Below, piece after piece: positions 1 to 64,000 of a stretch of DNA of 64,000 nucleotides (positions are counted from its first letter, which is position 1; every line of letters starts with the position of its first letter). Under the pieces are notes generated by a model. The model was given only the letters and a program-made list of their open reading frames with translations, was not told the DNA's origin and ran no database searches. The stretch is from positions 7,797,375 through 7,861,374 of the forward strand of contig NC_088297.1 in NCBI RefSeq assembly GCF_032854445.1, in the 5' to 3' direction. Source of the DNA: Liolophura sinensis. Lineage: Eukaryota; Mollusca; Polyplacophora; Chitonida; Chitonidae. Made by a program: the position numbers and the translations under genes.

Positions 1-253
1 TTGCGGTTCTCACTATAACCTTCACTACACAGAAAACTTTCGAAGCGTCTAACAGATTTAAGCGCGTTTCTCGTGCTGGCTGAAGATGAGTTAGGCATCT
101 CTGGATGTACCGCTGTTTGACGAATGGATGGAGTTTTCCAGTGTTCTTTACATGTGGAGAACTCCTCCTCCTGTATCCAACTGAAATCCTGGGCCAAATT
201 TCCATCCTCACACGACTCAGCCTTCGGACCACCCGTACAGACGGCAGCAGGCA
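1..253 (-). CDS. Gene A alternative terminal exon A11 (cut by window edge)
   Basis: This is the 5' part of an eleventh cassette of the minus-strand array; the rest lies beyond the left edge. The acceptor is CTTTCATTGTCAG followed by TG, giving a phase-1 start (split codon GTG, Val), exactly as in the other cassettes. The frame stays open through all 253 bases. It encodes a variable linker containing WIQEEEFSTCKEHWK, then SASTRNALKSVRRFESFL, which aligns with the first helix of the core-binding domain in the other cassettes (for example SASTLSHQLAALGVVERWL-like segments). The conserved IPP motif, the SIVKS segment and the stop are outside the window. It has no start codon of its own at the acceptor, so it must be spliced to the shared exons. 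The homology is clear by eye, but only half of the domain is visible. Confidence 0.75.
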
Positions 254-1067
254 CTGACAATGAAAGGAAGTTTGCTATACAGAGCGCTAAACTAGGGTCA
301 TAAACCTGAAGTTTTCTATATAAGTAGGGTTATAAGCATGTATATCCATATTTTAACGCCACTGAATGAATGAATGAATGTGGCTTCACAGTCATCCCAA
401 CGAGAAAAACGATGTTTGACGTGAATAGCACAAAGCCTTAAGTCCTCACATAAACAGCATTTATAAAAAAATATATATATAGAAAGAAAGTTCTCGTATA
501 ACATACTTTAATTCTAGAAAGAAACTGAATGATAGATTTAGTTTACAAGTAAAACCCCAACACAACGACTGTTACGCAAAAACAGCTAAAATAATAACAT
601 TTCAGGGCATTTTTAAACGCAGCTTTCAACAAAATGCTTCTGAAATCTAACGCTACGTAAAAATTACCTAAATCATTATATCGTTACAGAAGTGAACAAA
701 TATCAATTTCTTTCGCACTGTTTGTGTGAACGACAAAAAGCAACATCAAAACAGCTGCAAAACTGTTTAACTGTCTCCTTGAAAACCATACATAACTAAT
801 AAACCAGTGAAAAATTGTATGGAGTATATGTTTTCACCATCCAGAAAGTTGTAAATCGAAAGCAGCCGGTGGGGTAAACTAATAGCGATGTTCGACCATT
901 ACGCGCATGAGCAATGATAGAAATGTAATGATCTAGAATTCCACTCTACAACTAACACCGATCCGACCACATTAACAACCATACTTTCATTAAAAAAAAA
1001 AAACAATATATTTTTCTTGAGGTTTGAAAACAACATATCCTAGATTCCAATCTCGACTCCCACTATA
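254..1067. other. Spacer between cassettes A11 and A10
   Basis: AT-rich sequence with no supported coding exon. It would hold the 3' UTR of cassette A10 and the intron before A11. I saw no minus-strand AATAAA in it. Confidence 0.5.
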
Positions 1068-1507
1068 TTACGCTTGTTTCTCTAGAGACTCCTTCCTTTT
1101 GCGAAAAGCCATCCGTGTGTCATGAAAAATGTTGGAGTGTTTGATTGAACAAGGATATCCCACATCAGCCAAATGGAACTCTATGCCACTGCGCAGTGCA
1201 GCGAAAGAATTTGGTAGGTACTCCAATCCGTTCATTTTTCTAATCTTGAGAAAAAATTCCGCCAGAAAAGTGTTTAGTTGCTCCGGCGGGATATCGGCTG
1301 TCTTCATCGCGTCAGATGGGTGTACCGTCTTCAGCCAAAACTCAAAGGTGCGTATAGCGGCCTGAGCTTTTCGGATAGTGTTTAGAGCAGAGCCACTGGA
1401 TGAAGTGCGACCAGCTGGAGTTGAAAAAGAGGACAGAGTGCTTCCAGAATTCTCCGTCTTATCCAGTTCTGAAGATCTGCCACGAAGGGGATCAACGACG
1501 AACAAGT
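1068..1507 (-). CDS. Gene A alternative terminal exon A10, core-binding domain
   Basis: Acceptor ATTTCTTTCCAG then AC gives split codon GAC (Asp), phase 1, followed by LFVVDPLRGRSSELD. The domain reads NTIRKAQAAIRTFEFWL, then ADIPPEQLNTFLAEFF, then a degenerate GIEFHLADVGYPCSIKHS, ending ESLEKQA and stop. Spliced to the two shared exons (832 nt) the 440 nt of this exon give 1272 nt, an exact multiple of three, and a 423-residue isoform. It is the most divergent complete cassette: LDAYL is replaced by LNTFL, and the usual LERHLKE by IEFHLAD. No catalytic tyrosine-recombinase residues (R-H-R-Y) follow the domain. The role in DNA binding is inferred from the fold family. Confidence 0.83.
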
Positions 1508-1717
1508 CTGGAAAGAAATGAAGTGCAGTTTCATTGCAGATTTTCCAAATTCAGCGCGCAGCATGGAGAGCTATTACTACTGCTACACATTAGTCTGTTT
1601 GAAGTATATACCTACAACGTTATGTTTAGCGAGTATCAACCCCAGAAGAAAGAAGACAAATTCTGCACAAGAGTAACTTATATCAAGTCAAATCGGAGTC
1701 CTACGAATCATGATGAT

Positions 1718-2216
1718 TTACGTGCCTACTGGTCCATCAACGCTCTCGGCCTGGCAATCCGTCCGTGCGCCTGCCCGTGATAGGGACAGCTTTCTTAAAG
1801 CTTCTACACGTGTTTTATAAGCATTCTGGCTGTTTACGAATTCAGCACATTTAGTTATGGAATAGGGGTAGCCTTTCTCCCTCAGGTGACGTTCTAGGCA
1901 CGACCTGAAAACACTAAGGTAACTTCGTCCGAAATTTTCCCCTGAGCGTTTCTTCCCGTTCAGAAAGAAATCACAAAGGTACGCATCTAGGTCTGCAGGG
2001 GGGATATTTTCAACTTTTCGCTGATCATATCGAGGGCAACTTTTTAACCAATTCTCGATGATGCCCAAAGCAGCGCGCATGTGGGCCACTGTAGACTGGG
2101 GCTTCTCCCAGACATTTGAAATTCTTCGATTTGCCAACGTAACCTTCCAAGTTTGTCCCTCTCCCACGGATTTCCTCTGCGCACTTCGGTTAGTCCAGCC
2201 TTGGGAGCTACCACCA
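1718..2216 (-). CDS. Gene A terminal exon A9, core-binding domain, with an acceptor/frame conflict
   Basis: The conserved part is in one frame: RRISNVWEKPQSTVAH, ENIPPADLDAYLCDFF, then RSCLERHLREKGYPYSITKC and a C-terminal tail to the stop at 1718. The best-looking acceptor (CCTGCTGTCATCAG, exon start 2216) would, at phase 1, enter a different frame (VVVAPKAGLTEV...) and miss the domain. A weaker in-frame phase-1 acceptor is CTCCCAAG then GC, with exon start 2199 and protein start G-W-T-N-R-S. With that start the spliced length is 1314 nt, a multiple of three (437 aa). So this cassette either uses the weaker AG, carries an indel, or is decaying. The domain homology itself is clear. Confidence 0.7.
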
Positions 2217-3124
2217 CTGATGACAGCAGGGACAACTTCGACACCATGGGGGGAGCTTAACAGGCTTTGGTCAAAGCCTAGCTCTGCTACAAAGAAAAGG
2301 TGGCAGAGTCTTAGCTTAAATGATACCTGGCTACCAAGCTATACGGTTACACGCTACCGCGGATGTCGGGTCTAGTAAGACATTTGGATTTCGGGATGTG
2401 GAATGTGGAAAAAGGATTTCGATACGCATCTCCAGGACACCATATTTCGATGCTTAAATGCTAAATGCTTAAAAGAACTGCACACAAAGTGTCAGTATAC
2501 AATCCCAATAGCTTTCCTACTACCGTAGCCCACCGTTCAGGCCACACGCAACAACGTACTGATGCAGTACTTGCTAGAAGTTCACAACTATACCTGATGA
2601 CGATAAGATACAAATCATTATTTTAATATATGATCAAATTGCCTTAACGTGAAAATGATCGAAACAACTTCTTCCAAAAACGTACTGTTAGACATATGGG
2701 TGCCCAAATTCAGCAAATGTTCCAAAAAACTACAAATATGACCAGGCTAATGTGTAAAGAATAATTCGTTTAACTAGCCTATGACATCCTTTATTATTGC
2801 TTACACATGCAGCGCAATTTCTACCAACGGATCTTCAAATAAAAAAAAAATCCATTTAGCCCTACACAGGTTACAGGTACTCCGATGGACAAAAAGCCCC
2901 AAAAATCTCAGCACACTAATAATGCACTCTATGGACTAAATGTGTACATCATTTTCTAAATGCCCAAAATAAATGTCAACAATATGCAACCAGATATTCT
3001 TGCTCTCTCTTTGTTTCATGAAGTTCTCTGAAAAATACTTAACCGGAGCTCCAAAATTAGATACGGTGCAATGGCAATGGGGGACTAATGTATTGCCTAC
3101 TGGGGCTTACAGTAACTTTGTAAC
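2217..3124. other. Spacer between cassettes A9 and A8
   Basis: No coding exon seen. A minus-strand AATAAA (complement of TTTATT at 2790-2795) lies about 330 nt past the A8 stop and could be its poly(A) signal. The rest is AT-rich unique-looking sequence. Confidence 0.5.
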
Positions 3125-3729
3125 TCAGTCAAGGTTTAAGTTTTCATGATCGTGGCCAGTAGGCAGTCCTTCGTTTGGCCGGGTAGGGCAGTCAAAGGAT
3201 CCACCAGTTTTGTAGGAAACACTGCCTGGACTATCACCAAGAACCCTCCTTGCCATTTTGATGTTATTCACGAAGGCCTGTTGACTATTGAAAAAATGTG
3301 GAGACTTTATAATAGAACAAGGGTAGCTGTGGTCTTTTAAGTGTCGCTCTAAGCATGACCGCAAAGCTGCCAAATAATTGCGACCGTATCCTAGTCCGTT
3401 GGGTTTACGACCAGCTCTAAAGAAGATTTCTAAATAGTGATCCAGTTCGGCGGGAGGGATCGTTTCAATCTCCCGCTTGTCACAGAATGGAGGAGAGCTT
3501 AGCCAACGCTCGATTGTTCCAACCGAAGAGATGATCATCTTCACAGTAGTTGCGGACTTCGACTGGCGGTTAAGGATGCGGGCGCCAATGCGACGTGTCG
3601 CAGTGTCAACTGTGTCTTTAGGCCGCCGATGCACTTCAATCGGCAAGCAGCTCTTGGTATTAGCAGACCGATTTCGTCCTTCGACTGACAAAGAACCAGT
3701 TGGCCGCACCAGACCCAATTCCGCAGGTT
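3125..3729 (-). CDS. Gene A alternative terminal exon A8, core-binding domain
   Basis: Acceptor TACTTTCATTGTCAG then AA gives split codon GAA, phase 1, and protein E-P-A-E-L-G-L. A linker of about 60 residues precedes the domain (ARILNRQSKSATTVK, GTIERWLSS, ETIPPAELDHYLEIFF, KPNGLGYGRNYLAALRSC, RHLKDHSYPCSIIKS). A tail of about 40 residues, hydrophilic and ending in NLNLD, follows. Spliced length with the shared exons is 1437 nt, predicted isoform 478 aa. No ATG opens the frame near the acceptor, so the exon depends on upstream exons. Its domain is closest by eye to A6, A7 and A9, consistent with tandem duplication. Confidence 0.87.
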
Positions 3730-4118
3730 CTGACAATGAAAGTAACACTAAATTGTTAAATGTCTACTAGCCTTAATGCTACTTCACAAGTCTACTGAGG
3801 AAACCAAAATAAAGTCGAGCAGGCCAAGTATACGTAACACAACAATGATCACACGCTGAATTTTTGTTGTGAGAAAGGGGAAAAATCATTCCATGCACAA
3901 AATACACATATGTAAATGAACAAAGTACACAATCGTTAAGTTGTTCACAACTACTTTGTGTTTTAATTCGGTACACCGAGAACAATGGTAACGCAAAATG
4001 TGATAAATGGCGGTCAAGCCGTAAACCGGGAAATTCAGTGAACTGAATTAAGTGTTCTACCAAAAGATCATCATGTAACAGATAACCTGGAAACAATAAT
4101 GTCATTCTTATCTGCGTT

Positions 4119-4621
4119 TCAGATGATACTTTGATGCGGGTTGTCTAAGGTGGTGGGTTCTACTATTTGCGTTTGTAAAGACATAATTCTCATTTTAAAT
4201 GCAGTTTGTGAGGCGTGGAACTCGTGAGATCGGATGATAGAGCATGGGTAGCTATGCTCCCGGAGGTGACGCTCCAGTCGTGAACGAAGAGAAGACAGAT
4301 ATGAAACACCGTAAGAATCTCCACACGGTTTCGTAATCGTTGTAAAAAACTCCGTTAAATATTGATCTAGTTTGGCAGGTGCGATTTGCTCTATTTTGGC
4401 CGACTCAGCCGGATGGTTCTCTGAGAGCCATCGTTCTACCACGCCAAGAGCGGCTAGCTGGTGACTCAGGGTCGAAGCCGGTTTATCTTGAATATTCAAA
4501 ATACGATCCTTCCTGTTGTCAATGCTCAGATGTCGGTTTGCAGCTGGGAATATGTGAACGTCCCCCTGAGCAACCCGAGTTCCCAGTCTTTGAGAAAAAG
4601 GTGATGTTTGATGCGCCAAAT
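4119..4621 (-). CDS. Gene A alternative terminal exon A7, core-binding domain
   Basis: Acceptor CTCTCTTGGTCTTCCAG then AT gives split codon GAT (Asp), phase 1, followed by LAHQTSPFSQRLGTR. The reading frame is also open upstream of this acceptor, but that part lacks a domain and the pyrimidine tract sits here, so I place the exon start at 4621. The domain reads RILNIQDKPASTLSH, VVERWLSENH, EQIAPAKLDQYLTEFF, SSLRSRLERHLREHSYPCS, IIRSHEFHASQTAFK. The usual IPP is IAP here. Spliced length is 1335 nt, predicted isoform 444 aa. The downstream neighbour A8 begins about 390 bp beyond the stop. Confidence 0.86.
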
Positions 4622-4730
4622 CTGGAAGACCAAGAGAGGGATCTTTTTCAGTATACATGATGTGCAGTTGGTAACCCTGACAAGTGTGGGGCACGTGAGG
4701 AGTTCGGTGACAAATACAGTGTGTTGTAGA

Positions 4731-4736
4731 TTTATT
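4731..4736 (-). terminator. Candidate poly(A) signal for cassette A6
   Basis: TTTATT on the plus strand reads AATAAA on the minus strand, about 205 nt past the A6 stop and upstream of the A7 acceptor. This is the position expected if A6 is a terminal exon. A hexamer of this kind occurs often by chance in AT-rich DNA. Confidence 0.35.
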
Positions 4737-4941
4737 ACATATCTGCAACAAATACAAACATCTGAAGAAACATTCCCCAACTTATATTTTATACGGACTT
4801 CCTGACGTACCTGTATCGACACGAACTGAGCAATGCATTTCCGCTTTCTGTGGTCACACAAATACTTGGTTACCATAAATTAATGATATATGAAAGAGGA
4901 ACACAAGGCTGTGATCTTCCGTGAGGGACAAAAACGACTGA

Positions 4942-5420
4942 TCAAGAAAAAATTTTCTGTGCTTTGGTCGCAACCATGGCAACGCGTAACGCAAGAATCT
5001 TCGACTTATAAGCTCGTTGACTTGCAGCGAAGACAGCGGACTTGACAATCGAATGCGAGTAACCATGTTCTCGTAAATGTCTTTCTAAGCTTGAACGCAT
5101 TCTTTCAAAATATGTGGCTCCGAATTCTGAGCCGTCGTGCTTTTTCGCTATGGTGAAGAAATCTGTTAAATACGCATCCAAATCCTTTGGCGGAATTTCC
5201 TCTATTACCCTGTACTCGGACCGCGGAGGAAGCTGAAGCCATCGTTCTATGTGATTAAGAGCTGCCATTTGGTGGTTAATCGAGGTGGCCGGTTTTTGGT
5301 CTTTATCTAAAATCCGCAGCCGACGCTGAGCTATAATACCTGGACACTCTTGCGAATGAAAGGCCAGATAGCTAGCTTCTCCACGCTCAGTCATACTCCG
5401 GTCCCCATGATCCACTGTGC
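4942..5420 (-). CDS. Gene A alternative terminal exon A6, core-binding domain
   Basis: Acceptor TATTCTTTGTTTGTTAG then GC gives split codon GGC (Gly), phase 1, then TVDHGDRSMTERGEA. The domain reads RRLRILDKDQKPATSINH, NHIERWLQLPP, EEIPPKDLDAYLTDFF, KKHDGSEFGATYFERMRSS, LERHLREHGYSHSIVKSA, and the exon ends AQKIFS and stop. Spliced length with the shared exons is 1311 nt, predicted isoform 436 aa. It has no catalytic domain, like its neighbours. A plausible minus-strand AATAAA lies before the next cassette. Confidence 0.87.
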
Positions 5421-6602
5421 CTAACAAACAAAGAATAAGGTCTATCAGATGTCGGGAGGACGTACAGGACTCAAGGAATTTGCTACCGATTTTGACAATG
5501 GACTTCGACACACACAAGTATAACGCGATGAATCCGTCGAATTACACATTTTACATGTCACAACGGAAGTGAATACCGGTGAATGGACTTAATTTGAAAG
5601 GGTACAACTTGTGTAGCCTATTGTCTATTCGCTTTTCTGAACCGTTTTATAAGTAACATCACAGAGTACAGTGCACAAGTGTCGTCATGAATACTGAACA
5701 TGTTCTCCATTACTAAAATCACCATAGCCATGATTTGGTGAATCAACGGTTATTGGAATTTGTGGTTACTTTATTTCAAAAATCAAAATATATGGTTGTT
5801 CGTCACGAATAACTCGGGTCTGTCAGGTCATGCTGACACGTGTAACCTTACATAATTTATGCAATATTTTGTTTTCTCAGTTTTGTGTTGCACAAGCAAT
5901 CCAGTTTATCAACACTCCTGCTACTCCTGACAAAGCGATATTTATAAGAAAGTTGTAAACTTATTGCTAAAACTTCAAAGGGGACGTAGATGAACGTTAA
6001 ACCTGCCACAACAGGCAAAAATTAAACGCAACCAAGTATTTCAAACAAAGGAAAGCTCGAGTATTGAAGATACACGCTAGCCCCGTGCACTTCATTACCA
6101 CGATCATGTTTTCTGGCTTACCAACATCTGCTAATTTATTGCTGACTCTACGGGAAACTTTTGGTATTTCTTTTCACTTTGTACCTGTATTTGACTCAAA
6201 TACAACTCAATACCAAACGTACAGCTTATCCAGCTACTTGTATAATAATATAGCACACAAATTGTATCAAGTAGTATACGTGCTTCAGTCAAAGAATGAA
6301 AAACTTTATTACCGTACAAAAATAAACACGTAGCATTTTACATCCTCGGCCATGTACATGGATAATCGTAAGTCACGACATACTACTTAAAACAAAAATA
6401 ACGAGTAAAAGCAATAGCACAAAAATCTTGGCAAATCCCCACATAAGCCTATTAGAAGGCAATGCAGATGCTATCAAGGTTATTTATGGAATAATACAAC
6501 TACTACAAGGGTATCAACATTACATATATTATTGTTACTTTATCTTAAAATTAAAGATACACACAACCCTTACTGTGGGCTGCACATTGTTTTGCACTGC
6601 GT
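5421..6602. other. Spacer between cassettes A6 and A5
   Basis: No coding exon supported. It contains a minus-strand AATAAA (complement of TTTATT at 6305-6310) about 290 nt past the A5 stop, a candidate poly(A) signal. Several short open frames here show no domain and no splice-site pattern. Confidence 0.5.
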
Positions 6603-7471
6603 TTACTCGGAAGTACATGTAAGAGCAAGTGGACCTTCAGGACTTAGTTCTTCTTTCTTAGGAGAGGAGAGTTTCGAGGGGTTGGTAGAAAGGGGACTCG
6701 GGGAGAACGCTTTCTCAACTTTTGGAGAATTTGACTTCTCGGGGTTTGGGGAACGGGATCTTTCACGTGAAGGAGAAATTGGTTCTTCGCAAGAAGGGGA
6801 AAGAGGTTCTTCACCAGGTGGGGAAAGGGGTTCTTCATGGCCGTGGGCATCGTGCTCTTCGGGGCTTTCAGAACCGAAATCTTCCTGGTTTTGAACATTG
6901 GGGATTACTTGACCGTAAGAAAGCTGTCCATCAGGTGATATAGAAAGGGTCTCGTCAAACTTAAGAGGATAAGGCTTTATCAGCCTGTGTGAAAGAGGGT
7001 CTTCCAAGCTACTCGTCAAAGACGTGTACCGTATTTTGAAAGCTTCCTGACTTCTAATAAAGAGTGGAGATTTGACAATAGAATGGGGGTATCCATGTTC
7101 TTTTAAATGCCGCTCAATGTTAGTTCGAAGTCTGGAGAAATATGTGGCTCTGAACTCCAAGCCATTGCATTTTTTTCCACTCAGGAAGTATTCTGTCAGA
7201 TATTCATCCAGCTCTAGAGGAGGGATATCTTCAACATTTCGAGTCTCATGTCGAGGAGCTTCACGAAGCCAACCTTCAATCTGAAGAAGTGCCGCTAACT
7301 GATGCTTTATTGTGCTGGCGGATTTTTTCTCCCTATCCACTATACGCTGCCGTCTCATTCCCACACTCATTTTATCTATCTTCAGAGCGACCCGCTGGAT
7401 TCCAGGTTTGCCCTTTGGATCGGCTCTTTTGGTACCCACGGCCTCTGTCCTATATCCCCACATACTGACTC
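6603..7471 (-). CDS. Gene A alternative terminal exon A5, core-binding domain with Ser-Pro repeat tail
   Basis: Acceptor CTTCTGTTGTTAG then GA gives split codon GGA, phase 1, and protein G-V-S-M-W-G-Y-R-T-E. The domain reads RQRIVDREKKSASTIKH, EDIPPLELDEYLTEYF, SGKKCNGLEFRATYFSRL, IERHLKEHGYPHSIVKS. Unlike the other cassettes it then continues for over 120 residues with an acidic Ser-Pro-rich tail containing imperfect repeats of the type EEPLSP (EEPLSPPG, EEPLSPSC, EEPISPSR, then SPNPEKSNSPK). Spliced length is 1701 nt, predicted isoform 566 aa, the longest of the set. The SP dipeptides are candidate proline-directed kinase sites. That is inference from motif only. Confidence 0.86.
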
Positions 7472-7909
7472 CTAACAACAGAAGAATGTGTTTGCGATGT
7501 AATAACTGAATCAGAAAAAAAACACATGCCAGTATACATTGCATTTACATTCACACATGCTTGCCTAAGAAAGTGACTATGCCAGACTAAAAATGAACAT
7601 TTAATCCAATTTCATGTCATACGTGTACTAACAAGGGTTCAAAACCAGCGACAAAATAAATCATAGCTCACATGGAATTGTGTATATGACATGTGAACTT
7701 TTTTTAAAAATATAAATCCCTGTACCCCTAGGCAGCACTAAAATGCAAAACTACACACCTGCCCAGGTCTTAATATACGTGTACCAGCCACAAGTCTAGC
7801 AATAGTCAATAAAACAGCGATCCAACCTGCTCGAGGTTTTCAGCACAATGGAGAGCATTTACATGTACTTGCACTCTTCAAGGGTTTCTGTTAAGCCAAA
7901 ACGTGGACA

Positions 7910-8298
7910 TCAATCAGATGTGTCCGGAAGCTGACCCAAACGCTTCATAAACGCTGCCTGAGAATTTGCAAAGATGACGTCGCGTACTAGGGAATTCGGG
8001 TAACCATGCTCTTTCAAATAGCGCTCCAGACTTGTGCGCATCTTAAAGAAATACGTGCGTTTGTACGGTTGGCCATTTGTCTTGGTGCCACTCGCGTAAA
8101 ACAGGGACAGGTATGCATCCAACTGAACCGGTGGGATGGTCTCTATAAGGCGATCCTCGCCAGGGTAATTCAAACTCAACCACTGCGCCAGGCATTTTAC
8201 GGCCGTCTTCATGTGGTTGATGGTTGTTGCCGACTTGTGCTCAGAATCTAGGATTCTATGGCATGGCTCTGACGTTCTCCTGTCCATATGCATTGGCA
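7910..8298 (-). CDS. Gene A alternative terminal exon A4, core-binding domain
   Basis: The strongest acceptor of the array, CTCTCTTTCTCTTGTCAG then TG, gives split codon GTG (Val), phase 1, and protein V-P-M-H-M-D-R-R. The linker is only about 15 residues, the shortest in the array. The domain reads RILDSEHKSATTINH, KCLAQWLSLNYPGE, ETIPPVQLDAYLSLFY, TKTNGQPYKRTYFFKMRTS, LERYLKEHGYPNSLVRD, ending QLPDTSD. Spliced length is 1221 nt, predicted isoform 406 aa, the shortest complete product. All domain landmarks are kept, so this is close to a minimal functional cassette. Confidence 0.87.
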
Positions 8299-9060
8299 CT
8301 GACAAGAGAAAGAGAGGCAGAACTTCTCTTTAAATATATGACACAGAAGCAGCTTGCTTTTTATATTAAAAATCAAAACCCTTCATATTTCATGAGAAAA
8401 GAGTGCATAGGCGTTTATTACGTTACGATAGATTAGTGCCCAACAACGAAATATTGGCAATTTTTGACACTAAATCTTCTACGTTATAACACAAACCTCA
8501 AAAATGAATATAACGAGAGCAATCATCAGAAATATGCCTTAAAATCACAAGTAGCTCATACTGCTTCCACGCAGGTAATTTGAAGTAAAAGAACAAAAGC
8601 CATAGCGTTCACCTTACATTATAACACTTTACTATTCATGTAAGTATTTTGATAAGACGACTTCTCTTGTCCAGATATTTTCCTATCTACAACATTGAAT
8701 CAAATCCCACAGTCTTATTTTTTTTCCTAGACATTAATACGTTTCATTTTAACCTAAACTACTGTAGCTCTAGACCTTGTAAAGAAAACTTCCTTTGGGT
8801 AAAATGACCAGTTAATTTTTGTTTTTATTTCGTTTTTTTTTTTGTGGGGGTGGGGGGGGGGGACGAACCACACTACACGTTTTCACTGACTGATTATGGA
8901 CAAACAAATTTTATGTGACCTGAGTAAAGTCAGCATGCTTTCCCGGATAGGTCTCCTGATTAAAAGCTGCAGCTATCGCTGGATAAAGTTTCGTTTTCTC
9001 GGGGGGGGGGGTGCAATCAAGAAGACATGCAAAACATGAACACTGACTCCTACAGCTTTG
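8299..9060. other. Spacer between cassettes A4 and A3
   Basis: No coding exon. It contains poly-T and poly-G runs near 8830-8865 and a second poly-G run at 9001-9010. The minus-strand AATAAA at 8824-8829 is about 235 nt past the A3 stop. Confidence 0.5.
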
Positions 9061-9539
9061 TCAATGAATCAACCCTTTTCTTCTTTGCACACTTATCTCA
9101 TGCAGTTGTTGCATGCGCTTCTTATATGACAAGAGACTTTGCTCAAACTCAGATGATTTCGTAATACACAAAGGATAGTTCTGCTGTTTGAGGTAGCGAG
9201 ACAGATAAGATCGCATGACTTTAAAAGACTGTGGATCATAGTCCGTTCCATTTCTTTTCTTGACAGTTGCAAAAAAATCAGCTAAGTAAGCGTCAAGTTC
9301 TCTCACGGGCATATCCTCTACTTTTGTGTCACAATTTCCGTACCCATTCTCAATGAGCCAACGTCTGAATATGCCTAAAGCCATGTTCATGTTTTTTGTT
9401 GTCAAATCCAGGTTTTGGTAACGAGAATTAGACATTGCTGACATAGTAGAGGTTGATGTCGCTCCACGAAACGCAGTTAGTGAAGTAGAATTGCTGCCCA
9501 ATGTACGACCCAAGCCATGTGGTCCTTCCAGCTCGTGAA
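9061..9539 (-). CDS. Gene A alternative terminal exon A3, core-binding domain
   Basis: Acceptor TCGCTTTATTTGTCAG then TT gives split codon GTT (Val), phase 1, followed by HELEGPHGLGRTLG. The domain reads RYQNLDLTTKNMNMALGIF, RRWLIENGYGN, VEDMPVRELDAYLADFF, VKKRNGTDYDPQSFKVMRS, RYLKQQNYPLCITKS. The IPP element is diverged to MPV. Spliced length is 1311 nt, predicted isoform 436 aa. With A1, A2 and gene B cassettes it shares the form GxDYxPxS and RYLK, whereas A6-A9 use GxxYxxxYL and RHL. This suggests two subfamilies, with the 5'-proximal cassettes nearer to gene B. Confidence 0.86.
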
Positions 9540-10748
9540 CTGACAAATAAAGCGAGAAAACCACTGTCAGGTTGTTGAACCAACATTGGTGAACCACAGC
9601 AGATGCTTATGGTAATAAAAGGATGAAAATCAAACAGAACAGGGGACTTAATCACATTATTTCGAGAGTGTATTTTCGAGAGTTCAACTATAAATTACAC
9701 GTATATGAGATACACAAACACAACACCCAAGACAGTGTTCTTCATTAAAGAGCCCTGGACTAAGGTGTCCATTTATCACACAAAGTACGGAGTAATAACA
9801 ATAACATGCTTTTAAATCTTGTCTGAAAAGTAAGCCTTTCCAATGTGGCAACAATACAAGTAGGAAATGGAAGCCATACTGTTAAACACGGCCGCTAAAT
9901 ATAAACTGGCAGAGTAATATCGACCTCATCGTGTTTTTTTTAAAGTATGTTTGCATGCATTTTATCATATAGAGTTCAGTGCCATCTCAAACCAGATGCA
10001 CACAATGGGTCAGCGGAGATTTTCCTGATTGAACGCTAAGGTCTCCAAGCTATGTGCCACTGTGTCGTTTCTTATCATGAATCACTTCCTCTTACAAATG
10101 CACCTATGAAAAAACCTTTCAGTGAATCCATACAGCCCGATTTCTAATGTATAGCTTAATACTGACTTGATCTAGTGAGAACAATGCCGCATTAATCGAC
10201 TGATCGAGCCCACACAATGAAGATAAGATTCAAACTGAGCACAACAGTATGACCGCTAAAACCAAAACAATCCTAGCTGGAGAGACTGATCAAAGGAAGT
10301 GCACCTGGCATCTCCCTGAACAATAAAGCTTTACTACCCATTCTAATGAAATACTGTATCCATAACGCATTTCCAGCAATGTTTTAAAGTTTCAGATCAT
10401 CAGATTAGACATACAACCTCAAAACAAAACACTGTTTATTTTGTTGTTCTTGTTGTTTTGAGGGGGGGGGGGGCTCTTCTGGTGCAAGTTAACAGTGACA
10501 TTCACTCTTCCTGCACACCATGAAATTAAGTGATTTAAGTTACTCTGATGCAGGTCAACTTCTAACAACCTTGATGAACCAAACCTTTGAAAACATGAAA
10601 TAAGTCACACACCTTAGAACGACATCACAAGATCTCCTTTACACTCGCTTAAAATGTTCACACACTTCACTAAAACATATCTATAGAAGTTTGATATGTT
10701 GTGATTTAGGTCTCGCTTTCCAACATCAACAACAACAACATGTTTTTA
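9540..10748. other. Spacer between cassettes A3 and A2
   Basis: No coding exon supported. A minus-strand AATAAA (TTTATT at 10435-10440) sits about 310 nt past the A2 stop. A poly-G run lies at about 10462-10472. Confidence 0.5.
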
Positions 10749-11260
10749 TCAAGTCTTGACTATCTTGCTAATACGTGCATGCAGCTTTTTGGTTATAACA
10801 CGGAAAGACTCCTGACTCTTAAAAAATTCAAAGGACCTGACAATAGAGTAGGGGTAGCCGTGGTCCTTCAAGTACCGACTCAAACCGGAGCGAATAGCCA
10901 TGAGGTATTGAGGGTCGTAGTCTTCTCCGGTGCTCTTTCTGACAGTCCTGAAGAACCGTTCCAGATAAAAGTCTAAATCCTTCGGTGGAATGTCCTCAAT
11001 CTTCCGGGACTCCCTGACTGGGAGAGAGGATAACCAGGTCTCCAAAAGATGAATGGCTGCCTGCTCATGGCGGATGGCTGAGGCAGACTTCTCCTGGGTG
11101 TTCAGCACTTGATGTTTACCCCCTGCAACACCACCATCAAGCTCTCCGCCAAAACCTGCTGTACTGACACCTTTGCCACCTGATTCCGAACTTCTATTTC
11201 CTGAGCGAAGAGAGTCATCCTGCTCTATGCGAACTGGCAACGAGAGAAGGCCACAAGTCA
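10749..11260 (-). CDS. Gene A alternative terminal exon A2, core-binding domain
   Basis: Acceptor TTAAGACCATTTTAG then TG gives split codon GTG (Val), phase 1, and protein V-T-C-G-L-L-S-L-P-V. The linker is glycine-rich (GGELDGGVAGGKHQ). The domain reads VLNTQEKSASAIRHEQAA, ETWLSSLPVRESRK, EDIPPKDLDFYLERFF, RKSTGEDYDPQYLMAIRSG, RYLKDHGYPYSIVRS, ending SKIVKT. Spliced length is 1344 nt, predicted isoform 447 aa. It keeps every landmark of the core-binding fold but stops before any catalytic segment. Confidence 0.88.
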
Positions 11261-12264
11261 CTAAAATGGTCTTAATCTGAACTTCTCTGCAAAGCGGGTA
11301 CTGGTATATGGTTTTCTAGATGCAGCAGGAAGTATGCAAAAGTATCAACAAAAACCCCCAAAAAACCAACACAGCTATTATTCCCCTGTAAATTATCAAC
11401 TCTTCACATCGTCACTGTTTGATGAGGTTGAAGACAAACACGAAGAACTGAAGGCCAAAAAATGGTGACACTTAACAACCCTGAAGTTAGTACATTTGAT
11501 TTCTATGCCTTTACTTGTGTTAAAAACCACATTTAAGTTCCAGCCCATGTGCTGTTAAGGGCCATACAGAACAAATGCATGTGTCGTGCCCTTGGCATGC
11601 CTTGTTTTTCACAGCCTATTTTGGTCTAATCAGGCTTTCTGAAGATTTAATACACTTTTACTCAGACAGTTATCAATCATCAGCAGTTTTACTCATGGAT
11701 TTTGTAACCAAATGCAATTTCCACAATTTGCCAGGACTAAGTTGGTTTACTACAATGCTCCATATAACAAAAACTAAATTTAAATATTAACCAAAATTTA
11801 AGCTTCTTAAAACTGCAAACACTAGACATGTGGAAGCACAGGTGTAAGTACAAGCGTTTTTCGGGCTTACTCAGTTCCTTAATGTCTTCATTGTATAGCT
11901 TTCCAGCCTTGCCACACCACAACATGCCATGGTAAACTGGTAAACCTTAGGCACAGAACTTCTTTCCGATTTTCCCTCATTTCTACGCAAAAATATTCAC
12001 GAGTACTGAAGATGCAGGCAAGAATATGGCAAGCTGACCAAGCAAAATGTAACACAAGATTCCTCGACACCTACAAAGTGGATTAAATACATGTACTGTA
12101 CAGCTGAAGATGGAAGCTTAAGAGCCAGCGAGAACTCTAAAAACTACACATATATTTAACTGCACATTTTCAAATCTGTGCTTTCCATATTCCATGTAAA
12201 CAAGCATCCTTCCAGCCATTACAAGCCTCACTAGTGTGATAATGAAAATAGTTGGTTTTGCACG
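11261..12264. other. Spacer between cassettes A2 and A1
   Basis: No coding exon supported. AT-rich sequence with only short chance open frames. Confidence 0.5.
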
Positions 12265-12806
12265 TCATTCACTTAGAAAACTGAAGTCCTCCTGATGATA
12301 GTGACTTTGGAAATTTGAAAGTTTCAGTTTTTGCAAGCGGTCCTTGTAAGCCATCTGACTGGCCAGAAATTCCCCAGAGCGTACAATGCTGCAAGGATAG
12401 TCATACTCCTTAAGGTACCTGTCCAGACTGGACCTCAGAGTGCTAAGAGACACAGGGTTGTATTCTGTTCCGTCCACTTTTTTCACACTAGTGAAGAAAT
12501 CCTTGAGGTAGATGTTAAGCTGTGGAGGCGGTATCTCCTCAACTTTTCTGGAAATCTTGTGCACTGAGTCTATCAACCATCTCTCAAAGATCTTAACAGC
12601 AGCCAGCATATGCTTAGCCGTGGCTCGCGGCTTCTCCTGTACATTCAGGATCCTGCTTTGTGAGACGACGTTGACCATAGCAGCGACACTGACCTGAGTG
12701 GGTGCCGCCATTGATGTTATGCTTGATGCCGAAGAGCCTGAACAGTTTTCTGACAAAGACATGGACCGCGAGATGCTCCTGTTTTCATTCCGATGCCAGG
12801 GAAGAG
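12265..12806 (-). CDS. Gene A alternative terminal exon A1, core-binding domain
   Basis: First cassette after the shared exons. Acceptor GGTCTCATTCTAG then CT gives split codon GCT (Ala), phase 1, then LPWHRNENRSISRSM. An internal ATG exists at 12762, but the frame is open up to the acceptor. The domain reads SRILNVQEKPRATAKH, VKIFERWLIDSV, EEIPPPQLNIYLKDFF, VKKVDGTEYNPVSLSTLRS, RYLKEYDYPCSIVRS, ending FSFLSE. Spliced length is 1374 nt, predicted isoform 457 aa. About 4.6 kb of intron separates it from the shared exon. That long distance precedes a compact array in which cassettes follow every 0.4-1.5 kb. Confidence 0.88.
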
Positions 12807-15800
12807 CTAGAATGAGACCAAGGTTTGCTCATGAGGTAATGCTTTACTATCTCGCGCCTTTTTTTTTTTTGTACACGTAATTCCCAATGTTTACACGTAA
12901 TGATTTGCTTCGCTTCTGCACCTCACATAATTGTGTTTGTACACCTTCATGCACGATTATTAAGGCAACTTGACTTTCGTGAGGTGCCGTATAATTCAAT
13001 AGAGTGATCTATCTTACTAGAAAACACAGTAACTAAAAGTCACATTGCCAAAATGTATGAATGTAATGAAGCTGCACAATCTACCTCTAAAAAATCACCT
13101 AATGCAAAATGCTTTGTCAAACAGGTAATCTAGTCTTAAAACTGCAGGTACTGAAATTACCAATAGCTGCCAAACTATTTTTTTGTCTGCTGTCACACCC
13201 TTATTGTTTAAATGTAGGTAAAAAACAGGATGAAGTACCCATGCACCAAGCCTCACAACAGACAATTCTACATCTTATCTTCCCAGTCAATGTTACGAGG
13301 TCAACATAACGACAGCACATGTACACCATGTTCATGCTACAGTATAGTGGTCTTCACCACCACGATTTCTGTAAATCATACTAAAACACAACCAGCTGTT
13401 AACATTAGACCCACTCTCAAAGCACAGGTTTTCCCTCTGATTCCACAACTGCACGTGATTCTGTCGTAAAACAGGGAGGTCAACAAGAATGCAAAATCCA
13501 CAATGTGATCTTGACAGCATACATGTAACTGTACTGATCTGATTTCTAATGTATCAAGCCAAGGTCAAAACTGGTAACATCTGACAATGGCAGACAAATC
13601 AAACCATGTGCCTGTATGTAGATGACTATCATGTCAAGTCCCAGAAAACAGGTTTTCAAATCAATTTTAATGTTTAACACCACCATACATAAGCAATCCA
13701 ACCCATTAATAATGTACATGTGAGATTTGAAGTGCTATACTAGACAACACTGGCTTATACATACATGTTGAATGCCGATACCTGAATATAGTTAAACACA
13801 TGTGGTGACTTCAAGACACGCAGATATGGAAAGTTATAGCTTTCTGTCTCTGTAACTGCCTGCATTCTGTCGATCATGTTCCGAGAAGTTATCAATATGT
13901 TCAATTATTTCAAATATTTAACTTGCCTATTACCTCACGCAATACTCAGGAAACTGTTTATGCTCATGTGACAGACGCAGTATGTTATATTAGTATACCT
14001 CAAAATAGGCTTTCTCAAAGATAGAGAAACATGCCTAAACACACAGTATCTGTTTCCTTGTACAGAACAATGAGGTATACATGTATATTCATGTGTGAAA
14101 GTTTAGAAGCATGTGGCATGTTTTCAAGAAGAGTACGACACCTCTACAAACTTCAACAGGAAGTTTCAAAACTCTCATAATCTGGATTATGATACCGTAC
14201 ATATGCAAATAACCAATTCACCCTAGGAATAAAAATCCAACACCAGTTTTTGTAAGCTTTATTGGCACGACTTGAATCCATATTCAATATGAACGAAAAC
14301 AAATACTATTCGGACGATAAAACTCACACCAAAAATACTGTGACGACACACGTTATTGAAATCAGATCTGTCCTTGTGTTTAATGTTCTGACCAAAAAAA
14401 AAAAAAAAAAAAAAAAGCAAATGCATAGAGCTCCTGGAGAATAATCTAAGAAGTACATGTACAATATATGGCTAGAGCTTGTCAAACTGTGGAATATGTT
14501 GTTCAAATTTCAGTTTTTCCTGGCAATAATGTACCAATCACTATTTGTAACAGAAGGACCAAGGAACCATAAATGAAGATATTGTCATCTTTTACTAATG
14601 ATTTTACAACACCTATTGAATCGTTTAAAAAACATGCACTAGCCCATGACAGAAGGATGTGCATGTGAAGCTGTAGACCCTATGACATCCAAACATACCA
14701 GTCTATACATTAGTGGAATCTATGTAAACCAGCTGAAACTAAATATTTCTCAGAATGTCTCAGCCCTTAGTTATTCCACGTTTACAATATTTAAAGATCT
14801 ATTAAAATAAATTCCATGCTGTACAGTGTACAAAACTATCCATCCTCGTATCTTTTTAAGTAAACACGAACTCCTCACAGTGGGAGGTCCAAGATTCAGA
14901 TAGTCAGCAAAGGGGAACTACTCCTGAATGAACATTTGCCTTAACCAAGAAGGGTGAGAATATCTTGAAATAAAATTGTACCGAAAAGTTAGACCCATGT
15001 GATCACCTTTATACAATGAACTGTGAAGTTGTACATGGACATCTAGTTCAAAACTTGTGCATGTAACTGCACTTAGATGATATATATATATATATATATA
15101 CATATACATACATATATACCCACTGAGAAATATTATTTTCAGCTGGACAAAAATGTGAGGAATGGCAAATACATGTCACAACCTTCATAACCATGATTCT
15201 ATCTGAAGTGCTAGCTTGTCGACTACATGTACCTGATACATTTATAAATGCATAACAACCCTTACCCATTGGGTTAAGAAACCAACAAAAAGGAGGTTTA
15301 TTTTGATGTTACCCAAAACACATTAGCACAACAAGTGTCCATGTAAATAACATAGCAAGAGTTTGGGATTCACCTTTGTCGCACCCCAAAGTAGAATGTT
15401 TTTTATTAGTTACTCTCAACTTGTCAGAAACAAACAGATAATAGCAAACTCCAAATGAAAAAAGTTGAACTCCAAATGAAAAACGGGCTAGGACTGAATC
15501 TTGTAGAAACAGTGTTTCACAATTATACTGACACAGTTTTAAGCACTGACGATGTGAAATTCTCCAGTTCTGTCTAAAACATCTCTTGGGTTCCTCATCT
15601 CTGTTGTTCAGTGTCCATCAGCCCAACGGAACGGAATGGAACGGAATTTGTGCCGTGGGTGAACCCCAGATTCTTCACCATGTCATACATGTATAAACAT
15701 TCTGGCAAGTGTTGTCAATGTAGGTCTACAGCCTACAAGAACTAACAAGGCTTGGTGAAACAGTAAGCCAACAAACATCCCTAAGGCTTTTGTGACCATC

Positions 15801-16116
15801 AATTATCAGATTTGAAAGGGGGGGGGGAGAGGGGCTTCTGTGATAAAACCTTACTAGCGCATCTGTTATCTTTAAAGCTGTTCATTCATAGACATTCAAG
15901 CTAATGGCATGCATGATGACGACGGCATAAACTTATTAGCATGCTACCCTGTGTGCAGTGTTCTTTCAAACTTCTGAATTCTCCCACTGAATTAGAATTC
16001 ACGCCAAAACAGTCAAGTGGCAAGGGCTCCAAGGAGTAAATTATTTGTTCAAAGTTTCACCTGACGATGTCTTTAACAGGAGTCAGTGACAGTGTGATCA
16101 TTCAGGGTGCAGGACA
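12807..16116. other. Long gene A intron between shared exon 2 and the cassette array
   Basis: No exon found on either strand. It contains a poly-A run at 14394-14416, a TA dinucleotide run at about 15080-15101, and poly-G near 15820-15828. Splicing enhancers or docking elements that select one cassette might lie here or in the spacers. I could not identify any by eye. Confidence 0.5.
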
Positions 16117-16130
16117 AAATGCTCATTGTA

Positions 16131-16385
16131 TTTATTTATTTATCTGATTAGTGTTTTACGACGTACTCAAGAATATTTCACTTATACAACGGCGGCCAGC
16201 ATTATGGTGGGTGGAAACCGGGCAGAGCCCGGGGGAAACCCACGACCATCCGCAGGTTGCTGTCAGACCTTCCCACGTATGGCCGGAGAGGAAGCCAGCA
16301 TGAGCTGGACTTGAACTCACAGCGACCGCATTGGTGAGAGGCTTCTGGGTCATTACGCTGCGCTTAGCACGCTAACCAACTGAGC
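16131..16385 (-). mobile_element. tRNA-derived SINE, family 1, nearly full length
   Basis: Read on the minus strand it has a tRNA-like head (GCTCAGTTGGTTAGCGTGC, a box A; GAGTTCAAGTCC, a box B), a conserved core around CATAATGCTGGCCGCCG, and a tail ending AATAAATAAATA. It is flanked by a perfect 14-bp target-site duplication, AAATGCTCATTGTA, at 16117-16130 and 16386-16399. It lacks about 12 bases of the head compared with the copy at 35427. Confidence 0.9.
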
Positions 16386-17415
16386 AAATGCTCATTGTAA
16401 GCAGCCACCTACCAGAAAGATACAGGTGTATGCTCCACTTCCATGTACACTTAGTTTGTAGATTTGCTGAAGAATACAAATATCTGCTACCACACGTTTG
16501 TCTACAGTGTACATGCATTAAAATGGTGTTGAAACATGTGATAACTAATTTTGGTTATGAACAGTTTGTTGCTTTTGTTTCACCAAGCCTTGCCTGAACG
16601 ACCACAGATGAAAGCATGTTTCTTGACAAAATCTTCAGGAAAATTTGTAAAGTGGGCACAAGTTAAATTTACATGTAATTTACGAGACACAGTTCCAAGG
16701 CAACAACTTCGATTGTAATCAACTTGAAAGTATGCTTGTGTCCAAGGAAATTAGACAGAGAAAATGTTCCATTTAAGTCCAGTGGTTGGAAAACATATTG
16801 CCCCCCCCTCCCCTCCCCCTCCTTTTCTAAATAAATCATGTTAGGTCTAGAAATTTCATGGGCACTGAAATGTATAGGCACACCTCCCACTATACTGCCG
16901 GGCGCTGACATAAGAGAAATATTCTTGAGTACAGCATAGAGCACCATTCAAACAGGTAAATGGAATAGGGTCAAATGTACAGAAAAGGAATTCTGTGTAC
17001 TTACTGTAAATTTCAAAGATGGTAAAAAAACGACCATGGTTAACAAAGGTTTAATTCTTGGGAATTGGTTTGTTCAAGTAGCACTGAACAAAGAGATGCT
17101 TTTCCATTCATTTTTTTTTTTTTGGTGTGTTTTTGGCAACATTATGACAGTATTATGAGGTGCATGTAAGTTTTCGATATGATCACATTTACATTTTCAG
17201 CAGGAATGTTGAATTAAGGTTTCATAAAGCCCTTTTCCCTTTATAAGCAGTATTTTAATGCGGCATACCCCGAATCAGCAACTGGTTTACTTCTTTAGGA
17301 TTTATATTTTTTCTAACCACTGACTGTTAATAAGAACATACATTGTCAAGACTCGTCAACACACATGCTTTCTCTTTGGTCAAAATGTTGTATGTAGGAA
17401 AGAAATGACACCAAC
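16386..17415. other. Gene A intron, 5' portion
   Basis: No coding exon seen. It has a poly-C run near 16801 and poly-T near 17110. Short open frames lack support. Confidence 0.5.
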
Positions 17416-18102
17416 CTGTTTGTGAGCTGCTACCCTGTGCGGCATCCCCCGTGGAGCCCATCCATGACTGGTTGTTTGGCGATCCGCTGGAGGTTGTGGC
17501 TGATGCTGCCAGTCGCCTAGGTGAGAATGTGGAATTAGACGGACTGCCAGAAAGTCCCTGGTTTTGGTCATCTTGAGCGTCCATTGTCACTTTAAAAATG
17601 TCTGCTTCGCTTGAATCAACTGGTTCTAATGAGATGGAATCTGACTCTGTATTGATAATGGACATAAGGCTTTGATTGGATGATGATTCTTGGGCAGAGG
17701 ATGAAAGTGTGGATGATCCACCCACGCGGCGCGATTTGGCTGTGGAATAAAAGTCTGATTGCAATTCTGAGCTGTCTGCAGTTCGTTTTCGACTAAATGC
17801 ACAAGATGTCTGCTGTTCAGGACTGGGTTCGTTTTTTATCACAACAATGTCTGGAGAGAGTCTGCTTGGAAAGCTCTGCTGCTGCCCTGAATTATGCGAC
17901 ATACGTGGGGAATCGGACGACTGGAGACGTTCACTGTACATCTGGTTTGCTAACGGGGATGCTGCTGGACTCATGTGAATACTGGGACTACTGGCAAAAC
18001 TACCTCTCCTGCGATGCGCCCCTTGACCCGTGTCTACAGTCCTGGGAGGATGGTTTTTGACACCTCTCATCCATCCTGGATTGGGGGATTCTCCAGAGCA
18101 AT
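17416..18102 (-). CDS. Gene A shared exon 2, KIAA1958-like N-terminal region
   Basis: Starts after acceptor GCCTGTTTTCAG (split codon GAT) with D-C-S-G-E-S-P-N-P-G-W-M and ends at donor ACAG then GTTGGTG, phase 1. The region is Ser-rich, hydrophilic and probably disordered. It contains SPDIVVIKNEPSPE, a hydrophobic acidic-flanked patch of the SUMO-interacting type fused to a psi-K-x-E sumoylation consensus (IKNE), and a basic KSRRVGG segment. Gene B exon 2 has the matching opening (DCSGLKPDPDW) and SDIVVIKEE. Similar IK-type motifs occur in KIAA1958 proteins as far as I recall. The donor phase matches every cassette acceptor. The open frame runs past the donor but diverges there from the gene B pattern. 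Confidence 0.85.
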
Positions 18103-18653
18103 CTGAAAACAGGCAGCCATCAAATGGAGTTAGAAGATCGACATACTGTGACGAAACCATTCATCTTGTACATTATTTCTGAGCGTTTAGGTTTCACTCT
18201 GTGGTGGGATGAAATCTCACTTGAAAACTGTAATTTACAACACCAAACGTAATTTTTTTCTTAATTACTTCTAGAATGCCCTTTTCACACACCACAAACT
18301 TACTTTCTCAAAACTAGTCAAATTACTGTTATGAGTCAAGTAGCCTTGCAGATTTATTTCATTGTATTCATTCATTGTTCATTTTCTGATGAGGCTTTGG
18401 TTGTAGTGTTGATGTTCGTATTTTCTTTCCCTTGATAGGATTAGTGACATGTTTTCAAGAGGGTCTCTGAAATCATTCAAATTTGTCATTAATTCAAGTT
18501 GCGTCTGTCTAGCAACGTAATTCTGAAGTCTCTTAACGTGTAGAATGAAGAAACCATTCTCATTCCCACATATAAGCAAGCAGTATGTCTACTACAAGGA
18601 AAAACATTGAAAAATTGGCTGTCTGTTATTATTTCTCAAACATCACCGGTTAC

Positions 18654-18822
18654 CTAATGATATTGTTCCCTTTGTTTTGTACTCGGCTATTCTCAGGTCA
18701 ACCCATACTGCAAACTGAGATAACACAAGTGGCTCGCTGCAAAGTTCCCCGATTATGCAGGCAAATTTGTTCTGTACTCTTTCCAGTGTCACTCCCATAG
18801 TGCTGTTAGTTTTCTGCAAAGT
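18654..18822 (-). CDS. Gene A shared exon 1 (first coding exon)
   Basis: Acceptor TGTTTTATTTTACAG, exon start 18822; donor TCATTAG then GTAACC at 18653, phase 1. ATG at 18798 opens M-G-V-T-L-E-R-V-Q-N-K-F-A-C-I-I-G-E-L-C and continues through VLSQFAVWVDLRIAEYK to ISLG. The frame is too short to show up in a simple ORF scan. It is supported by strong similarity to the gene B exon at 24706-24875 (VLSQFAVWLDLRLSEYK; same donor TTAG|GT, same phase). The eight codons upstream of the ATG are also open, so translation could begin in an unseen upstream exon. The domain is not one I can name. It looks helical and may mediate protein contacts. Confidence 0.82.
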
Positions 18823-20984
18823 CTGTAAAATAAAACAAAGGGCATTTAAGATACATTACTGCAATCTACAAGTCCTTTGCTGTATTTTTTGTTTGCTTGT
18901 ATGTAGAGCTAATGTATGGAGTCATTCGGTTTTTATTAGCAACAATTTTTTAATTTAACATGTTTATGTGTACTTCTTCACTTGAAATCAAAACTTTAAA
19001 GTGGAAGCCATAAATGATGACGTGTCCTGGTTTACCGGCTATATTTATTTGTTACCAAATACAATACAATTGTAGAAAAGCTTGCATGTTCTTCAAATTT
19101 AACTGTTATACACATACCCTCTCTGTATCTCAAAATATTAACATGTAGAAATATCATTTCATACATAGCTATTAACAACACACACATATATATCAGAAAA
19201 ATTCTTTGCCGGCTGCTTCACCTAGACCTAAACGTAGATCAGTTACTTGCCGAATACATACATGCGTAGTTTTAAACTTATCCTATTTTAGGCTTTGCCT
19301 ATTTCAGTTTCCATTTATATGGAAAAATTCAATATTTATCCTCAAATATTCCATGATGGTTGATACGCCTCTCGCAGTAAGTCAAGAGCTCCCTGTAGTG
19401 ATCCGATTATCATCACAGGGGTACCCGGATGTGCTAACCAGGTCAACTGGGCTTCAATTTTTCGTAGCAAATTGTACTCTTTCACGTTAGTCAGATCACC
19501 AACGGAACGAAAAATACAGTACATTAATTGTGCACAATACACTAAGCCTTTAAACAAACACGAAGGACTTTGATTCAATCTATGATCTACTAAGTATTTA
19601 ATTGGCGCCTTTTTGTAGGCCAGCTTTGTGCTCATTATGCACAAAGGGCTTCCCCGTGGCCATTTTGAACTCCACAAACTGATCGTCCAAAACGTCGACA
19701 TTTCATCCAAATACAAGACTGCCCTACATATTCAACCTTGGATTAAGCTTCTTAAACACTTACCCCTTAACTCTGTATATGTTTTTGGACGATCCACTCG
19801 GCGGATACCGGCGATTTTGATGTTACTTTAAGCGCAAGGCGCCTGCCGCACCGAATTATGCACAAACCTTTGCAAATTAATGAGGAGTGCTTTTCCAACC
19901 TCCGCTTCCTGGAGAGCTCCTGTATCCTGGGGAGAAGCCATTATTCTTTATTTGATCGATGCCTACATACGTTTTCCTCCAGGGACTATATCGGCGTAGG
20001 CCTACATTTCGTTCCACTAAATCCCTAGAAATATTTAAAACAGACCACAGGAAAATCGCAAATATGATTCATAAAATATATTTCTTAAGCGGGTGTGTCG
20101 GTTTGTAGTAGTATGCCTTAGGGTCCATATTGCTGGTAGGCTACAGGCCACGAGATCACGAAGCGATTTTAAATAGACTGAAATTGAAACTTTAGATCGC
20201 TTTACAATTGTTATTTCTTACGTAACAAGGTCAAAATATTGCTTTACTATGTAAGCTATAGCAAAAGAAAATTCAGCTAAAACAACGGAAAGGGAGTTAA
20301 CACGTTTAATGATTGAAATTTTGACATTGATTTTAAGATCGCCTCGTAATTCCAGCCGGCCAGAGGCCTATATGTACGTAGGGCCTACATATATGATATG
20401 TGTATACAAGTATTTGCTGAGTGAGGTCACTCGATACAATCGAGCAATGCAGAGGGAAACAACCCCAAATACGTCGGATTGACAATAAGGAACATTTACC
20501 GCTGTCCACAATCGCACTAAACCTTCCCTAGCATAATTCGACGTCAATCGTGTGGTTTCTTTTATTAACTAACCTGTTGTGAGACTGGGCAAACCAAAAG
20601 GGTCAAAGACAATCACGTGTGTTCATGAAAAATAAACACATTTTGTGATTAAGGAGTAGACCTTTGTCCGTTGTCAGTTTGTGTTATTGCCGTGGTTTAT
20701 ATTTGGTTATGCCAACCTCAGAACAGGTAAGTTAATTTGTACTAACATTCACCTGCTAGGGAAGATTTAATGGGCGTCTGAGCGAGCGGTAAATCCTCCT
20801 TACAGTAAATCCGAAACATATCGGGTTGTTTCTCTCCGAAGGTCTAACTCTCAAAACTGCGCTCAGTGCTCGATATTATATAAAAGTTAGGCCTACCTCA
20901 TTCCCCAACTATGTACATACACGTAGCCTATTTAAGGCTGGTAACGCTAATTTACCCAAATGTACATTTCCCATTTTCTCATAA
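18823..20984. other. Head-to-head upstream region of genes A and B
   Basis: Contains the likely 5' ends of both divergent genes, but no promoter can be fixed. On the minus strand, ATGGCTTCTCCCCAGGATAC at 19940 opens a short frame (MASPQDTGALQEAEVGK) ending at a possible donor CAAAG|GTTTGTG near 19866. Its phase does not join the acceptor at 18822, though it could join an AG at 18803-18804. On the plus strand, GAACAG|GTAAGTT at 20721-20732 is a strong donor after a six-codon frame. It may be a non-coding first exon of gene B. Both are tentative. Confidence 0.3.
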
Positions 20985-20992
20985 ATCTCACT

Positions 20993-21309
20993 CGGGACCG
21001 GTAGATCCAGGATCAATCCTGGATCGAGTCACACCTAAAACTTTGAAAGAGGGAGTTGTAACTTCCACGCTGCGCGTTCAGCATGAAGGGGATAGTGCAA
21101 CGACTGGTTGACCCGTATCAGTATAGTGGCTCAAGCGGGACTGTTTACTTACCTTCGGTAAGTCGTCTCAGTGAAGCAGCACTAGATAAAAGAGCGGTGC
21201 AAAATCCGTCCTCCTGCAACAAGGAGGTACATTACCTACACCCTTCCTTCGTCGTCATATGACTGAATAATTGTTGAGTACGACGTTAAACCCCAAGCAC
21301 TCACTCACT
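20993..21309 (+). mobile_element. tRNA-derived SINE, family 2 (CACTCACTC tail)
   Basis: Begins near GGGACCGGTAGATCCAGG with box-B-like GGATCGAGTCACACC, runs through AGTGAAGCAGCACTAGATAA and TTCGTCGTCATATGACTG, and ends ACGTTAAACCCCAAGCACTC plus ACTC repeats. The same layout recurs at 42417-42753 and, inverted, at 38643-38873. Confidence 0.8.
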
Positions 21310-21886
21310 CTTTGAGTTTCGCAGTTTGTTGGTGCTACCTTTGTGAGCATAAATGTCTTTCTGCGGCCCTGTTCGTCTGGGTTTCGAAAACTTTAAAGCA
21401 CTTTTAAAATATTTTCTGCGATCCCTGTGCACTACTCGCATTATTCTTTGTACATGTAGTGGCACACTTTATGTTCACTTTAATTGTTTAGACATACTCT
21501 TCACGATTTGCCTTGAGTTCATACATGAATATGGGATTTCCTGACGGTCTATATACTTAAAACAGGCTACCTTGAGGGGATTTTCTAGCAGATTTTAAGG
21601 GTGGTCAAACTCACTCACGCATAAATCTCCCAAATTTTCTGTTGCATTCATCGATGTTGTATATCTTGCAAACTATGCTGAAGACTATACACGAGCATTG
21701 CATTTGACAGACGATAAAAAAAATTACCGGTAAAGTTATATCTGGGATTATCAAAGACAGATATCTATCTTAATCTCAGTTTGGATGAAAGGCTGACAAC
21801 TCTTCTCAAACAAAACAGTCTAAGATACCATATTCCATTGTGTGTTATCTTTAAAAACCTTACTTCAGCAGTTTCGTAGAGACATT

Positions 21887-22138
21887 TATTTATTTGATTG
21901 GTGTTTTACGACGTACTCAAGAATATTTCAGTTATACGACGGCGGCCAGCATTATGGTGGGAGGAAACCGGGCATAGCCAGGGGGAAACCCACGACCATC
22001 CGCAGGTTGCCGTCAGACCTTCTCACGTACGGCCGGAGAGGAAGCCAGCATGAAATGGACTTGAACTCACAGCGACCGCATTGGTGAGAGACTCCTGGGT
22101 CGTTACGCTGCGCTAGCGCGCTAACCAACTGAGGCCCC
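21887..22138 (-). mobile_element. tRNA-derived SINE, family 1, full length
   Basis: Complete minus-strand copy from an AATAAATAAATA-type tail to the GGGGCCTCAG head. It is flanked by an 11-bp target-site duplication GTAGAGACATT at 21876-21886 and 22139-22149. Confidence 0.9.
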
Positions 22139-22389
22139 GTAGAGACATTAATATTACATTTAAGCCACTTTAAATAATCCATCGCCGGATAGTGGCCTAT
22201 AAAAAGGGCCTTGGCCAAACATACGTGACAAGAATTTGAGCTGCGATTGTTAATCGGTAACGTACATGTTAGCCCCCGTGGCTTTTTCAACTCCTCTCAA
22301 CTAATCGACTGAAAGTTTGTAAGCATATAACTACAAATCAATTCTGGGTATGTTTTGTCGACACTATGAAGTGAGTTGTATACTGGCAT

Positions 22390-22740
22390 GAGGTTCCAGG
22401 GTCAGACTAAAGGTCCCGGAAGCTCTGCGACTCCAGATAGCTGTATGCATCAGATCTCTGCCATGGATGTTGGGATGCATCGAGAGTTGTGGTCTGAACA
22501 GTACAGAGCTGTGAAGGAAAGCTTAGGCCCCTCAAGCTCTGCGACTTGAAATTGTCATAGACGTAATCTTGAGAAGGCACTCAAATTTAGGGCACCGAGA
22601 CATGGGGTTAAAAAAGGTAAAGAGGCTTAGCAGTGACATATTTAAAAAATTGCAAAGGATTAAAAATAGGAGGCCGGGTGGGGATGGCAGTCTGAAAGTC
22701 TATCCGAGTTCACTAGGCGAGGCTCCGCGACTCCAAACTG
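22390..22740. repeat. Short degenerate direct repeats containing AGCTCTGCGACT
   Basis: The motif (C/A)AGCTCTGCGACTCCA, or variants such as GGCTCCGCGACTCCAAACTG, appears near 22420, 22535 and 22720 with related surroundings. This suggests an old tandem array or a diverged repeat. No gene seen. Confidence 0.35.
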
Positions 22741-22904
22741 TCGAATAGACGAGTTATTATCAACCATTCAAAACTTGTTTATGTCGCGAGACGTATATAG
22801 GGTCTAAAAGAGTATGGAGTCGAGAAATGATGAAAAAAAAAACAAAAAAAAAAACATTAGGAGTCAGAGCGCCGAGTTTAGGAGTCATGGCTCCAATTGT
22901 ATTT

Positions 22905-22983
22905 ATTTTATTTATTTGATTGGTGTTGTACGCCGTACTCAGGAATATTTCACTTATACGACGGCGACCAGCATTATGGTTCC
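22905..22983 (-). mobile_element. SINE family 1, 3'-end fragment
   Basis: Only the tail and the adjacent core (to CAGCATTATGG on the plus strand) are present, a typical 5'-truncated copy. Confidence 0.7.
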
Positions 22984-22999
22984 AATTGTAACACCGAGT

Positions 23000-24357
23000 C
23001 GTGGACTTTTAGCCTATATGACAGCCACAGATGAACGTCGTTACTATTTTTTTTTTCACTGTATAAAAAGATTTCGTAAAAGACACAAGTTTGATGGACA
23101 AAAAATAAAGAGTTTCAAAAATTCATAATCTAATCTTGAATACTTTCTTATTTCGCGTTATTTGCGAAAACCCAAAGAGAATCTAGCTCTAATTAAAAGT
23201 TGAGTATTTAGCCAGACGCAGTTACAGATAAATAAAAATTAATCTAGCGTTATGGACTGTCTGATTGAGAATTACTGATCTGGTCTTTGAATTTCATTTT
23301 AGTACAGTGAATGTGATCTGAAATTTTACAATTTATGCGCTACGGTTGTGTACCAGCACCTGAAAAGTGTGTGTGTGCAGGAGAGGTGGGGTTGGGTTGG
23401 GGTGGGGGGTGGGTGATGGTGGGGGGTATCTCCTTCTGGTTTCGGGGCTCACTGAGTAGCTCTACTCTATATACGTGTACTTGGCATGCGGTGGAGATAC
23501 GAGAATATAATTTAGTTAGTAAGTTAAATGTAAGTCGTGTATGTGTATAACGGGATTTCACATGATACCATCTGAATTTCTCTTAGAAAGGTTTTACATA
23601 CATATATCTATAAGTATTACACATATGCCTGATGAAGACAAAAGCTCCAAACTGTAGTTGGAATACATGTTCATATAATTCAATACAAACGTGGAAAATT
23701 GTGAAGATCTCGATCGTGTGTGAGTCTCCATTTGTTTGTTAGTATTAGGCCCACATTTATGGGGTTTACACAGGTACCTTTCAGTATTGTGTACACTCAG
23801 CAATTTTTTGTCAGTGTACCTGGCTGTAAAATGGAGAATTGCAACACAATACTTGGATCTCTATATAATGTATAACTTTACCAGAACTAAATATTTTCGA
23901 CTTTTCACGAGTTTGGTTAACAATTACTAACTGCTCCCTGATATAGCAGTACTCTCTCCTTTTAGAGGTAGGTTTAGTTGTTGACCCACATTGCTGCGAA
24001 TGATCTGCTGAATTTTTGACAGCGTTGTAAAACAAGTAAGTGCAGTTAAGTGGCAGATAATAAAATTTTCGCCTGGTTAAATTTTAATCTAGACATTGCA
24101 CCTCTTTCAATAACATGTGGGCACTAAATGGAATTTGGGTGTTCTCACTATTTACCTTTTATTTGGGCTTCGTCAAATTGAATGGCTAGGATGCATCACT
24201 GAAGCCGGTCAAGACTCCTGCTGAAGTGAATTGGACGTGATAAACTGCACATGTATCGCACTGATAATCATTTGGGTGAATTTTAAAGTTGGGGTTGGTG
24301 ATACGTGGTAGAGTGACGTTAATTCATTGAAGAACCAGCTTTTTACATTAAACATGT
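23000..24357. other. Gene B upstream or 5' intron sequence
   Basis: No exon supported. Includes a G-rich stretch at 23390-23430. Otherwise AT-rich. Confidence 0.45.
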
Positions 24358-24600
24358 AAGATATATTGCATTGCAAAGTAATAATTTTCAAAGGTAAATT
24401 TCGTATTGAAATAGAGTCTAGGGGCTTATTGACTAACAAAATGATAAACTCAACCGCCACCACTTACATGTGGCGATCTTGTCTGTCATCTGAGCTACTG
24501 CCAGTATTTTACAAATTCGTGCTTATATGTTATTTTTATTTCATTTAAGATATATTGCACTGCAAAGTAATAATTTTCAAACGTAAATTTCATGTTGAAA
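24358..24600 (+). repeat. Pair of ~55-bp direct repeats, about 188 bp apart
   Basis: Sequence beginning AAGATATATTGCA(T/C)TGCAAA and ending (A/G)TTGAAA occurs at 24358-24412 and 24546-24600 with only a few differences. It lies 100-350 bp upstream of the first gene B coding exon. Confidence 0.75.
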
Positions 24601-24705
24601 CAAAGTTGTGATCAGTTTGTTTGTTAGGGTGATACAGATATTAAAATAGGAGTGTTTTTGTCACTTTTATAACGTATTTTTCTTCCATATCTTATGTGGT
24701 TTTAG

Positions 24706-24875
24706 AGCCATGAGTCAAACATCAGTGGGTGTAGACTTCACTCTGGAGACAGTTCAGTACAAGTTTGCTACCATCATCGGAGAGCTATGTGGGAAGCCAT
24801 CAGTCCTCTCACAGTTTGCAGTCTGGTTAGACCTGAGATTGTCTGAATACAAGTTAAAAGGATCCATATCATTAG
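24706..24875 (+). CDS. Gene B shared exon 1 (first coding exon)
   Basis: Acceptor CTTATGTGGTTTTAG, exon start 24706; ATG at 24710 in context AGCCATGAG; donor TCATTAG then GTATAC, phase 1 at 24875. The protein starts M-S-Q-T-S-V-G-V-D-F-T-L-E-T-V-Q-Y-K-F-A and contains VLSQFAVWLDLRLSEYK, then ISLG. It aligns closely with the gene A exon at 18654-18822. The acceptor just before the ATG implies a non-coding upstream exon, possibly near 20.7 kb. Function of this segment is unknown to me. Confidence 0.83.
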
Positions 24876-24959
24876 GTATACTGGTACAGTATTAATTAGT
24901 TGTTACTCTATATAGCAAGCTTAAAGCTAAAAATGGGTATTTATATAGAACAAATAAAT

Positions 24960-25445
24960 GCGTATGAACAAAGAGTGCGCTTTACCTGTACATACAGCAT
25001 GTTTTACCTGTACATACAGTGAGCTTTTCCTGTACATACAGTGTGCTTTTCCTGTACATGCAGTGTGCTTTTCCTGTACACACAGTGTGCTTTTCTTGTA
25101 CATGCAGTGTGCTTTTCCTGTACATGCAGTGTGCTTTTCCTGTACACACAGTGTGCTTTTCCTGTACATGCAGTGTGCTTTTCCTGTACACACAGTGTGC
25201 TTTTCCTGTAAATAGAGTGTGCTTTTCCTGTACATACATTTGTACATACAGTGAGCTTTACCTGTACATACAAGTGAGCTTTTCCTGTACCTACAGTGTG
25301 CTTTTCCTGTACATACACCTGTACATACAGTGAGCTTTACCTATTCATAGTGAGCTTTACCTGTACATATAGTGTGCTTTTCCTGTACAAACAGTGTGCT
25401 TTACCTGTATATACATACAGTGTGCTTTTCCTCTACATACAGTCT
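24960..25445 (+). repeat. 22-bp minisatellite in gene B intron 1
   Basis: About 20 imperfect copies of a 22-bp unit built on TGTACATACAGTGTGCTTTT plus CC. In the middle, units alternate ACATGCAG and ACACACAG, giving a 44-bp higher-order period. Both strands are open over several hundred bases, which produces spurious Cys-rich frames. Confidence 0.9.
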
Positions 25446-25647
25446 GTCGAGCTCTACATGTATGTTTGAGTACATTACACATATTCTAATAGAGCGAAAC
25501 TTTGAATATGACCCTGCATTGGCATTACCCCTAACATGCGCATGTAATTGTATACACACATGTGTGTTAGTGTATTTTTCCCCAGTTTTTCATGTTACCT
25601 ATATTGTGACAGTTTATCAAGTGTATTTTTATGTGATTATGTTTCAG

Positions 25648-26403
25648 ACTGTTCTGGTCTAAAGCCAGATCCTGATTGGTTACAGGGACTTAAGGACTCG
25701 ACCCCTCCTTGGACCACCCACCCCCTAAACTCCACAGAGAGCGATCAACATGTCCAGTCAAGACAGAGAAGAGAGAGACGGTGGAGTGGTCAGATGTCTA
25801 GTCATAGCACAGATGTGGGATCTTCCTCAGACATTGTGGTCATCAAAGAGGAAACCCATGACCTGGATCTGGACTTCTCTGCCGGCTCAAACCAACGCAG
25901 TAACTCGCCATCACAATTTCGTGGAAGAATCGAGAGGAAAAGGAGTTTCCATGATAGTAACGCATCATTATCTTTACCTGGCAGAATTGAATTGACAGGG
26001 GTTTATAAGAATAGGTCCGGAGCTCAGCATCATGGGAGAATTGAAACAACACAGCATTCATTAGCAAAACTAACAGCCTCGCCTTCGAAATCCATCTCTC
26101 ATGAATCTTCCATTATTACATTACAGGATGAAATCTCTGAGACGTCTTTTCCCACTCAAGACCAGTGTGCCGATCAGACTTTATCTTCTAGTGTTTTGAA
26201 AACAAGTTCACAGAATCTTGGGCCTGGCAGTGCTATCAGCTCTTACCAAAAGGGAAGCAACTCTGCTGATGGTTCATCCACAGGGGCAGAGAGCACATCG
26301 GAAGCTTGTCTGGAGGAATCCATATCAGAGCCAAGTTTGGAGAAAATCCTGAACACGCAGTCGCCATTACCTGATAAACAGTTAGGCGTGTCAACAGAAA
26401 AAG
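25648..26403 (+). CDS. Gene B shared exon 2, KIAA1958-like N-terminal region
   Basis: Acceptor GATTATGTTTCAG then AC (split codon GAC) and donor GAAAAAG then GTTGGTA, phase 1. The protein opens D-C-S-G-L-K-P-D-P-D-W-L and is Ser- and Gln-rich, probably disordered. It contains SSDIVVIKEETHDLDLDF, which combines a SUMO-interacting-type patch with an IKEE sumoylation consensus, matching gene A exon 2. Three GRIE/GRIE-like repeats (RGRIERKR, PGRIELTG, HGRIETTQ) occur in the middle. Shared coding exons total 922 nt from the ATG, ending in phase 1 as both gene B cassettes require. The open frame past the donor into the satellite is not coding. Confidence 0.85.
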
Positions 26404-26559
26404 GTTGGTATATGGTACATTTATTTTTTATATATCTTGTACTTGAAAAAAATATACAATATCAAAAGCATTCAAATTTTCACATACATGTTCCATCACT
26501 GCCAAAACTTGAACACAGACTAAACAAAACACAATCTAACGCTGCCAGACTAACAAATG

Positions 26560-27960
26560 CTAACGGACTAACAAATACTACCAGGCTGCCAAATTGCAGC
26601 AAATCACTGACAGACTACCAAATACTGACAGAGTACCAAAACACTACCAAACACTGACAGAGTACCAAAACACTACCAGATACTGCCACAGTACCAAAAA
26701 CACAACAAAACACTTCCACAGTACCAAAACACAACCAAATACTCTCACAGTACCAAAACATAACCAAACACTGACAGAGTACCAAAACACAACCAAATAC
26801 TACCTTGGCACCAAGCACTGCCAGACAGCCAAAACACAACCAAACACCGCCAGACTAACAAATACTACCAGACTACTAAGCTGCAAGTAAACAGTGACAG
26901 ACTACAAATTACCACTGGACCATGTAAAACTGCCAGAGTACCAAAACACTACCAAATACTGCTGGAATACCAGAACACAACCAAACAGCACCAGACTACC
27001 AAACACTGTCACAGTACCAAAATACAACAAAACACTGCCAGAGTACCACACACTGCCATAATACCAAAAACAACAATACTCCCACAGGACCAAAACACAA
27101 CCAAATACTGTGGGAATGCCAAAACACGACAAAATCCTGCTGGACTACCAAAACACTGCCAGACTACCAAAACACAACCAAACACTTCCAGACAAGCACT
27201 GCCAGAGTAGTGAAACACAAACATAAGCTGACAGACTAACAAATACTACCAGACTACCAAATTGCAACCAAACACTGACAGACTACAAAACACTGCCAGA
27301 CTACCAAACACTGCCACAGTACCAAGACATAACCAAATCCTGCTGGACTACCAAAACACTGCCAGACTACCAAAGCCTGGCAGACTACCAAAACACAACC
27401 AAACACTTCCGGACAAGCACTGCCAGAGTAGCCAAACACAACCAATTACTGACAGACTACCAGAGATCACCAGACTACCAAACACTGCCAGAGTACCAAA
27501 ACACATCCAAACACTGCCAGGGCACCAAGCACTGCCAGAGAACCAAACCACAACCAAACACAGCCAGACTAACAAATACTACCAGACTACCAAATTGCAA
27601 CCAAACATTGATGGTCTACAAAACTCTGCCACAGTACCAAACACCACCACAGTACCAAACACCACCACAGTACCAAACACCACCACAGTACCAAAACACA
27701 GCCAGACTAACAAAACCTAACTGCTTACAAAAACAACCAAACACTGCTGGACTACCAAAACACAGCCAGACTGCCAAAGCCTAGCTGATTACAAAAAACA
27801 CAGCCAAACACTGCTTTACTACCGAAACACAGCCAGACTACCCAAGCTTAGCTGACTACCAAACTACAACCACTACAACACTGCCAGACTGCTTGTACCA
27901 AAAACTACCAGGCTTTAAAACATTATCGGGTTACCAAATCATAACCAAAGACTAGCCACC
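26560..27960 (+). repeat. Degenerate ACCAAA/CTGCCAGAC tandem repeat
   Basis: Some 1.4 kb of imperfect units of about 13-20 bp built from ACCAAAACACAACC and ACACTGCCAGACT. A cleaner CACCACAGTACCAAACACCA subarray lies near 27640-27690. Long frames here (to 152 aa) follow from the repeat and show no domain. Confidence 0.85.
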
Positions 27961-28049
27961 ACTGTGAGTTTGCCCACAGTCAAAAACTCTATGTCACTAG
28001 TTTGACAGTTGGAGGTAAAATGTACTTGGCAAAGGAGCAAACTACAGTT

Positions 28050-28840
28050 TTCTCTGGACATTGTGGTGTCATATCAGCACTGCAGTTTCCTCTGGACATT
28101 GTGGTGTCATAACAGCACTGCCGTTTCCTCTGGACATTGTGGTGTCGTATCAACACTACAGTTTCCTCTGGACATTGTGGTGTCATATCAGCACTACAGT
28201 TTCCTCTGGACATTGTGGTGTCATATCAGCACTGCAGTTTCCCATGGACATTGTGGTGTCATATCAGCACTGCAGTTTCCTCTGGACATTGTGGTGTCAT
28301 AACAGCACTGCCGTTTCCTCTGGACATTGTGGTGTCGTATCAACACTACAGTTTCCTCTGGACATTGTGGTGTCATATCAGCACTACAGTTTCCTCTGGA
28401 CATTGTGGTGTCATATCAGCACTGCAGTTTCCTCTGGACATTGTGGTGTCATATCAGCACTACAGTTTCCTCTGGACATTGTGGTGTCATATCAGCGCTA
28501 CAGTTTCCTCTGGACATTGTGGTGTCATATCATCACTGCAGTTTTCCATGGACATTGTGGTGTCATATCAGCACTGCAGTTTGCTCTGGACATTGTGGTG
28601 TCATATCAGCACTGCAGTTTCCCATGGATGTTGTGGTGTCATATCAGCACTGCAGTTTCCTCTGGACATTGTGGTGTCATATCAGCACTGCAGTTTGCTC
28701 TGGACATTGTGGTGTCATATCAGCACTGCAGTTTGCTCTGGACATTGTGGTGTCATATCAGCACTTCAGTTTCCTCTGGACATTGTGGTGTCATATCAGC
28801 ACTGCATTTTCCTCTGGACATTGTGATGTCATCAACACTG
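28050..28840 (+). repeat. 38-bp minisatellite array
   Basis: About 20 copies of a 38-bp unit, GTCATATCAGCACTGCAGTT then TCCTCTGGACATTGTGGT. Because the unit has no stop in any plus frame, and 38 is not a multiple of three, three overlapping open frames of up to 273 aa arise. They are artefacts. A distinctive run of variant units near 28105 recurs at about 28295, 190 bp (five units) later. Confidence 0.92.
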
Positions 28841-29217
28841 CAGTCTTCTCCACCTATGAAGCTGAATGCCAGTAAATATTAATAAGCAAATATTCTTGAG
28901 TACCTGTAGGATGTGCAAACATGTACCTATGAGTCTTATCAGTCAATCAAATTCATTGGGTGAAAATGAAGTTAGATTAGATTTTGATTTGTTACATTTA
29001 TAGATCTACAAGCATGCATGTGGTAGATGTACATTTTTCCCTTTATTTATATCCCAAGATTCTCCTGGAATTTCGTTAATATTTCTCCGTACGACCCCGG
29101 ATGTAGTTTCCCTTAATGATTTCCTTTTGAAGGGCCAAAAGATTTTCTACGTTTTTTTAGATTAGGTTTATCCTCAAACTTTGTCATACAGGTAGAGCTT
29201 ATAGTATGTGGGTTGAG

Positions 29218-29458
29218 GGGCCTCTGTGGCCAAGTGCCGAGTGGTTAGCATACTAGTGCAGCAGAACGACTTAAGAGGCTGCATCTCAAGCTGGCTTCCT
29301 CTAGGATCATATGTAGGAAGCTCTGTCAGCAACCAGTGAATGGTCATGAGTTTTTTACCCGGTTTCTACCCACAATAATGCTGGCAGCCCGACCGTCCTA
29401 ATACATATGAATGAAATGGTATGGTTATGGAGTAAAATGCGAATCAAATAAATAAATA
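29218..29458 (+). mobile_element. SINE family 1, diverged copy
   Basis: Starts GGGGCCTCTGTGGCCAAGTG, keeps AATAATGCTGGCAGCCCGAC, and ends GCGAATCAAATAAATAAATA. The middle is degraded. Confidence 0.75.
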
Positions 29459-29737
29459 CTTGGATAGATGATTTAAACTATCTTTCTCTTTCCTATCTGT
29501 TATGTCTTCAGTAACACATGCAAATCTACAATGGCTGTGACATGCCAGAAAAAAACTTTCTGTCTTGCATTTAAGTGCCTTGTTAAATGATTGACATGTG
29601 AACTTGAGCTGCCTGTTGACTTAATGACAGACTGATACACCAACAGACTGACCAAGACATAGATGGAATGATGTATAGAGCTGCTTCTACAGTTTAAAAT
29701 AATCAAGAGATACATGTATAGTGTACGTTTAGCATCT

Positions 29738-32040
29738 AGGCCCGTTTGCACAAAGAAATTGAAGCTAAAGTCGATTGTAGACTCTACAACTGACGGCCGT
29801 CCTCATAAATCGTTTGCTTTCGTTTATTTTTTTCCTGCAGAAAACCGAACCCAAACTACATCCTTCGTTTACCCATTCGAGTTAAAGGAATAAAACGAAT
29901 CCCCCGTGTCTGTCGGCCACAGCGTAGCGATACGTTGAAATACCGTTGTGTAAACCGGCGATCGGTAAAGCGGCTATCAGTGCGAGTCTACACTTCCAGC
30001 TTTTGTCTGAAGTCTTGGATAATATTTTAATCATGGTTTTTGTTGTGTTTGTTATCTGCTAATAATTTCTAAAATAAATACGTAGGGGTTGTCGTGCAAT
30101 CTGAGTTTGCAATCCATACACATTGTATAGTTTTGTGTCACTCACGTCCAAGTAGGAAGTATCTTCATTTCACTCCAAGTCTGAAATAATTGGGTGAGGC
30201 TTCCAAGGGATGTAAATGTAGGTAACGTACTCACTAGAATTCGTTATACATTACTGCATTATTGGTGTCTTCGACCATACTTTTAAAATAATTAGTGTAT
30301 GTATATAATATACGCGTATGGATTACATAATTGGCAATTCTGCGCTAAATTCACTGTAGGCATAACTAGGACAGACATCACGTTGTCTTGGGGATTGAGG
30401 GAAACTTTCCAGAACCTCACCTCTCCCAGTACTACGGGTACCATATGAAATGTACGTGGTTTGTGCGTGACGGATGGTAGGTCCTTCGATCTGATTATAT
30501 TCACACTTTTCCTTTACAATTCCCAAGAGAGTTCTGGTGGAAATCCGGAAATTAGGCCTTTCATCTTTTCGGCCAAGTCGAACCGCTCGAACGTTGTTGT
30601 CAACTGAGCAAACTGAATACTTTCTATCAAATTGCATATAGATTTTCCCAGGAATTTTAACTTAACCCCACTAAACATACACCGCGATTGATGAACTCTT
30701 CCAGCATAGTTTGATAACAGTGAGCTTTTATTTATTTATTTATATTTGATTGGTGTTTTTCGCCGTAGTCAAGAATATTTCATTTATTCAACGGCGGCCA
30801 TCATTATGGTTGCATTGGGTTTTGAAGTCATAATGATAGAAATGCACGCTACATAAATGTTTCGCTCCGCCCCGTCATAATCCTGAAACTGTTACATGAT
30901 GAGCTTTAGACGGCTGATTTATCTCTCATCAATAAATCTACGCCCTTTTATTCGTTCGCTTTACTGTTGTAATCTGCCAGCCAGGTACACTTGATCTCGC
31001 AGTTATTTATTTATAGGTGTAGAGGCCTTATAGGTGGTTGACTGTGTTAATTTCAATCTGACGTGTCCCGCGTCAGACTGGCAGCGGTTTGATTGGCCCC
31101 GCCCAGTAGGTCTTCATGTGAAGATCATTTCTACAGGAATAAGAACTTGGAAACTAAAGACTGTGATTGGCTGATAACGCTACCCAGAGCCAATCTGTCG
31201 TCTAATCTACATTTGCCTTCAAATACTCCAAGAAATGATTTAGAAACTATCATTCTTAACTCAATCTATTTATTTGGAATTCAGGAGTTAAATAATTTTC
31301 GGCGAAGTGATGCTCTCCCGATGAACCTTCCCACCCTCCCCATTTTTGAGAATGATCTGTCTCATGTCACGCTTCTGCCAGGGTAGACACGTGGCCAGTG
31401 AATGGAGGCCTGTTTTGTAGTCGGGCACAATTGGTTTACCCTCACAGGCGTTTTTTGCAGGCTTTAGTCACATGTAAATCAGAGTAAGGTGATACGCGAC
31501 ATGCCACGTTGACAAGCCGATCAGTAAATTCGAGAGCGTTCCGTGTGAATCGTGCCATATAACAATCGACTCACTGGATACAACACATTTTTTTTAAATC
31601 AAGTAACTAAGAGTCGAGAAAGTTAAAATAAAAACTGATTCGTAACTTAATTTGGTATATTTAATTTACTGCGTTGTGAACGTGTCATGTAGGAAAGATA
31701 AACAAAACCTGGCGGTATCCTGTCAGTTCTGATCAGTGAAGCGTGGAGTTGTCGTCGACAGTCTCAGCTGTTAGCGGGACTACTTTCGCCAGACCTGCTC
31801 TCTCTACAGCTGTTTCTAATACTAGTACTCGACACCCATCGTTTGAGTGCTCGTTCGTTTCATTCGTTTTTACTGGACCCGAAGCAAACGATTTTTGGAG
31901 ATGTCCCCTTTAATAAATACAACCTTATGATCCTTTCATGCAAGAGTATGTTGACTGTACGCAAAGTTTACGATCGAGATCTCTGTAATTTACAGTCAAC
32001 TTAGGCTTACGATCTGTGAGCAGGCGGCCCCAGGTTTCTA
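29738..32040. mobile_element. Possible non-autonomous DNA transposon with diverged terminal inverted repeats
   Basis: Left end GGCCCGTTTGCACAAAG... and right end (reverse complement) GGCCGCCTGCTCACAG... can be aligned as imperfect inverted repeats over about 40 bp. An internal hairpin (GTTGACTGTAC ... TTACAGTCAAC) lies at about 31950-32001. A SINE fragment is nested inside at 30726. No transposase frame is visible. The inverted repeats are too diverged to be sure. Confidence 0.25.
30726..30812 (-). mobile_element. SINE family 1, 3'-end fragment
   Basis: Tail (TTTATTTATTTATTT on the plus strand) followed by GATTGGTGTTTTTCGCCGTA and the core to ATCATTATGG. 5'-truncated copy. Confidence 0.7.
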
Positions 32041-32504
32041 CAAGAACAAAGCAGTTCTACAATGTGGAACTGTGCTAGTACATGCACACTATGTTATCTT
32101 AGTAGCATTTTTTTCTTTTTCAATAAAATCAGCATTTTAACTCGTGAAAATTTGCATTGTTGCACTTGAAAATAACTTGAAGAAATCATGTCTTCAGAGG
32201 AGAACAACATATAATACACCGAGAATCCATTCTTAAAGTAATATCAGCTATAATAAAAACACCCACCCAAATTCGGAAATTGGACTTGTTAACCATGTGC
32301 CTGTAAATAAACCACTTTTTAACTTTGACCTTACATGCTGTATACAAGAAGGAACAACAGTCTTCTCTTATACGTCCAACAGTATTTGAATTTTAGTTTC
32401 CTAATGTGTTCAGTAACAGTTACAGTCGACCGGAACTGTAGTTTTCTCTTATGCTGCACTGGAACGGGTGTTTTTTTTTAAGGGTCCAGATTTGTGGCCG
32501 GTGC

Positions 32505-33185
32505 TTTAAAAGAAGTGTAGTTTTCTCCTGTCGATGTGCATTATAGGTATAGGCCTACATGTAAGGGACTAGTTTTGTCGTCGGTGCTTTAAAAGAATTG
32601 TAGTTTTCTCTTGTCGATGTGCATTATAGGTATAAGCCTACATGTAAGGACTAGTTTTTGTCGTCGGTGGTTTACAAGAATTGTAGTTTTCTCCTGTCGA
32701 TGTGCATTATAGGTATAAGCCTACATGTAAGGACTAGTTTTGTCGTCGGTGCTTTAAAAGAATTGTAGTTTTCTCTTGTCGATGTGCATTATAGGTATAA
32801 GCCTACATGTAAGGACTAGTTTTTGTCGTCGGTGGTTTACAAGAATTGTAGTTTTCTCCTGTCGATGTGCATTATAGGTATAAGCCTACGTGTAAGGACT
32901 AGTTTTGTCGTCGGTGGTTTACAAGAATTGTAGTTTTCTCCTGTCGATGTGCATTATAGGTATAAGCCTACATGTAAGGACTAGTTTTGTCGTCGGTGCT
33001 TTAAAAGAATTGTAGTTTTCTCTTGTCGATGTGCATTATAGGTATAAGCCTACATGTAAGGACTAGTTTTGTCGTCGGTGGTTTACATGAATTGTAGTTT
33101 TCTCCTGTCGATATGCATTATAAGCATAGGCCTACATGTATGGGACTAATTTTGAGGTCAGTGCTGTATGCGTACTGTGCATGCA
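32505..33185 (+). repeat. ~83-bp tandem repeat, about eight copies
   Basis: Units contain GAATTGTAGTTTTCTC(C/T)TG, TCGATGTGCATTATAGGTAT, AAGCCTACATGTAAGGACTA and GTTTTGTCGTCGGTG. Two subtypes, CGGTGCTTTAAAAGAA and CGGTGGTTTACAAGAA, interleave. It lies in the gene B intron about 0.8 kb before the first terminal cassette. Confidence 0.9.
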
Positions 33186-33189
33186 GTTT

Positions 33190-33996
33190 CTCTTGAGTTT
33201 CATGAATAGGCCCTATCAGAGTCCATAAGCCCTCGTGTTGAAACCATGGTTGTTGTTGTAACCCATACAAGTTTTAGTTGCCTGATTATGTTCTGATATA
33301 ATCTAATCGGAGGCTTGGTAGAGAAGACAAATCATGTTTTCGCAGTTAGGATGGTCTTTTTAGAATCATAAAATCACAAGGTTTTAAATCAGTTCCATTT
33401 TCGAGCCGAATATATCAAGATTCCCCTTTCCCCACAGTTCTAGAAGTCTGGACAGCAATAAGCGGTCGACAGCAACTGATACGTGTAGTCTGGTTTCGTT
33501 CACCGTACATCAAGTTTCATACAGATAATTTGCTCTCCACTAATGCAGCATTGGCATTCATTTCAATCTGCGGGTTAAAACTTTCGATTCTTGGGTGGGA
33601 AAAAGTCTTGTACCAAGTTCCTTCCAAGGTTTCCCTTAGGGAAGATGACTTAAGGTTAATTCGTTGCTAAATATTCTTGATGAGAATGCCATCTAGACGT
33701 TTCTTTCACCGTGCTCATTTGAAAACTATTCAAGGCCGCGTCAATATGCACCTTGTTAGTGGATATGTTTATTTGTGTAAAGATTTATTTATTAATTCGC
33801 TATATAATTAGTAAAATGCTAGGACTATTCTTGAACTTAAACGCCTAGATGTATACTATTGTTTTATCAAAACATCAGTGTATGTAATTTTAAATTTATG
33901 GGTTGACATTGTTGAACTCTACTTGCCAGAGCGGTTAATATGAGAGGGGACTAAAATCGTCACTAAAGGCCTGTACCTCTCTGTTACATGTACAAG
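33190..33996. other. Gene B intron before cassette B1
   Basis: No exon seen. It ends in the polypyrimidine tract CCTGTACCTCTCTGTTAC just before the B1 acceptor. Confidence 0.5.
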
Positions 33997-34499
33997 GAGT
34001 TCCAAACACGGATCTCAGCGAAGACAGTGTGTGCAGGACAGATACCATGGGTGGATCATTGTCAAACGAGCATCAAGTAACTGGCATGAACGGTGCATTG
34101 CAGAATAGCTGGTCCCGAAGATATGGAGTGTCCACTCTGGCACTGGCTTATGGCTGTTCGCGAAATACCCTGTCAAACGTGTGCGCTTCGGTAACCAGCT
34201 TTGAGCGCTGGCTCAGAGAAAATTCCCCGGACCCAAATCAAGTTATGGAAACCAGAAAAATGTTTGAAATCCCACCTCCGGAATTGGACGTGCTGCTCGT
34301 TGAATTCTTTAACACTGTAAAGAAACCGAACGGTGAAGACTATAACCCTCGCTCCCTTCGCTCTCTGCGCACGAACCTGGCGAGGTACCTCAAAGAGAAC
34401 ACGTACCCTTACTCAATTGTGACCGCTGAAGTGTTTGCCAACAGTCAGTTGGCGTTCAAGAACAGGATGCGTATGCTGGAGAGTCGCTTGTCATCATAA
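33997..34499 (+). CDS. Gene B alternative terminal exon B1, core-binding domain
   Basis: Acceptor CTGTTACATGTACAAG then GA gives split codon GGA, phase 1, and protein G-V-P-N-T-D-L-S-E-D-S. The domain reads GCSRNTLSNVCASVTSFERW, LRENSPDPN, FEIPPPELDVLLVEFF, VKKPNGEDYNPRSLRSLRT, RYLKENTYPYSIVTAEVF, NSQLAFKNRMRMLES, then stop at 34499. Spliced to shared exons 1-2 (922 nt) the total is 1425 nt, predicted protein 474 aa. An AATAAA at 34744-34749, about 245 nt past the stop, is a candidate poly(A) signal, as expected of a terminal exon. No catalytic recombinase segment follows. Confidence 0.87.
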
Positions 34500-35426
34500 A
34501 TTATTTTGTTTATGATCACTCTTCTTGCCTTATTTCCGGCACACCCATGTCAATATTTACCCTTTATCATATGACAGCTGTCAGGTTCATGGACGGTATT
34601 GGTTCACCACAACACGTTACTTATATTACGATATCCAGATAATCAGAGAAGTAAACCTTTCATTCTGCAGGCTGAGGGGTTTGGAAGAATTTACAGAATC
34701 TGATATGTGTAGCATAGCGGACAAACCACATAACATATGTAGCAATAAAACCAGTCGAAAAAAACATTTCTTTGAAATTTTTTTAAGTTTGATGCATTTG
34801 ACGGCAGAGTAAGCCATCTCACGGTTGAAATGTAATTTGGAATACTTTAACGTATGTGAATAATATGCGTGCAAAAAGAACCTACCGTTCAAAATTAAAT
34901 GCCTTTTTTCTGCTGTCCCGTAAATAACCGACTAAAGGTGCCAAAACCGCTTTCTGAGTTTATACTTTGCCAGAAGGACTACTTGCCAGATTATGTGTTA
35001 ATGGCAAATTCTTGAAGATATTCATTCGCTTGATTTACATGTTCAGCGGCCTAGAAACATTTCTCACAAAACTATGGCAATGCTTTTTGGTCTTTAAGTA
35101 CACGGGTACACTTATGTTGTATGTGATGCTTTTGTTCACCTCTAAGGATGGAACTCGACATGAGATGAACTAACAACGCCTAAGGGCACATTGTATCATT
35201 GTAGTTGTATCTGTTTCACCTGTTCTTAAGCTTGTATTTCCTGTAAGGTCAGGGATTCGCAATTTAGGCTAGTTTCACTGACCATACTTTGGTACTTTTG
35301 TCAAAATATGGCATGGTGATATGGTTCGTAAAGCAGTGATTTTCGTTTTAAATCTCCCATCGAATAAATGCGGTAGTGTACAAGTATCGTGTTTGAGATT
35401 TGGAAATAAAACGATTATCACTTTTA
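34500..35426. other. 3' UTR of B1 and following intron
   Basis: No coding exon supported. Contains AATAAA at 34744 and GGAAATAAAACG near 35401. Confidence 0.5.
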
Positions 35427-35689
35427 GGGGCCTCCGTGGCTCAGTTGGTTAGCGCGCTAGCGCAGCGCAATGGTCCAGAAGCCTCTCACCAATGCGGTCG
35501 CTCAGAGTTCAAGTCCAGCTCATGGCTCTTCCTGTCCGGCCGTGCGTGGGAAGGTCTTGCAAGAACCTGCGGATGGTCCTGGGTTTCCCCAGGCTGTGCC
35601 CGGTTTACTTCCACCATAATGCTGGCCGCCGTCGTATAAGTGAAATATTCTTAAGTATGGCGTAAGACACCAATCGAATAAATAAATAA
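35427..35689 (+). mobile_element. tRNA-derived SINE, family 1, full length
   Basis: Best complete plus-strand copy: head GGGGCCTCCGTGGCTCAGTT with box A and a GAGTTCAAGTCC box B, core CCATAATGCTGGCCGCCG, tail ending AATAAATAAATA. Flanked by GATTATCACTTTTAG-type duplications (35412-35426 and 35690 onwards, one mismatch). Confidence 0.92.
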
Positions 35690-35827
35690 GATTATCGCTT
35701 TTAAGAGCACTCAATTTCAATATGCCAATTGTGATTTGTCTGATGTATGAAACTGGATGTTAGATGTCGAACAGACTGCTTTGGTTCAGATCGTAGGCTC
35801 CTGGCTCAGATCCATCAACCGGTGGCC

Positions 35828-35888
35828 TTCTGTCTGGAGATCTTCTGTCTGGAGATCTTTTGTCTGGAGATCTTCTGTCTGGAGGTTT
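35828..35888 (+). repeat. 18-bp tandem repeat, ~3.5 copies
   Basis: TCTGTCTGGAGATCTTTT-type unit repeated head to tail with one-base variants. Confidence 0.8.
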
Positions 35889-36429
35889 GTGTGGTACTTG
35901 ATGTGATGATGTCCTTAAAGTGATTAAATAAGAAAAAAACGGAAGTAGTGAATTTTGTGAATTAAATTTGGCTTTATATGTGGGGAAAATCTGAGAAGTG
36001 GTTTACTCGATGTCCGTGTAATCTTATCCACGTCTAAAACTGCCCATATAGTGAGAAATACCAGTTGCAGAAGTCGAGGACATCATCGTGTGTAATTGTA
36101 ACAAATGGGACATATAAGTTATTCTGTGAACTATAGGCATGACATCACATTACCCTAAGGGCATATTCGTGCGTCCTTGATCAGTTTTGTTTACATGTGT
36201 GACTGCATGTGGTCGTATTCTACAATATGTTGTCGGACAGACTATGGTTTCATGGGCTTAGTATAACGTTTAGATTGGCTATAGGTTAGAGCAAGGAAAC
36301 GTGACTAGTTGGTTCGGTGTCAGTATATATGATTGGGTGGGGTGTCATGTCTGGTGTATTCGGCATGAGACTCCAGTGGCGGCAGCACTTTGGCGGCATG
36401 GACATGGCGGCCCTGCCACAGTTAGATAC

Positions 36430-36505
36430 AGTATGTGTACACTCACCTAATGTGTCCTCGTCGTATGACTGAAAAATTGTAAAGCACGACGTGAAATCCC
36501 AAGCG
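36430..36505 (+). mobile_element. SINE family 2, 3'-end fragment
   Basis: Matches the end of family 2 (TCGTCGTATGACTGAAAAAT then CACGACGTGAAATCCCAAGC), followed by an AT run rather than CACTCACTC. Confidence 0.55.
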
Positions 36506-36877
36506 TATATATATATATACTTATACTTATAAGCTCTAACCCAAAATAAAGGCTGTTATGCTTCAAATGACCGTTATGTTTTCAATGACCGTCGGACAAT
36601 GAGATTCTGGTTCAAACATCGAATTGTACAGTGAATGAGATTTTGAAGATACCCCTATCCCGAACTGATGGCAAAGGTAATAAACTCTCGACAGCTCTGG
36701 TATTACCGTATGAGTCCAATGCGTTGCATGCATGATTATGACAAATATTGAACTCCTGCGTGTAGGAAAAGTTGGTCGTTAATTTGCTTAGTTTACTCGG
36801 GTTTTCTCCACTCCACCGTCATATAAGTAAAATGTTTTTTAGTATCACTGGATCTAATTGCAATGTTTTGCTTTCAG

Positions 36878-37359
36878 TGAGCACACCCTCAGCAGAATGG
36901 AACTACATCTCCAATAACCCTAATCGATCCATGTTGACAAAAATTGGTTTGGGAGCCCACAAATCGCCCAAGGCGATGAAAAAGCGCCGAGGCATACGAA
37001 GCGTGGAAGTGTTCTTGCAGTGCCCCCCGTTCAATGAGACTCGTTCCTTGGAGGATATTCCTCCGGATGAGTTGGACGAGTACCTTGCCAAGTACTTTAC
37101 CGAGATAAAACCAAGAGATGGGAGAGACTATCATCCTCTGTCCTTGAATGCAGTACGGTCGAACCTTGAGAGTTACCTTCAGGAGCGGGGATACTGCTGG
37201 TCCATTGTTAGGTCCTCCCAGTTTTGTAAAAGCCAGAGTTCCTTCCGCAGTCGGATGCAGGACTTGAGAAGAGTCATGCGGGCAAAGGAAGGCCAGAGTT
37301 CCTACTGCGACAATCTGCCCTTGTCGGGAGAACAGTGGACTGATGAATTCTGCAGCTGA
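36878..37359 (+). CDS. Gene B alternative terminal exon B2, core-binding domain
   Basis: Acceptor ATGTTTTGCTTTCAG then TG gives split codon GTG (Val), phase 1, and protein V-S-T-P-S-A-E-W-N-Y-I-S. The domain is KSPKAMKKRRGIRSVEVFL, EDIPPDELDEYLAKYF, KPRDGRDYHPLSLNAVRSN, ESYLQERGYCWSIVRSSQF, KSQSSFRSRMQDLRRVMR, with a tail ending QWTDEFCS. Spliced length is 1404 nt, predicted protein 467 aa. The first helix is more basic and more diverged than in the other cassettes, and the usual RILNxxEKxAST opening is absent. The frame is open upstream of the acceptor, but that part has no similarity to other cassettes. Confidence 0.85.
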
Positions 37360-38275
37360 CATCAAAATGGAAACGGGAATTCTTACTTAATAGTTGCAGA
37401 AGCGCAACTTCTACTCCACAACCAGATTCTGAGTGTGCAATACGCAGGGTCACTTTGCCAAAACTACGCAAATCATTTGACTGTCAGGCACAAAGCCTTC
37501 TAGGCTACTTGTAAAACATGACGAGGTGTCATTTACGATCAAAGTATAAAAATTTGTAAACAATTTGTATAACAATGACACCAATGTTTACAGCACAATT
37601 CCATGGTCAGCCTCTGGACAAAGTACTTATGCTACAAATGCATCCAAATGTAGATAACATGCTGTAGACCATGTAGCAAATAAGACACATGTAGGTCTGT
37701 TATAAGTATAAGTAAAGACTTACAGCACAGAGACTAAAACCAAAGCAGCGACGACAGTGAGATGGCTGACAAATGGTCACACGTAACAGGTGAAATACCG
37801 CCTCTTGTCAATTTACCTCAGTTTTATTATAATACTTTACTTGTCCCTCTAGCGCCATGGCTTAATCAGATTTAGATAAGAAAAAAAAATGTTAATTGCA
37901 ATTTATTAGATTTACTCAAATGATATATCCACATTTAACATACAATAACATTAAAACACTGCAAATGGACAAGGCCTCGGAGATACTTAGTCCAACAGCA
38001 AAATCCTGGTTTATGCAGGAATAGAACATAATTAAAGACTTACAGCACAGAGAGTAAATCTTGAGTATGAGTACAAGAGACCTCAAAGAAATTGCAAAAA
38101 ATGTGACATAAATGGAGAAAGTCATTGTTCCCAAGCAGAAATGTTATTTTCACTTGAACCTTGTGACGGACGGGTCACGTGTGGAGTGGTTAGATGCGCA
38201 TGCCTTTCAATCCCTGGGACACCAGAAGTGGGGTATTAAGCCCTGCCATCGCCGTTTTTACTGCCTTGGTGATAA
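37360..38275. other. Sequence downstream of gene B
   Basis: No gene supported. No AATAAA close to the B2 stop was found. Two similar stretches, GACTTACAGCACAGAGA near 37717 and 38037, form a short direct repeat. Confidence 0.45.
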
Positions 38276-38396
38276 TAAGTGGTCGTGGGTTTCCGCCGGG
38301 CTCTGCCCGGTTTTCTTCCACCATAATGATGGCCGTCGTCGTATAAGTGAACTATTCCTGAGTACGGCGTAAAACGCTAATCAAATAAATAAATAA
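38276..38396 (+). mobile_element. SINE family 1, 5'-truncated
   Basis: Begins AGTGGTCGTGGGTTTCCGCC and runs through the core to GCTAATCAAATAAATAAATA. Confidence 0.8.
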
Positions 38397-38642
38397 TAAG
38401 TGGTCGATGTCGCCTGTTATAGGTCAGAAGGCTTGTCAGACAGTGGTTGTGTAATCTTAGGGGTCGTTGAAGACAGCTTGTCTTGCATCGATATGGTGTG
38501 TCTATATCTGTACGTCACATTTGGGAAAGTTCGGCTATAGCTTGCCAGAGGTGGGTGTGTGGTGGGGGAGAGGGGATGTATTCGGGACACTCCAGTCCTT
38601 CCACCCATACAACTGGCAGCCGTCATACAATTAAAAAAAAGA

Positions 38643-38873
38643 GTGTGTGAGTGAGTGAATGCTTGGGGTTTAACGTCGTGCTCAACAATTTTTCAGTCAT
38701 ATGACGACGAAGTAATCCTAAGGGTATATGTAATGTACCTCCTTGTCGCAGGACGGATTTCCACCGCTCTTTTATCTAGTGCTGCTTCACTGAGACGACT
38801 TACCGAAGGCAAGTAAGCTGCCCGCCCGAGCCATTATACTGGGTCAACCAAGACCCAGTGGAAAGCAGTACAA
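38643..38873 (-). mobile_element. SINE family 2, minus strand
   Basis: Plus-strand reading starts GTGTGTGAGTGAGTGAATGC (tail), then GGGGTTTAACGTCGTGCTCA, CATATGACGACGAAG and TCTAGTGCTGCTTCACTGAG, the reverse complement of the copies at 20993 and 42417. Confidence 0.8.
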
Positions 38874-38892
38874 TTTACCATGCAGTTTATTT

Positions 38893-38935
38893 TACTGTAT
38901 TCTTGAGTACGGCGTGAAACACCAATCAAATAAAT
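38893..38935 (+). mobile_element. SINE family 1 tail fragment
   Basis: TATTCTTGAGTACGGCGTGA followed by AACACCAATCAAATAAAT. Only the last 40 bases of the element. Confidence 0.65.
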
Positions 38936-39038
38936 CATTTTACTGATTTTATATCAATGATGATGAACCATATTCAGTAACACGCAGGTCACATGGCACA
39001 ATGAATGGACGCTTTGGTTCATGTATTTATGTATTTAA

Positions 39039-39616
39039 AGGAGAAGATAATTTAAATATTAATCAAATACCATTGAAAAGAGTATGCATTTCCTCGCAGG
39101 TGAATGCCACAAAACAAATTCTAATATGTACCTCAAGTTGATAGATTATAAATAATGTCGGCGCCAATATCAGCTGTGGGCGACTCCATTTTGCCTAAGA
39201 ACTAGTCCTGAAGTCTTTTGTGTTAGGAGGAGAATTGCCGCTGGAAATCGCCGAAGTGCAGTTCGTACATTTCCTTACATTAAGTCTTCTTCTCAGAAGG
39301 CAGCGAACATTACAGTTCGTTTTCCGCTTGACGATCGGGAATCCGGAATGTTGGACGTAGGTTCCGAGTTTACACGAACGAGCCGGCAGTTTTAACGATT
39401 CCCACTGGTTGTCAGGCAACACAGCCCAAGCATAAATTACAGGGTGTTAAAGATGGAAGACGCGATAGACTCAACCATTTATGCCAGCTTTGGCGTTTTC
39501 AGGCTATACGTGTATGGCGAGGAAAAATGGCAAAAATTATGCAGCAGGTACCACCAGATAGATAAAAATGTGCTCTTTTCAACCCATAGCGTCATGTTTT
39601 TAAGTTTTCTTCTCCT
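39039..39616. mobile_element. piggyBac-like MITE (578 bp) with TTAA target duplications
   Basis: Left end AGGAGAAGATAATTTAAAT and right end reading, in reverse complement, AGGAGAAGAAAACTTAAAAA form terminal inverted repeats. Both ends are bounded by TTAA (39035-39038 and 39617-39620), the target duplication of piggyBac-type elements. No transposase frame is present, so it would be non-autonomous. The minus-strand frame at 39195-39422 inside has no recognised domain. Confidence 0.65.
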
Positions 39617-39620
39617 TTAA

Positions 39621-40657
39621 ATGGTGTTCAGTGCCTAATTCACGAATAGCTCACAAAACAAATAATATACGACGGCAATCAGATTTACCGGCAGGTAGAC
39701 TGGCGCTGAACCAGCGTTAAAAATCTCGCCTCATGATCTCGCTTCAAGCACGCGATCTCATTACTCAAGCGCCGATTGGCTGGAACAAGAATGACGTCTT
39801 ATGCCGATGAATCCGTGAAAGCCCTTGCTATTAACGTTTGTGTCAATATGCTGTTGGTGCGAGCATCGAAGCTCGTGTGGCCCATTGCGTCGTCAAATGC
39901 TCCTTGAAGGCAGCTGTTCAACTGCCAAAATGGCGTGCATGTCCGTAACGCACAAGTGGGAAAGTTCATCAGTAACTTGTCAGATGGTCGGTGGTTTATC
40001 CAGGGCACTGACCACCGCCGTACGTTGTGAACAATTATTGAGTATGGGGATAAACAACAAATACGTAATGAATTGGATTTCATGGGAATGGTTACAAATT
40101 GCAGAGATGTGCGACGTATAGAATGTGGAAACAGAGATGTGCGACGTATAGAATGTGGAAATAGAGATGTGCGACGTATAGAATGTGGAAATATAAGGAT
40201 GTTTTCATGCATTGCGTGTGGTACCATGAATTCACGTAATTCTGGAACCGAGACAAGCCAGTTAGTTATTACTAGGCACACTTCTGCAGAAACGAACGGT
40301 TTTGTAATAATAAAAAAAAAGTAAATTGTCTATCGAATGCCCGAAAAGGAAAGCAGTATATGCGTTGTATTTGAGACTGAACATATGATAACGTGTCTCT
40401 TATGTGTTTAACGTGGGACACACAATGTTTCCAGCCATGTCTGTGTGAAAGACATCAGAACAGCGATCCAATGGTCTGTTCTGTGGATGAACTTACAACG
40501 AAGCCGTCCTTTTCTATTTGTCACGCAACGGTTTGAAATGACCATACAATGAACTCTACGTACTTTATTTAGTCTTGAGTACATGCTTTTCTCTTCAAGC
40601 ATAAGTATATATTGATGAATGTCAAATTAGTTTGGCTAGCCATATTCAACGGACATG
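39621..40657. other. Intergenic sequence
   Basis: No gene supported. It includes a 30-bp unit (AGAGATGTGCGACGTATAGA then ATGTGGAAAY) repeated three times at about 40105-40193. Confidence 0.5.
40105..40193 (+). repeat. 30-bp tandem repeat, three copies
   Basis: Three nearly identical units starting AGAGATGTGCGACGTATAGA. Being in multiples of three it leaves a frame open, but no coding evidence exists. Confidence 0.85.
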
Positions 40658-40783
40658 GGGGCCTCCGTGGCTCAGTTGGTTAGCGCGCTAGAGCAGCGTA
40701 ATGACCCAGAAACCTCTCACCAATGCGGTCGCCGTGAGTTCAAGTACGGCGTAAAACACTAATCACAAAAAAAAGAAAAAAAT
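40658..40783 (+). mobile_element. SINE family 1 with internal deletion
   Basis: Intact head (GGGGCCTCCGTGGCTCAGTT to GAGTTCAAGT) joined directly to the tail (ACGGCGTAAAACACTAATCA). The core is missing. Flanked by an 11-bp target duplication CAACGRACATG at 40647-40657 and 40784-40794, so the shortened form itself appears to have inserted. Confidence 0.8.
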
Positions 40784-40919
40784 CAACGAACATGTACACA
40801 GGTAAGAGAATAAACAAACGACCAGATTACATTACAACGTGATTACATTCCGACTGTATTTTCCACCTGATGGTATATCAGAGGAACTACCTAGGTATAT
40901 ACATACATACGCATATGAT

Positions 40920-41092
40920 TTTTTTTTTTGATTGTTGTTTTACGCCGTACTCAAGAATATTTCACTTATATGACGACGGCCAGAATTATGGTGTGTGGAA
41001 ACCGGGCAGAGCCCGCGGGGAAACCCACGACCATCCGCAGGTTGTCTTCTGGGTTTCTACGCTGCGGTAACCGACTGAGCCACGGAGGCCCC
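40920..41092 (-). mobile_element. SINE family 1 with internal deletion, minus strand
   Basis: Minus-strand copy with head GGGGGCCTCCGTGGCTCAGT, then a jump over the CACCAATGCGG/box-B region into the CAACCTGCGGATGGTCGTGG core, and a T-rich tail. Flanked by CATACGCATAT at 40906-40916 and 41093-41103. Confidence 0.8.
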
Positions 41093-41103
41093 CATACGCA
41101 TAT

Positions 41104-41994
41104 ATGAACCCACATTATATAATGTAAGTTTATAAGAGAAGACAACATGAAATTGAGGCAGACAAAAGAGCGTGAAAAGTTATTTACACATATAGACTAC
41201 AAGCATTATGTTTTCTCCGATTTTTGCCTTCAGTAGAGAGGGTATTTGAAACCATTTTTGCATACTTAGTGTTTGAAGTATATATCGTCTTTGTACTATA
41301 ATGTTCTAAACAAAGGATGTGATATATAATCAATGTATATGTAATAAATTTATTTCAATGCAAATTTGTTGTTTATATTCAGACTAAATTATGAATATAT
41401 TAAAGATATGACTAAAATTCAGGTTAAAACTAGAATCCTAGAAGTTGTCCAAATTCTAGCACAAATATATTTATTAAACATGCGTTTAGATCCTCATTTC
41501 GAACGTTATTATGCCGAGAAGTTACAATACCAAAAGGTGGTGCCGACTACCCACCATACAAAAATTATTTTCGTATGACTGGAAAAAACTGACCGTGTAT
41601 ATTACAAACTTTTCAAACTCTTATATGTGAAGGTTTTTTTTATGTTTTCTCCAATCAATTTTCTTTTGGATCCTTAGTCAAGTTCTTACTCAGAAATATG
41701 CTGAACAAATTGCGAGTATTCGAATTGTCAGACACTCGAAGTATTGGTTACGTCCCAGCTTCGGACCGAGAAGTTTCTGATCATTTGTGTCTCCACTGTT
41801 CTTGAAACATAGGTTACGATAAGTTGTGACACGGATTCTATGTGCGTTTGAGTCGCCTACACGAAGTTCATTGTACATTATTTGATTTTCACCAAAAGCT
41901 GTGCCTCACATGCACTTGAGAATGTTACTTCAGCACTTAAATCTCTTGTTGCCTTCAATACATAAACATGACCGCCGTACATATATGTGGAAGG
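41104..41994. other. Intergenic sequence
   Basis: AT-rich; no gene, RNA gene or repeat that I can support. Confidence 0.45.
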
Positions 41995-42140
41995 CTCTAG
42001 AGAATACCAATCAAATAAATAAACAAACGAGAAGGATTATGGAAATTATTTGTTTATTTGTTTGGTGTTTTACTGCCGTACCCAAGGAATATTTCAGTTA
42101 TGCGACGGGGGCCAGGTATGGTGGGAGGAAACCGGGCAGA
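41995..42140 (-). mobile_element. SINE family 1 fragments
   Basis: A plus-strand tail fragment (CCAATCAAATAAATAAACAA) is followed by a minus-strand 3' fragment (TTTGGTGTTTTACTGCCGTA to GGTGGGAGGAAACCGGGCAG). Both are diverged. Confidence 0.6.
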
Positions 42141-42416
42141 TTATGGAACACAAATCGAATAAAAAAATAATAAAAACGACAAATGAAGATGTTGTTCAAA
42201 ACAGTCATCTAATTAAAACCTCATGAAAGAGTAAATATATCTAATCGCAAATAAGGAAAGATTATGCCAGGTGGATTATAGGCTAAACCATCTTTTTTTT
42301 TCACCTTTGCTATCACTATGCCATAGTAAAGGGTGTAATTCAGTTGTGCTGGTCTTATGGTGAGAGGGTATGTCCGGCGATATATAACACTGAAGCCAAG
42401 GCTTCTAATTTCTTGG

Positions 42417-42753
42417 TCCGCTTCGGGACCGGTAGATTCAGGATCAATCCTTGATCGAGTCACACCTAAAACTTTTAAAAGAAGAAGTTGTAACTTCTTC
42501 GCTTGGCGTTCAGCAATGAAGGGGATAGTGCAACGACTGGTTAACCCGTATCAGTATAATGGCTCGGGCGGGGCGGCTTACTTGCCTTCGGTAAGTCGTC
42601 CTCAGTGAAGCAGCACTAAATAAAAGAGCGGTGGAAATCCGTTCTGCAACAAGGATGCACATTACACGTACTTGCACCCTAATGATTCCTTCGTCGTCAT
42701 ATGACTGAAAAATTGTTGAGTGCGACGTTAAACCCAAGCACTCACTCACTCAC
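42417..42753 (+). mobile_element. tRNA-derived SINE, family 2, complete
   Basis: Head TCCGCTTCGGGACCGGTAGA with box-B-like GATCGAGTCACACC, shared core AGTGAAGCAGCACTAAATAA, end TGCGACGTTAAACCCAAGCA and CACTCACTCACTC tail. A perfect 13-bp target duplication TCTAATTTCTTGG lies at 42404-42416 and 42754-42766. That defines the family's ends (337 bp). Confidence 0.88.
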
Positions 42754-42766
42754 TCTAATTTCTTGG

Positions 42767-43620
42767 GGCTAGAAGTATGCCTTAGAACAGCTAACTGTAT
42801 GCTAATCCTCCCACGACAGTCCAGTGAACTTCGACCTCACGATGAGCCAGGTCAGTCTCAACAGGAGAGTAGGTCTACTCTCCTACAGACATTGTTCCAA
42901 GATAAAAAAAACCCATACATATATAATGTATCGTTTAAAATATCGATCGTTTAAACTATTCATGGGTCAAAATGCAGATTACCACAAAAATAAATGGATT
43001 GGTTGTTTGGTACAAATCCTATCTAAGCACGTTAAAAATCCTCCAGATTAGTAAAAAAAACTTTCCGTACTTTCCGTACAGACAAACACGCGGGCAGACG
43101 GAAAGGGTTATAAACGCCAGGAAGATAAACGTCCTTGGCGGACGTAAGTCTACGAAATTCAGCATAAATTATGCTAATTGCTGGCCATTCAGAAGGCTTA
43201 CACTATGACTTCTTGTCTTCAGTATGGCGTTTCAGTGTTGTACCGTGTATAACAACATGAATTTATATACGCGAAAAGGAGACAGTCATTCAGAAACAAA
43301 TGGGACATGCATTGCAAAAGGAAAAAAATGAATTTGTATCTCGCACGGGGAAATGCCAAAACCGTTTACTGATCTATTTTTGTATGACCAAAACTCACCC
43401 TGCCCTCCATCCCCATACCCCCGCTCAACATCTGCTATTTCCAGGTTAAAAACAAGCAAACAATCAAACCAGAGTTAGTAAAAACAAACATTTAGAAATG
43501 AGAAATTAAAGTAAACGTCGGGGTTTTAACGGACGTACAAAAAAGCTGGCAAATTATCCTTTTTATTTAAATATGGTACTACGTTATCTTGTTCCCAATC
43601 TTATGAGATCTCTGAGTTAT
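42767..43620. other. Intergenic sequence upstream of the metalloprotease gene
   Basis: No gene supported. Short frames here show no domain or splice context. Confidence 0.45.
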
Positions 43621-43627
43621 CCAGATA

Positions 43628-43630
43628 TTC

Positions 43631-43705
<75 letters not shown>
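43628..43705. repeat. (AT)n microsatellite
   Basis: About 78 bp of alternating AT with one TT interruption. Confidence 0.95.
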
Positions 43706-43708
<3 letters not shown>

Positions 43709-44326
43709 CATAAGAACCTCACAGGTAGGCTTCCATAATCATGGATGGCTTGATCGCTCGATATCAGGATTGTGTCAAGAAAAAATCTGAAAAGATCGCG
43801 CATGAAAGTTTCAACAGGATTTAATTATCATCTTTTCAATAAAACTGTTAACTTGCAATGAGGTAAATGTTTATAAAAGGTGTGTAATATAAGTTGTTCA
43901 ATTGGAGACACTGCTCAACAAAGTACAAGTCATGCTTTTCTACCGTTTGAAAGGATTTCAAAGATCCAGTTTCTTTCGTGGAAAAATTCCTTCATCTGAC
44001 TTTACAATGAACTAGGAAGTTCAAGTGAAAGTATTTGCAGATAGATGCTATGTAAACGATGCCTGTACAAGAGAGTATAGAACACGTGTTGGCACGGTAG
44101 GTGTGACGATAATTTAAATCGAGGATTAAGTCTCCACCCTTTTGCATAATTGGCATCCATAGAGACATTCGAATCTGGTATAAAAAAACACGCATTGCAG
44201 GCTTCAGCATGATTTGACGCGTTGCGAAGACACTTCAAATCATCGACACATTTGCGCCAAGTTCATTTTGCCAACAGTTCGAGTTCACCACATTACTGTC
44301 TAACTGTAGCATCATCTGAAGTCACA

Positions 44327-47300
44327 ATGTGGCGCGGTGAGCTGTTGTTACACCTGGCTGCAGTCTTCATAACCTTGGCATCCTGTTCCGCAATGTTTAT
44401 ATTCCCGGAAAATGTCATCGAAGCTGACGAACCTATTGGTAAGTTTTTTTTTGTCGTTTTGTCCCAACTAATGACGTGCCCATTGACAATATTTGTACAT
44501 GAAACAGTTTTTTTTCTATCACAAAGCCTTTGTGGAGATCTGAAGAGTGTAGATTTCTGTGATAGGAATTGTTTTAATGTCACTAAATCCCTTTGGAGAA
44601 TTGACGGAGGAAGGATTTCTGAATAAAACCCAGCATTTCGAACTTTGCCAAATATCGATGGTTTACCTCGGTCACTACGGTTTCCACCATCCACGATAAT
44701 GACCGTCATGGCATGAGTGAAACGGTTTTGAATAGGGCCTCAATCAATATGAAATCAAAATTTAACTATTGATGATAGAGACATGAATTAATTAACTCGC
44801 CAGACACATGGCAAACAACTTTACATAAGTTTTGAGCCAGAACGCACTGAGTGATGGATTCGACTACGGTCAGAAGCACAGAGGGTTAATCCTAACTTAC
44901 AGTGGAATCGTGTTGCACTCAGTATTTTTAATGTTTTATTAAGCCGTCATCAAAAGTAATGAACCAGTTACCCATGGCTTAGCAAACAACATATCAAAAA
45001 TGCTACAAGAAATTATACACACAACAGAATTGAACACAGCCTTTCTGAACTCTTGTCGTGCCAATAATACCTACTGCAAGTTTGCGCAATGGAAAAAAAT
45101 CGTCATACAATCATCAGTTGTCACTTTTATTTATTTTATTTCTTATATTTTATATCTGATGATGGCTTAATAGGGCGCTGAAATGCTGAGTGCGAATGAT
45201 TTCATTCCGTGAATTAACTCTAGTTGTAAAACTCTTGACCTACATGGAGTGATCTTCATCACAGCTTTAACTAAGGTCATACAGAAATCTGTACGTGTTT
45301 AAATAATGCGAATTTAATATAGGAATTTATCTATAGGTGCAATGGATATTATTATTGTAAATGTCTGGAAATTGTCCGGTCTTATATAAAATGTCAGAAA
45401 AGATATCTTGACCGTCTGTCCCCTGAAATGGAGCTGTTGATAAATATTACTCGGTTCTTGTCTTATAAATACATATGTACGCTTTGGGTTTTGCTTGGTT
45501 TTGTATAAAAATGTGTCATTTTTAAACGTCTGCACTTTTTAGGTAGTCTACGGTATAAACCATTAAAAACAGTAAATGCAAAGCAGGATCTGTGCTTGCC
45601 GTTTTGTTTTCAGTGATATCTTAAATGTTTTGTCTGTCTGTTTCTATTATAACACATGAACGGAAACCGGAAACATTCTCTTTTGACAGGTTTCGCGAAT
45701 TTAAAGATAACTGACGTAACCGGCTATGGAGGACGAGACAAACGTGACGTCACTAATCAACTCCCAGAATTCATAGAATGTGAGATTGTTATTGACGGTG
45801 ATCCTGTCAAACTTGTATTACGTCGTAACCGGAACCTTGGTGAGATCAGAAGATTGTATGTCATGCGTAATGGACTCGTCACATCTCAAGCTGCTATCCC
45901 TATACAAGTGCGTACACTACAGATTATTAACACTTGGCTGGTATACGTTAAATCACATTTGAATTACGTTTTAACGATAGGTTATGATCCCCAATTGCTC
46001 TCCGTCACCAAGTTATTAAATGGTCACCAAGTTATTAAAACAGAAGACAAATAACTCTTCACCAGTGAGATCAGGTGTTCGAATCCAGCTCCCGCTGGCT
46101 AGCCTGATGTCAGAAGGCTAGCTACAGTCCTAGTGAAGGACGGTGATTTCCCTCGTCTTCTGCTCATGTTCGTCTACCCACAAACCAGACCACCGTCGTA
46201 TAATTAAATGGTTTTAATAATTTTAAATAATTGAAAGTAAATCAATAAATCAATGACTAAATTTTACACATATATAAATATATCACAAAGTGGTTTTGAA
46301 TTGATTTTATTATTGTTTAACGCCATACTCAAGATTTTTTTACCTACATGATGGCAGTCTGTTTATGGGTGGAAGAAACCGTCTCAGTAAAGCAGCACTA
46401 GATAAAAGAGCGATGGAAATCCGTCCTAAAAGCAAGGAGGCACATTACACGTACATGCACTCTAAAGGCTCCTTCGTCGTCGTATGACTGACAAATTGTT
46501 AAGTACAACGTTAAGCCCCATGCACTCACTCACTCACTTACTCACTCACCCGCACGTGTAATGCAGTATTCAGACCACTATGAAGGGAGACAAGTGGTGT
46601 TCAGCGAAGCCGTTAGAACATAATTGAAGTTGTTGGTGTAAATTGTTTCTGCCAATTGCAGGACGTTGAGTACTACCAAGACGTGAAAAATGGGGCGGCT
46701 TTTGGAGTGACTTGTCAGAAGGCTGTGGCCTCTGCCTCGTGCGACTTTAAACTGGTGAGTCCTTCCCTTAAATATTATCATTATGTTAATTTTTTTAACA
46801 ACTTCAGCCCGTTTACTTTTGCTGGTACTCTTTTTAATTCCTTCAACAATATTGTTTTGAGAGGATCTTCTGCCATGAATCTGCGGACGATTGTGGGTTT
46901 CCTCTGGGCTCTGCTCATTTTAATCCCACCATAATGCTGGCCGCCGTCGTACAAATGGAATATTCCAAACTATGGCGTAAAACACCAATCAAATAAATAA
47001 ATGTATGAATCCAGCTTGTGCCTGGCTGTTATTGTTTGAAGAGACTTGTCAGTTACCTGGCAAATTACGACCAGTTTCTCCATTTGTAATCATGACCGCC
47101 TTTGAAATAATGAAATATTCTGAAGTCTCCTGATACACACTCTAAATTGTCGACTTTTCACAGGAAGGAGTTTTAACCAAGGGAAACAACTCATACATGG
47201 TCTACCTGAGTGATCTTCAGGGTAAAACCCCGGGAGTGGAGTACCCGTACAAGGTTGTAAAGTTAAACCAGACGATGAACTTCAGTGGTGACTACGCCTT

Positions 47301-48455
47301 ACCTGGTAAGGTAACAGAATAAGCGTCGGTAACTTGCCAGATGGTGGTATAGCCGACCCCGGGCATCCCGATTTCGTCGGCTGTTCGATAGTATAGCCGA
47401 TCCAGAGCACCCCGATTTCGTGGGTAACTTGCCATATTTTCGGTGGTATAGCCGACCCCGGGCGCCTCGATTTCATCAAGCTATAAAATTAACCGCCATC
47501 GTGTACGTGAAAAATTGCAATGATACATTCTCTGAGTTCCAAAGTAGCAATGTTCAACAAAACACACAAGGCTACACATTCAGTATGAGTAAGACAAAAG
47601 CAGGGACGACATTGTGGTTGTTAGTGCATCTACATGATCATATCTGTCTGGTCACATCTACCTGTTCACCTCTACCTGGTCACATATATCTGGTCACATC
47701 TACTTGGTCACATCTACCAGGTCACATCTATCTGGTCATATCTACATGTTTACATCTACCTGGTCACATCTACCTGGTCAGTTTACCTCAGTTAGGGTTT
47801 TATTCTAACAAATCATACAAAAGGTCTACGAATAGCAGCAACTTTGAAAATGCTTTGATATTAACTACAGGGTAGTAAAACACTTTGGTATTGTTCCTTA
47901 GTGTTCCGTATGCTAATCACCACTGAAACTCAGTGCATATTGCCTTTCAAACATTCAGTATACAGTCCTGTTTTGTTTTTTGTTTTGGATTTTCTTTTAA
48001 TTCCATTGTCTTTTGATCTGTGTTTTCCGCCAGAAATCGGGATCAAGGCTTCAACATTCCAGGCATACGGCATATATATTACCATAGTTTTTGCGCCCCC
48101 TCTCTACCCACTATAGGGCTTACCCACTGGGACCTGACCATACATTTTAGAACATGTCACAAACTAAACATAGATTAAGAAAAGAAAAAAACATTTTAAA
48201 TCACGGATCGGCGTAAACGTGTAACATTGTTTAAGTTTGAGGACTTCAAAACAGCATGAACATTGCCTCTGTTTTTGCAAGGTGTTTGTCTTGGAGGTGA
48301 GGCCATATTCTGATTGGCTTTTTATTCTCTTCTCCAGACGATATTGACAATGGCCCGAGCGCCCCACCCAGAATTATACGCTCACGGAGGGCAACTGGGA
48401 AAACAACTTATACTGTTGAGCTGCTGATGGTAACAGATTCGTCAGTGTACAGATT
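44327..48455 (+). CDS. Metalloprotease exons 1-5: signal peptide, prodomain and furin-type site
   Basis: Exon 1 starts at ATG 44327 with M-W-R-G-E-L-L-L-H-L-A-A-V-F-I-T-L-A, a clear secretory signal ending near SCSA, and its donor is TTG|GTAAG. Exon 2 (45690-45907) carries the prodomain pattern LVLRRNRNL followed by RRLYVMRNGLV. I extend it past a GTGAG at 45840 to CAA|GTGCGT at 45908, because only that end keeps phase 0 and joins PIQ to DVEYYQDVKNG of exon 3. Exon 3 has CQKAVASASCDF. Exon 4 has EGVLTKGNNSYMVYLSD. Exon 5 contains IIRSRRATGK, a furin-like cleavage site that would release the mature enzyme, and then TYTVELLMVTDSSVYR, the first strand of the catalytic domain. Confidence 0.83.
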
Positions 48456-51400
48456 GTAAGTTATCTACATGTAGGAAAGAATAGTATTCCGCCTCTTAAA
48501 CACGGTTACACATTAATCACAAATTTGCGGCGAATCATAAACGTTTCACTGCAGCCGACATGTTCAACCCAGTTTTCCAGTTAGCATCTTAACATTAGTT
48601 TTACAGCCACAACTATGAACATAAGGTTTAAAACTAACCTCATAAACGCATTCTGTCAGCATCAAAGTTGTTTTGCATTGAAAGCCAAGTATATAAACAG
48701 TTTTTAAGCCAACGTTTTTACTGACAGAATTTTAAACGCGTTTTTTTTTAAGTAAATATAAACACATAGCAAATTTCATTGAACAGGCTATTAGCTGAAA
48801 TTGTATTCTCTGCAGTAAGACTGCAATGTTTTTATTAAAGATGGTGTTCGTTTTGTTTTTAAATGCGTTACAGCTTGTGGTTATACTCTCTCATTTCTCA
48901 TTACATTCTTGGAGAGACTGGTGTCACTATGTTCTAACGGTTAACAGGGGTTACATTTTATGAATGTACATGGCGGATAGACCCTAGTGTCCGAATTAGC
49001 AACCTCAGAGTCTGGCACGAAATCACCAGCAGAGCTTGTCAACCGCTCCACCACTCCAGCAATGGGCCGCCCACAAAAAGAGGAGGTGGCTGACAGGTAG
49101 ACTTCCCGATGAACATGCCTTCCCTTTTTGATGACAGAAATGACACAGCACTAAATTTTCAGCATTATAGCATCTGCGCCCAGACAGTGAAATCCATAAT
49201 TACGATAATACAAATTTAAAATATAATACGAATCCTATATTTATGTTTTTCATAGTTGGTATGGGAAAACCTTGGGTAGCACGGACAATGAAAGACGGTC
49301 CCTTACCCTGGCCAGGCTGAAAGAGTTCTACTCTTTTATTCTAAATGCTGTAAGTAGAATTAATCGCACTTACGTTTATCGTTTATTTCATTGCCGTTTT
49401 GCGCCACACTCTAGAATTTTCCACTTATACGACTGCGGCCCTATATATGCTGTACCATGCCTATCTATACAAGCAGAATATTTAAGTAATTTATCATCTA
49501 TTTGGCAAATGTGGAACATTGTAATTGATTTTTTATGCTCATTCTTTTCTTGACTTCTTTTCATTCATTTCAACAATAAATGGAGGTTTTAAATATAATT
49601 ATCAAATACAGGTCGATATAGAAAAATTTGATAATCGCTGGGCTTTCCTCAACTTTCCTCAACTTTCCTCGTCCATTGTACATTATTTTTAGATCGACCT
49701 TCGTTACAAAAGCATAGACGAGCCAGATATGGCCTGGAATATTGTCTCTAGTGGTCTGCTGGTCATGGAGGTGAGTTATCTTTCAAATGTATGGCAACAA
49801 ATATGGCAACAAATATGGCAACAAGTATGGCAACAAATGTATATATTGATTTCTTCATGTGATTGGCATTTGAAACCGTGCTCATGGTATTTTCACTAAG
49901 ATGACTGCTACCCGGTATATGGGTAGAGGAAACCAGACTGCTTGAAAAAAACTACCGACCTTCCTACATGACAAGCCTCTTGGCTTAAAAAAGCAACCGA
50001 AACAGCGAGAGCGGGATTAGAACCCGTGACCTTTTTGATCAAGGGTCTGATGGTCTCTACAACCCAGCGCTTTAACACCTGAGCCAACGAGGTACCTCTA
50101 TGGCAATTCATTGCAACCTTCTGGATACAGTCTTTATGTATTCGAATTTAGAGCCAATGGTTAGTAACGCCGTGATAAGTAATTTCATCGAAAGGCATAC
50201 ATTTCAACAGCCATATTTAGTGAATTGACCTCCATGGAGTCCTTTGGAACCATTCCCTCGGGTAGTGTCAGTAGTCCGTTAAAGATGTTTATTTATTCAT
50301 TTGAATGGTGTTTTTTGTCGTACTCAGGGACATTTCACTTACAGGACGGCGGTCAGTACTATGGTGGGAGGAAACCGAGCACAGCCCTGGGCAACCCACT
50401 GCCATCTGCAGGTTACTAGTTCGACTGTAGAGGCTGTTAGCTTGAGCTGGACTCGAGCGCACACAACCACATTTTGGTGACGGGCTCGTGAGACATTGAG
50501 CCGCGCTGGCAAGCTAACCACCCGGCCTCCCTTTAAGATACACTTTATTTTTTTAAGTTTACACAAATAAAGTTTTTCTTTAAGCATCTTCAACGCCCTA
50601 ACACGCCACCATTAGGACCGTTGTCCCACACATCCTTAGCGAGTCGTTGCTACATGTAGGAGAAAACGTTCATTTCCCTCTGCAAAATAGAACTTTATAC
50701 TGTGCAGTCTGTGAACAGACCTTCTATTGTATTTTTTCAGGAGCCCTCTGAATCTAACTGGACTGACGGGATAGCGACAGCTAACCCAAATGACGCCGAC
50801 AGACGAACCGTCAACTCGGACCTGGCGTTAGAGTCTTTCACATCCTGGGTGAAGGATCGCTCTGACTTACCTGCCTCTGATCATGTGATGCTATTTACAG
50901 CGTATGTAGTGTAAACATCTGAATACCAGGAAAAAATATTTAATAATCTAGTCAAGCCGTCTCATAATTGTACTCACCACAACCATTAATATATCAGTGG
51001 CGTCGGGAATAGAACGGCGGGTAAGGCCATTGCCGTACGATTTTCATCAAAAAAAAAAATAAATTATAAAAAAATAAGACAGAAGTAAAGTTTTTTGGTG
51101 ACCAACAAAAGAAAGGCCCATTCACCCACATATATACTGTAGACTGCTAAGCAAATAAGACTACAATAGATCTATGTGAAGAATCAAAACCCCTTAAAAC
51201 GATTTCAGGGAATCTCCAGCCGTCTAGCATTCCAAGGCTTCAGGGACCTAAGCGGCTCCTGGAGCCTGACCTTTTGTGCTGGTATAGTCGACCGACTGCC
51301 GTACCACTTTCAAAATGCTTCCGATGCTCCTCTGTACATTTGTATATGTGACCAAAAACTACATCTTCTCAAAATTCTCTAACTGTTACGACATTTGGAA

Positions 51401-54400
51401 ACTACGTATTTATGATGACATAATCATCAAAACACCAAAACTGTACTTAATCATATATTTATGATGGATCCTTGTGTAATGATTTTTTATGTACAAAGGT
51501 GACGTGATCTAGCTTTTCAAAAGAATGTTCGATACAATTTGCAGTTACCCACTTTGCCTGATCATTTCAGGGAGACGAAATGAATAAGTATGTTGGGAAT
51601 GATTGAGTATCGCATTATTTAAAAATCAAATGATTCAGTGTTATAATTTACATTAATGTTTGCTTTTTTACAGGTACGATTTGGAACGTGAAGGATCAAC
51701 TTCGATATCAGGTAGGACAAAATCAACATTTCAGTGGTGTTAGACTTAAAACACCAGATGTTCGAAGATTTGTTCGTTTGCATGGGGTTTGATATCACTT
51801 TAAACATTATTTCTGTAATCTAGCAGGTTGGTAAATTCACCGACATGTTTGTGGTACCGTTTACCCTTTAATTAACTACATTTGTGTCGTAATGAATTAT
51901 TTCTCATCTTTATATATACCCTCTTCTGCTTCATCTGTATAAACGGGGATTTTAAGATTTTGATGATTTCCTTTTTAAAGGGAGGTAATTCATAAAAGAG
52001 GCGCCTTTGGTGATGGTGGGCAGCATTATGGTGGAAACCATCCCTTACATGAACGTAATAATTAGCTCCTTAACCAGGATAGAGAGGAATTCTGCACGAA
52101 GATTCCCTGTAAACAAGTTATCTGTGCATTCTCTTCTGTGTAGGTCTGGCCTATACCCATGCCATATGCTCTAAGCAAAGAACGTCGGTGTGTGAATTAA
52201 CGTTCGATTTCAATGGAATTACGGTTGCTGCGCATGAATTAGGCCACAGGTGAGTTAAACACTCCACACTACTGGTTGTTTCTGTTTGGACTCAACAAGG
52301 TGATGTTTGTATGTATGCTTGGGGCTTTACATCATACTTAACACTTTTTCCATCATATGACGTCGGGGAGTCATTAATTGTGTGTACATATACTGTGTCT
52401 TCTTGTGGCAAGGCGAGTCCATGCCGACGAAATGCTGCCACCACTGAAGTATCATGCCGAAGACACTGGGCATGAGACCTCACTCAGTCACATTATACTG
52501 ACACCCGGCCAACCAGTCATGTTTACTTGCTCTAACTTCTGAATGCCGAGCGTCAAACGAGGCAGCAACATTTACGTACCATTTGTTAAAGTCTTTAGTA
52601 TGTCCCGACTCGGGTTTAATCCCGGGCACCCCAAATTTCAGGCGGACGCTCTAATAATTTGATAATGTGATGGTTATATGGATCACAATAATTATACAGA
52701 TAGTTCAGTATGAAAATTCTGGATGATGTGAGTTCTCTACAGCCGGTATATAGGAGTGACTGATTATTGTGTGCGCTATACTCAAAATGTTCCACTTGTA
52801 CGATGACAGTTAGATTTATGTGTGGAGGAAACCGGAGTGGCCGGGGTAACCATCAACCACCAATATGGCGTACAAATCTTTCTTTACTCGTGGAAAAGTT
52901 CGTCGGTAACTTGACAGTGGTACAGGGTTCAGTCGTAATACTGACCGTTATATAGGAGTAACTGATTGTTGTGTGCGCCATACTCAAAAAGTTTCACTTG
53001 TACGATGACAGTTATATTTATGTGTGGAGGAAACCGGAGTGGCCGGGGTAACCATCAACCACCAATATGGCGTACAAATCTTTCTTTACTCGTGGAAAAG
53101 TTCGCCGGTAACTTGACAGTGGTCCGTGGTTCAGTCGTAATACTGACCCTTATCGTGTATTTGGATATTAGTTCTTGAGCATATCATTATGCAACAAGTA
53201 AATGAATGGATGAATCAGATGAACAAATGATTCACGTCAGAGAAATACATGCAACGGGGGTGTGTTTCTGTTTTAATTCAGCCTGGGGGCAGGGCATGAT
53301 GGCGATGAAAATGAGTGCAAAGCGAGTGACTACTTCATCATGTCACCAACTTCGGGGCCTTTCAGCCCAACATCTCCGCAGAATCCATGGCGTTTTTCTT
53401 CCTGTTCCGTGGACTACTTCCGTTCTATGATTGCCGATCTAAACACGTAAGGAATCCATTCATTTCCGTTTAAACTACGTCCTTCTTTCTGGCTTAAATG
53501 GCAGATAGATTTAAGAATGATCTGTTTTATTGGTCATAAAGATGTTATAGAATATAGAATTTACATATCGGTGAAATCAGTTAGGTCACATTCAGTGCTA
53601 CTTTATGCATGATTACCTTTGCAGTTAAATATCTTACACGCCTAGCCTCGTTCACAACGTTGTTTTTCATTCCATTCTCCGTGAAACCAATTGTTATGCC
53701 CAGACACCACAGAAAGATTAAACATTTGTACTGAACATTCTGTTGACCTTCTTGCAACAATATTGATTATGATTGGTGGAATGCGTGATAGTTGGGAAAG
53801 GTCCATTGTACAACCAGGGCTTCTCCGTCCATTTGTTCACCCACAGTTTCAATGTTACTTGGGGCATCCAACTTGCAGTCGTCTATTACTACCAGGGTTT
53901 CTCCTTACATTTATTGACCCAAAATTCTTTGGTTACTTTGAGAAGCAAACTTGTTGTCGTCTAACACTACCAGGGTTTCTCCTTACATTTACTGACCCAA
54001 AATTCTTTGGTTACTTTGAGCAGCAAACTTGTAGTCGTCTAACACTACGAGGGTTTCTTCTTACATCTGCTGACCCACAGTTTCATGGCTACCTTGAGCA
54101 TCAAACTTGCAGTCGACTATCACTACCAGGGTTTCTCCTTACATCTGTTGAACCCAGAGTTTCATGGGTATTTATTGTTTTTTATTGATTGGTGTTTTAC
54201 GCCGTACTCAATAATATTTCACTTATACGACGCCGGCCAGCATTATGGTGGGACGAAACCGGGCAGAGCCCGGGAGACCATCCGCAGGTTGTTGGCAGAC
54301 CTTCCCACGTACTTCATGGTTACTTTGAGTGTCAAACTTGTAGTCGTTTACCACCACCAGGGTTTCTCTTTACTTCTTCTGACAAACAGTTTCATGGTTT

Positions 54401-57400
54401 TTCTTTGTGAAGCAAACTTGTAGTCGTCTACCACTACCAGGGTTTCTCCTGACCTCTGTTGGTCAACCGCTTCGTGCTTACTTTGGGCATCAAACATGTG
54501 ATCACCCACAGTTACATGGCTATTGATCACCAAACGTAATCCTCTACAAGACCAGCGTTTTTCCCTCGCATGCTGACCACGTGTATAGTTCCATGGTCGC
54601 CTTGGCCGTTAGAATTACAATCACTCGTACAAAGCTTTGACCTATTCGTTATCTTCATGTAGATTTATTTATTTATTTATTTGATTGGTGCTTACGCTGT
54701 ACTAGAGAATATTTCACTTATACGACGGCGGCCAACATTATGGTGGGACGAAACCGGGCAGAGCCCGGGGGAAACCTACGATCATCCGCAGGTTGCTGGC
54801 AGACCTTCCCACATACGGCCAGAGAGGAAGCCAGTATGGGCTGGACTTGAACTCACCCTTCACGTAGAAGAATATTTTGTGCATACTATGTGTCACTGCA
54901 ATATATTTGGTGAAATGTGATAGCTCTTTTACTTATGTATAACTTTATAAGTATCTATAGTTCTCATAAACATTGTGTAAAACATTTGGAGTTTATTATG
55001 TCTCCACAATGAACATTTGGCTGCAAAATAAGCTTTGAAGAAGAGAGATGTGCGTGACGTAAAAACGAAGTTTAATTCACCCCCTCAGATTCGTGTTTAT
55101 GCAGTATACATGATCAATAATCTAGAATCAAGAAAGTGCTAAAAAATATTAATCAATCCCTTGTCTTTATGTCAGGCGAAGTGAAAACTGTTTGCTGTTG
55201 GAGACAACTTCCGCTGACCCCCCTAGTCCTGAACCACTTCCGGGTCAAATATACGACGTGGATACCCAGTGTATTTTCCTGCAGGGGAGCGGGTCTTACT
55301 TATGTAGAGTAAGTCGAGAAGATCATAAATAATATAAATATATTTTTAGAATGGAAATTAATTAAATATTGATGCAAATACTTATCACTTCAGTGTGCCA
55401 CAAATGTACTGTGTTTAGTATGAACGCATACAATTTTTGTACTTCATTTTTACGACGTAAATAATATGTACTTCAAGTTTAGCATGCAAATGAAAACCAA
55501 ATTTCAGGTATACTTTATTCTTCCAGTATTTCCTTATTTTTAGTGATGCTTTACCTTTTGGAATTTTTACATAAATGTTGCATTTGGATAACTAAATATG
55601 TGTTCCTAATAAAGGCTATAGTTTCAATAAACTATTTTTTCACAAATATTCCGCAGTGTAAGACAAATGTAGAATGCAATTTTGTATTTTAGCCACTACT
55701 TACAAACATTCAGTAGCTGGAATTATAAGAGCGGAGACCAACAATAAAAAGGCTGTTTTTCTGTTGATAGAGCATAATCCCTGTACCCCACAAACTTATA
55801 GGGCTGAAACAGCCTTATAGCAACACTCGACCAATCCTTGGGAGTCGGGGAGTTCAAATCTTGGTGGCCTCTTGCGGTTTCATAGGTTCGGAGATGGGAT
55901 AGAGGTTTATTTACAGGTGGTGTTAACACCGTCGTGTGTGTGAAATATCACTGATTAAGCGGCTTTAAAACCCAATCAACTGAACGAAATAACTAAAAAA
56001 AAAATAATCATCTATCAAGTTCTTTTACTCACATTTTACTCACTTATATCATTACAGGTGTATTTATCCACAATCAGTCCTCCCACATCTTCGAATTGTC
56101 TATCTAAATGGTATACGAGACAAATAGTTGTTTCCCAATGAAAAAAAAAATGGCTTGTATTTTGAGTTTATCTTAAAGCCTCTAGACTATTACCTGTAAT
56201 GTTGTATCCATGTAAATGAAAGAAGGAACGTCCGTGGTTTGTGTACTGAGATGATGTTATTTATTTAGTAAGTCTCACCTACTTTCAGCTATTCTTGCAC
56301 GAACTGAAGTCAAACATTATATGCGGTTTTGTATCATTTAACAGTTATATGCACGCCTGTAGTGTCTCCCTCAAAATAGAACTTTCTTGACACGTTGTTT
56401 TTGTTATCTTATTCAGGGATTGTACAACGAATCTACGTATGCTAACATTTGCTGGAAAAGATATTGCTCTATAGTTGGTTCTACATTATGTAACTCAAGG
56501 TCCGCCCCAAGAGGAACCTCCTGTGGGGATAGAAAGGTAACCAGTAAAACTTTCGTTTACACTAATACGTGACCGGTCTGATTTTTCCTGTGATACAATA
56601 AACGACAGTAAATATTTTCTATCTAATTCTGCTCAAAACAATGGCGCCAGGGTTCTTGTAGGTAACAGTTTGAATAAAACGCTTTATTAGGTAAACTGGC
56701 AAGAAGCCGGGTTTCACCAATGGGGAGGAAGTATATTTTTTAGTAAATGTTGCATTTGGATAACTGAATATGTGTTTGTAATCAAGGCTAGTGTGGCACT
56801 AGTGTGAAGCAGGGAATGACCTTAAAGGCCCTGTTGTCGAGCGTTTGACAGTTCCGCATTACCAATTGCCAACTACCACATTGTCGTCACTGATCAGGTT
56901 TTACTCTCCGTACAGTGGTCTTTTTATATTCAATACCTCAATTTTTTGTGACCAGTTTATGTCATTACAAAGTATGACAAATGTAAAGAAACTCTAAGAT
57001 AAGCTTTAGTATATGCATGTACATATATCGGATATTTATTTATTTACTTATTTGATTCGTCTTTTACGCCGTACTCAAGAATGTTTCACTTGGCGGCCAG
57101 CATTATGGTGGGAGAAAACTGGGCGGCGCCCGTTTGAAATCCTCAACCATCCGCAGGTTGCTGGAAGGCCTACCCGCGTGCTGTCGACGAGGAAGCCAGC
57201 ATGAGCTGGATATGAACCTATAGCGCCTGCAATGGTGGGAAGCTCCTGGACCATTGCGAAGTGCTGGTGTGCTAATACCAGCATGGTCGGCCACGGAGGC
57301 ACCGATATATTATATAGCTTGTCGGTTTTTAACACAAGCTTGAAACTGATTACCTGTAAATAAAAATGAATTCAGCACAGGCACTAGAATAATATGAGGT

Positions 57401-60400
57401 CAGTCAATGTATAGGTAAATTTAACAAATATTTATCCCTCAATTATCCTAACAAGGTGGCCTTTTAAACTGTTAGGTATAGTGCGGCTCACATTTTGCGT
57501 TTATGCATTTTAGTGGTGCGAGAACGGTGCTTGCGTGTTCAACTCTGACGCACCTTCAGTTCCAGGTAAGAGAATGGATTCTGGTGATTGACTAAGTGTC
57601 ATGTTGTTTGAGTTCTTACGGACGCACAGTGTACATGGTATAAACACGTTTACTGACAGGCCATGTTGGACAGCTCTCCCTCATGAATATGTATGAAGTA
57701 ATTAGGAATGTATTTATTTATTTATATCATTGGTGTTTTACCTCGTACTCAAGAATATTTCACTTATACGACGGCGACCAGCATTATGGTGGCAGGAAAC
57801 CAGGCAGGCGGGGCGGGGGGAAGGGGTGGGGTTGGGGGGAGCTCCGTGGATCAGTTGATTTGCGCGTTAGCGCAGCGTAATGACCCAGGAGCCTCTCACC
57901 AATGCGGTCGCTGTGAGTTATAAAAAAATATTCTTCTACGTGAAGGGTGAGATCAAGTCCAGCTCATACTGGCTTCCTCTCCGGCCGTACGTGGGAAGGT
58001 CTGCCAGCAACCTGCGGATGGTCGTGGGTTTCCCACGGGCTCTGCCCGGTTTCGTCCCACCATAATGCTGGCCGCCGTCGTATAAGTGAAATATTCTTGA
58101 GTACGGCGTAAAATACCAATCAAATAAATAAATAAATCTTTTCTGTGGGGATATCCTACATATTTCATCCCATCACTCTCCAAAATGCTTTTTAATTTCA
58201 TCTCTTTAAACCCAGACGGTAACAGTAACAGACGGTTCAGTGCTACAACCTGCTCCATGTCATTGTCTGGTTAGAATAAAATCTTGTTTCAAGTTAAAAG
58301 GCCAGGTGATCGAATTTCACTGGTTATTTTTGTGTTTGTGCTAGTGAGCCAGTGTTCTCGCCGTTGAAAGTTAAAGAAAACAACGGGAAGATGTAATGTG
58401 GTACGTCTCAAAGAACCCAGCGCATGATTTTCTGTAGAATACCAGATACAAAATGAGTTTCCTGAAGCTTAGACACGGTGTTTGAAGTCCTTATGACACA
58501 ACAAGCACAGTAACGTGGGGAACATAGACTGTGGCTCGGTAAATATTAACCAATGACGACGCCTTATTATCATTTCTTCAGGACAGGAAGTGACTGACGT
58601 ACCGAAAATCTGACAACGTTACCGTGCTGGGAGAAAAAGAGTTCTGTAGCCTAATAATACTCGTATGTTAGTTACGATTCCTGAGGATTAGACAATGAGT
58701 TTTTTTCTCATATTTATCTTTTGGATGCCACAATAGTTTAATATTCTACTAAGGCGTCAGTTTATCTCATAAGAACCTCCCAGTGAAGCCCTTTTCGTCG
58801 TTTGTTTTCTGTTGTACACAGGTGAACTCGTCTGTGCTTTTTTCCCTTTCACAGATAATTGCCCGCACGGAGACCAACCGGGAGTTCTAACTAGTATTAA
58901 CAACACATGCGCAGAGGCGACACAAGCAAACCCTTCCCTTTGTTATCAATCGTCCCACAACAGGCGTTGTTGTCAGTCGTGTAACGCTATAAGAATGAGT
59001 GTGACAGGTAAGGCATAATTGTTCAAGACAAGTGATCTTCAACGAAGTAAGGTTGTGCAAATAGTCAGAGGCAACCGGATTTGGTTACTTTTTATTTGGT
59101 TACCGGTAAATCTGATGCATCAGCGTTACCAAGGCTGAACAATGTGATTAAAAAGGGTATGGGTAGAGCGGCTACAAAACTCCAAACGGTAGATCCGAGG
59201 TTCAATTCCAAATTGAGTCATACCTAAAACGTGTCTGTAAAAAAGTATGGAGCTGTTTGCAATAACTGTGGCAAAATTAGATATCTTTGTTTATGTGGAA
59301 AATATATATGTACAATTTCTATGATTCCACTTATGAATGTTTAATTATTTAATTACAGGTTGTGAGTATGGAGACAGAGTTACTGGCTGTGATCCACGAG
59401 GGTGTTCTACCTCCGAAAGTTACCGATCGACTTGTTGTGGAACATGTCAGGCAAGCACAACGACCCCTCCGACAAAGAAAACGTCCAGTGCTTCTCCACC
59501 CGCCACTACATCCATCTCCTCTACAACGACACGTAGAGTTGCTACTATAACCACCGCTCCAACAACCAAAAGCACTGCTGCTACCACAACAACCGCTCCT
59601 ACAACCAAAAGCACCGTTGCTACAACAACAGCTCCTACAACCAAAAGCACTGTTTCTACAACGGCTACTACAACTAAATCTCCTTCTACAACAAGTCCTC
59701 GAATTACACCAACAACAACCAAACCCAACAAAGGTAAGTCAGATGAAAGGTAACTATAAAGTCCTTTTTCGGATCAATGCAAGCAGCGGTGTGGTGTTTT
59801 TGTATGATCGCGCAATCTTTTTCAGTTGGAACTGTCGTCTGTACCATCTTCTTCGTAGGAAATAGCTACAGATTGTAGCACTGGACAGAATGCTTTTATT
59901 TCTAAAAGAACAAATGAAAGACATGTCCACTACAAGGGAAAATGAAGATGGCCATATAAGATGGAGGACAGGCCTGGGCGAGAACAAAACTACGACCCTC
60001 CTAGGGTAAGTGCAAATATCTTGTCTTATCTCTCATCATATGCATTCGGATCGGAGTGAACAGAATTTCACCACTCAAAGTCATATATAGACTGACGTTA
60101 TTGCTCAGAACTTTGTTTTAGAATCCACAGTTTGTAAACAAAACAACATTCATCAATTGAATGATCTGTCTTTTTATTACATGATTGTCTGTCATTTTAA
60201 CACACAATCAGTTTGCTTAAAAAGATATCCCGTTTTCCATTACACTAACATTTTCCATTCCTTTCAAAACCATACTTCATTCAAAAGACCTGGATATTAA
60301 GAGTTTTCCAAAACTATTGTGTTTAACCAAGTAAAAAGCATTCGTTACGATTGTCCAGTGTTGATTGATATCAACACACTTCGCTGATATTATTTTATCG

Positions 60401-62492
60401 GATTCCGATAGACTCTGACGTCATAACTTCATGCGACCAGGTTACCTGACGGCACACCATGTAGGTTCATTAACGTCCACTTGACTTATAACAGATCAGG
60501 ACGAATAAATGAAAAGAAATTACATCATATGTTGCTAAATTTCTTCCTAATCACTCAAGATTACATTGTGTTTCAAAATTCTATCAAGTGTACATATGAT
60601 TATGTTTTTGATGAAGGCAGAGGCGAATTTTACAGGGTTGTCACGGTATTTAAGGATGTTTTTAACTGAAAAATAGACTTAAACGACAGATGTTTTATAC
60701 ATGTGTATTTTTGGTGACATTGATAGATTTTGTCATATTCATTAAGATGAATACCGGTAGACCTTCAGTGAAATCAGCGGTTCGTCCAGACAACACATCT
60801 GTACAGCCACTTCGAACACCTAAATCCGACTGGCCCACTCGTCCAGCGGTTCGTCCAGACAACACCTCTGTACAGCCACTTCGAACACCTAAATCCGACT
60901 GGCCCACGCGTCCAGCGGTTCGTCCAGACAACACATCTGTACAGCCACTTCGAACACCTAAATCCGACTGGCCCACTCGTCCAGCGGTTCGTCCAGAGAA
61001 CACATCTGTACAGCCACTTCGAACACCTAAATCCGACTGGCCCACTCGTCCAGCGGTTCGTCCAGACAACACATCTGTACAGCCACTTCGAACACCTAAA
61101 TCTGAATGGCCCACTCGTCCAGCAGTTCGTCCAGACAACACCTCTGTACAGCCACTTCGAACATCTAAATCCGAATGGCCCACTCGTCCAGCGGTTCGTC
61201 CAGACAACACATCTGTACAGCCACTTCGAACACCTAAATCCGACTGGCCCACTCGTCCAGCGGTTCGTCCAGACAACACATCTGTACAGCCACTTCGAAC
61301 ACCTAAATCTGAATGGCCCACTCGTCCAGCAGTTCGTCCAGACAACACATCTGTACAGCCACTTCGAACACCTAAATCCGACTGGCCCACTCGTCCAGCA
61401 GTTCGTCCAGACAACACATCTGTACAGCCACTTCGAACACCTAAATCCGACTGGCCCACTCGTCCAGCGGTTCGTCCAGAGAACACATCTGTACAGCCAC
61501 TTCGAACACCTAAATCCGACTGGCCCACTCGTCCAGCGGTTCGTCCAGAGAACACATCTGTACAGCCACTTCGAACACCTAAATCCGACTGGCCCACTCG
61601 TCCAGCGGTTCGTCCAGAGAACACATCTGTACAGCCACTTCGAACACCTAAATCCGAATGGCCCACTCGTCCAGCGGTTCGTCCAGACAACACATCTGTA
61701 CAGCCACTTCGAACACCTAAATCCGACTGGCCCACTCGTCCAGCGGTTCGTCCAGACAACACATCTGTACAGCCACTTCGAACACCTAAATCTGAATGGC
61801 CCACTCGTCCAGCAGTTCGTCCAGACAACACATCTGTACAGCCACTTCGAACACCTAAATCCGACTGGCCCACTCGTCCAGCGGTTCGTCCAGACAACAC
61901 ATCTGTACAGCCACTTCGAACACCTAAATCCGACTGGCCCACTCGTCCAGCGGTTCGTCCAGACAACACATCTGTACAGCCACTTCGAACACCTAAATCT
62001 GAATGGCCCACTCGTCCAGCAGTTCGTCCAGACAACACCTCTGTACAGCCACTTCGAACACCTAAATCCGACTGGCCCACTCGTCCAGCGGTTCGTCCAG
62101 AGAACACATCTGTACAGCCACTTCGAACACCTAAATCCGACTGGCCCACTCGTCCAGCGGTTCGTCCAGAGAACACATCTGTACAGCCACTTCGAACACC
62201 TAAATCCGACTGGCCCACTCGTCCAGCGGTTCGTCCAGACAACACATCTGTACAGCCACTTCGAACACCTAAATCTGAATGGCCCACTCGTCCAGCAGTT
62301 CGTCCAGACAACACCTCTGTACAGCCACTTCGAACACCTAAATCCGACTGGCCCACTCGTCCAGCGGTTCGTCCAGAGAACACATCTGTACAGCCACTTC
62401 GAACACCTAAATCCGACTGGCCCACTCGTCCAGCGGTTCGTCCAGACAACACCTCTGTACAGCCACTTCAAACAGAACTGGTCAGGGATTAA
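44327..62492 (+). CDS. Secreted M12B/ADAMTS-like zinc metalloprotease gene (17 exons)
   Basis: Exons by splice sites and homology: 44327-44438, 45690-45907, 46662-46754, 47164-47305, 48338-48455, 49256-49349, 49693-49770, 50741-50901, 51674-51711, 52144-52249, 53282-53446, 55176-55308, 56417-56536, 57514-57565, 58855-59007, 59359-59733 and probably 60769-62492. Every junction is GT/AG and phase-compatible. Summed length is 3882 nt, predicting 1293 residues. Order: signal peptide, ADAM-type prodomain with RSRR at about 203-206, reprolysin catalytic domain (zinc motif H382-E-L-G-H-S-L-G-A-G-H-D, Met-turn M407), cysteine-rich ADAMTS-type segment (GTSCGDRKWCENGACV), two Cys modules, Thr stalk, repeat tail. 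No thrombospondin type 1 repeat is present, so I leave the subfamily open. It likely cleaves extracellular proteins; the substrate is unknown. Other exons cannot be excluded without transcripts. Confidence 0.85.
46068..46250 (+). mobile_element. SINE-like element in intron 2
   Basis: A GTGTTCGAATCCAGCTCCCG box-B-like segment, then CCAGACCACCGTCGTATAAT and an AT-rich tail with AATCAATAAATCAAT. Resembles family 1 in layout, but diverged. Confidence 0.45.
46380..46555 (+). mobile_element. SINE family 2, 5'-truncated
   Basis: From TCTCAGTAAAGCAGCACTAG through TTCGTCGTCGTATGACTGAC to CACTCACTCACTTACTCACT. Confidence 0.8.
46870..47003 (+). mobile_element. SINE family 1, 5'-truncated
   Basis: Begins near AATCTGCGGACGATTGTGGG and ends AACACCAATCAAATAAATAA. 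Lies in intron 3 just after the exon at 46662-46754. Confidence 0.8.
47320..47490 (+). repeat. Imperfect tandem duplication with TATAGCCGACCCCGGGC
   Basis: GGTAACTTGCCA, GGTGGTATAGCCGACCCCGG and CCCGATTTCGTC elements recur two to three times in intron 4. Confidence 0.6.
47625..47785 (+). repeat. ~15-bp tandem repeat (CTACCTGGTCACAT)
   Basis: About ten imperfect copies of a 14-15-bp unit in intron 4. Non-coding. Confidence 0.85.
48338..53446 (+). CDS. Metalloprotease exons 5-11: reprolysin catalytic domain
   Basis: Exons 6 (49256-49349, WYGKTLGSTDNERRS and ARLKEFYSFILNA), 7 (49693-49770, IDLRYKSIDEPDMAWNIVSS), 8 (50741-50901, DLALESFTSWVKDR and DHVMLFTA), 9 (51674-51711, only 38 nt, YDLEREGSTSIS), 10 (52144-52249, GLAYTHAICSKQRTSVC then TVAAHELGH) and 11 (53282-53446, SLGAGHDGDENECKASDYFI then MSP). 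The zinc-binding signature is split by intron 10 exactly after HELGH, with the Ser codon shared between exons (AG|C). The three zinc His, the catalytic Glu, the Asp after the third His and the Met-turn Met are all intact, so the enzyme is predicted to be active. Confidence 0.88.
49862..50095 (-). mobile_element. tRNA-derived SINE-like element, family 3
   Basis: Minus strand begins GGTACCTCGTTGGCTCAGGT (box A) and has ACGGGTTCTAATCCCGCTC (box B), spaced as in a tRNA head, then a non-tRNA body with CCTCTACCCATATACC and an end near CCAATCACATG. The tRNA-like part keeps no obvious acceptor stem, so I call it a SINE rather than a tRNA gene. Confidence 0.55.
50287..50532 (-). mobile_element. SINE family 1, full length but diverged
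   Basis: Minus-strand copy with tail, core (CAGTACTATGGTGGGAGGAA on the plus strand) and a head ending near ACCACCCGGCCTCCCT. Sits in intron 7. Confidence 0.75.
52300..52480 (-). mobile_element. SINE family 2, diverged
   Basis: Plus strand GTATGTATGCTTGGGGCTTT, then ATCATATGACGTCGGGGAGT, matches the reverse complement of family 2 ends. The rest is degraded. Confidence 0.5.
52747..53155 (+). repeat. 204-bp tandem duplication in intron 10
   Basis: Two adjacent copies starting TATAGGAGTRACTGATT, sharing GGAGGAAACCGGAGTGGCCG and ACCAATATGGCGTACAAATC with about 95 percent identity by eye. Each leaves a similar chance frame of about 60-70 codons. Confidence 0.9.
53805..54545 (+). repeat. ~75-80-bp tandem repeat in intron 11, interrupted by a SINE
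   Basis: Units of the type CTACCAGGGTTTCTCCTTAC, TGACCCAAAATTCTTTGGTT, ACTTTGAGCAGCAAACTTGT, AGTCGTCTA repeat about nine times. A minus-strand SINE (54170-54312) splits the array, so the array predates the insertion. Confidence 0.85.
54170..54312 (-). mobile_element. SINE family 1, 5'-truncated, inserted in tandem repeat
   Basis: Tail to CCTTCCCACGTAC. Carries the diagnostic GGTGGGACGAAACC variant also seen at 54661 and 57929. Confidence 0.8.
54661..54890 (-). mobile_element. SINE family 1 variant with foreign 5' end
   Basis: Minus-strand copy from the AATAAATAAATAAATCT tail to GAGTTCAAGTCCAGCCCATA, where the normal tRNA head is replaced by AAATATTCTTCTACGTGAAG then GG. The copy at 57925-58138 has the same junction in the opposite orientation. 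Confidence 0.8.
55176..59007 (+). CDS. Metalloprotease exons 12-15: cysteine-rich region
   Basis: Exon 12 (55176-55308): RSENCLLLETTSADPPSPEP, then YDVDTQCIFLQGSGSYLCR. Exon 13 (56417-56536): GLYNESTYANICWKRYCS, ending PRGTSCGDRK. Exon 14 (57514-57565, 52 nt): WCENGACVFNSDAPSVP. The join GTSCGDRKWCENGACV is the hallmark of the ADAMTS disintegrin-like/cysteine-rich junction (DGTxC-G-x-x-x-W-C-x-x-G-x-C). Exon 15 (58855-59007): NCPHGDQPGVLTSIN, CYQSSHNRRCCQSCN, a six-Cys module of the C-x-x-G-D ... C ... C ... CCxxC type. These exosite-like regions usually guide substrate recognition in the family. Junction phases 2-0-0-1-1 are all consistent. Confidence 0.85.
55780..55975 (+). mobile_element. 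Possible SINE in intron 12
   Basis: A GGGAGTTCAAATCTTGGTGG box-B-like segment, followed by ACCGTCGTGTGTGTGAAATA and CCCAATCAACTGAACG. Layout resembles tRNA-derived SINEs, but I see only one copy. Confidence 0.35.
57035..57302 (-). mobile_element. SINE family 1, nearly full length
   Basis: Minus-strand copy in intron 13 with tail, core and a head ending GGTGCCTCCGTGGCCGAC. Small deletions near the core. Confidence 0.85.
57708..57925. mobile_element. Composite of two partial SINE family 1 copies
   Basis: A minus-strand 3' fragment (57712-57805) runs into a G-rich stretch and then a plus-strand head (GAGCTCCGTGGATCAGTTGA to CAATGCGGTCGCTGTGAGTT). It abuts the element at 57925. Confidence 0.75.
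57925..58138 (+). mobile_element. SINE family 1 variant with foreign 5' end, plus strand
   Basis: Begins AAATATTCTTCTACGTGAAG then GGTGAGATCAAGTCCAGCTC, and has CGGTTTCGTCCCACCATAAT and the AATAAATAAATAAATCT end. Apart from a few substitutions it is the inverted counterpart of 54661-54890, foreign 5' segment included. Confidence 0.85.
59150..59232 (+). mobile_element. SINE family 2 head fragment
   Basis: GTAGATCCGAGGTTCAATTC then GAGTCATACCTAAAACGTG matches the family 2 head. The body is absent. Confidence 0.5.
59359..59733 (+). CDS. Metalloprotease exon 16: second Cys module and Thr-rich stalk
   Basis: Acceptor TTTAATTACAG then GT (split codon GGT), phase 1. It encodes GCEYGDRVTGCDPRGCST, then YRSTCCGTCQAS, a Cys module similar to that of exon 15, and then about 85 residues dominated by Thr, Ser, Ala, Pro and Lys with repeated APTTKSTxxTT units. 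Such mucin-like stretches are typically O-glycosylated and extended. The donor AACAAAG then GTAAGTC is strong and in phase 1, so translation is expected to continue into another exon. Confidence 0.85.
59734..60768. other. Intron 16 of the metalloprotease gene
   Basis: No exon supported. A frame at 60481-60669 has no domain. The acceptor region before the repeat exon is only moderately pyrimidine-rich. Confidence 0.45.
60769..62492 (+). CDS. Probable last metalloprotease exon: 24 copies of a 23-residue repeat
   Basis: A 69-bp unit is repeated 24 times plus a partial copy, encoding AVRPDNTSVQPLRTPKSD then WPTRP, followed by QTELVRD and a stop at 62490. Two candidate acceptors, ACCTTCAG (start 60769) and AAATCAG (start 60778), both give phase 1, matching exon 16. 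Between units, six of the seven variable sites I see are third codon positions of this frame (GAC/GAG, ACA/ACC, TCC/TCT, GAC/GAA, ACT/ACG, GCG/GCA). The resulting changes are silent or Asp/Glu. That supports this frame as coding over the equally open minus-strand frames. The repeat is hydrophilic, rich in Pro, Thr and Arg, and lacks Cys. Confidence 0.55.
60775..62475 (+). repeat. 69-bp minisatellite, ~24.6 copies
   Basis: Near-identical head-to-tail units starting CGTCCAGCGGTTCGTCCAGA. The period is a multiple of three with no stop in several frames, so open frames of 565-600 codons exist on both strands. Confidence 0.97.
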
Positions 62493-63979
62493 CTTCCTGC
62501 ATTACCATTGCCCGTAAGTATAGTTATATAAATAAATATAGCTGGAAAATGTGTCCATATTTCTAATTATTTCCCTCTCTGGAAAAGAGCAAGGGCATCT
62601 AGCGATTTCTTTTTCAGTGTTTCCGTGGATTAGGCATTCTGTAATTTCTTCATATCTTGAAAACTAGTTAGATGATGGCTATAAAATTCACACGTTACGT
62701 TTAGTTTGTGCGACGCTTGTAAATTCTCCTGCCTAATGGAGTTAATATCTGTCTTTCTGTGAGTTCGTTTTTGTCCGTGAATCATCAGTGATTTCTGTAG
62801 TTTGCTCAAGCCTTGCAGACTATGGAAGATCAACAAACTTTCAGATTACATCAAGTTTTTGAGATACTTGTGAATGGTGCATATTTTTGAAATAGATTTT
62901 GATTTTTTTTCCTCTGTGCGTTTCTTTTGTCCAAATGTGTTTTGGACTATCGAACATGCAAAACATGCATTACTTTCTGAATGTACTTGAGTATACATGT
63001 AGGATATGATGTATGATAAACAAATACAGTGTTACGGGCGCTGATACTTGCAATATTTTATTATAACTCATCTTTTTTATTTATATGTATTTTCATATTT
63101 GCTGTCAGGCGACAAAAATTCCAGTTTCCAGAGGTTTCGAGAGGTTCCAGTGCTCAAAATTGAGACCGTAGCGTTATTGGAACCGCAAGGGTAGGTGTCA
63201 ACTCTCTTGGCTTTTGTTCCGTCAAGATGGTGCTATTTTGCCTCGCAGCAGCTGATCTATGCTAAATTGACAGGTGTTCTCTTGCAAGGCTGTGGTTGTT
63301 ACTTTACCAATTTGGCATAACTTTCTTCATTTCCCTTGAAACATAATCTTTCTTTTCGTTTGTCCTTTAACAAAAGGTGTCTAATGCCGTGCTGTGGATT
63401 TTCTGACATCAAATATCTGTGTTTGTTTGGCAGCTTTCATCAAGTGACGATGGGTAGCTGATCATCTCCAAGAAGAAGACAACTTTTGTTCATTTATTAC
63501 AAGTGATCCAAGCGGATTTCTTCACACCAAATTCGATGGATTTTAATTACGCGCCATGGTCAAGCTGTAAAGTTTTTTGGCGTTTTCTTTAGACCATTCA
63601 TCAATGATTGGAACGGCTTCAGTGCGTTCATCTACACATCCATCTACGGGGCGATACTATGTTCACATTCGCTACTCTGCGTCTAAATTAATGGTAAAAA
63701 GTGTACAAATACGTAATGTAATAAAAATGTTGATGTCATGCGAGGATAGTCTTGTGTTCAAAACTTCAGCTTGCATTTTACGACTTGTTCATTGTATCAT
63801 CCATTTGTGAAAACCGGTCTCAGGGAGGAATTCCTTTCCTTTTCACTAGCTGTTTAAGCATCTGCGGCTCAGTTATTCGGTTGCACTTCAAAAGATACTG
63901 GGTACCTGGAGCTTGCCGATTACACGATCTCTGGTCATACACCATGGTATAGCTGTGCTAATGCACATTCCACTTAGTA
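62493..63979. other. Sequence after the repeat exon
   Basis: No gene supported. A possible AG acceptor stands near 63134 (TTCCAGTTTCCAG), but no frame with a domain follows. AATAAATATAG at 62529 could be a poly(A) signal about 40 nt after the stop. Confidence 0.4.
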
Positions 63980-64000
63980 CGGGGCCTCGGTGGCCGAGGG
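63980..64000 (+). mobile_element. Possible start of another family 1 SINE, cut by window edge
   Basis: GGGGCCTCGGTGGCCGAGGG resembles the head GGGGCCTC(C/T)GTGGC of the copies at 35427 and 29218. Too short to be certain. Confidence 0.4.

Follow-up and report, generated by a model that had tools for sequence, protein, structure and literature searches.

The 64,000-nucleotide stretch of Liolophura sinensis DNA analysed here (the window) carries a row of related, recombinase-like exons on its minus strand, which raises the question of whether these are separate genes or the interchangeable last exons of a single gene, and what such a gene would make. A protein search with a joined isoform assigned them to LOC135463552 of Liolophura sinensis, on the minus strand. 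We consider it quite probable that this gene combines a constant front with a variable tail, one donor serving at least 27 alternative terminal exons, and that it yields a set of regulators resembling that of lola.

Shared exons, terminal cassettes and isoforms

Exon 1 starts at an acceptor at position 18822, and its coding part (18654..18798, minus strand) encodes a conserved N-terminal domain of 48 residues that is predicted to form a helical hairpin. Exon 2 (17416..18102, minus strand) encodes a linker that the models show as disordered and that contains RKR and a VIKxE motif of SUMO type; the exon ends in the phase-1 donor common to all cassettes (CAG|GTTGGT). Rebuilt from the sequence and joined, the two exons give 832 coding nt, one base over, which confirms the two shared 5' exons of the original prediction with the same values. 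From its motifs, the protein is probably nuclear. Matches to Pfam family PF08451 on the linker (E about 0.05) were judged to be composition artefacts, and an Rfam search gave no match. In the models, recombinase-likeness is confined to the tails, and the shared exons encode a short helical domain followed by a disordered linker. The product had been described as a KIAA1958/Crypton-derived protein with terminal exons, which suits the tails, recombinase-like and encoded by terminal exons, but not the shared exons.

The minus strand of the window contains ten complete cassettes and one that is cut by the window edge. Seven complete cassettes were matched by database isoforms: A1 (12265..12806; isoform X5, P0005, named KIAA1958 homolog), A2 (10749..11233; X12, P0001), A3 (9061..9539; X15, P0010), A5 (6603..7471; X1, P0004), which has a long Ser/Pro/Glu-rich end, A8 (3125..3729; X2, P0003), A9 (1718..2283; X4, P0002) and A10 (1068..1507; X23, P0013). 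For A4 (7910..8298), A6 (4942..5420) and A7 (4119..4621) there was no isoform among those returned. The cut cassette, A11 (1..253), is completed by P0014, which starts at the acceptor at 253 and gives the whole tail. The nine coding totals calculated in the original prediction (1374, 1344, 1311, 1221, 1701, 1311, 1335, 1437 and 1272 nt) were reproduced exactly, and its acceptors agree with the sites implied by the isoforms except in A2, where the acceptor is 11233 and not 11260, and in A9, for which 2199/2216 had been given. In the latter, 2216 leads to an early stop (1005 nt) and 2199 is in frame (1314 nt), and P0002 uses 2283 (1398 nt). Each cassette has its own stop codon, as had been proposed, and the results support their being alternative last exons of one gene.

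The returned database isoforms assigned to LOC135463552 number 24, of which 22 bear the gene name, one is P0005 (KIAA1958 homolog isoform X5) and one, P0014, carries no name; isoform numbers run to X31. Residues 1-277, that is all of the two shared exons, are exactly common to 24 of 24, and differences occur only thereafter. Seven isoform tails end inside the window, an eighth (P0014) runs past its edge and 16 lie beyond it. The gene has at least 27 cassettes, because A4, A6 and A7, which have no returned isoform, add to the 24 isoform tails; the earlier count of at least eleven was thus real but too low. The named isoforms are numbered by falling length, with gaps, and A4, A6 and A7 may be among the missing numbers. 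The isoforms are database predictions, and the splicing described here rests on these models together with the sequence. Predictions of this kind are usually based on introns from RNA-seq.

When all six frames were scanned with a cassette-derived profile, the ten complete cassettes came back with E values from 5e-67 to 2e-48, in part because they had gone into the profile, and two plus-strand cassettes were picked up independently, at 33.9 kb (E 2e-37) and 36.8 kb (E 1e-33). Next in rank, at E 2e-7, came 2256-2047, which is A9 in a wrong frame that the profile itself contained; the remaining matches, the cut A11 among them, had E of 1.3 or more. No broken cassette was seen in the window with this profile. 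AATAAA occurs between the stop and the next acceptor in 5 of 10 cassettes, against 4.9 at random, and so is not enriched; AATAAA or ATTAAA follows nine of the ten (a raw count, without a control comparison), the exception being A9.

The sister gene and the wider family

The two plus-strand cassettes belong to a sister gene, LOC135464079, which lies head to head with LOC135463552 on the plus strand. Its exon 1 (24710..24875) encodes the same N-terminal domain and its exon 2 (25648..26403) ends in a phase-1 donor (G|GTTGGT). Cassette 1 (33997..34499; isoform X1, P0096) and cassette 2 (36878..37359; isoform X2, P0092) each correspond to one of the two returned isoforms. The original account of the locus missed both this gene (24710-37359) and the family of at least 32 loci to which the exon-1 domain led.

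A search with the exon-1 domain matched 120 proteins among 139 candidates. The named matches all come from L. sinensis, most of them on the 27.5 Mb sequence that carries the window and the few others on two further sequences. Restriction of the domain to the L. sinensis lineage is suggested by these matches but provisional, because the word-based search needs exact shared words and other chiton proteomes may be missing. Grouping placed 120 of 121 proteins in 32 loci, 19 of them with more than one distinct protein; two zinc-finger isoforms were placed by exact shared prefixes (282 and 279 residues), a fez-like protein was counted as a separate locus, and P0025 has no locus. P0025 is encoded by a 1,972-base contig whose exon 2 shows 89% identity across 267 residues, flanks included, and which possibly comes from a relative.

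Core-binding tails stand behind the same kind of front part in 26 loci. Some genes mix domain classes: in LOC135463852, one front of 278 residues is found with core-binding tails, with a CENP-B_N and HTH_Tnp_Tc5 tail and with a BEN-like tail (BEN match below cutoff), and LOC135463599 and LOC135463699 each have core-binding and C2H2 tails. With one representative per locus (32 loci), a psi-K-x-E (SUMO-type) motif was present in the shared region of 30 loci (500 shuffles: mean 2.9, maximum 8) and a basic motif, mostly RKR, in 28.

Fold, ancestry and history of the tails

For the tail, a fold resembling the Cre core-binding domain and the corresponding part of QRICH1 is predicted. These two rank top in the fold comparison, the best match being QRICH1 in the Zincore-ZFP91-DNA structure (9hjt, from the accessible part of its record), and the four-helix core-binding domain of the tails can be aligned to Cre 21-131. 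This supports the recombinase-type core-binding domains named in the original prediction. The link comes solely from fold comparison: a sequence search of solved structures with one tail and with a 12-tail profile gave chance-level matches only, and with Foldseek alone nothing reached E 0.001, the best value being 0.15 for QRICH1. The catalytic half of a tyrosine recombinase is absent from the window tails. A paralogue isoform, P0115, has a complete but degenerate tyrosine recombinase fold, in which the first Arg motif and the HxxR motif are disrupted, the affected residues being those we take to be catalytic. The tails can be linked to Crypton-type elements because this paralogue carries a complete, degenerate tyrosine recombinase, an enzyme class whose catalytic set is R-H-R-Y (PMC3212892, accessible part).

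Pfam families were less informative. The Pfam scan covered 53 selected proteins of 112, 24 of them from LOC135463552. PF12012 (DUF3504) was found neither in these 53 family members, the 24 isoforms included, at E 0.1, nor in seven tails of LOC135463552 at E up to 10 (a set leaving out A4 and A6), and P0115 gave no PF12012 match despite its whole fold. PF25561, the QRICH1 domain, matched 32 of the 53 at E 0.1 or better and is precomputed on 4 of the 24 LOC135463552 isoforms; the best window tails reach 24.1 bits in the first gene and 27.1 in the sister gene (cutoff 30.8).

The ten complete cassettes of the window are 29-49% identical in protein across 114 columns, and in all 45 of their pairs pS is greater than pN (mean pS 0.84, mean pN 0.45, with synonymous sites saturated). 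The tails are old and constrained, under purifying selection. Of 123 sequences, 13 lacked the core-binding domain and were set aside, and a quick tree was made of the other 110 tails, which come from 26 loci. It requires 40 changes of gene label (minimum 25; 500 shuffles: mean 78, lowest 73), and the nearest neighbour comes from the same gene for 73 of the 110 tails; these two measures therefore point to multiplication largely by tandem duplication inside genes. A1, A2 and A4-A9 group together (SH-aLRT 84) to the exclusion of A3, and the 27 tails of LOC135463552 are not monophyletic. Some tails are thus older or exchanged.

Proposed mechanism, alternatives and known systems

In the mechanism that we propose for LOC135463552, the single phase-1 donor of exon 2 would be spliced to one of at least 27 terminal exons, in cis in vivo. 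The anatomy makes any tail choice exclusive, as there is one donor and there are many terminal exons, each with its own stop codon. Common to all products would be the N-terminal helical hairpin and the disordered linker with its SUMO-type and NLS-like basic motifs, most likely a shared interaction or effector module that sets partners and output, and this front may multimerise. The variable part would be a four-helix domain whose ancestor is the core-binding half of a tyrosine recombinase of Crypton type, most likely a chromatin- or DNA-targeting module that sets the targets. If the tails bind DNA and act as regulators, one gene would yield a set of regulators with different targets, as Drosophila lola does. 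Most tails would have been made by tandem duplication within the gene.

Were the cassettes separate genes, the isoform models would be annotation artefacts. The original prediction argued against separate genes on the ground that no start codon stands at an acceptor. There is indeed no ATG at these sites, but the argument is weak for A4 and A5, because each of them has an ATG in frame no more than three codons from its acceptor, and this and the predicted nature of the isoforms are what separate genes have in their favour. In eight of the ten cassettes no Met precedes codon 9, and one acceptor phase is used throughout: the best-looking AG, picked blind to frame with a hand-made score, was compatible with phase 1 in 8 of 10 cassettes, where about one third would be expected. 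With the exact 277-residue prefix in 24 isoforms, the same anatomy in the sister gene and exact shared prefixes at other loci, we regard separate genes as very improbable. Derivation from a transposon-type recombinase would also suit tails that are remnants of transposons in decay, included through splicing noise. No broken cassette was seen in the window, however, pS is greater than pN in every pair and such tails recur behind the same kind of front in 26 loci, which makes this reading, if anything, harder still to believe.

Two further alternatives leave much of the proposed logic in place. The tails could have their own promoters and be trans-spliced to the common exons, as at mod(mdg4), whose more than 30 isoforms arise in this way (PMC12692577, accessible part); a paper on lola trans-splicing is in the reference list of PMC5127561, and protein-level data fit cis and trans equally. 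All 11 window tails of LOC135463552 nevertheless lie, within the window, on the strand of its exons, and the sole plus-strand tails there stand behind exons 1-2 of their own, so that trans-splicing, not fully exclusive with the cis model, seems improbable to us. The cassettes could also be co-regulator modules that bind protein, like QRICH1 in Zincore, a reading compatible with the same splicing logic. The top fold match in 9hjt (accessible part of the record) and the PF25561 matches in 32 of the 53 scanned members speak for it, and we judge it unlikely, if a good deal less so than trans-splicing.

Extended to the family, the proposed splicing of LOC135463552 suggests a broader and tentative picture, which we favour only slightly more than the co-regulator reading and think more apt to fail than to hold. 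In it, chitons would have domain-swapping regulators, in which a lineage-specific constant module (the exon-1 hairpin and the SUMO-type linker) in at least 32 loci takes DNA-binding domains of unrelated fold and origin and serves a cell-identity code or a genome-defence repertoire. Splicing would attach recombinase core-binding, C2H2, CENP-B/Tc5 transposase and BEN-like domains, even from one gene. If true, the regulators would number well over a hundred and could form heteromers by way of their constant part, and the genome-defence version would be comparable to KRAB zinc fingers.

Dscam and the clustered protocadherins resemble LOC135463552 in having a large set of homologous alternative exons in one locus, and the original prediction invoked a Dscam- or protocadherin-like logic. 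We rejected this analogy: Dscam has internal alternative exons and clustered protocadherins have alternative first exons with their own promoters, whereas the variable exons here are terminal, each with its own stop. Closer are lola and mod(mdg4), in which alternative 3' exons follow a constant N-terminal part, and we know of nothing like these two described in molluscs. According to the accessible parts of the papers, the isoforms of lola, at least 20, share a BTB part and for the most part differ in their zinc fingers (PMC5127561), and those of mod(mdg4), over 30, arise by trans-splicing (PMC12692577). The likeness is a common N-terminal part with many alternative C-terminal parts, known for LOC135463552 from models, and the chiton gene's last exons, at least 27, make a repertoire of a size comparable to those of lola (at least 20) and mod(mdg4) (over 30). 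In contrast to the BTB part of lola, the chiton gene has another short helical domain (no BTB at E 0.1 in the Pfam scan of 53 selected family members, 24 from LOC135463552); the tails of lola are mostly zinc fingers, whereas those of LOC135463552 in the window are recombinase core-binding domains, and some genes of the chiton family have tails of different DNA-binding classes. The architecture, a constant front with alternative terminal exons, is thus of a known type, and what is unusual is the origin of the tails, the mixed domain classes in some paralogues and the size of the family. A transposon-derived domain has here been multiplied as splice cassettes instead of genes, which makes it testable how host genes capture new DNA-binding domains via splicing and how one donor picks among dozens of last exons.

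LOC135463552 is not mentioned in the listed titles and abstract openings on Liolophura and chiton genomes or on chiton Crypton, KIAA1958, QRICH1, DUF3504 or alternative last exons, a search that most subscription papers fall outside. The words 'isoform' and 'KIAA1958' do not occur in the accessible text of the genome paper (PMC11068029), nor 'gene family' and 'expan' in that of the main text of PMC12005716. QRICH1, ZMYM and WOC (PF25561, PF12012) are described, in the portions of the sources available, as separate genes without a tail repertoire. The closest family precedent is vertebrate KIAA1958, which has two Crypton-derived DUF3504 domains on alternative exons, their splicing not experimentally confirmed (PMC3212892, accessible part). 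It has two such exons against 27 or more in the chiton gene, and DUF3504 where the chiton window tails have the core-binding half alone; at least one chiton paralogue tail has the whole fold.

A sister gene in head-to-head orientation

The minus-strand gene LOC135463552, in which two shared exons are followed by alternative last exons, has a sister on the plus strand, LOC135464079 (24710-37359), which lies head to head with it. This second gene, absent from the original prediction, follows the same design with two tails. Tandem arrays are found inside it, namely a 22-bp array of 12 copies within the first intron (24974-25238) and two more in the stretch that separates exon 2 from the tails, one with 21 copies of a 38-bp unit (28041-28844) and one with 8 copies of an 82-bp unit (32491-33165).

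Relatives of the tail in other animals

Relatives of the recombinase-like tail, the core-binding-type domain encoded by the last exons, were detected in proteins of Pecten maximus (P0123) and Branchiostoma lanceolatum (P0139) that carry zf-C4 and BTB domains, hinting that host genes have captured this domain repeatedly.

Other open frames

The plus-strand open frame at 45653-46054, which yielded no match in a Pfam scan, looks by eye like an ADAM-type metalloprotease propeptide. Across a 69-bp tandem repeat (60775-62474; 24.6 copies, 96% matches), the longest plus-strand open frame returned nothing from Pfam, and the long open frames on either strand are left by the repeat.
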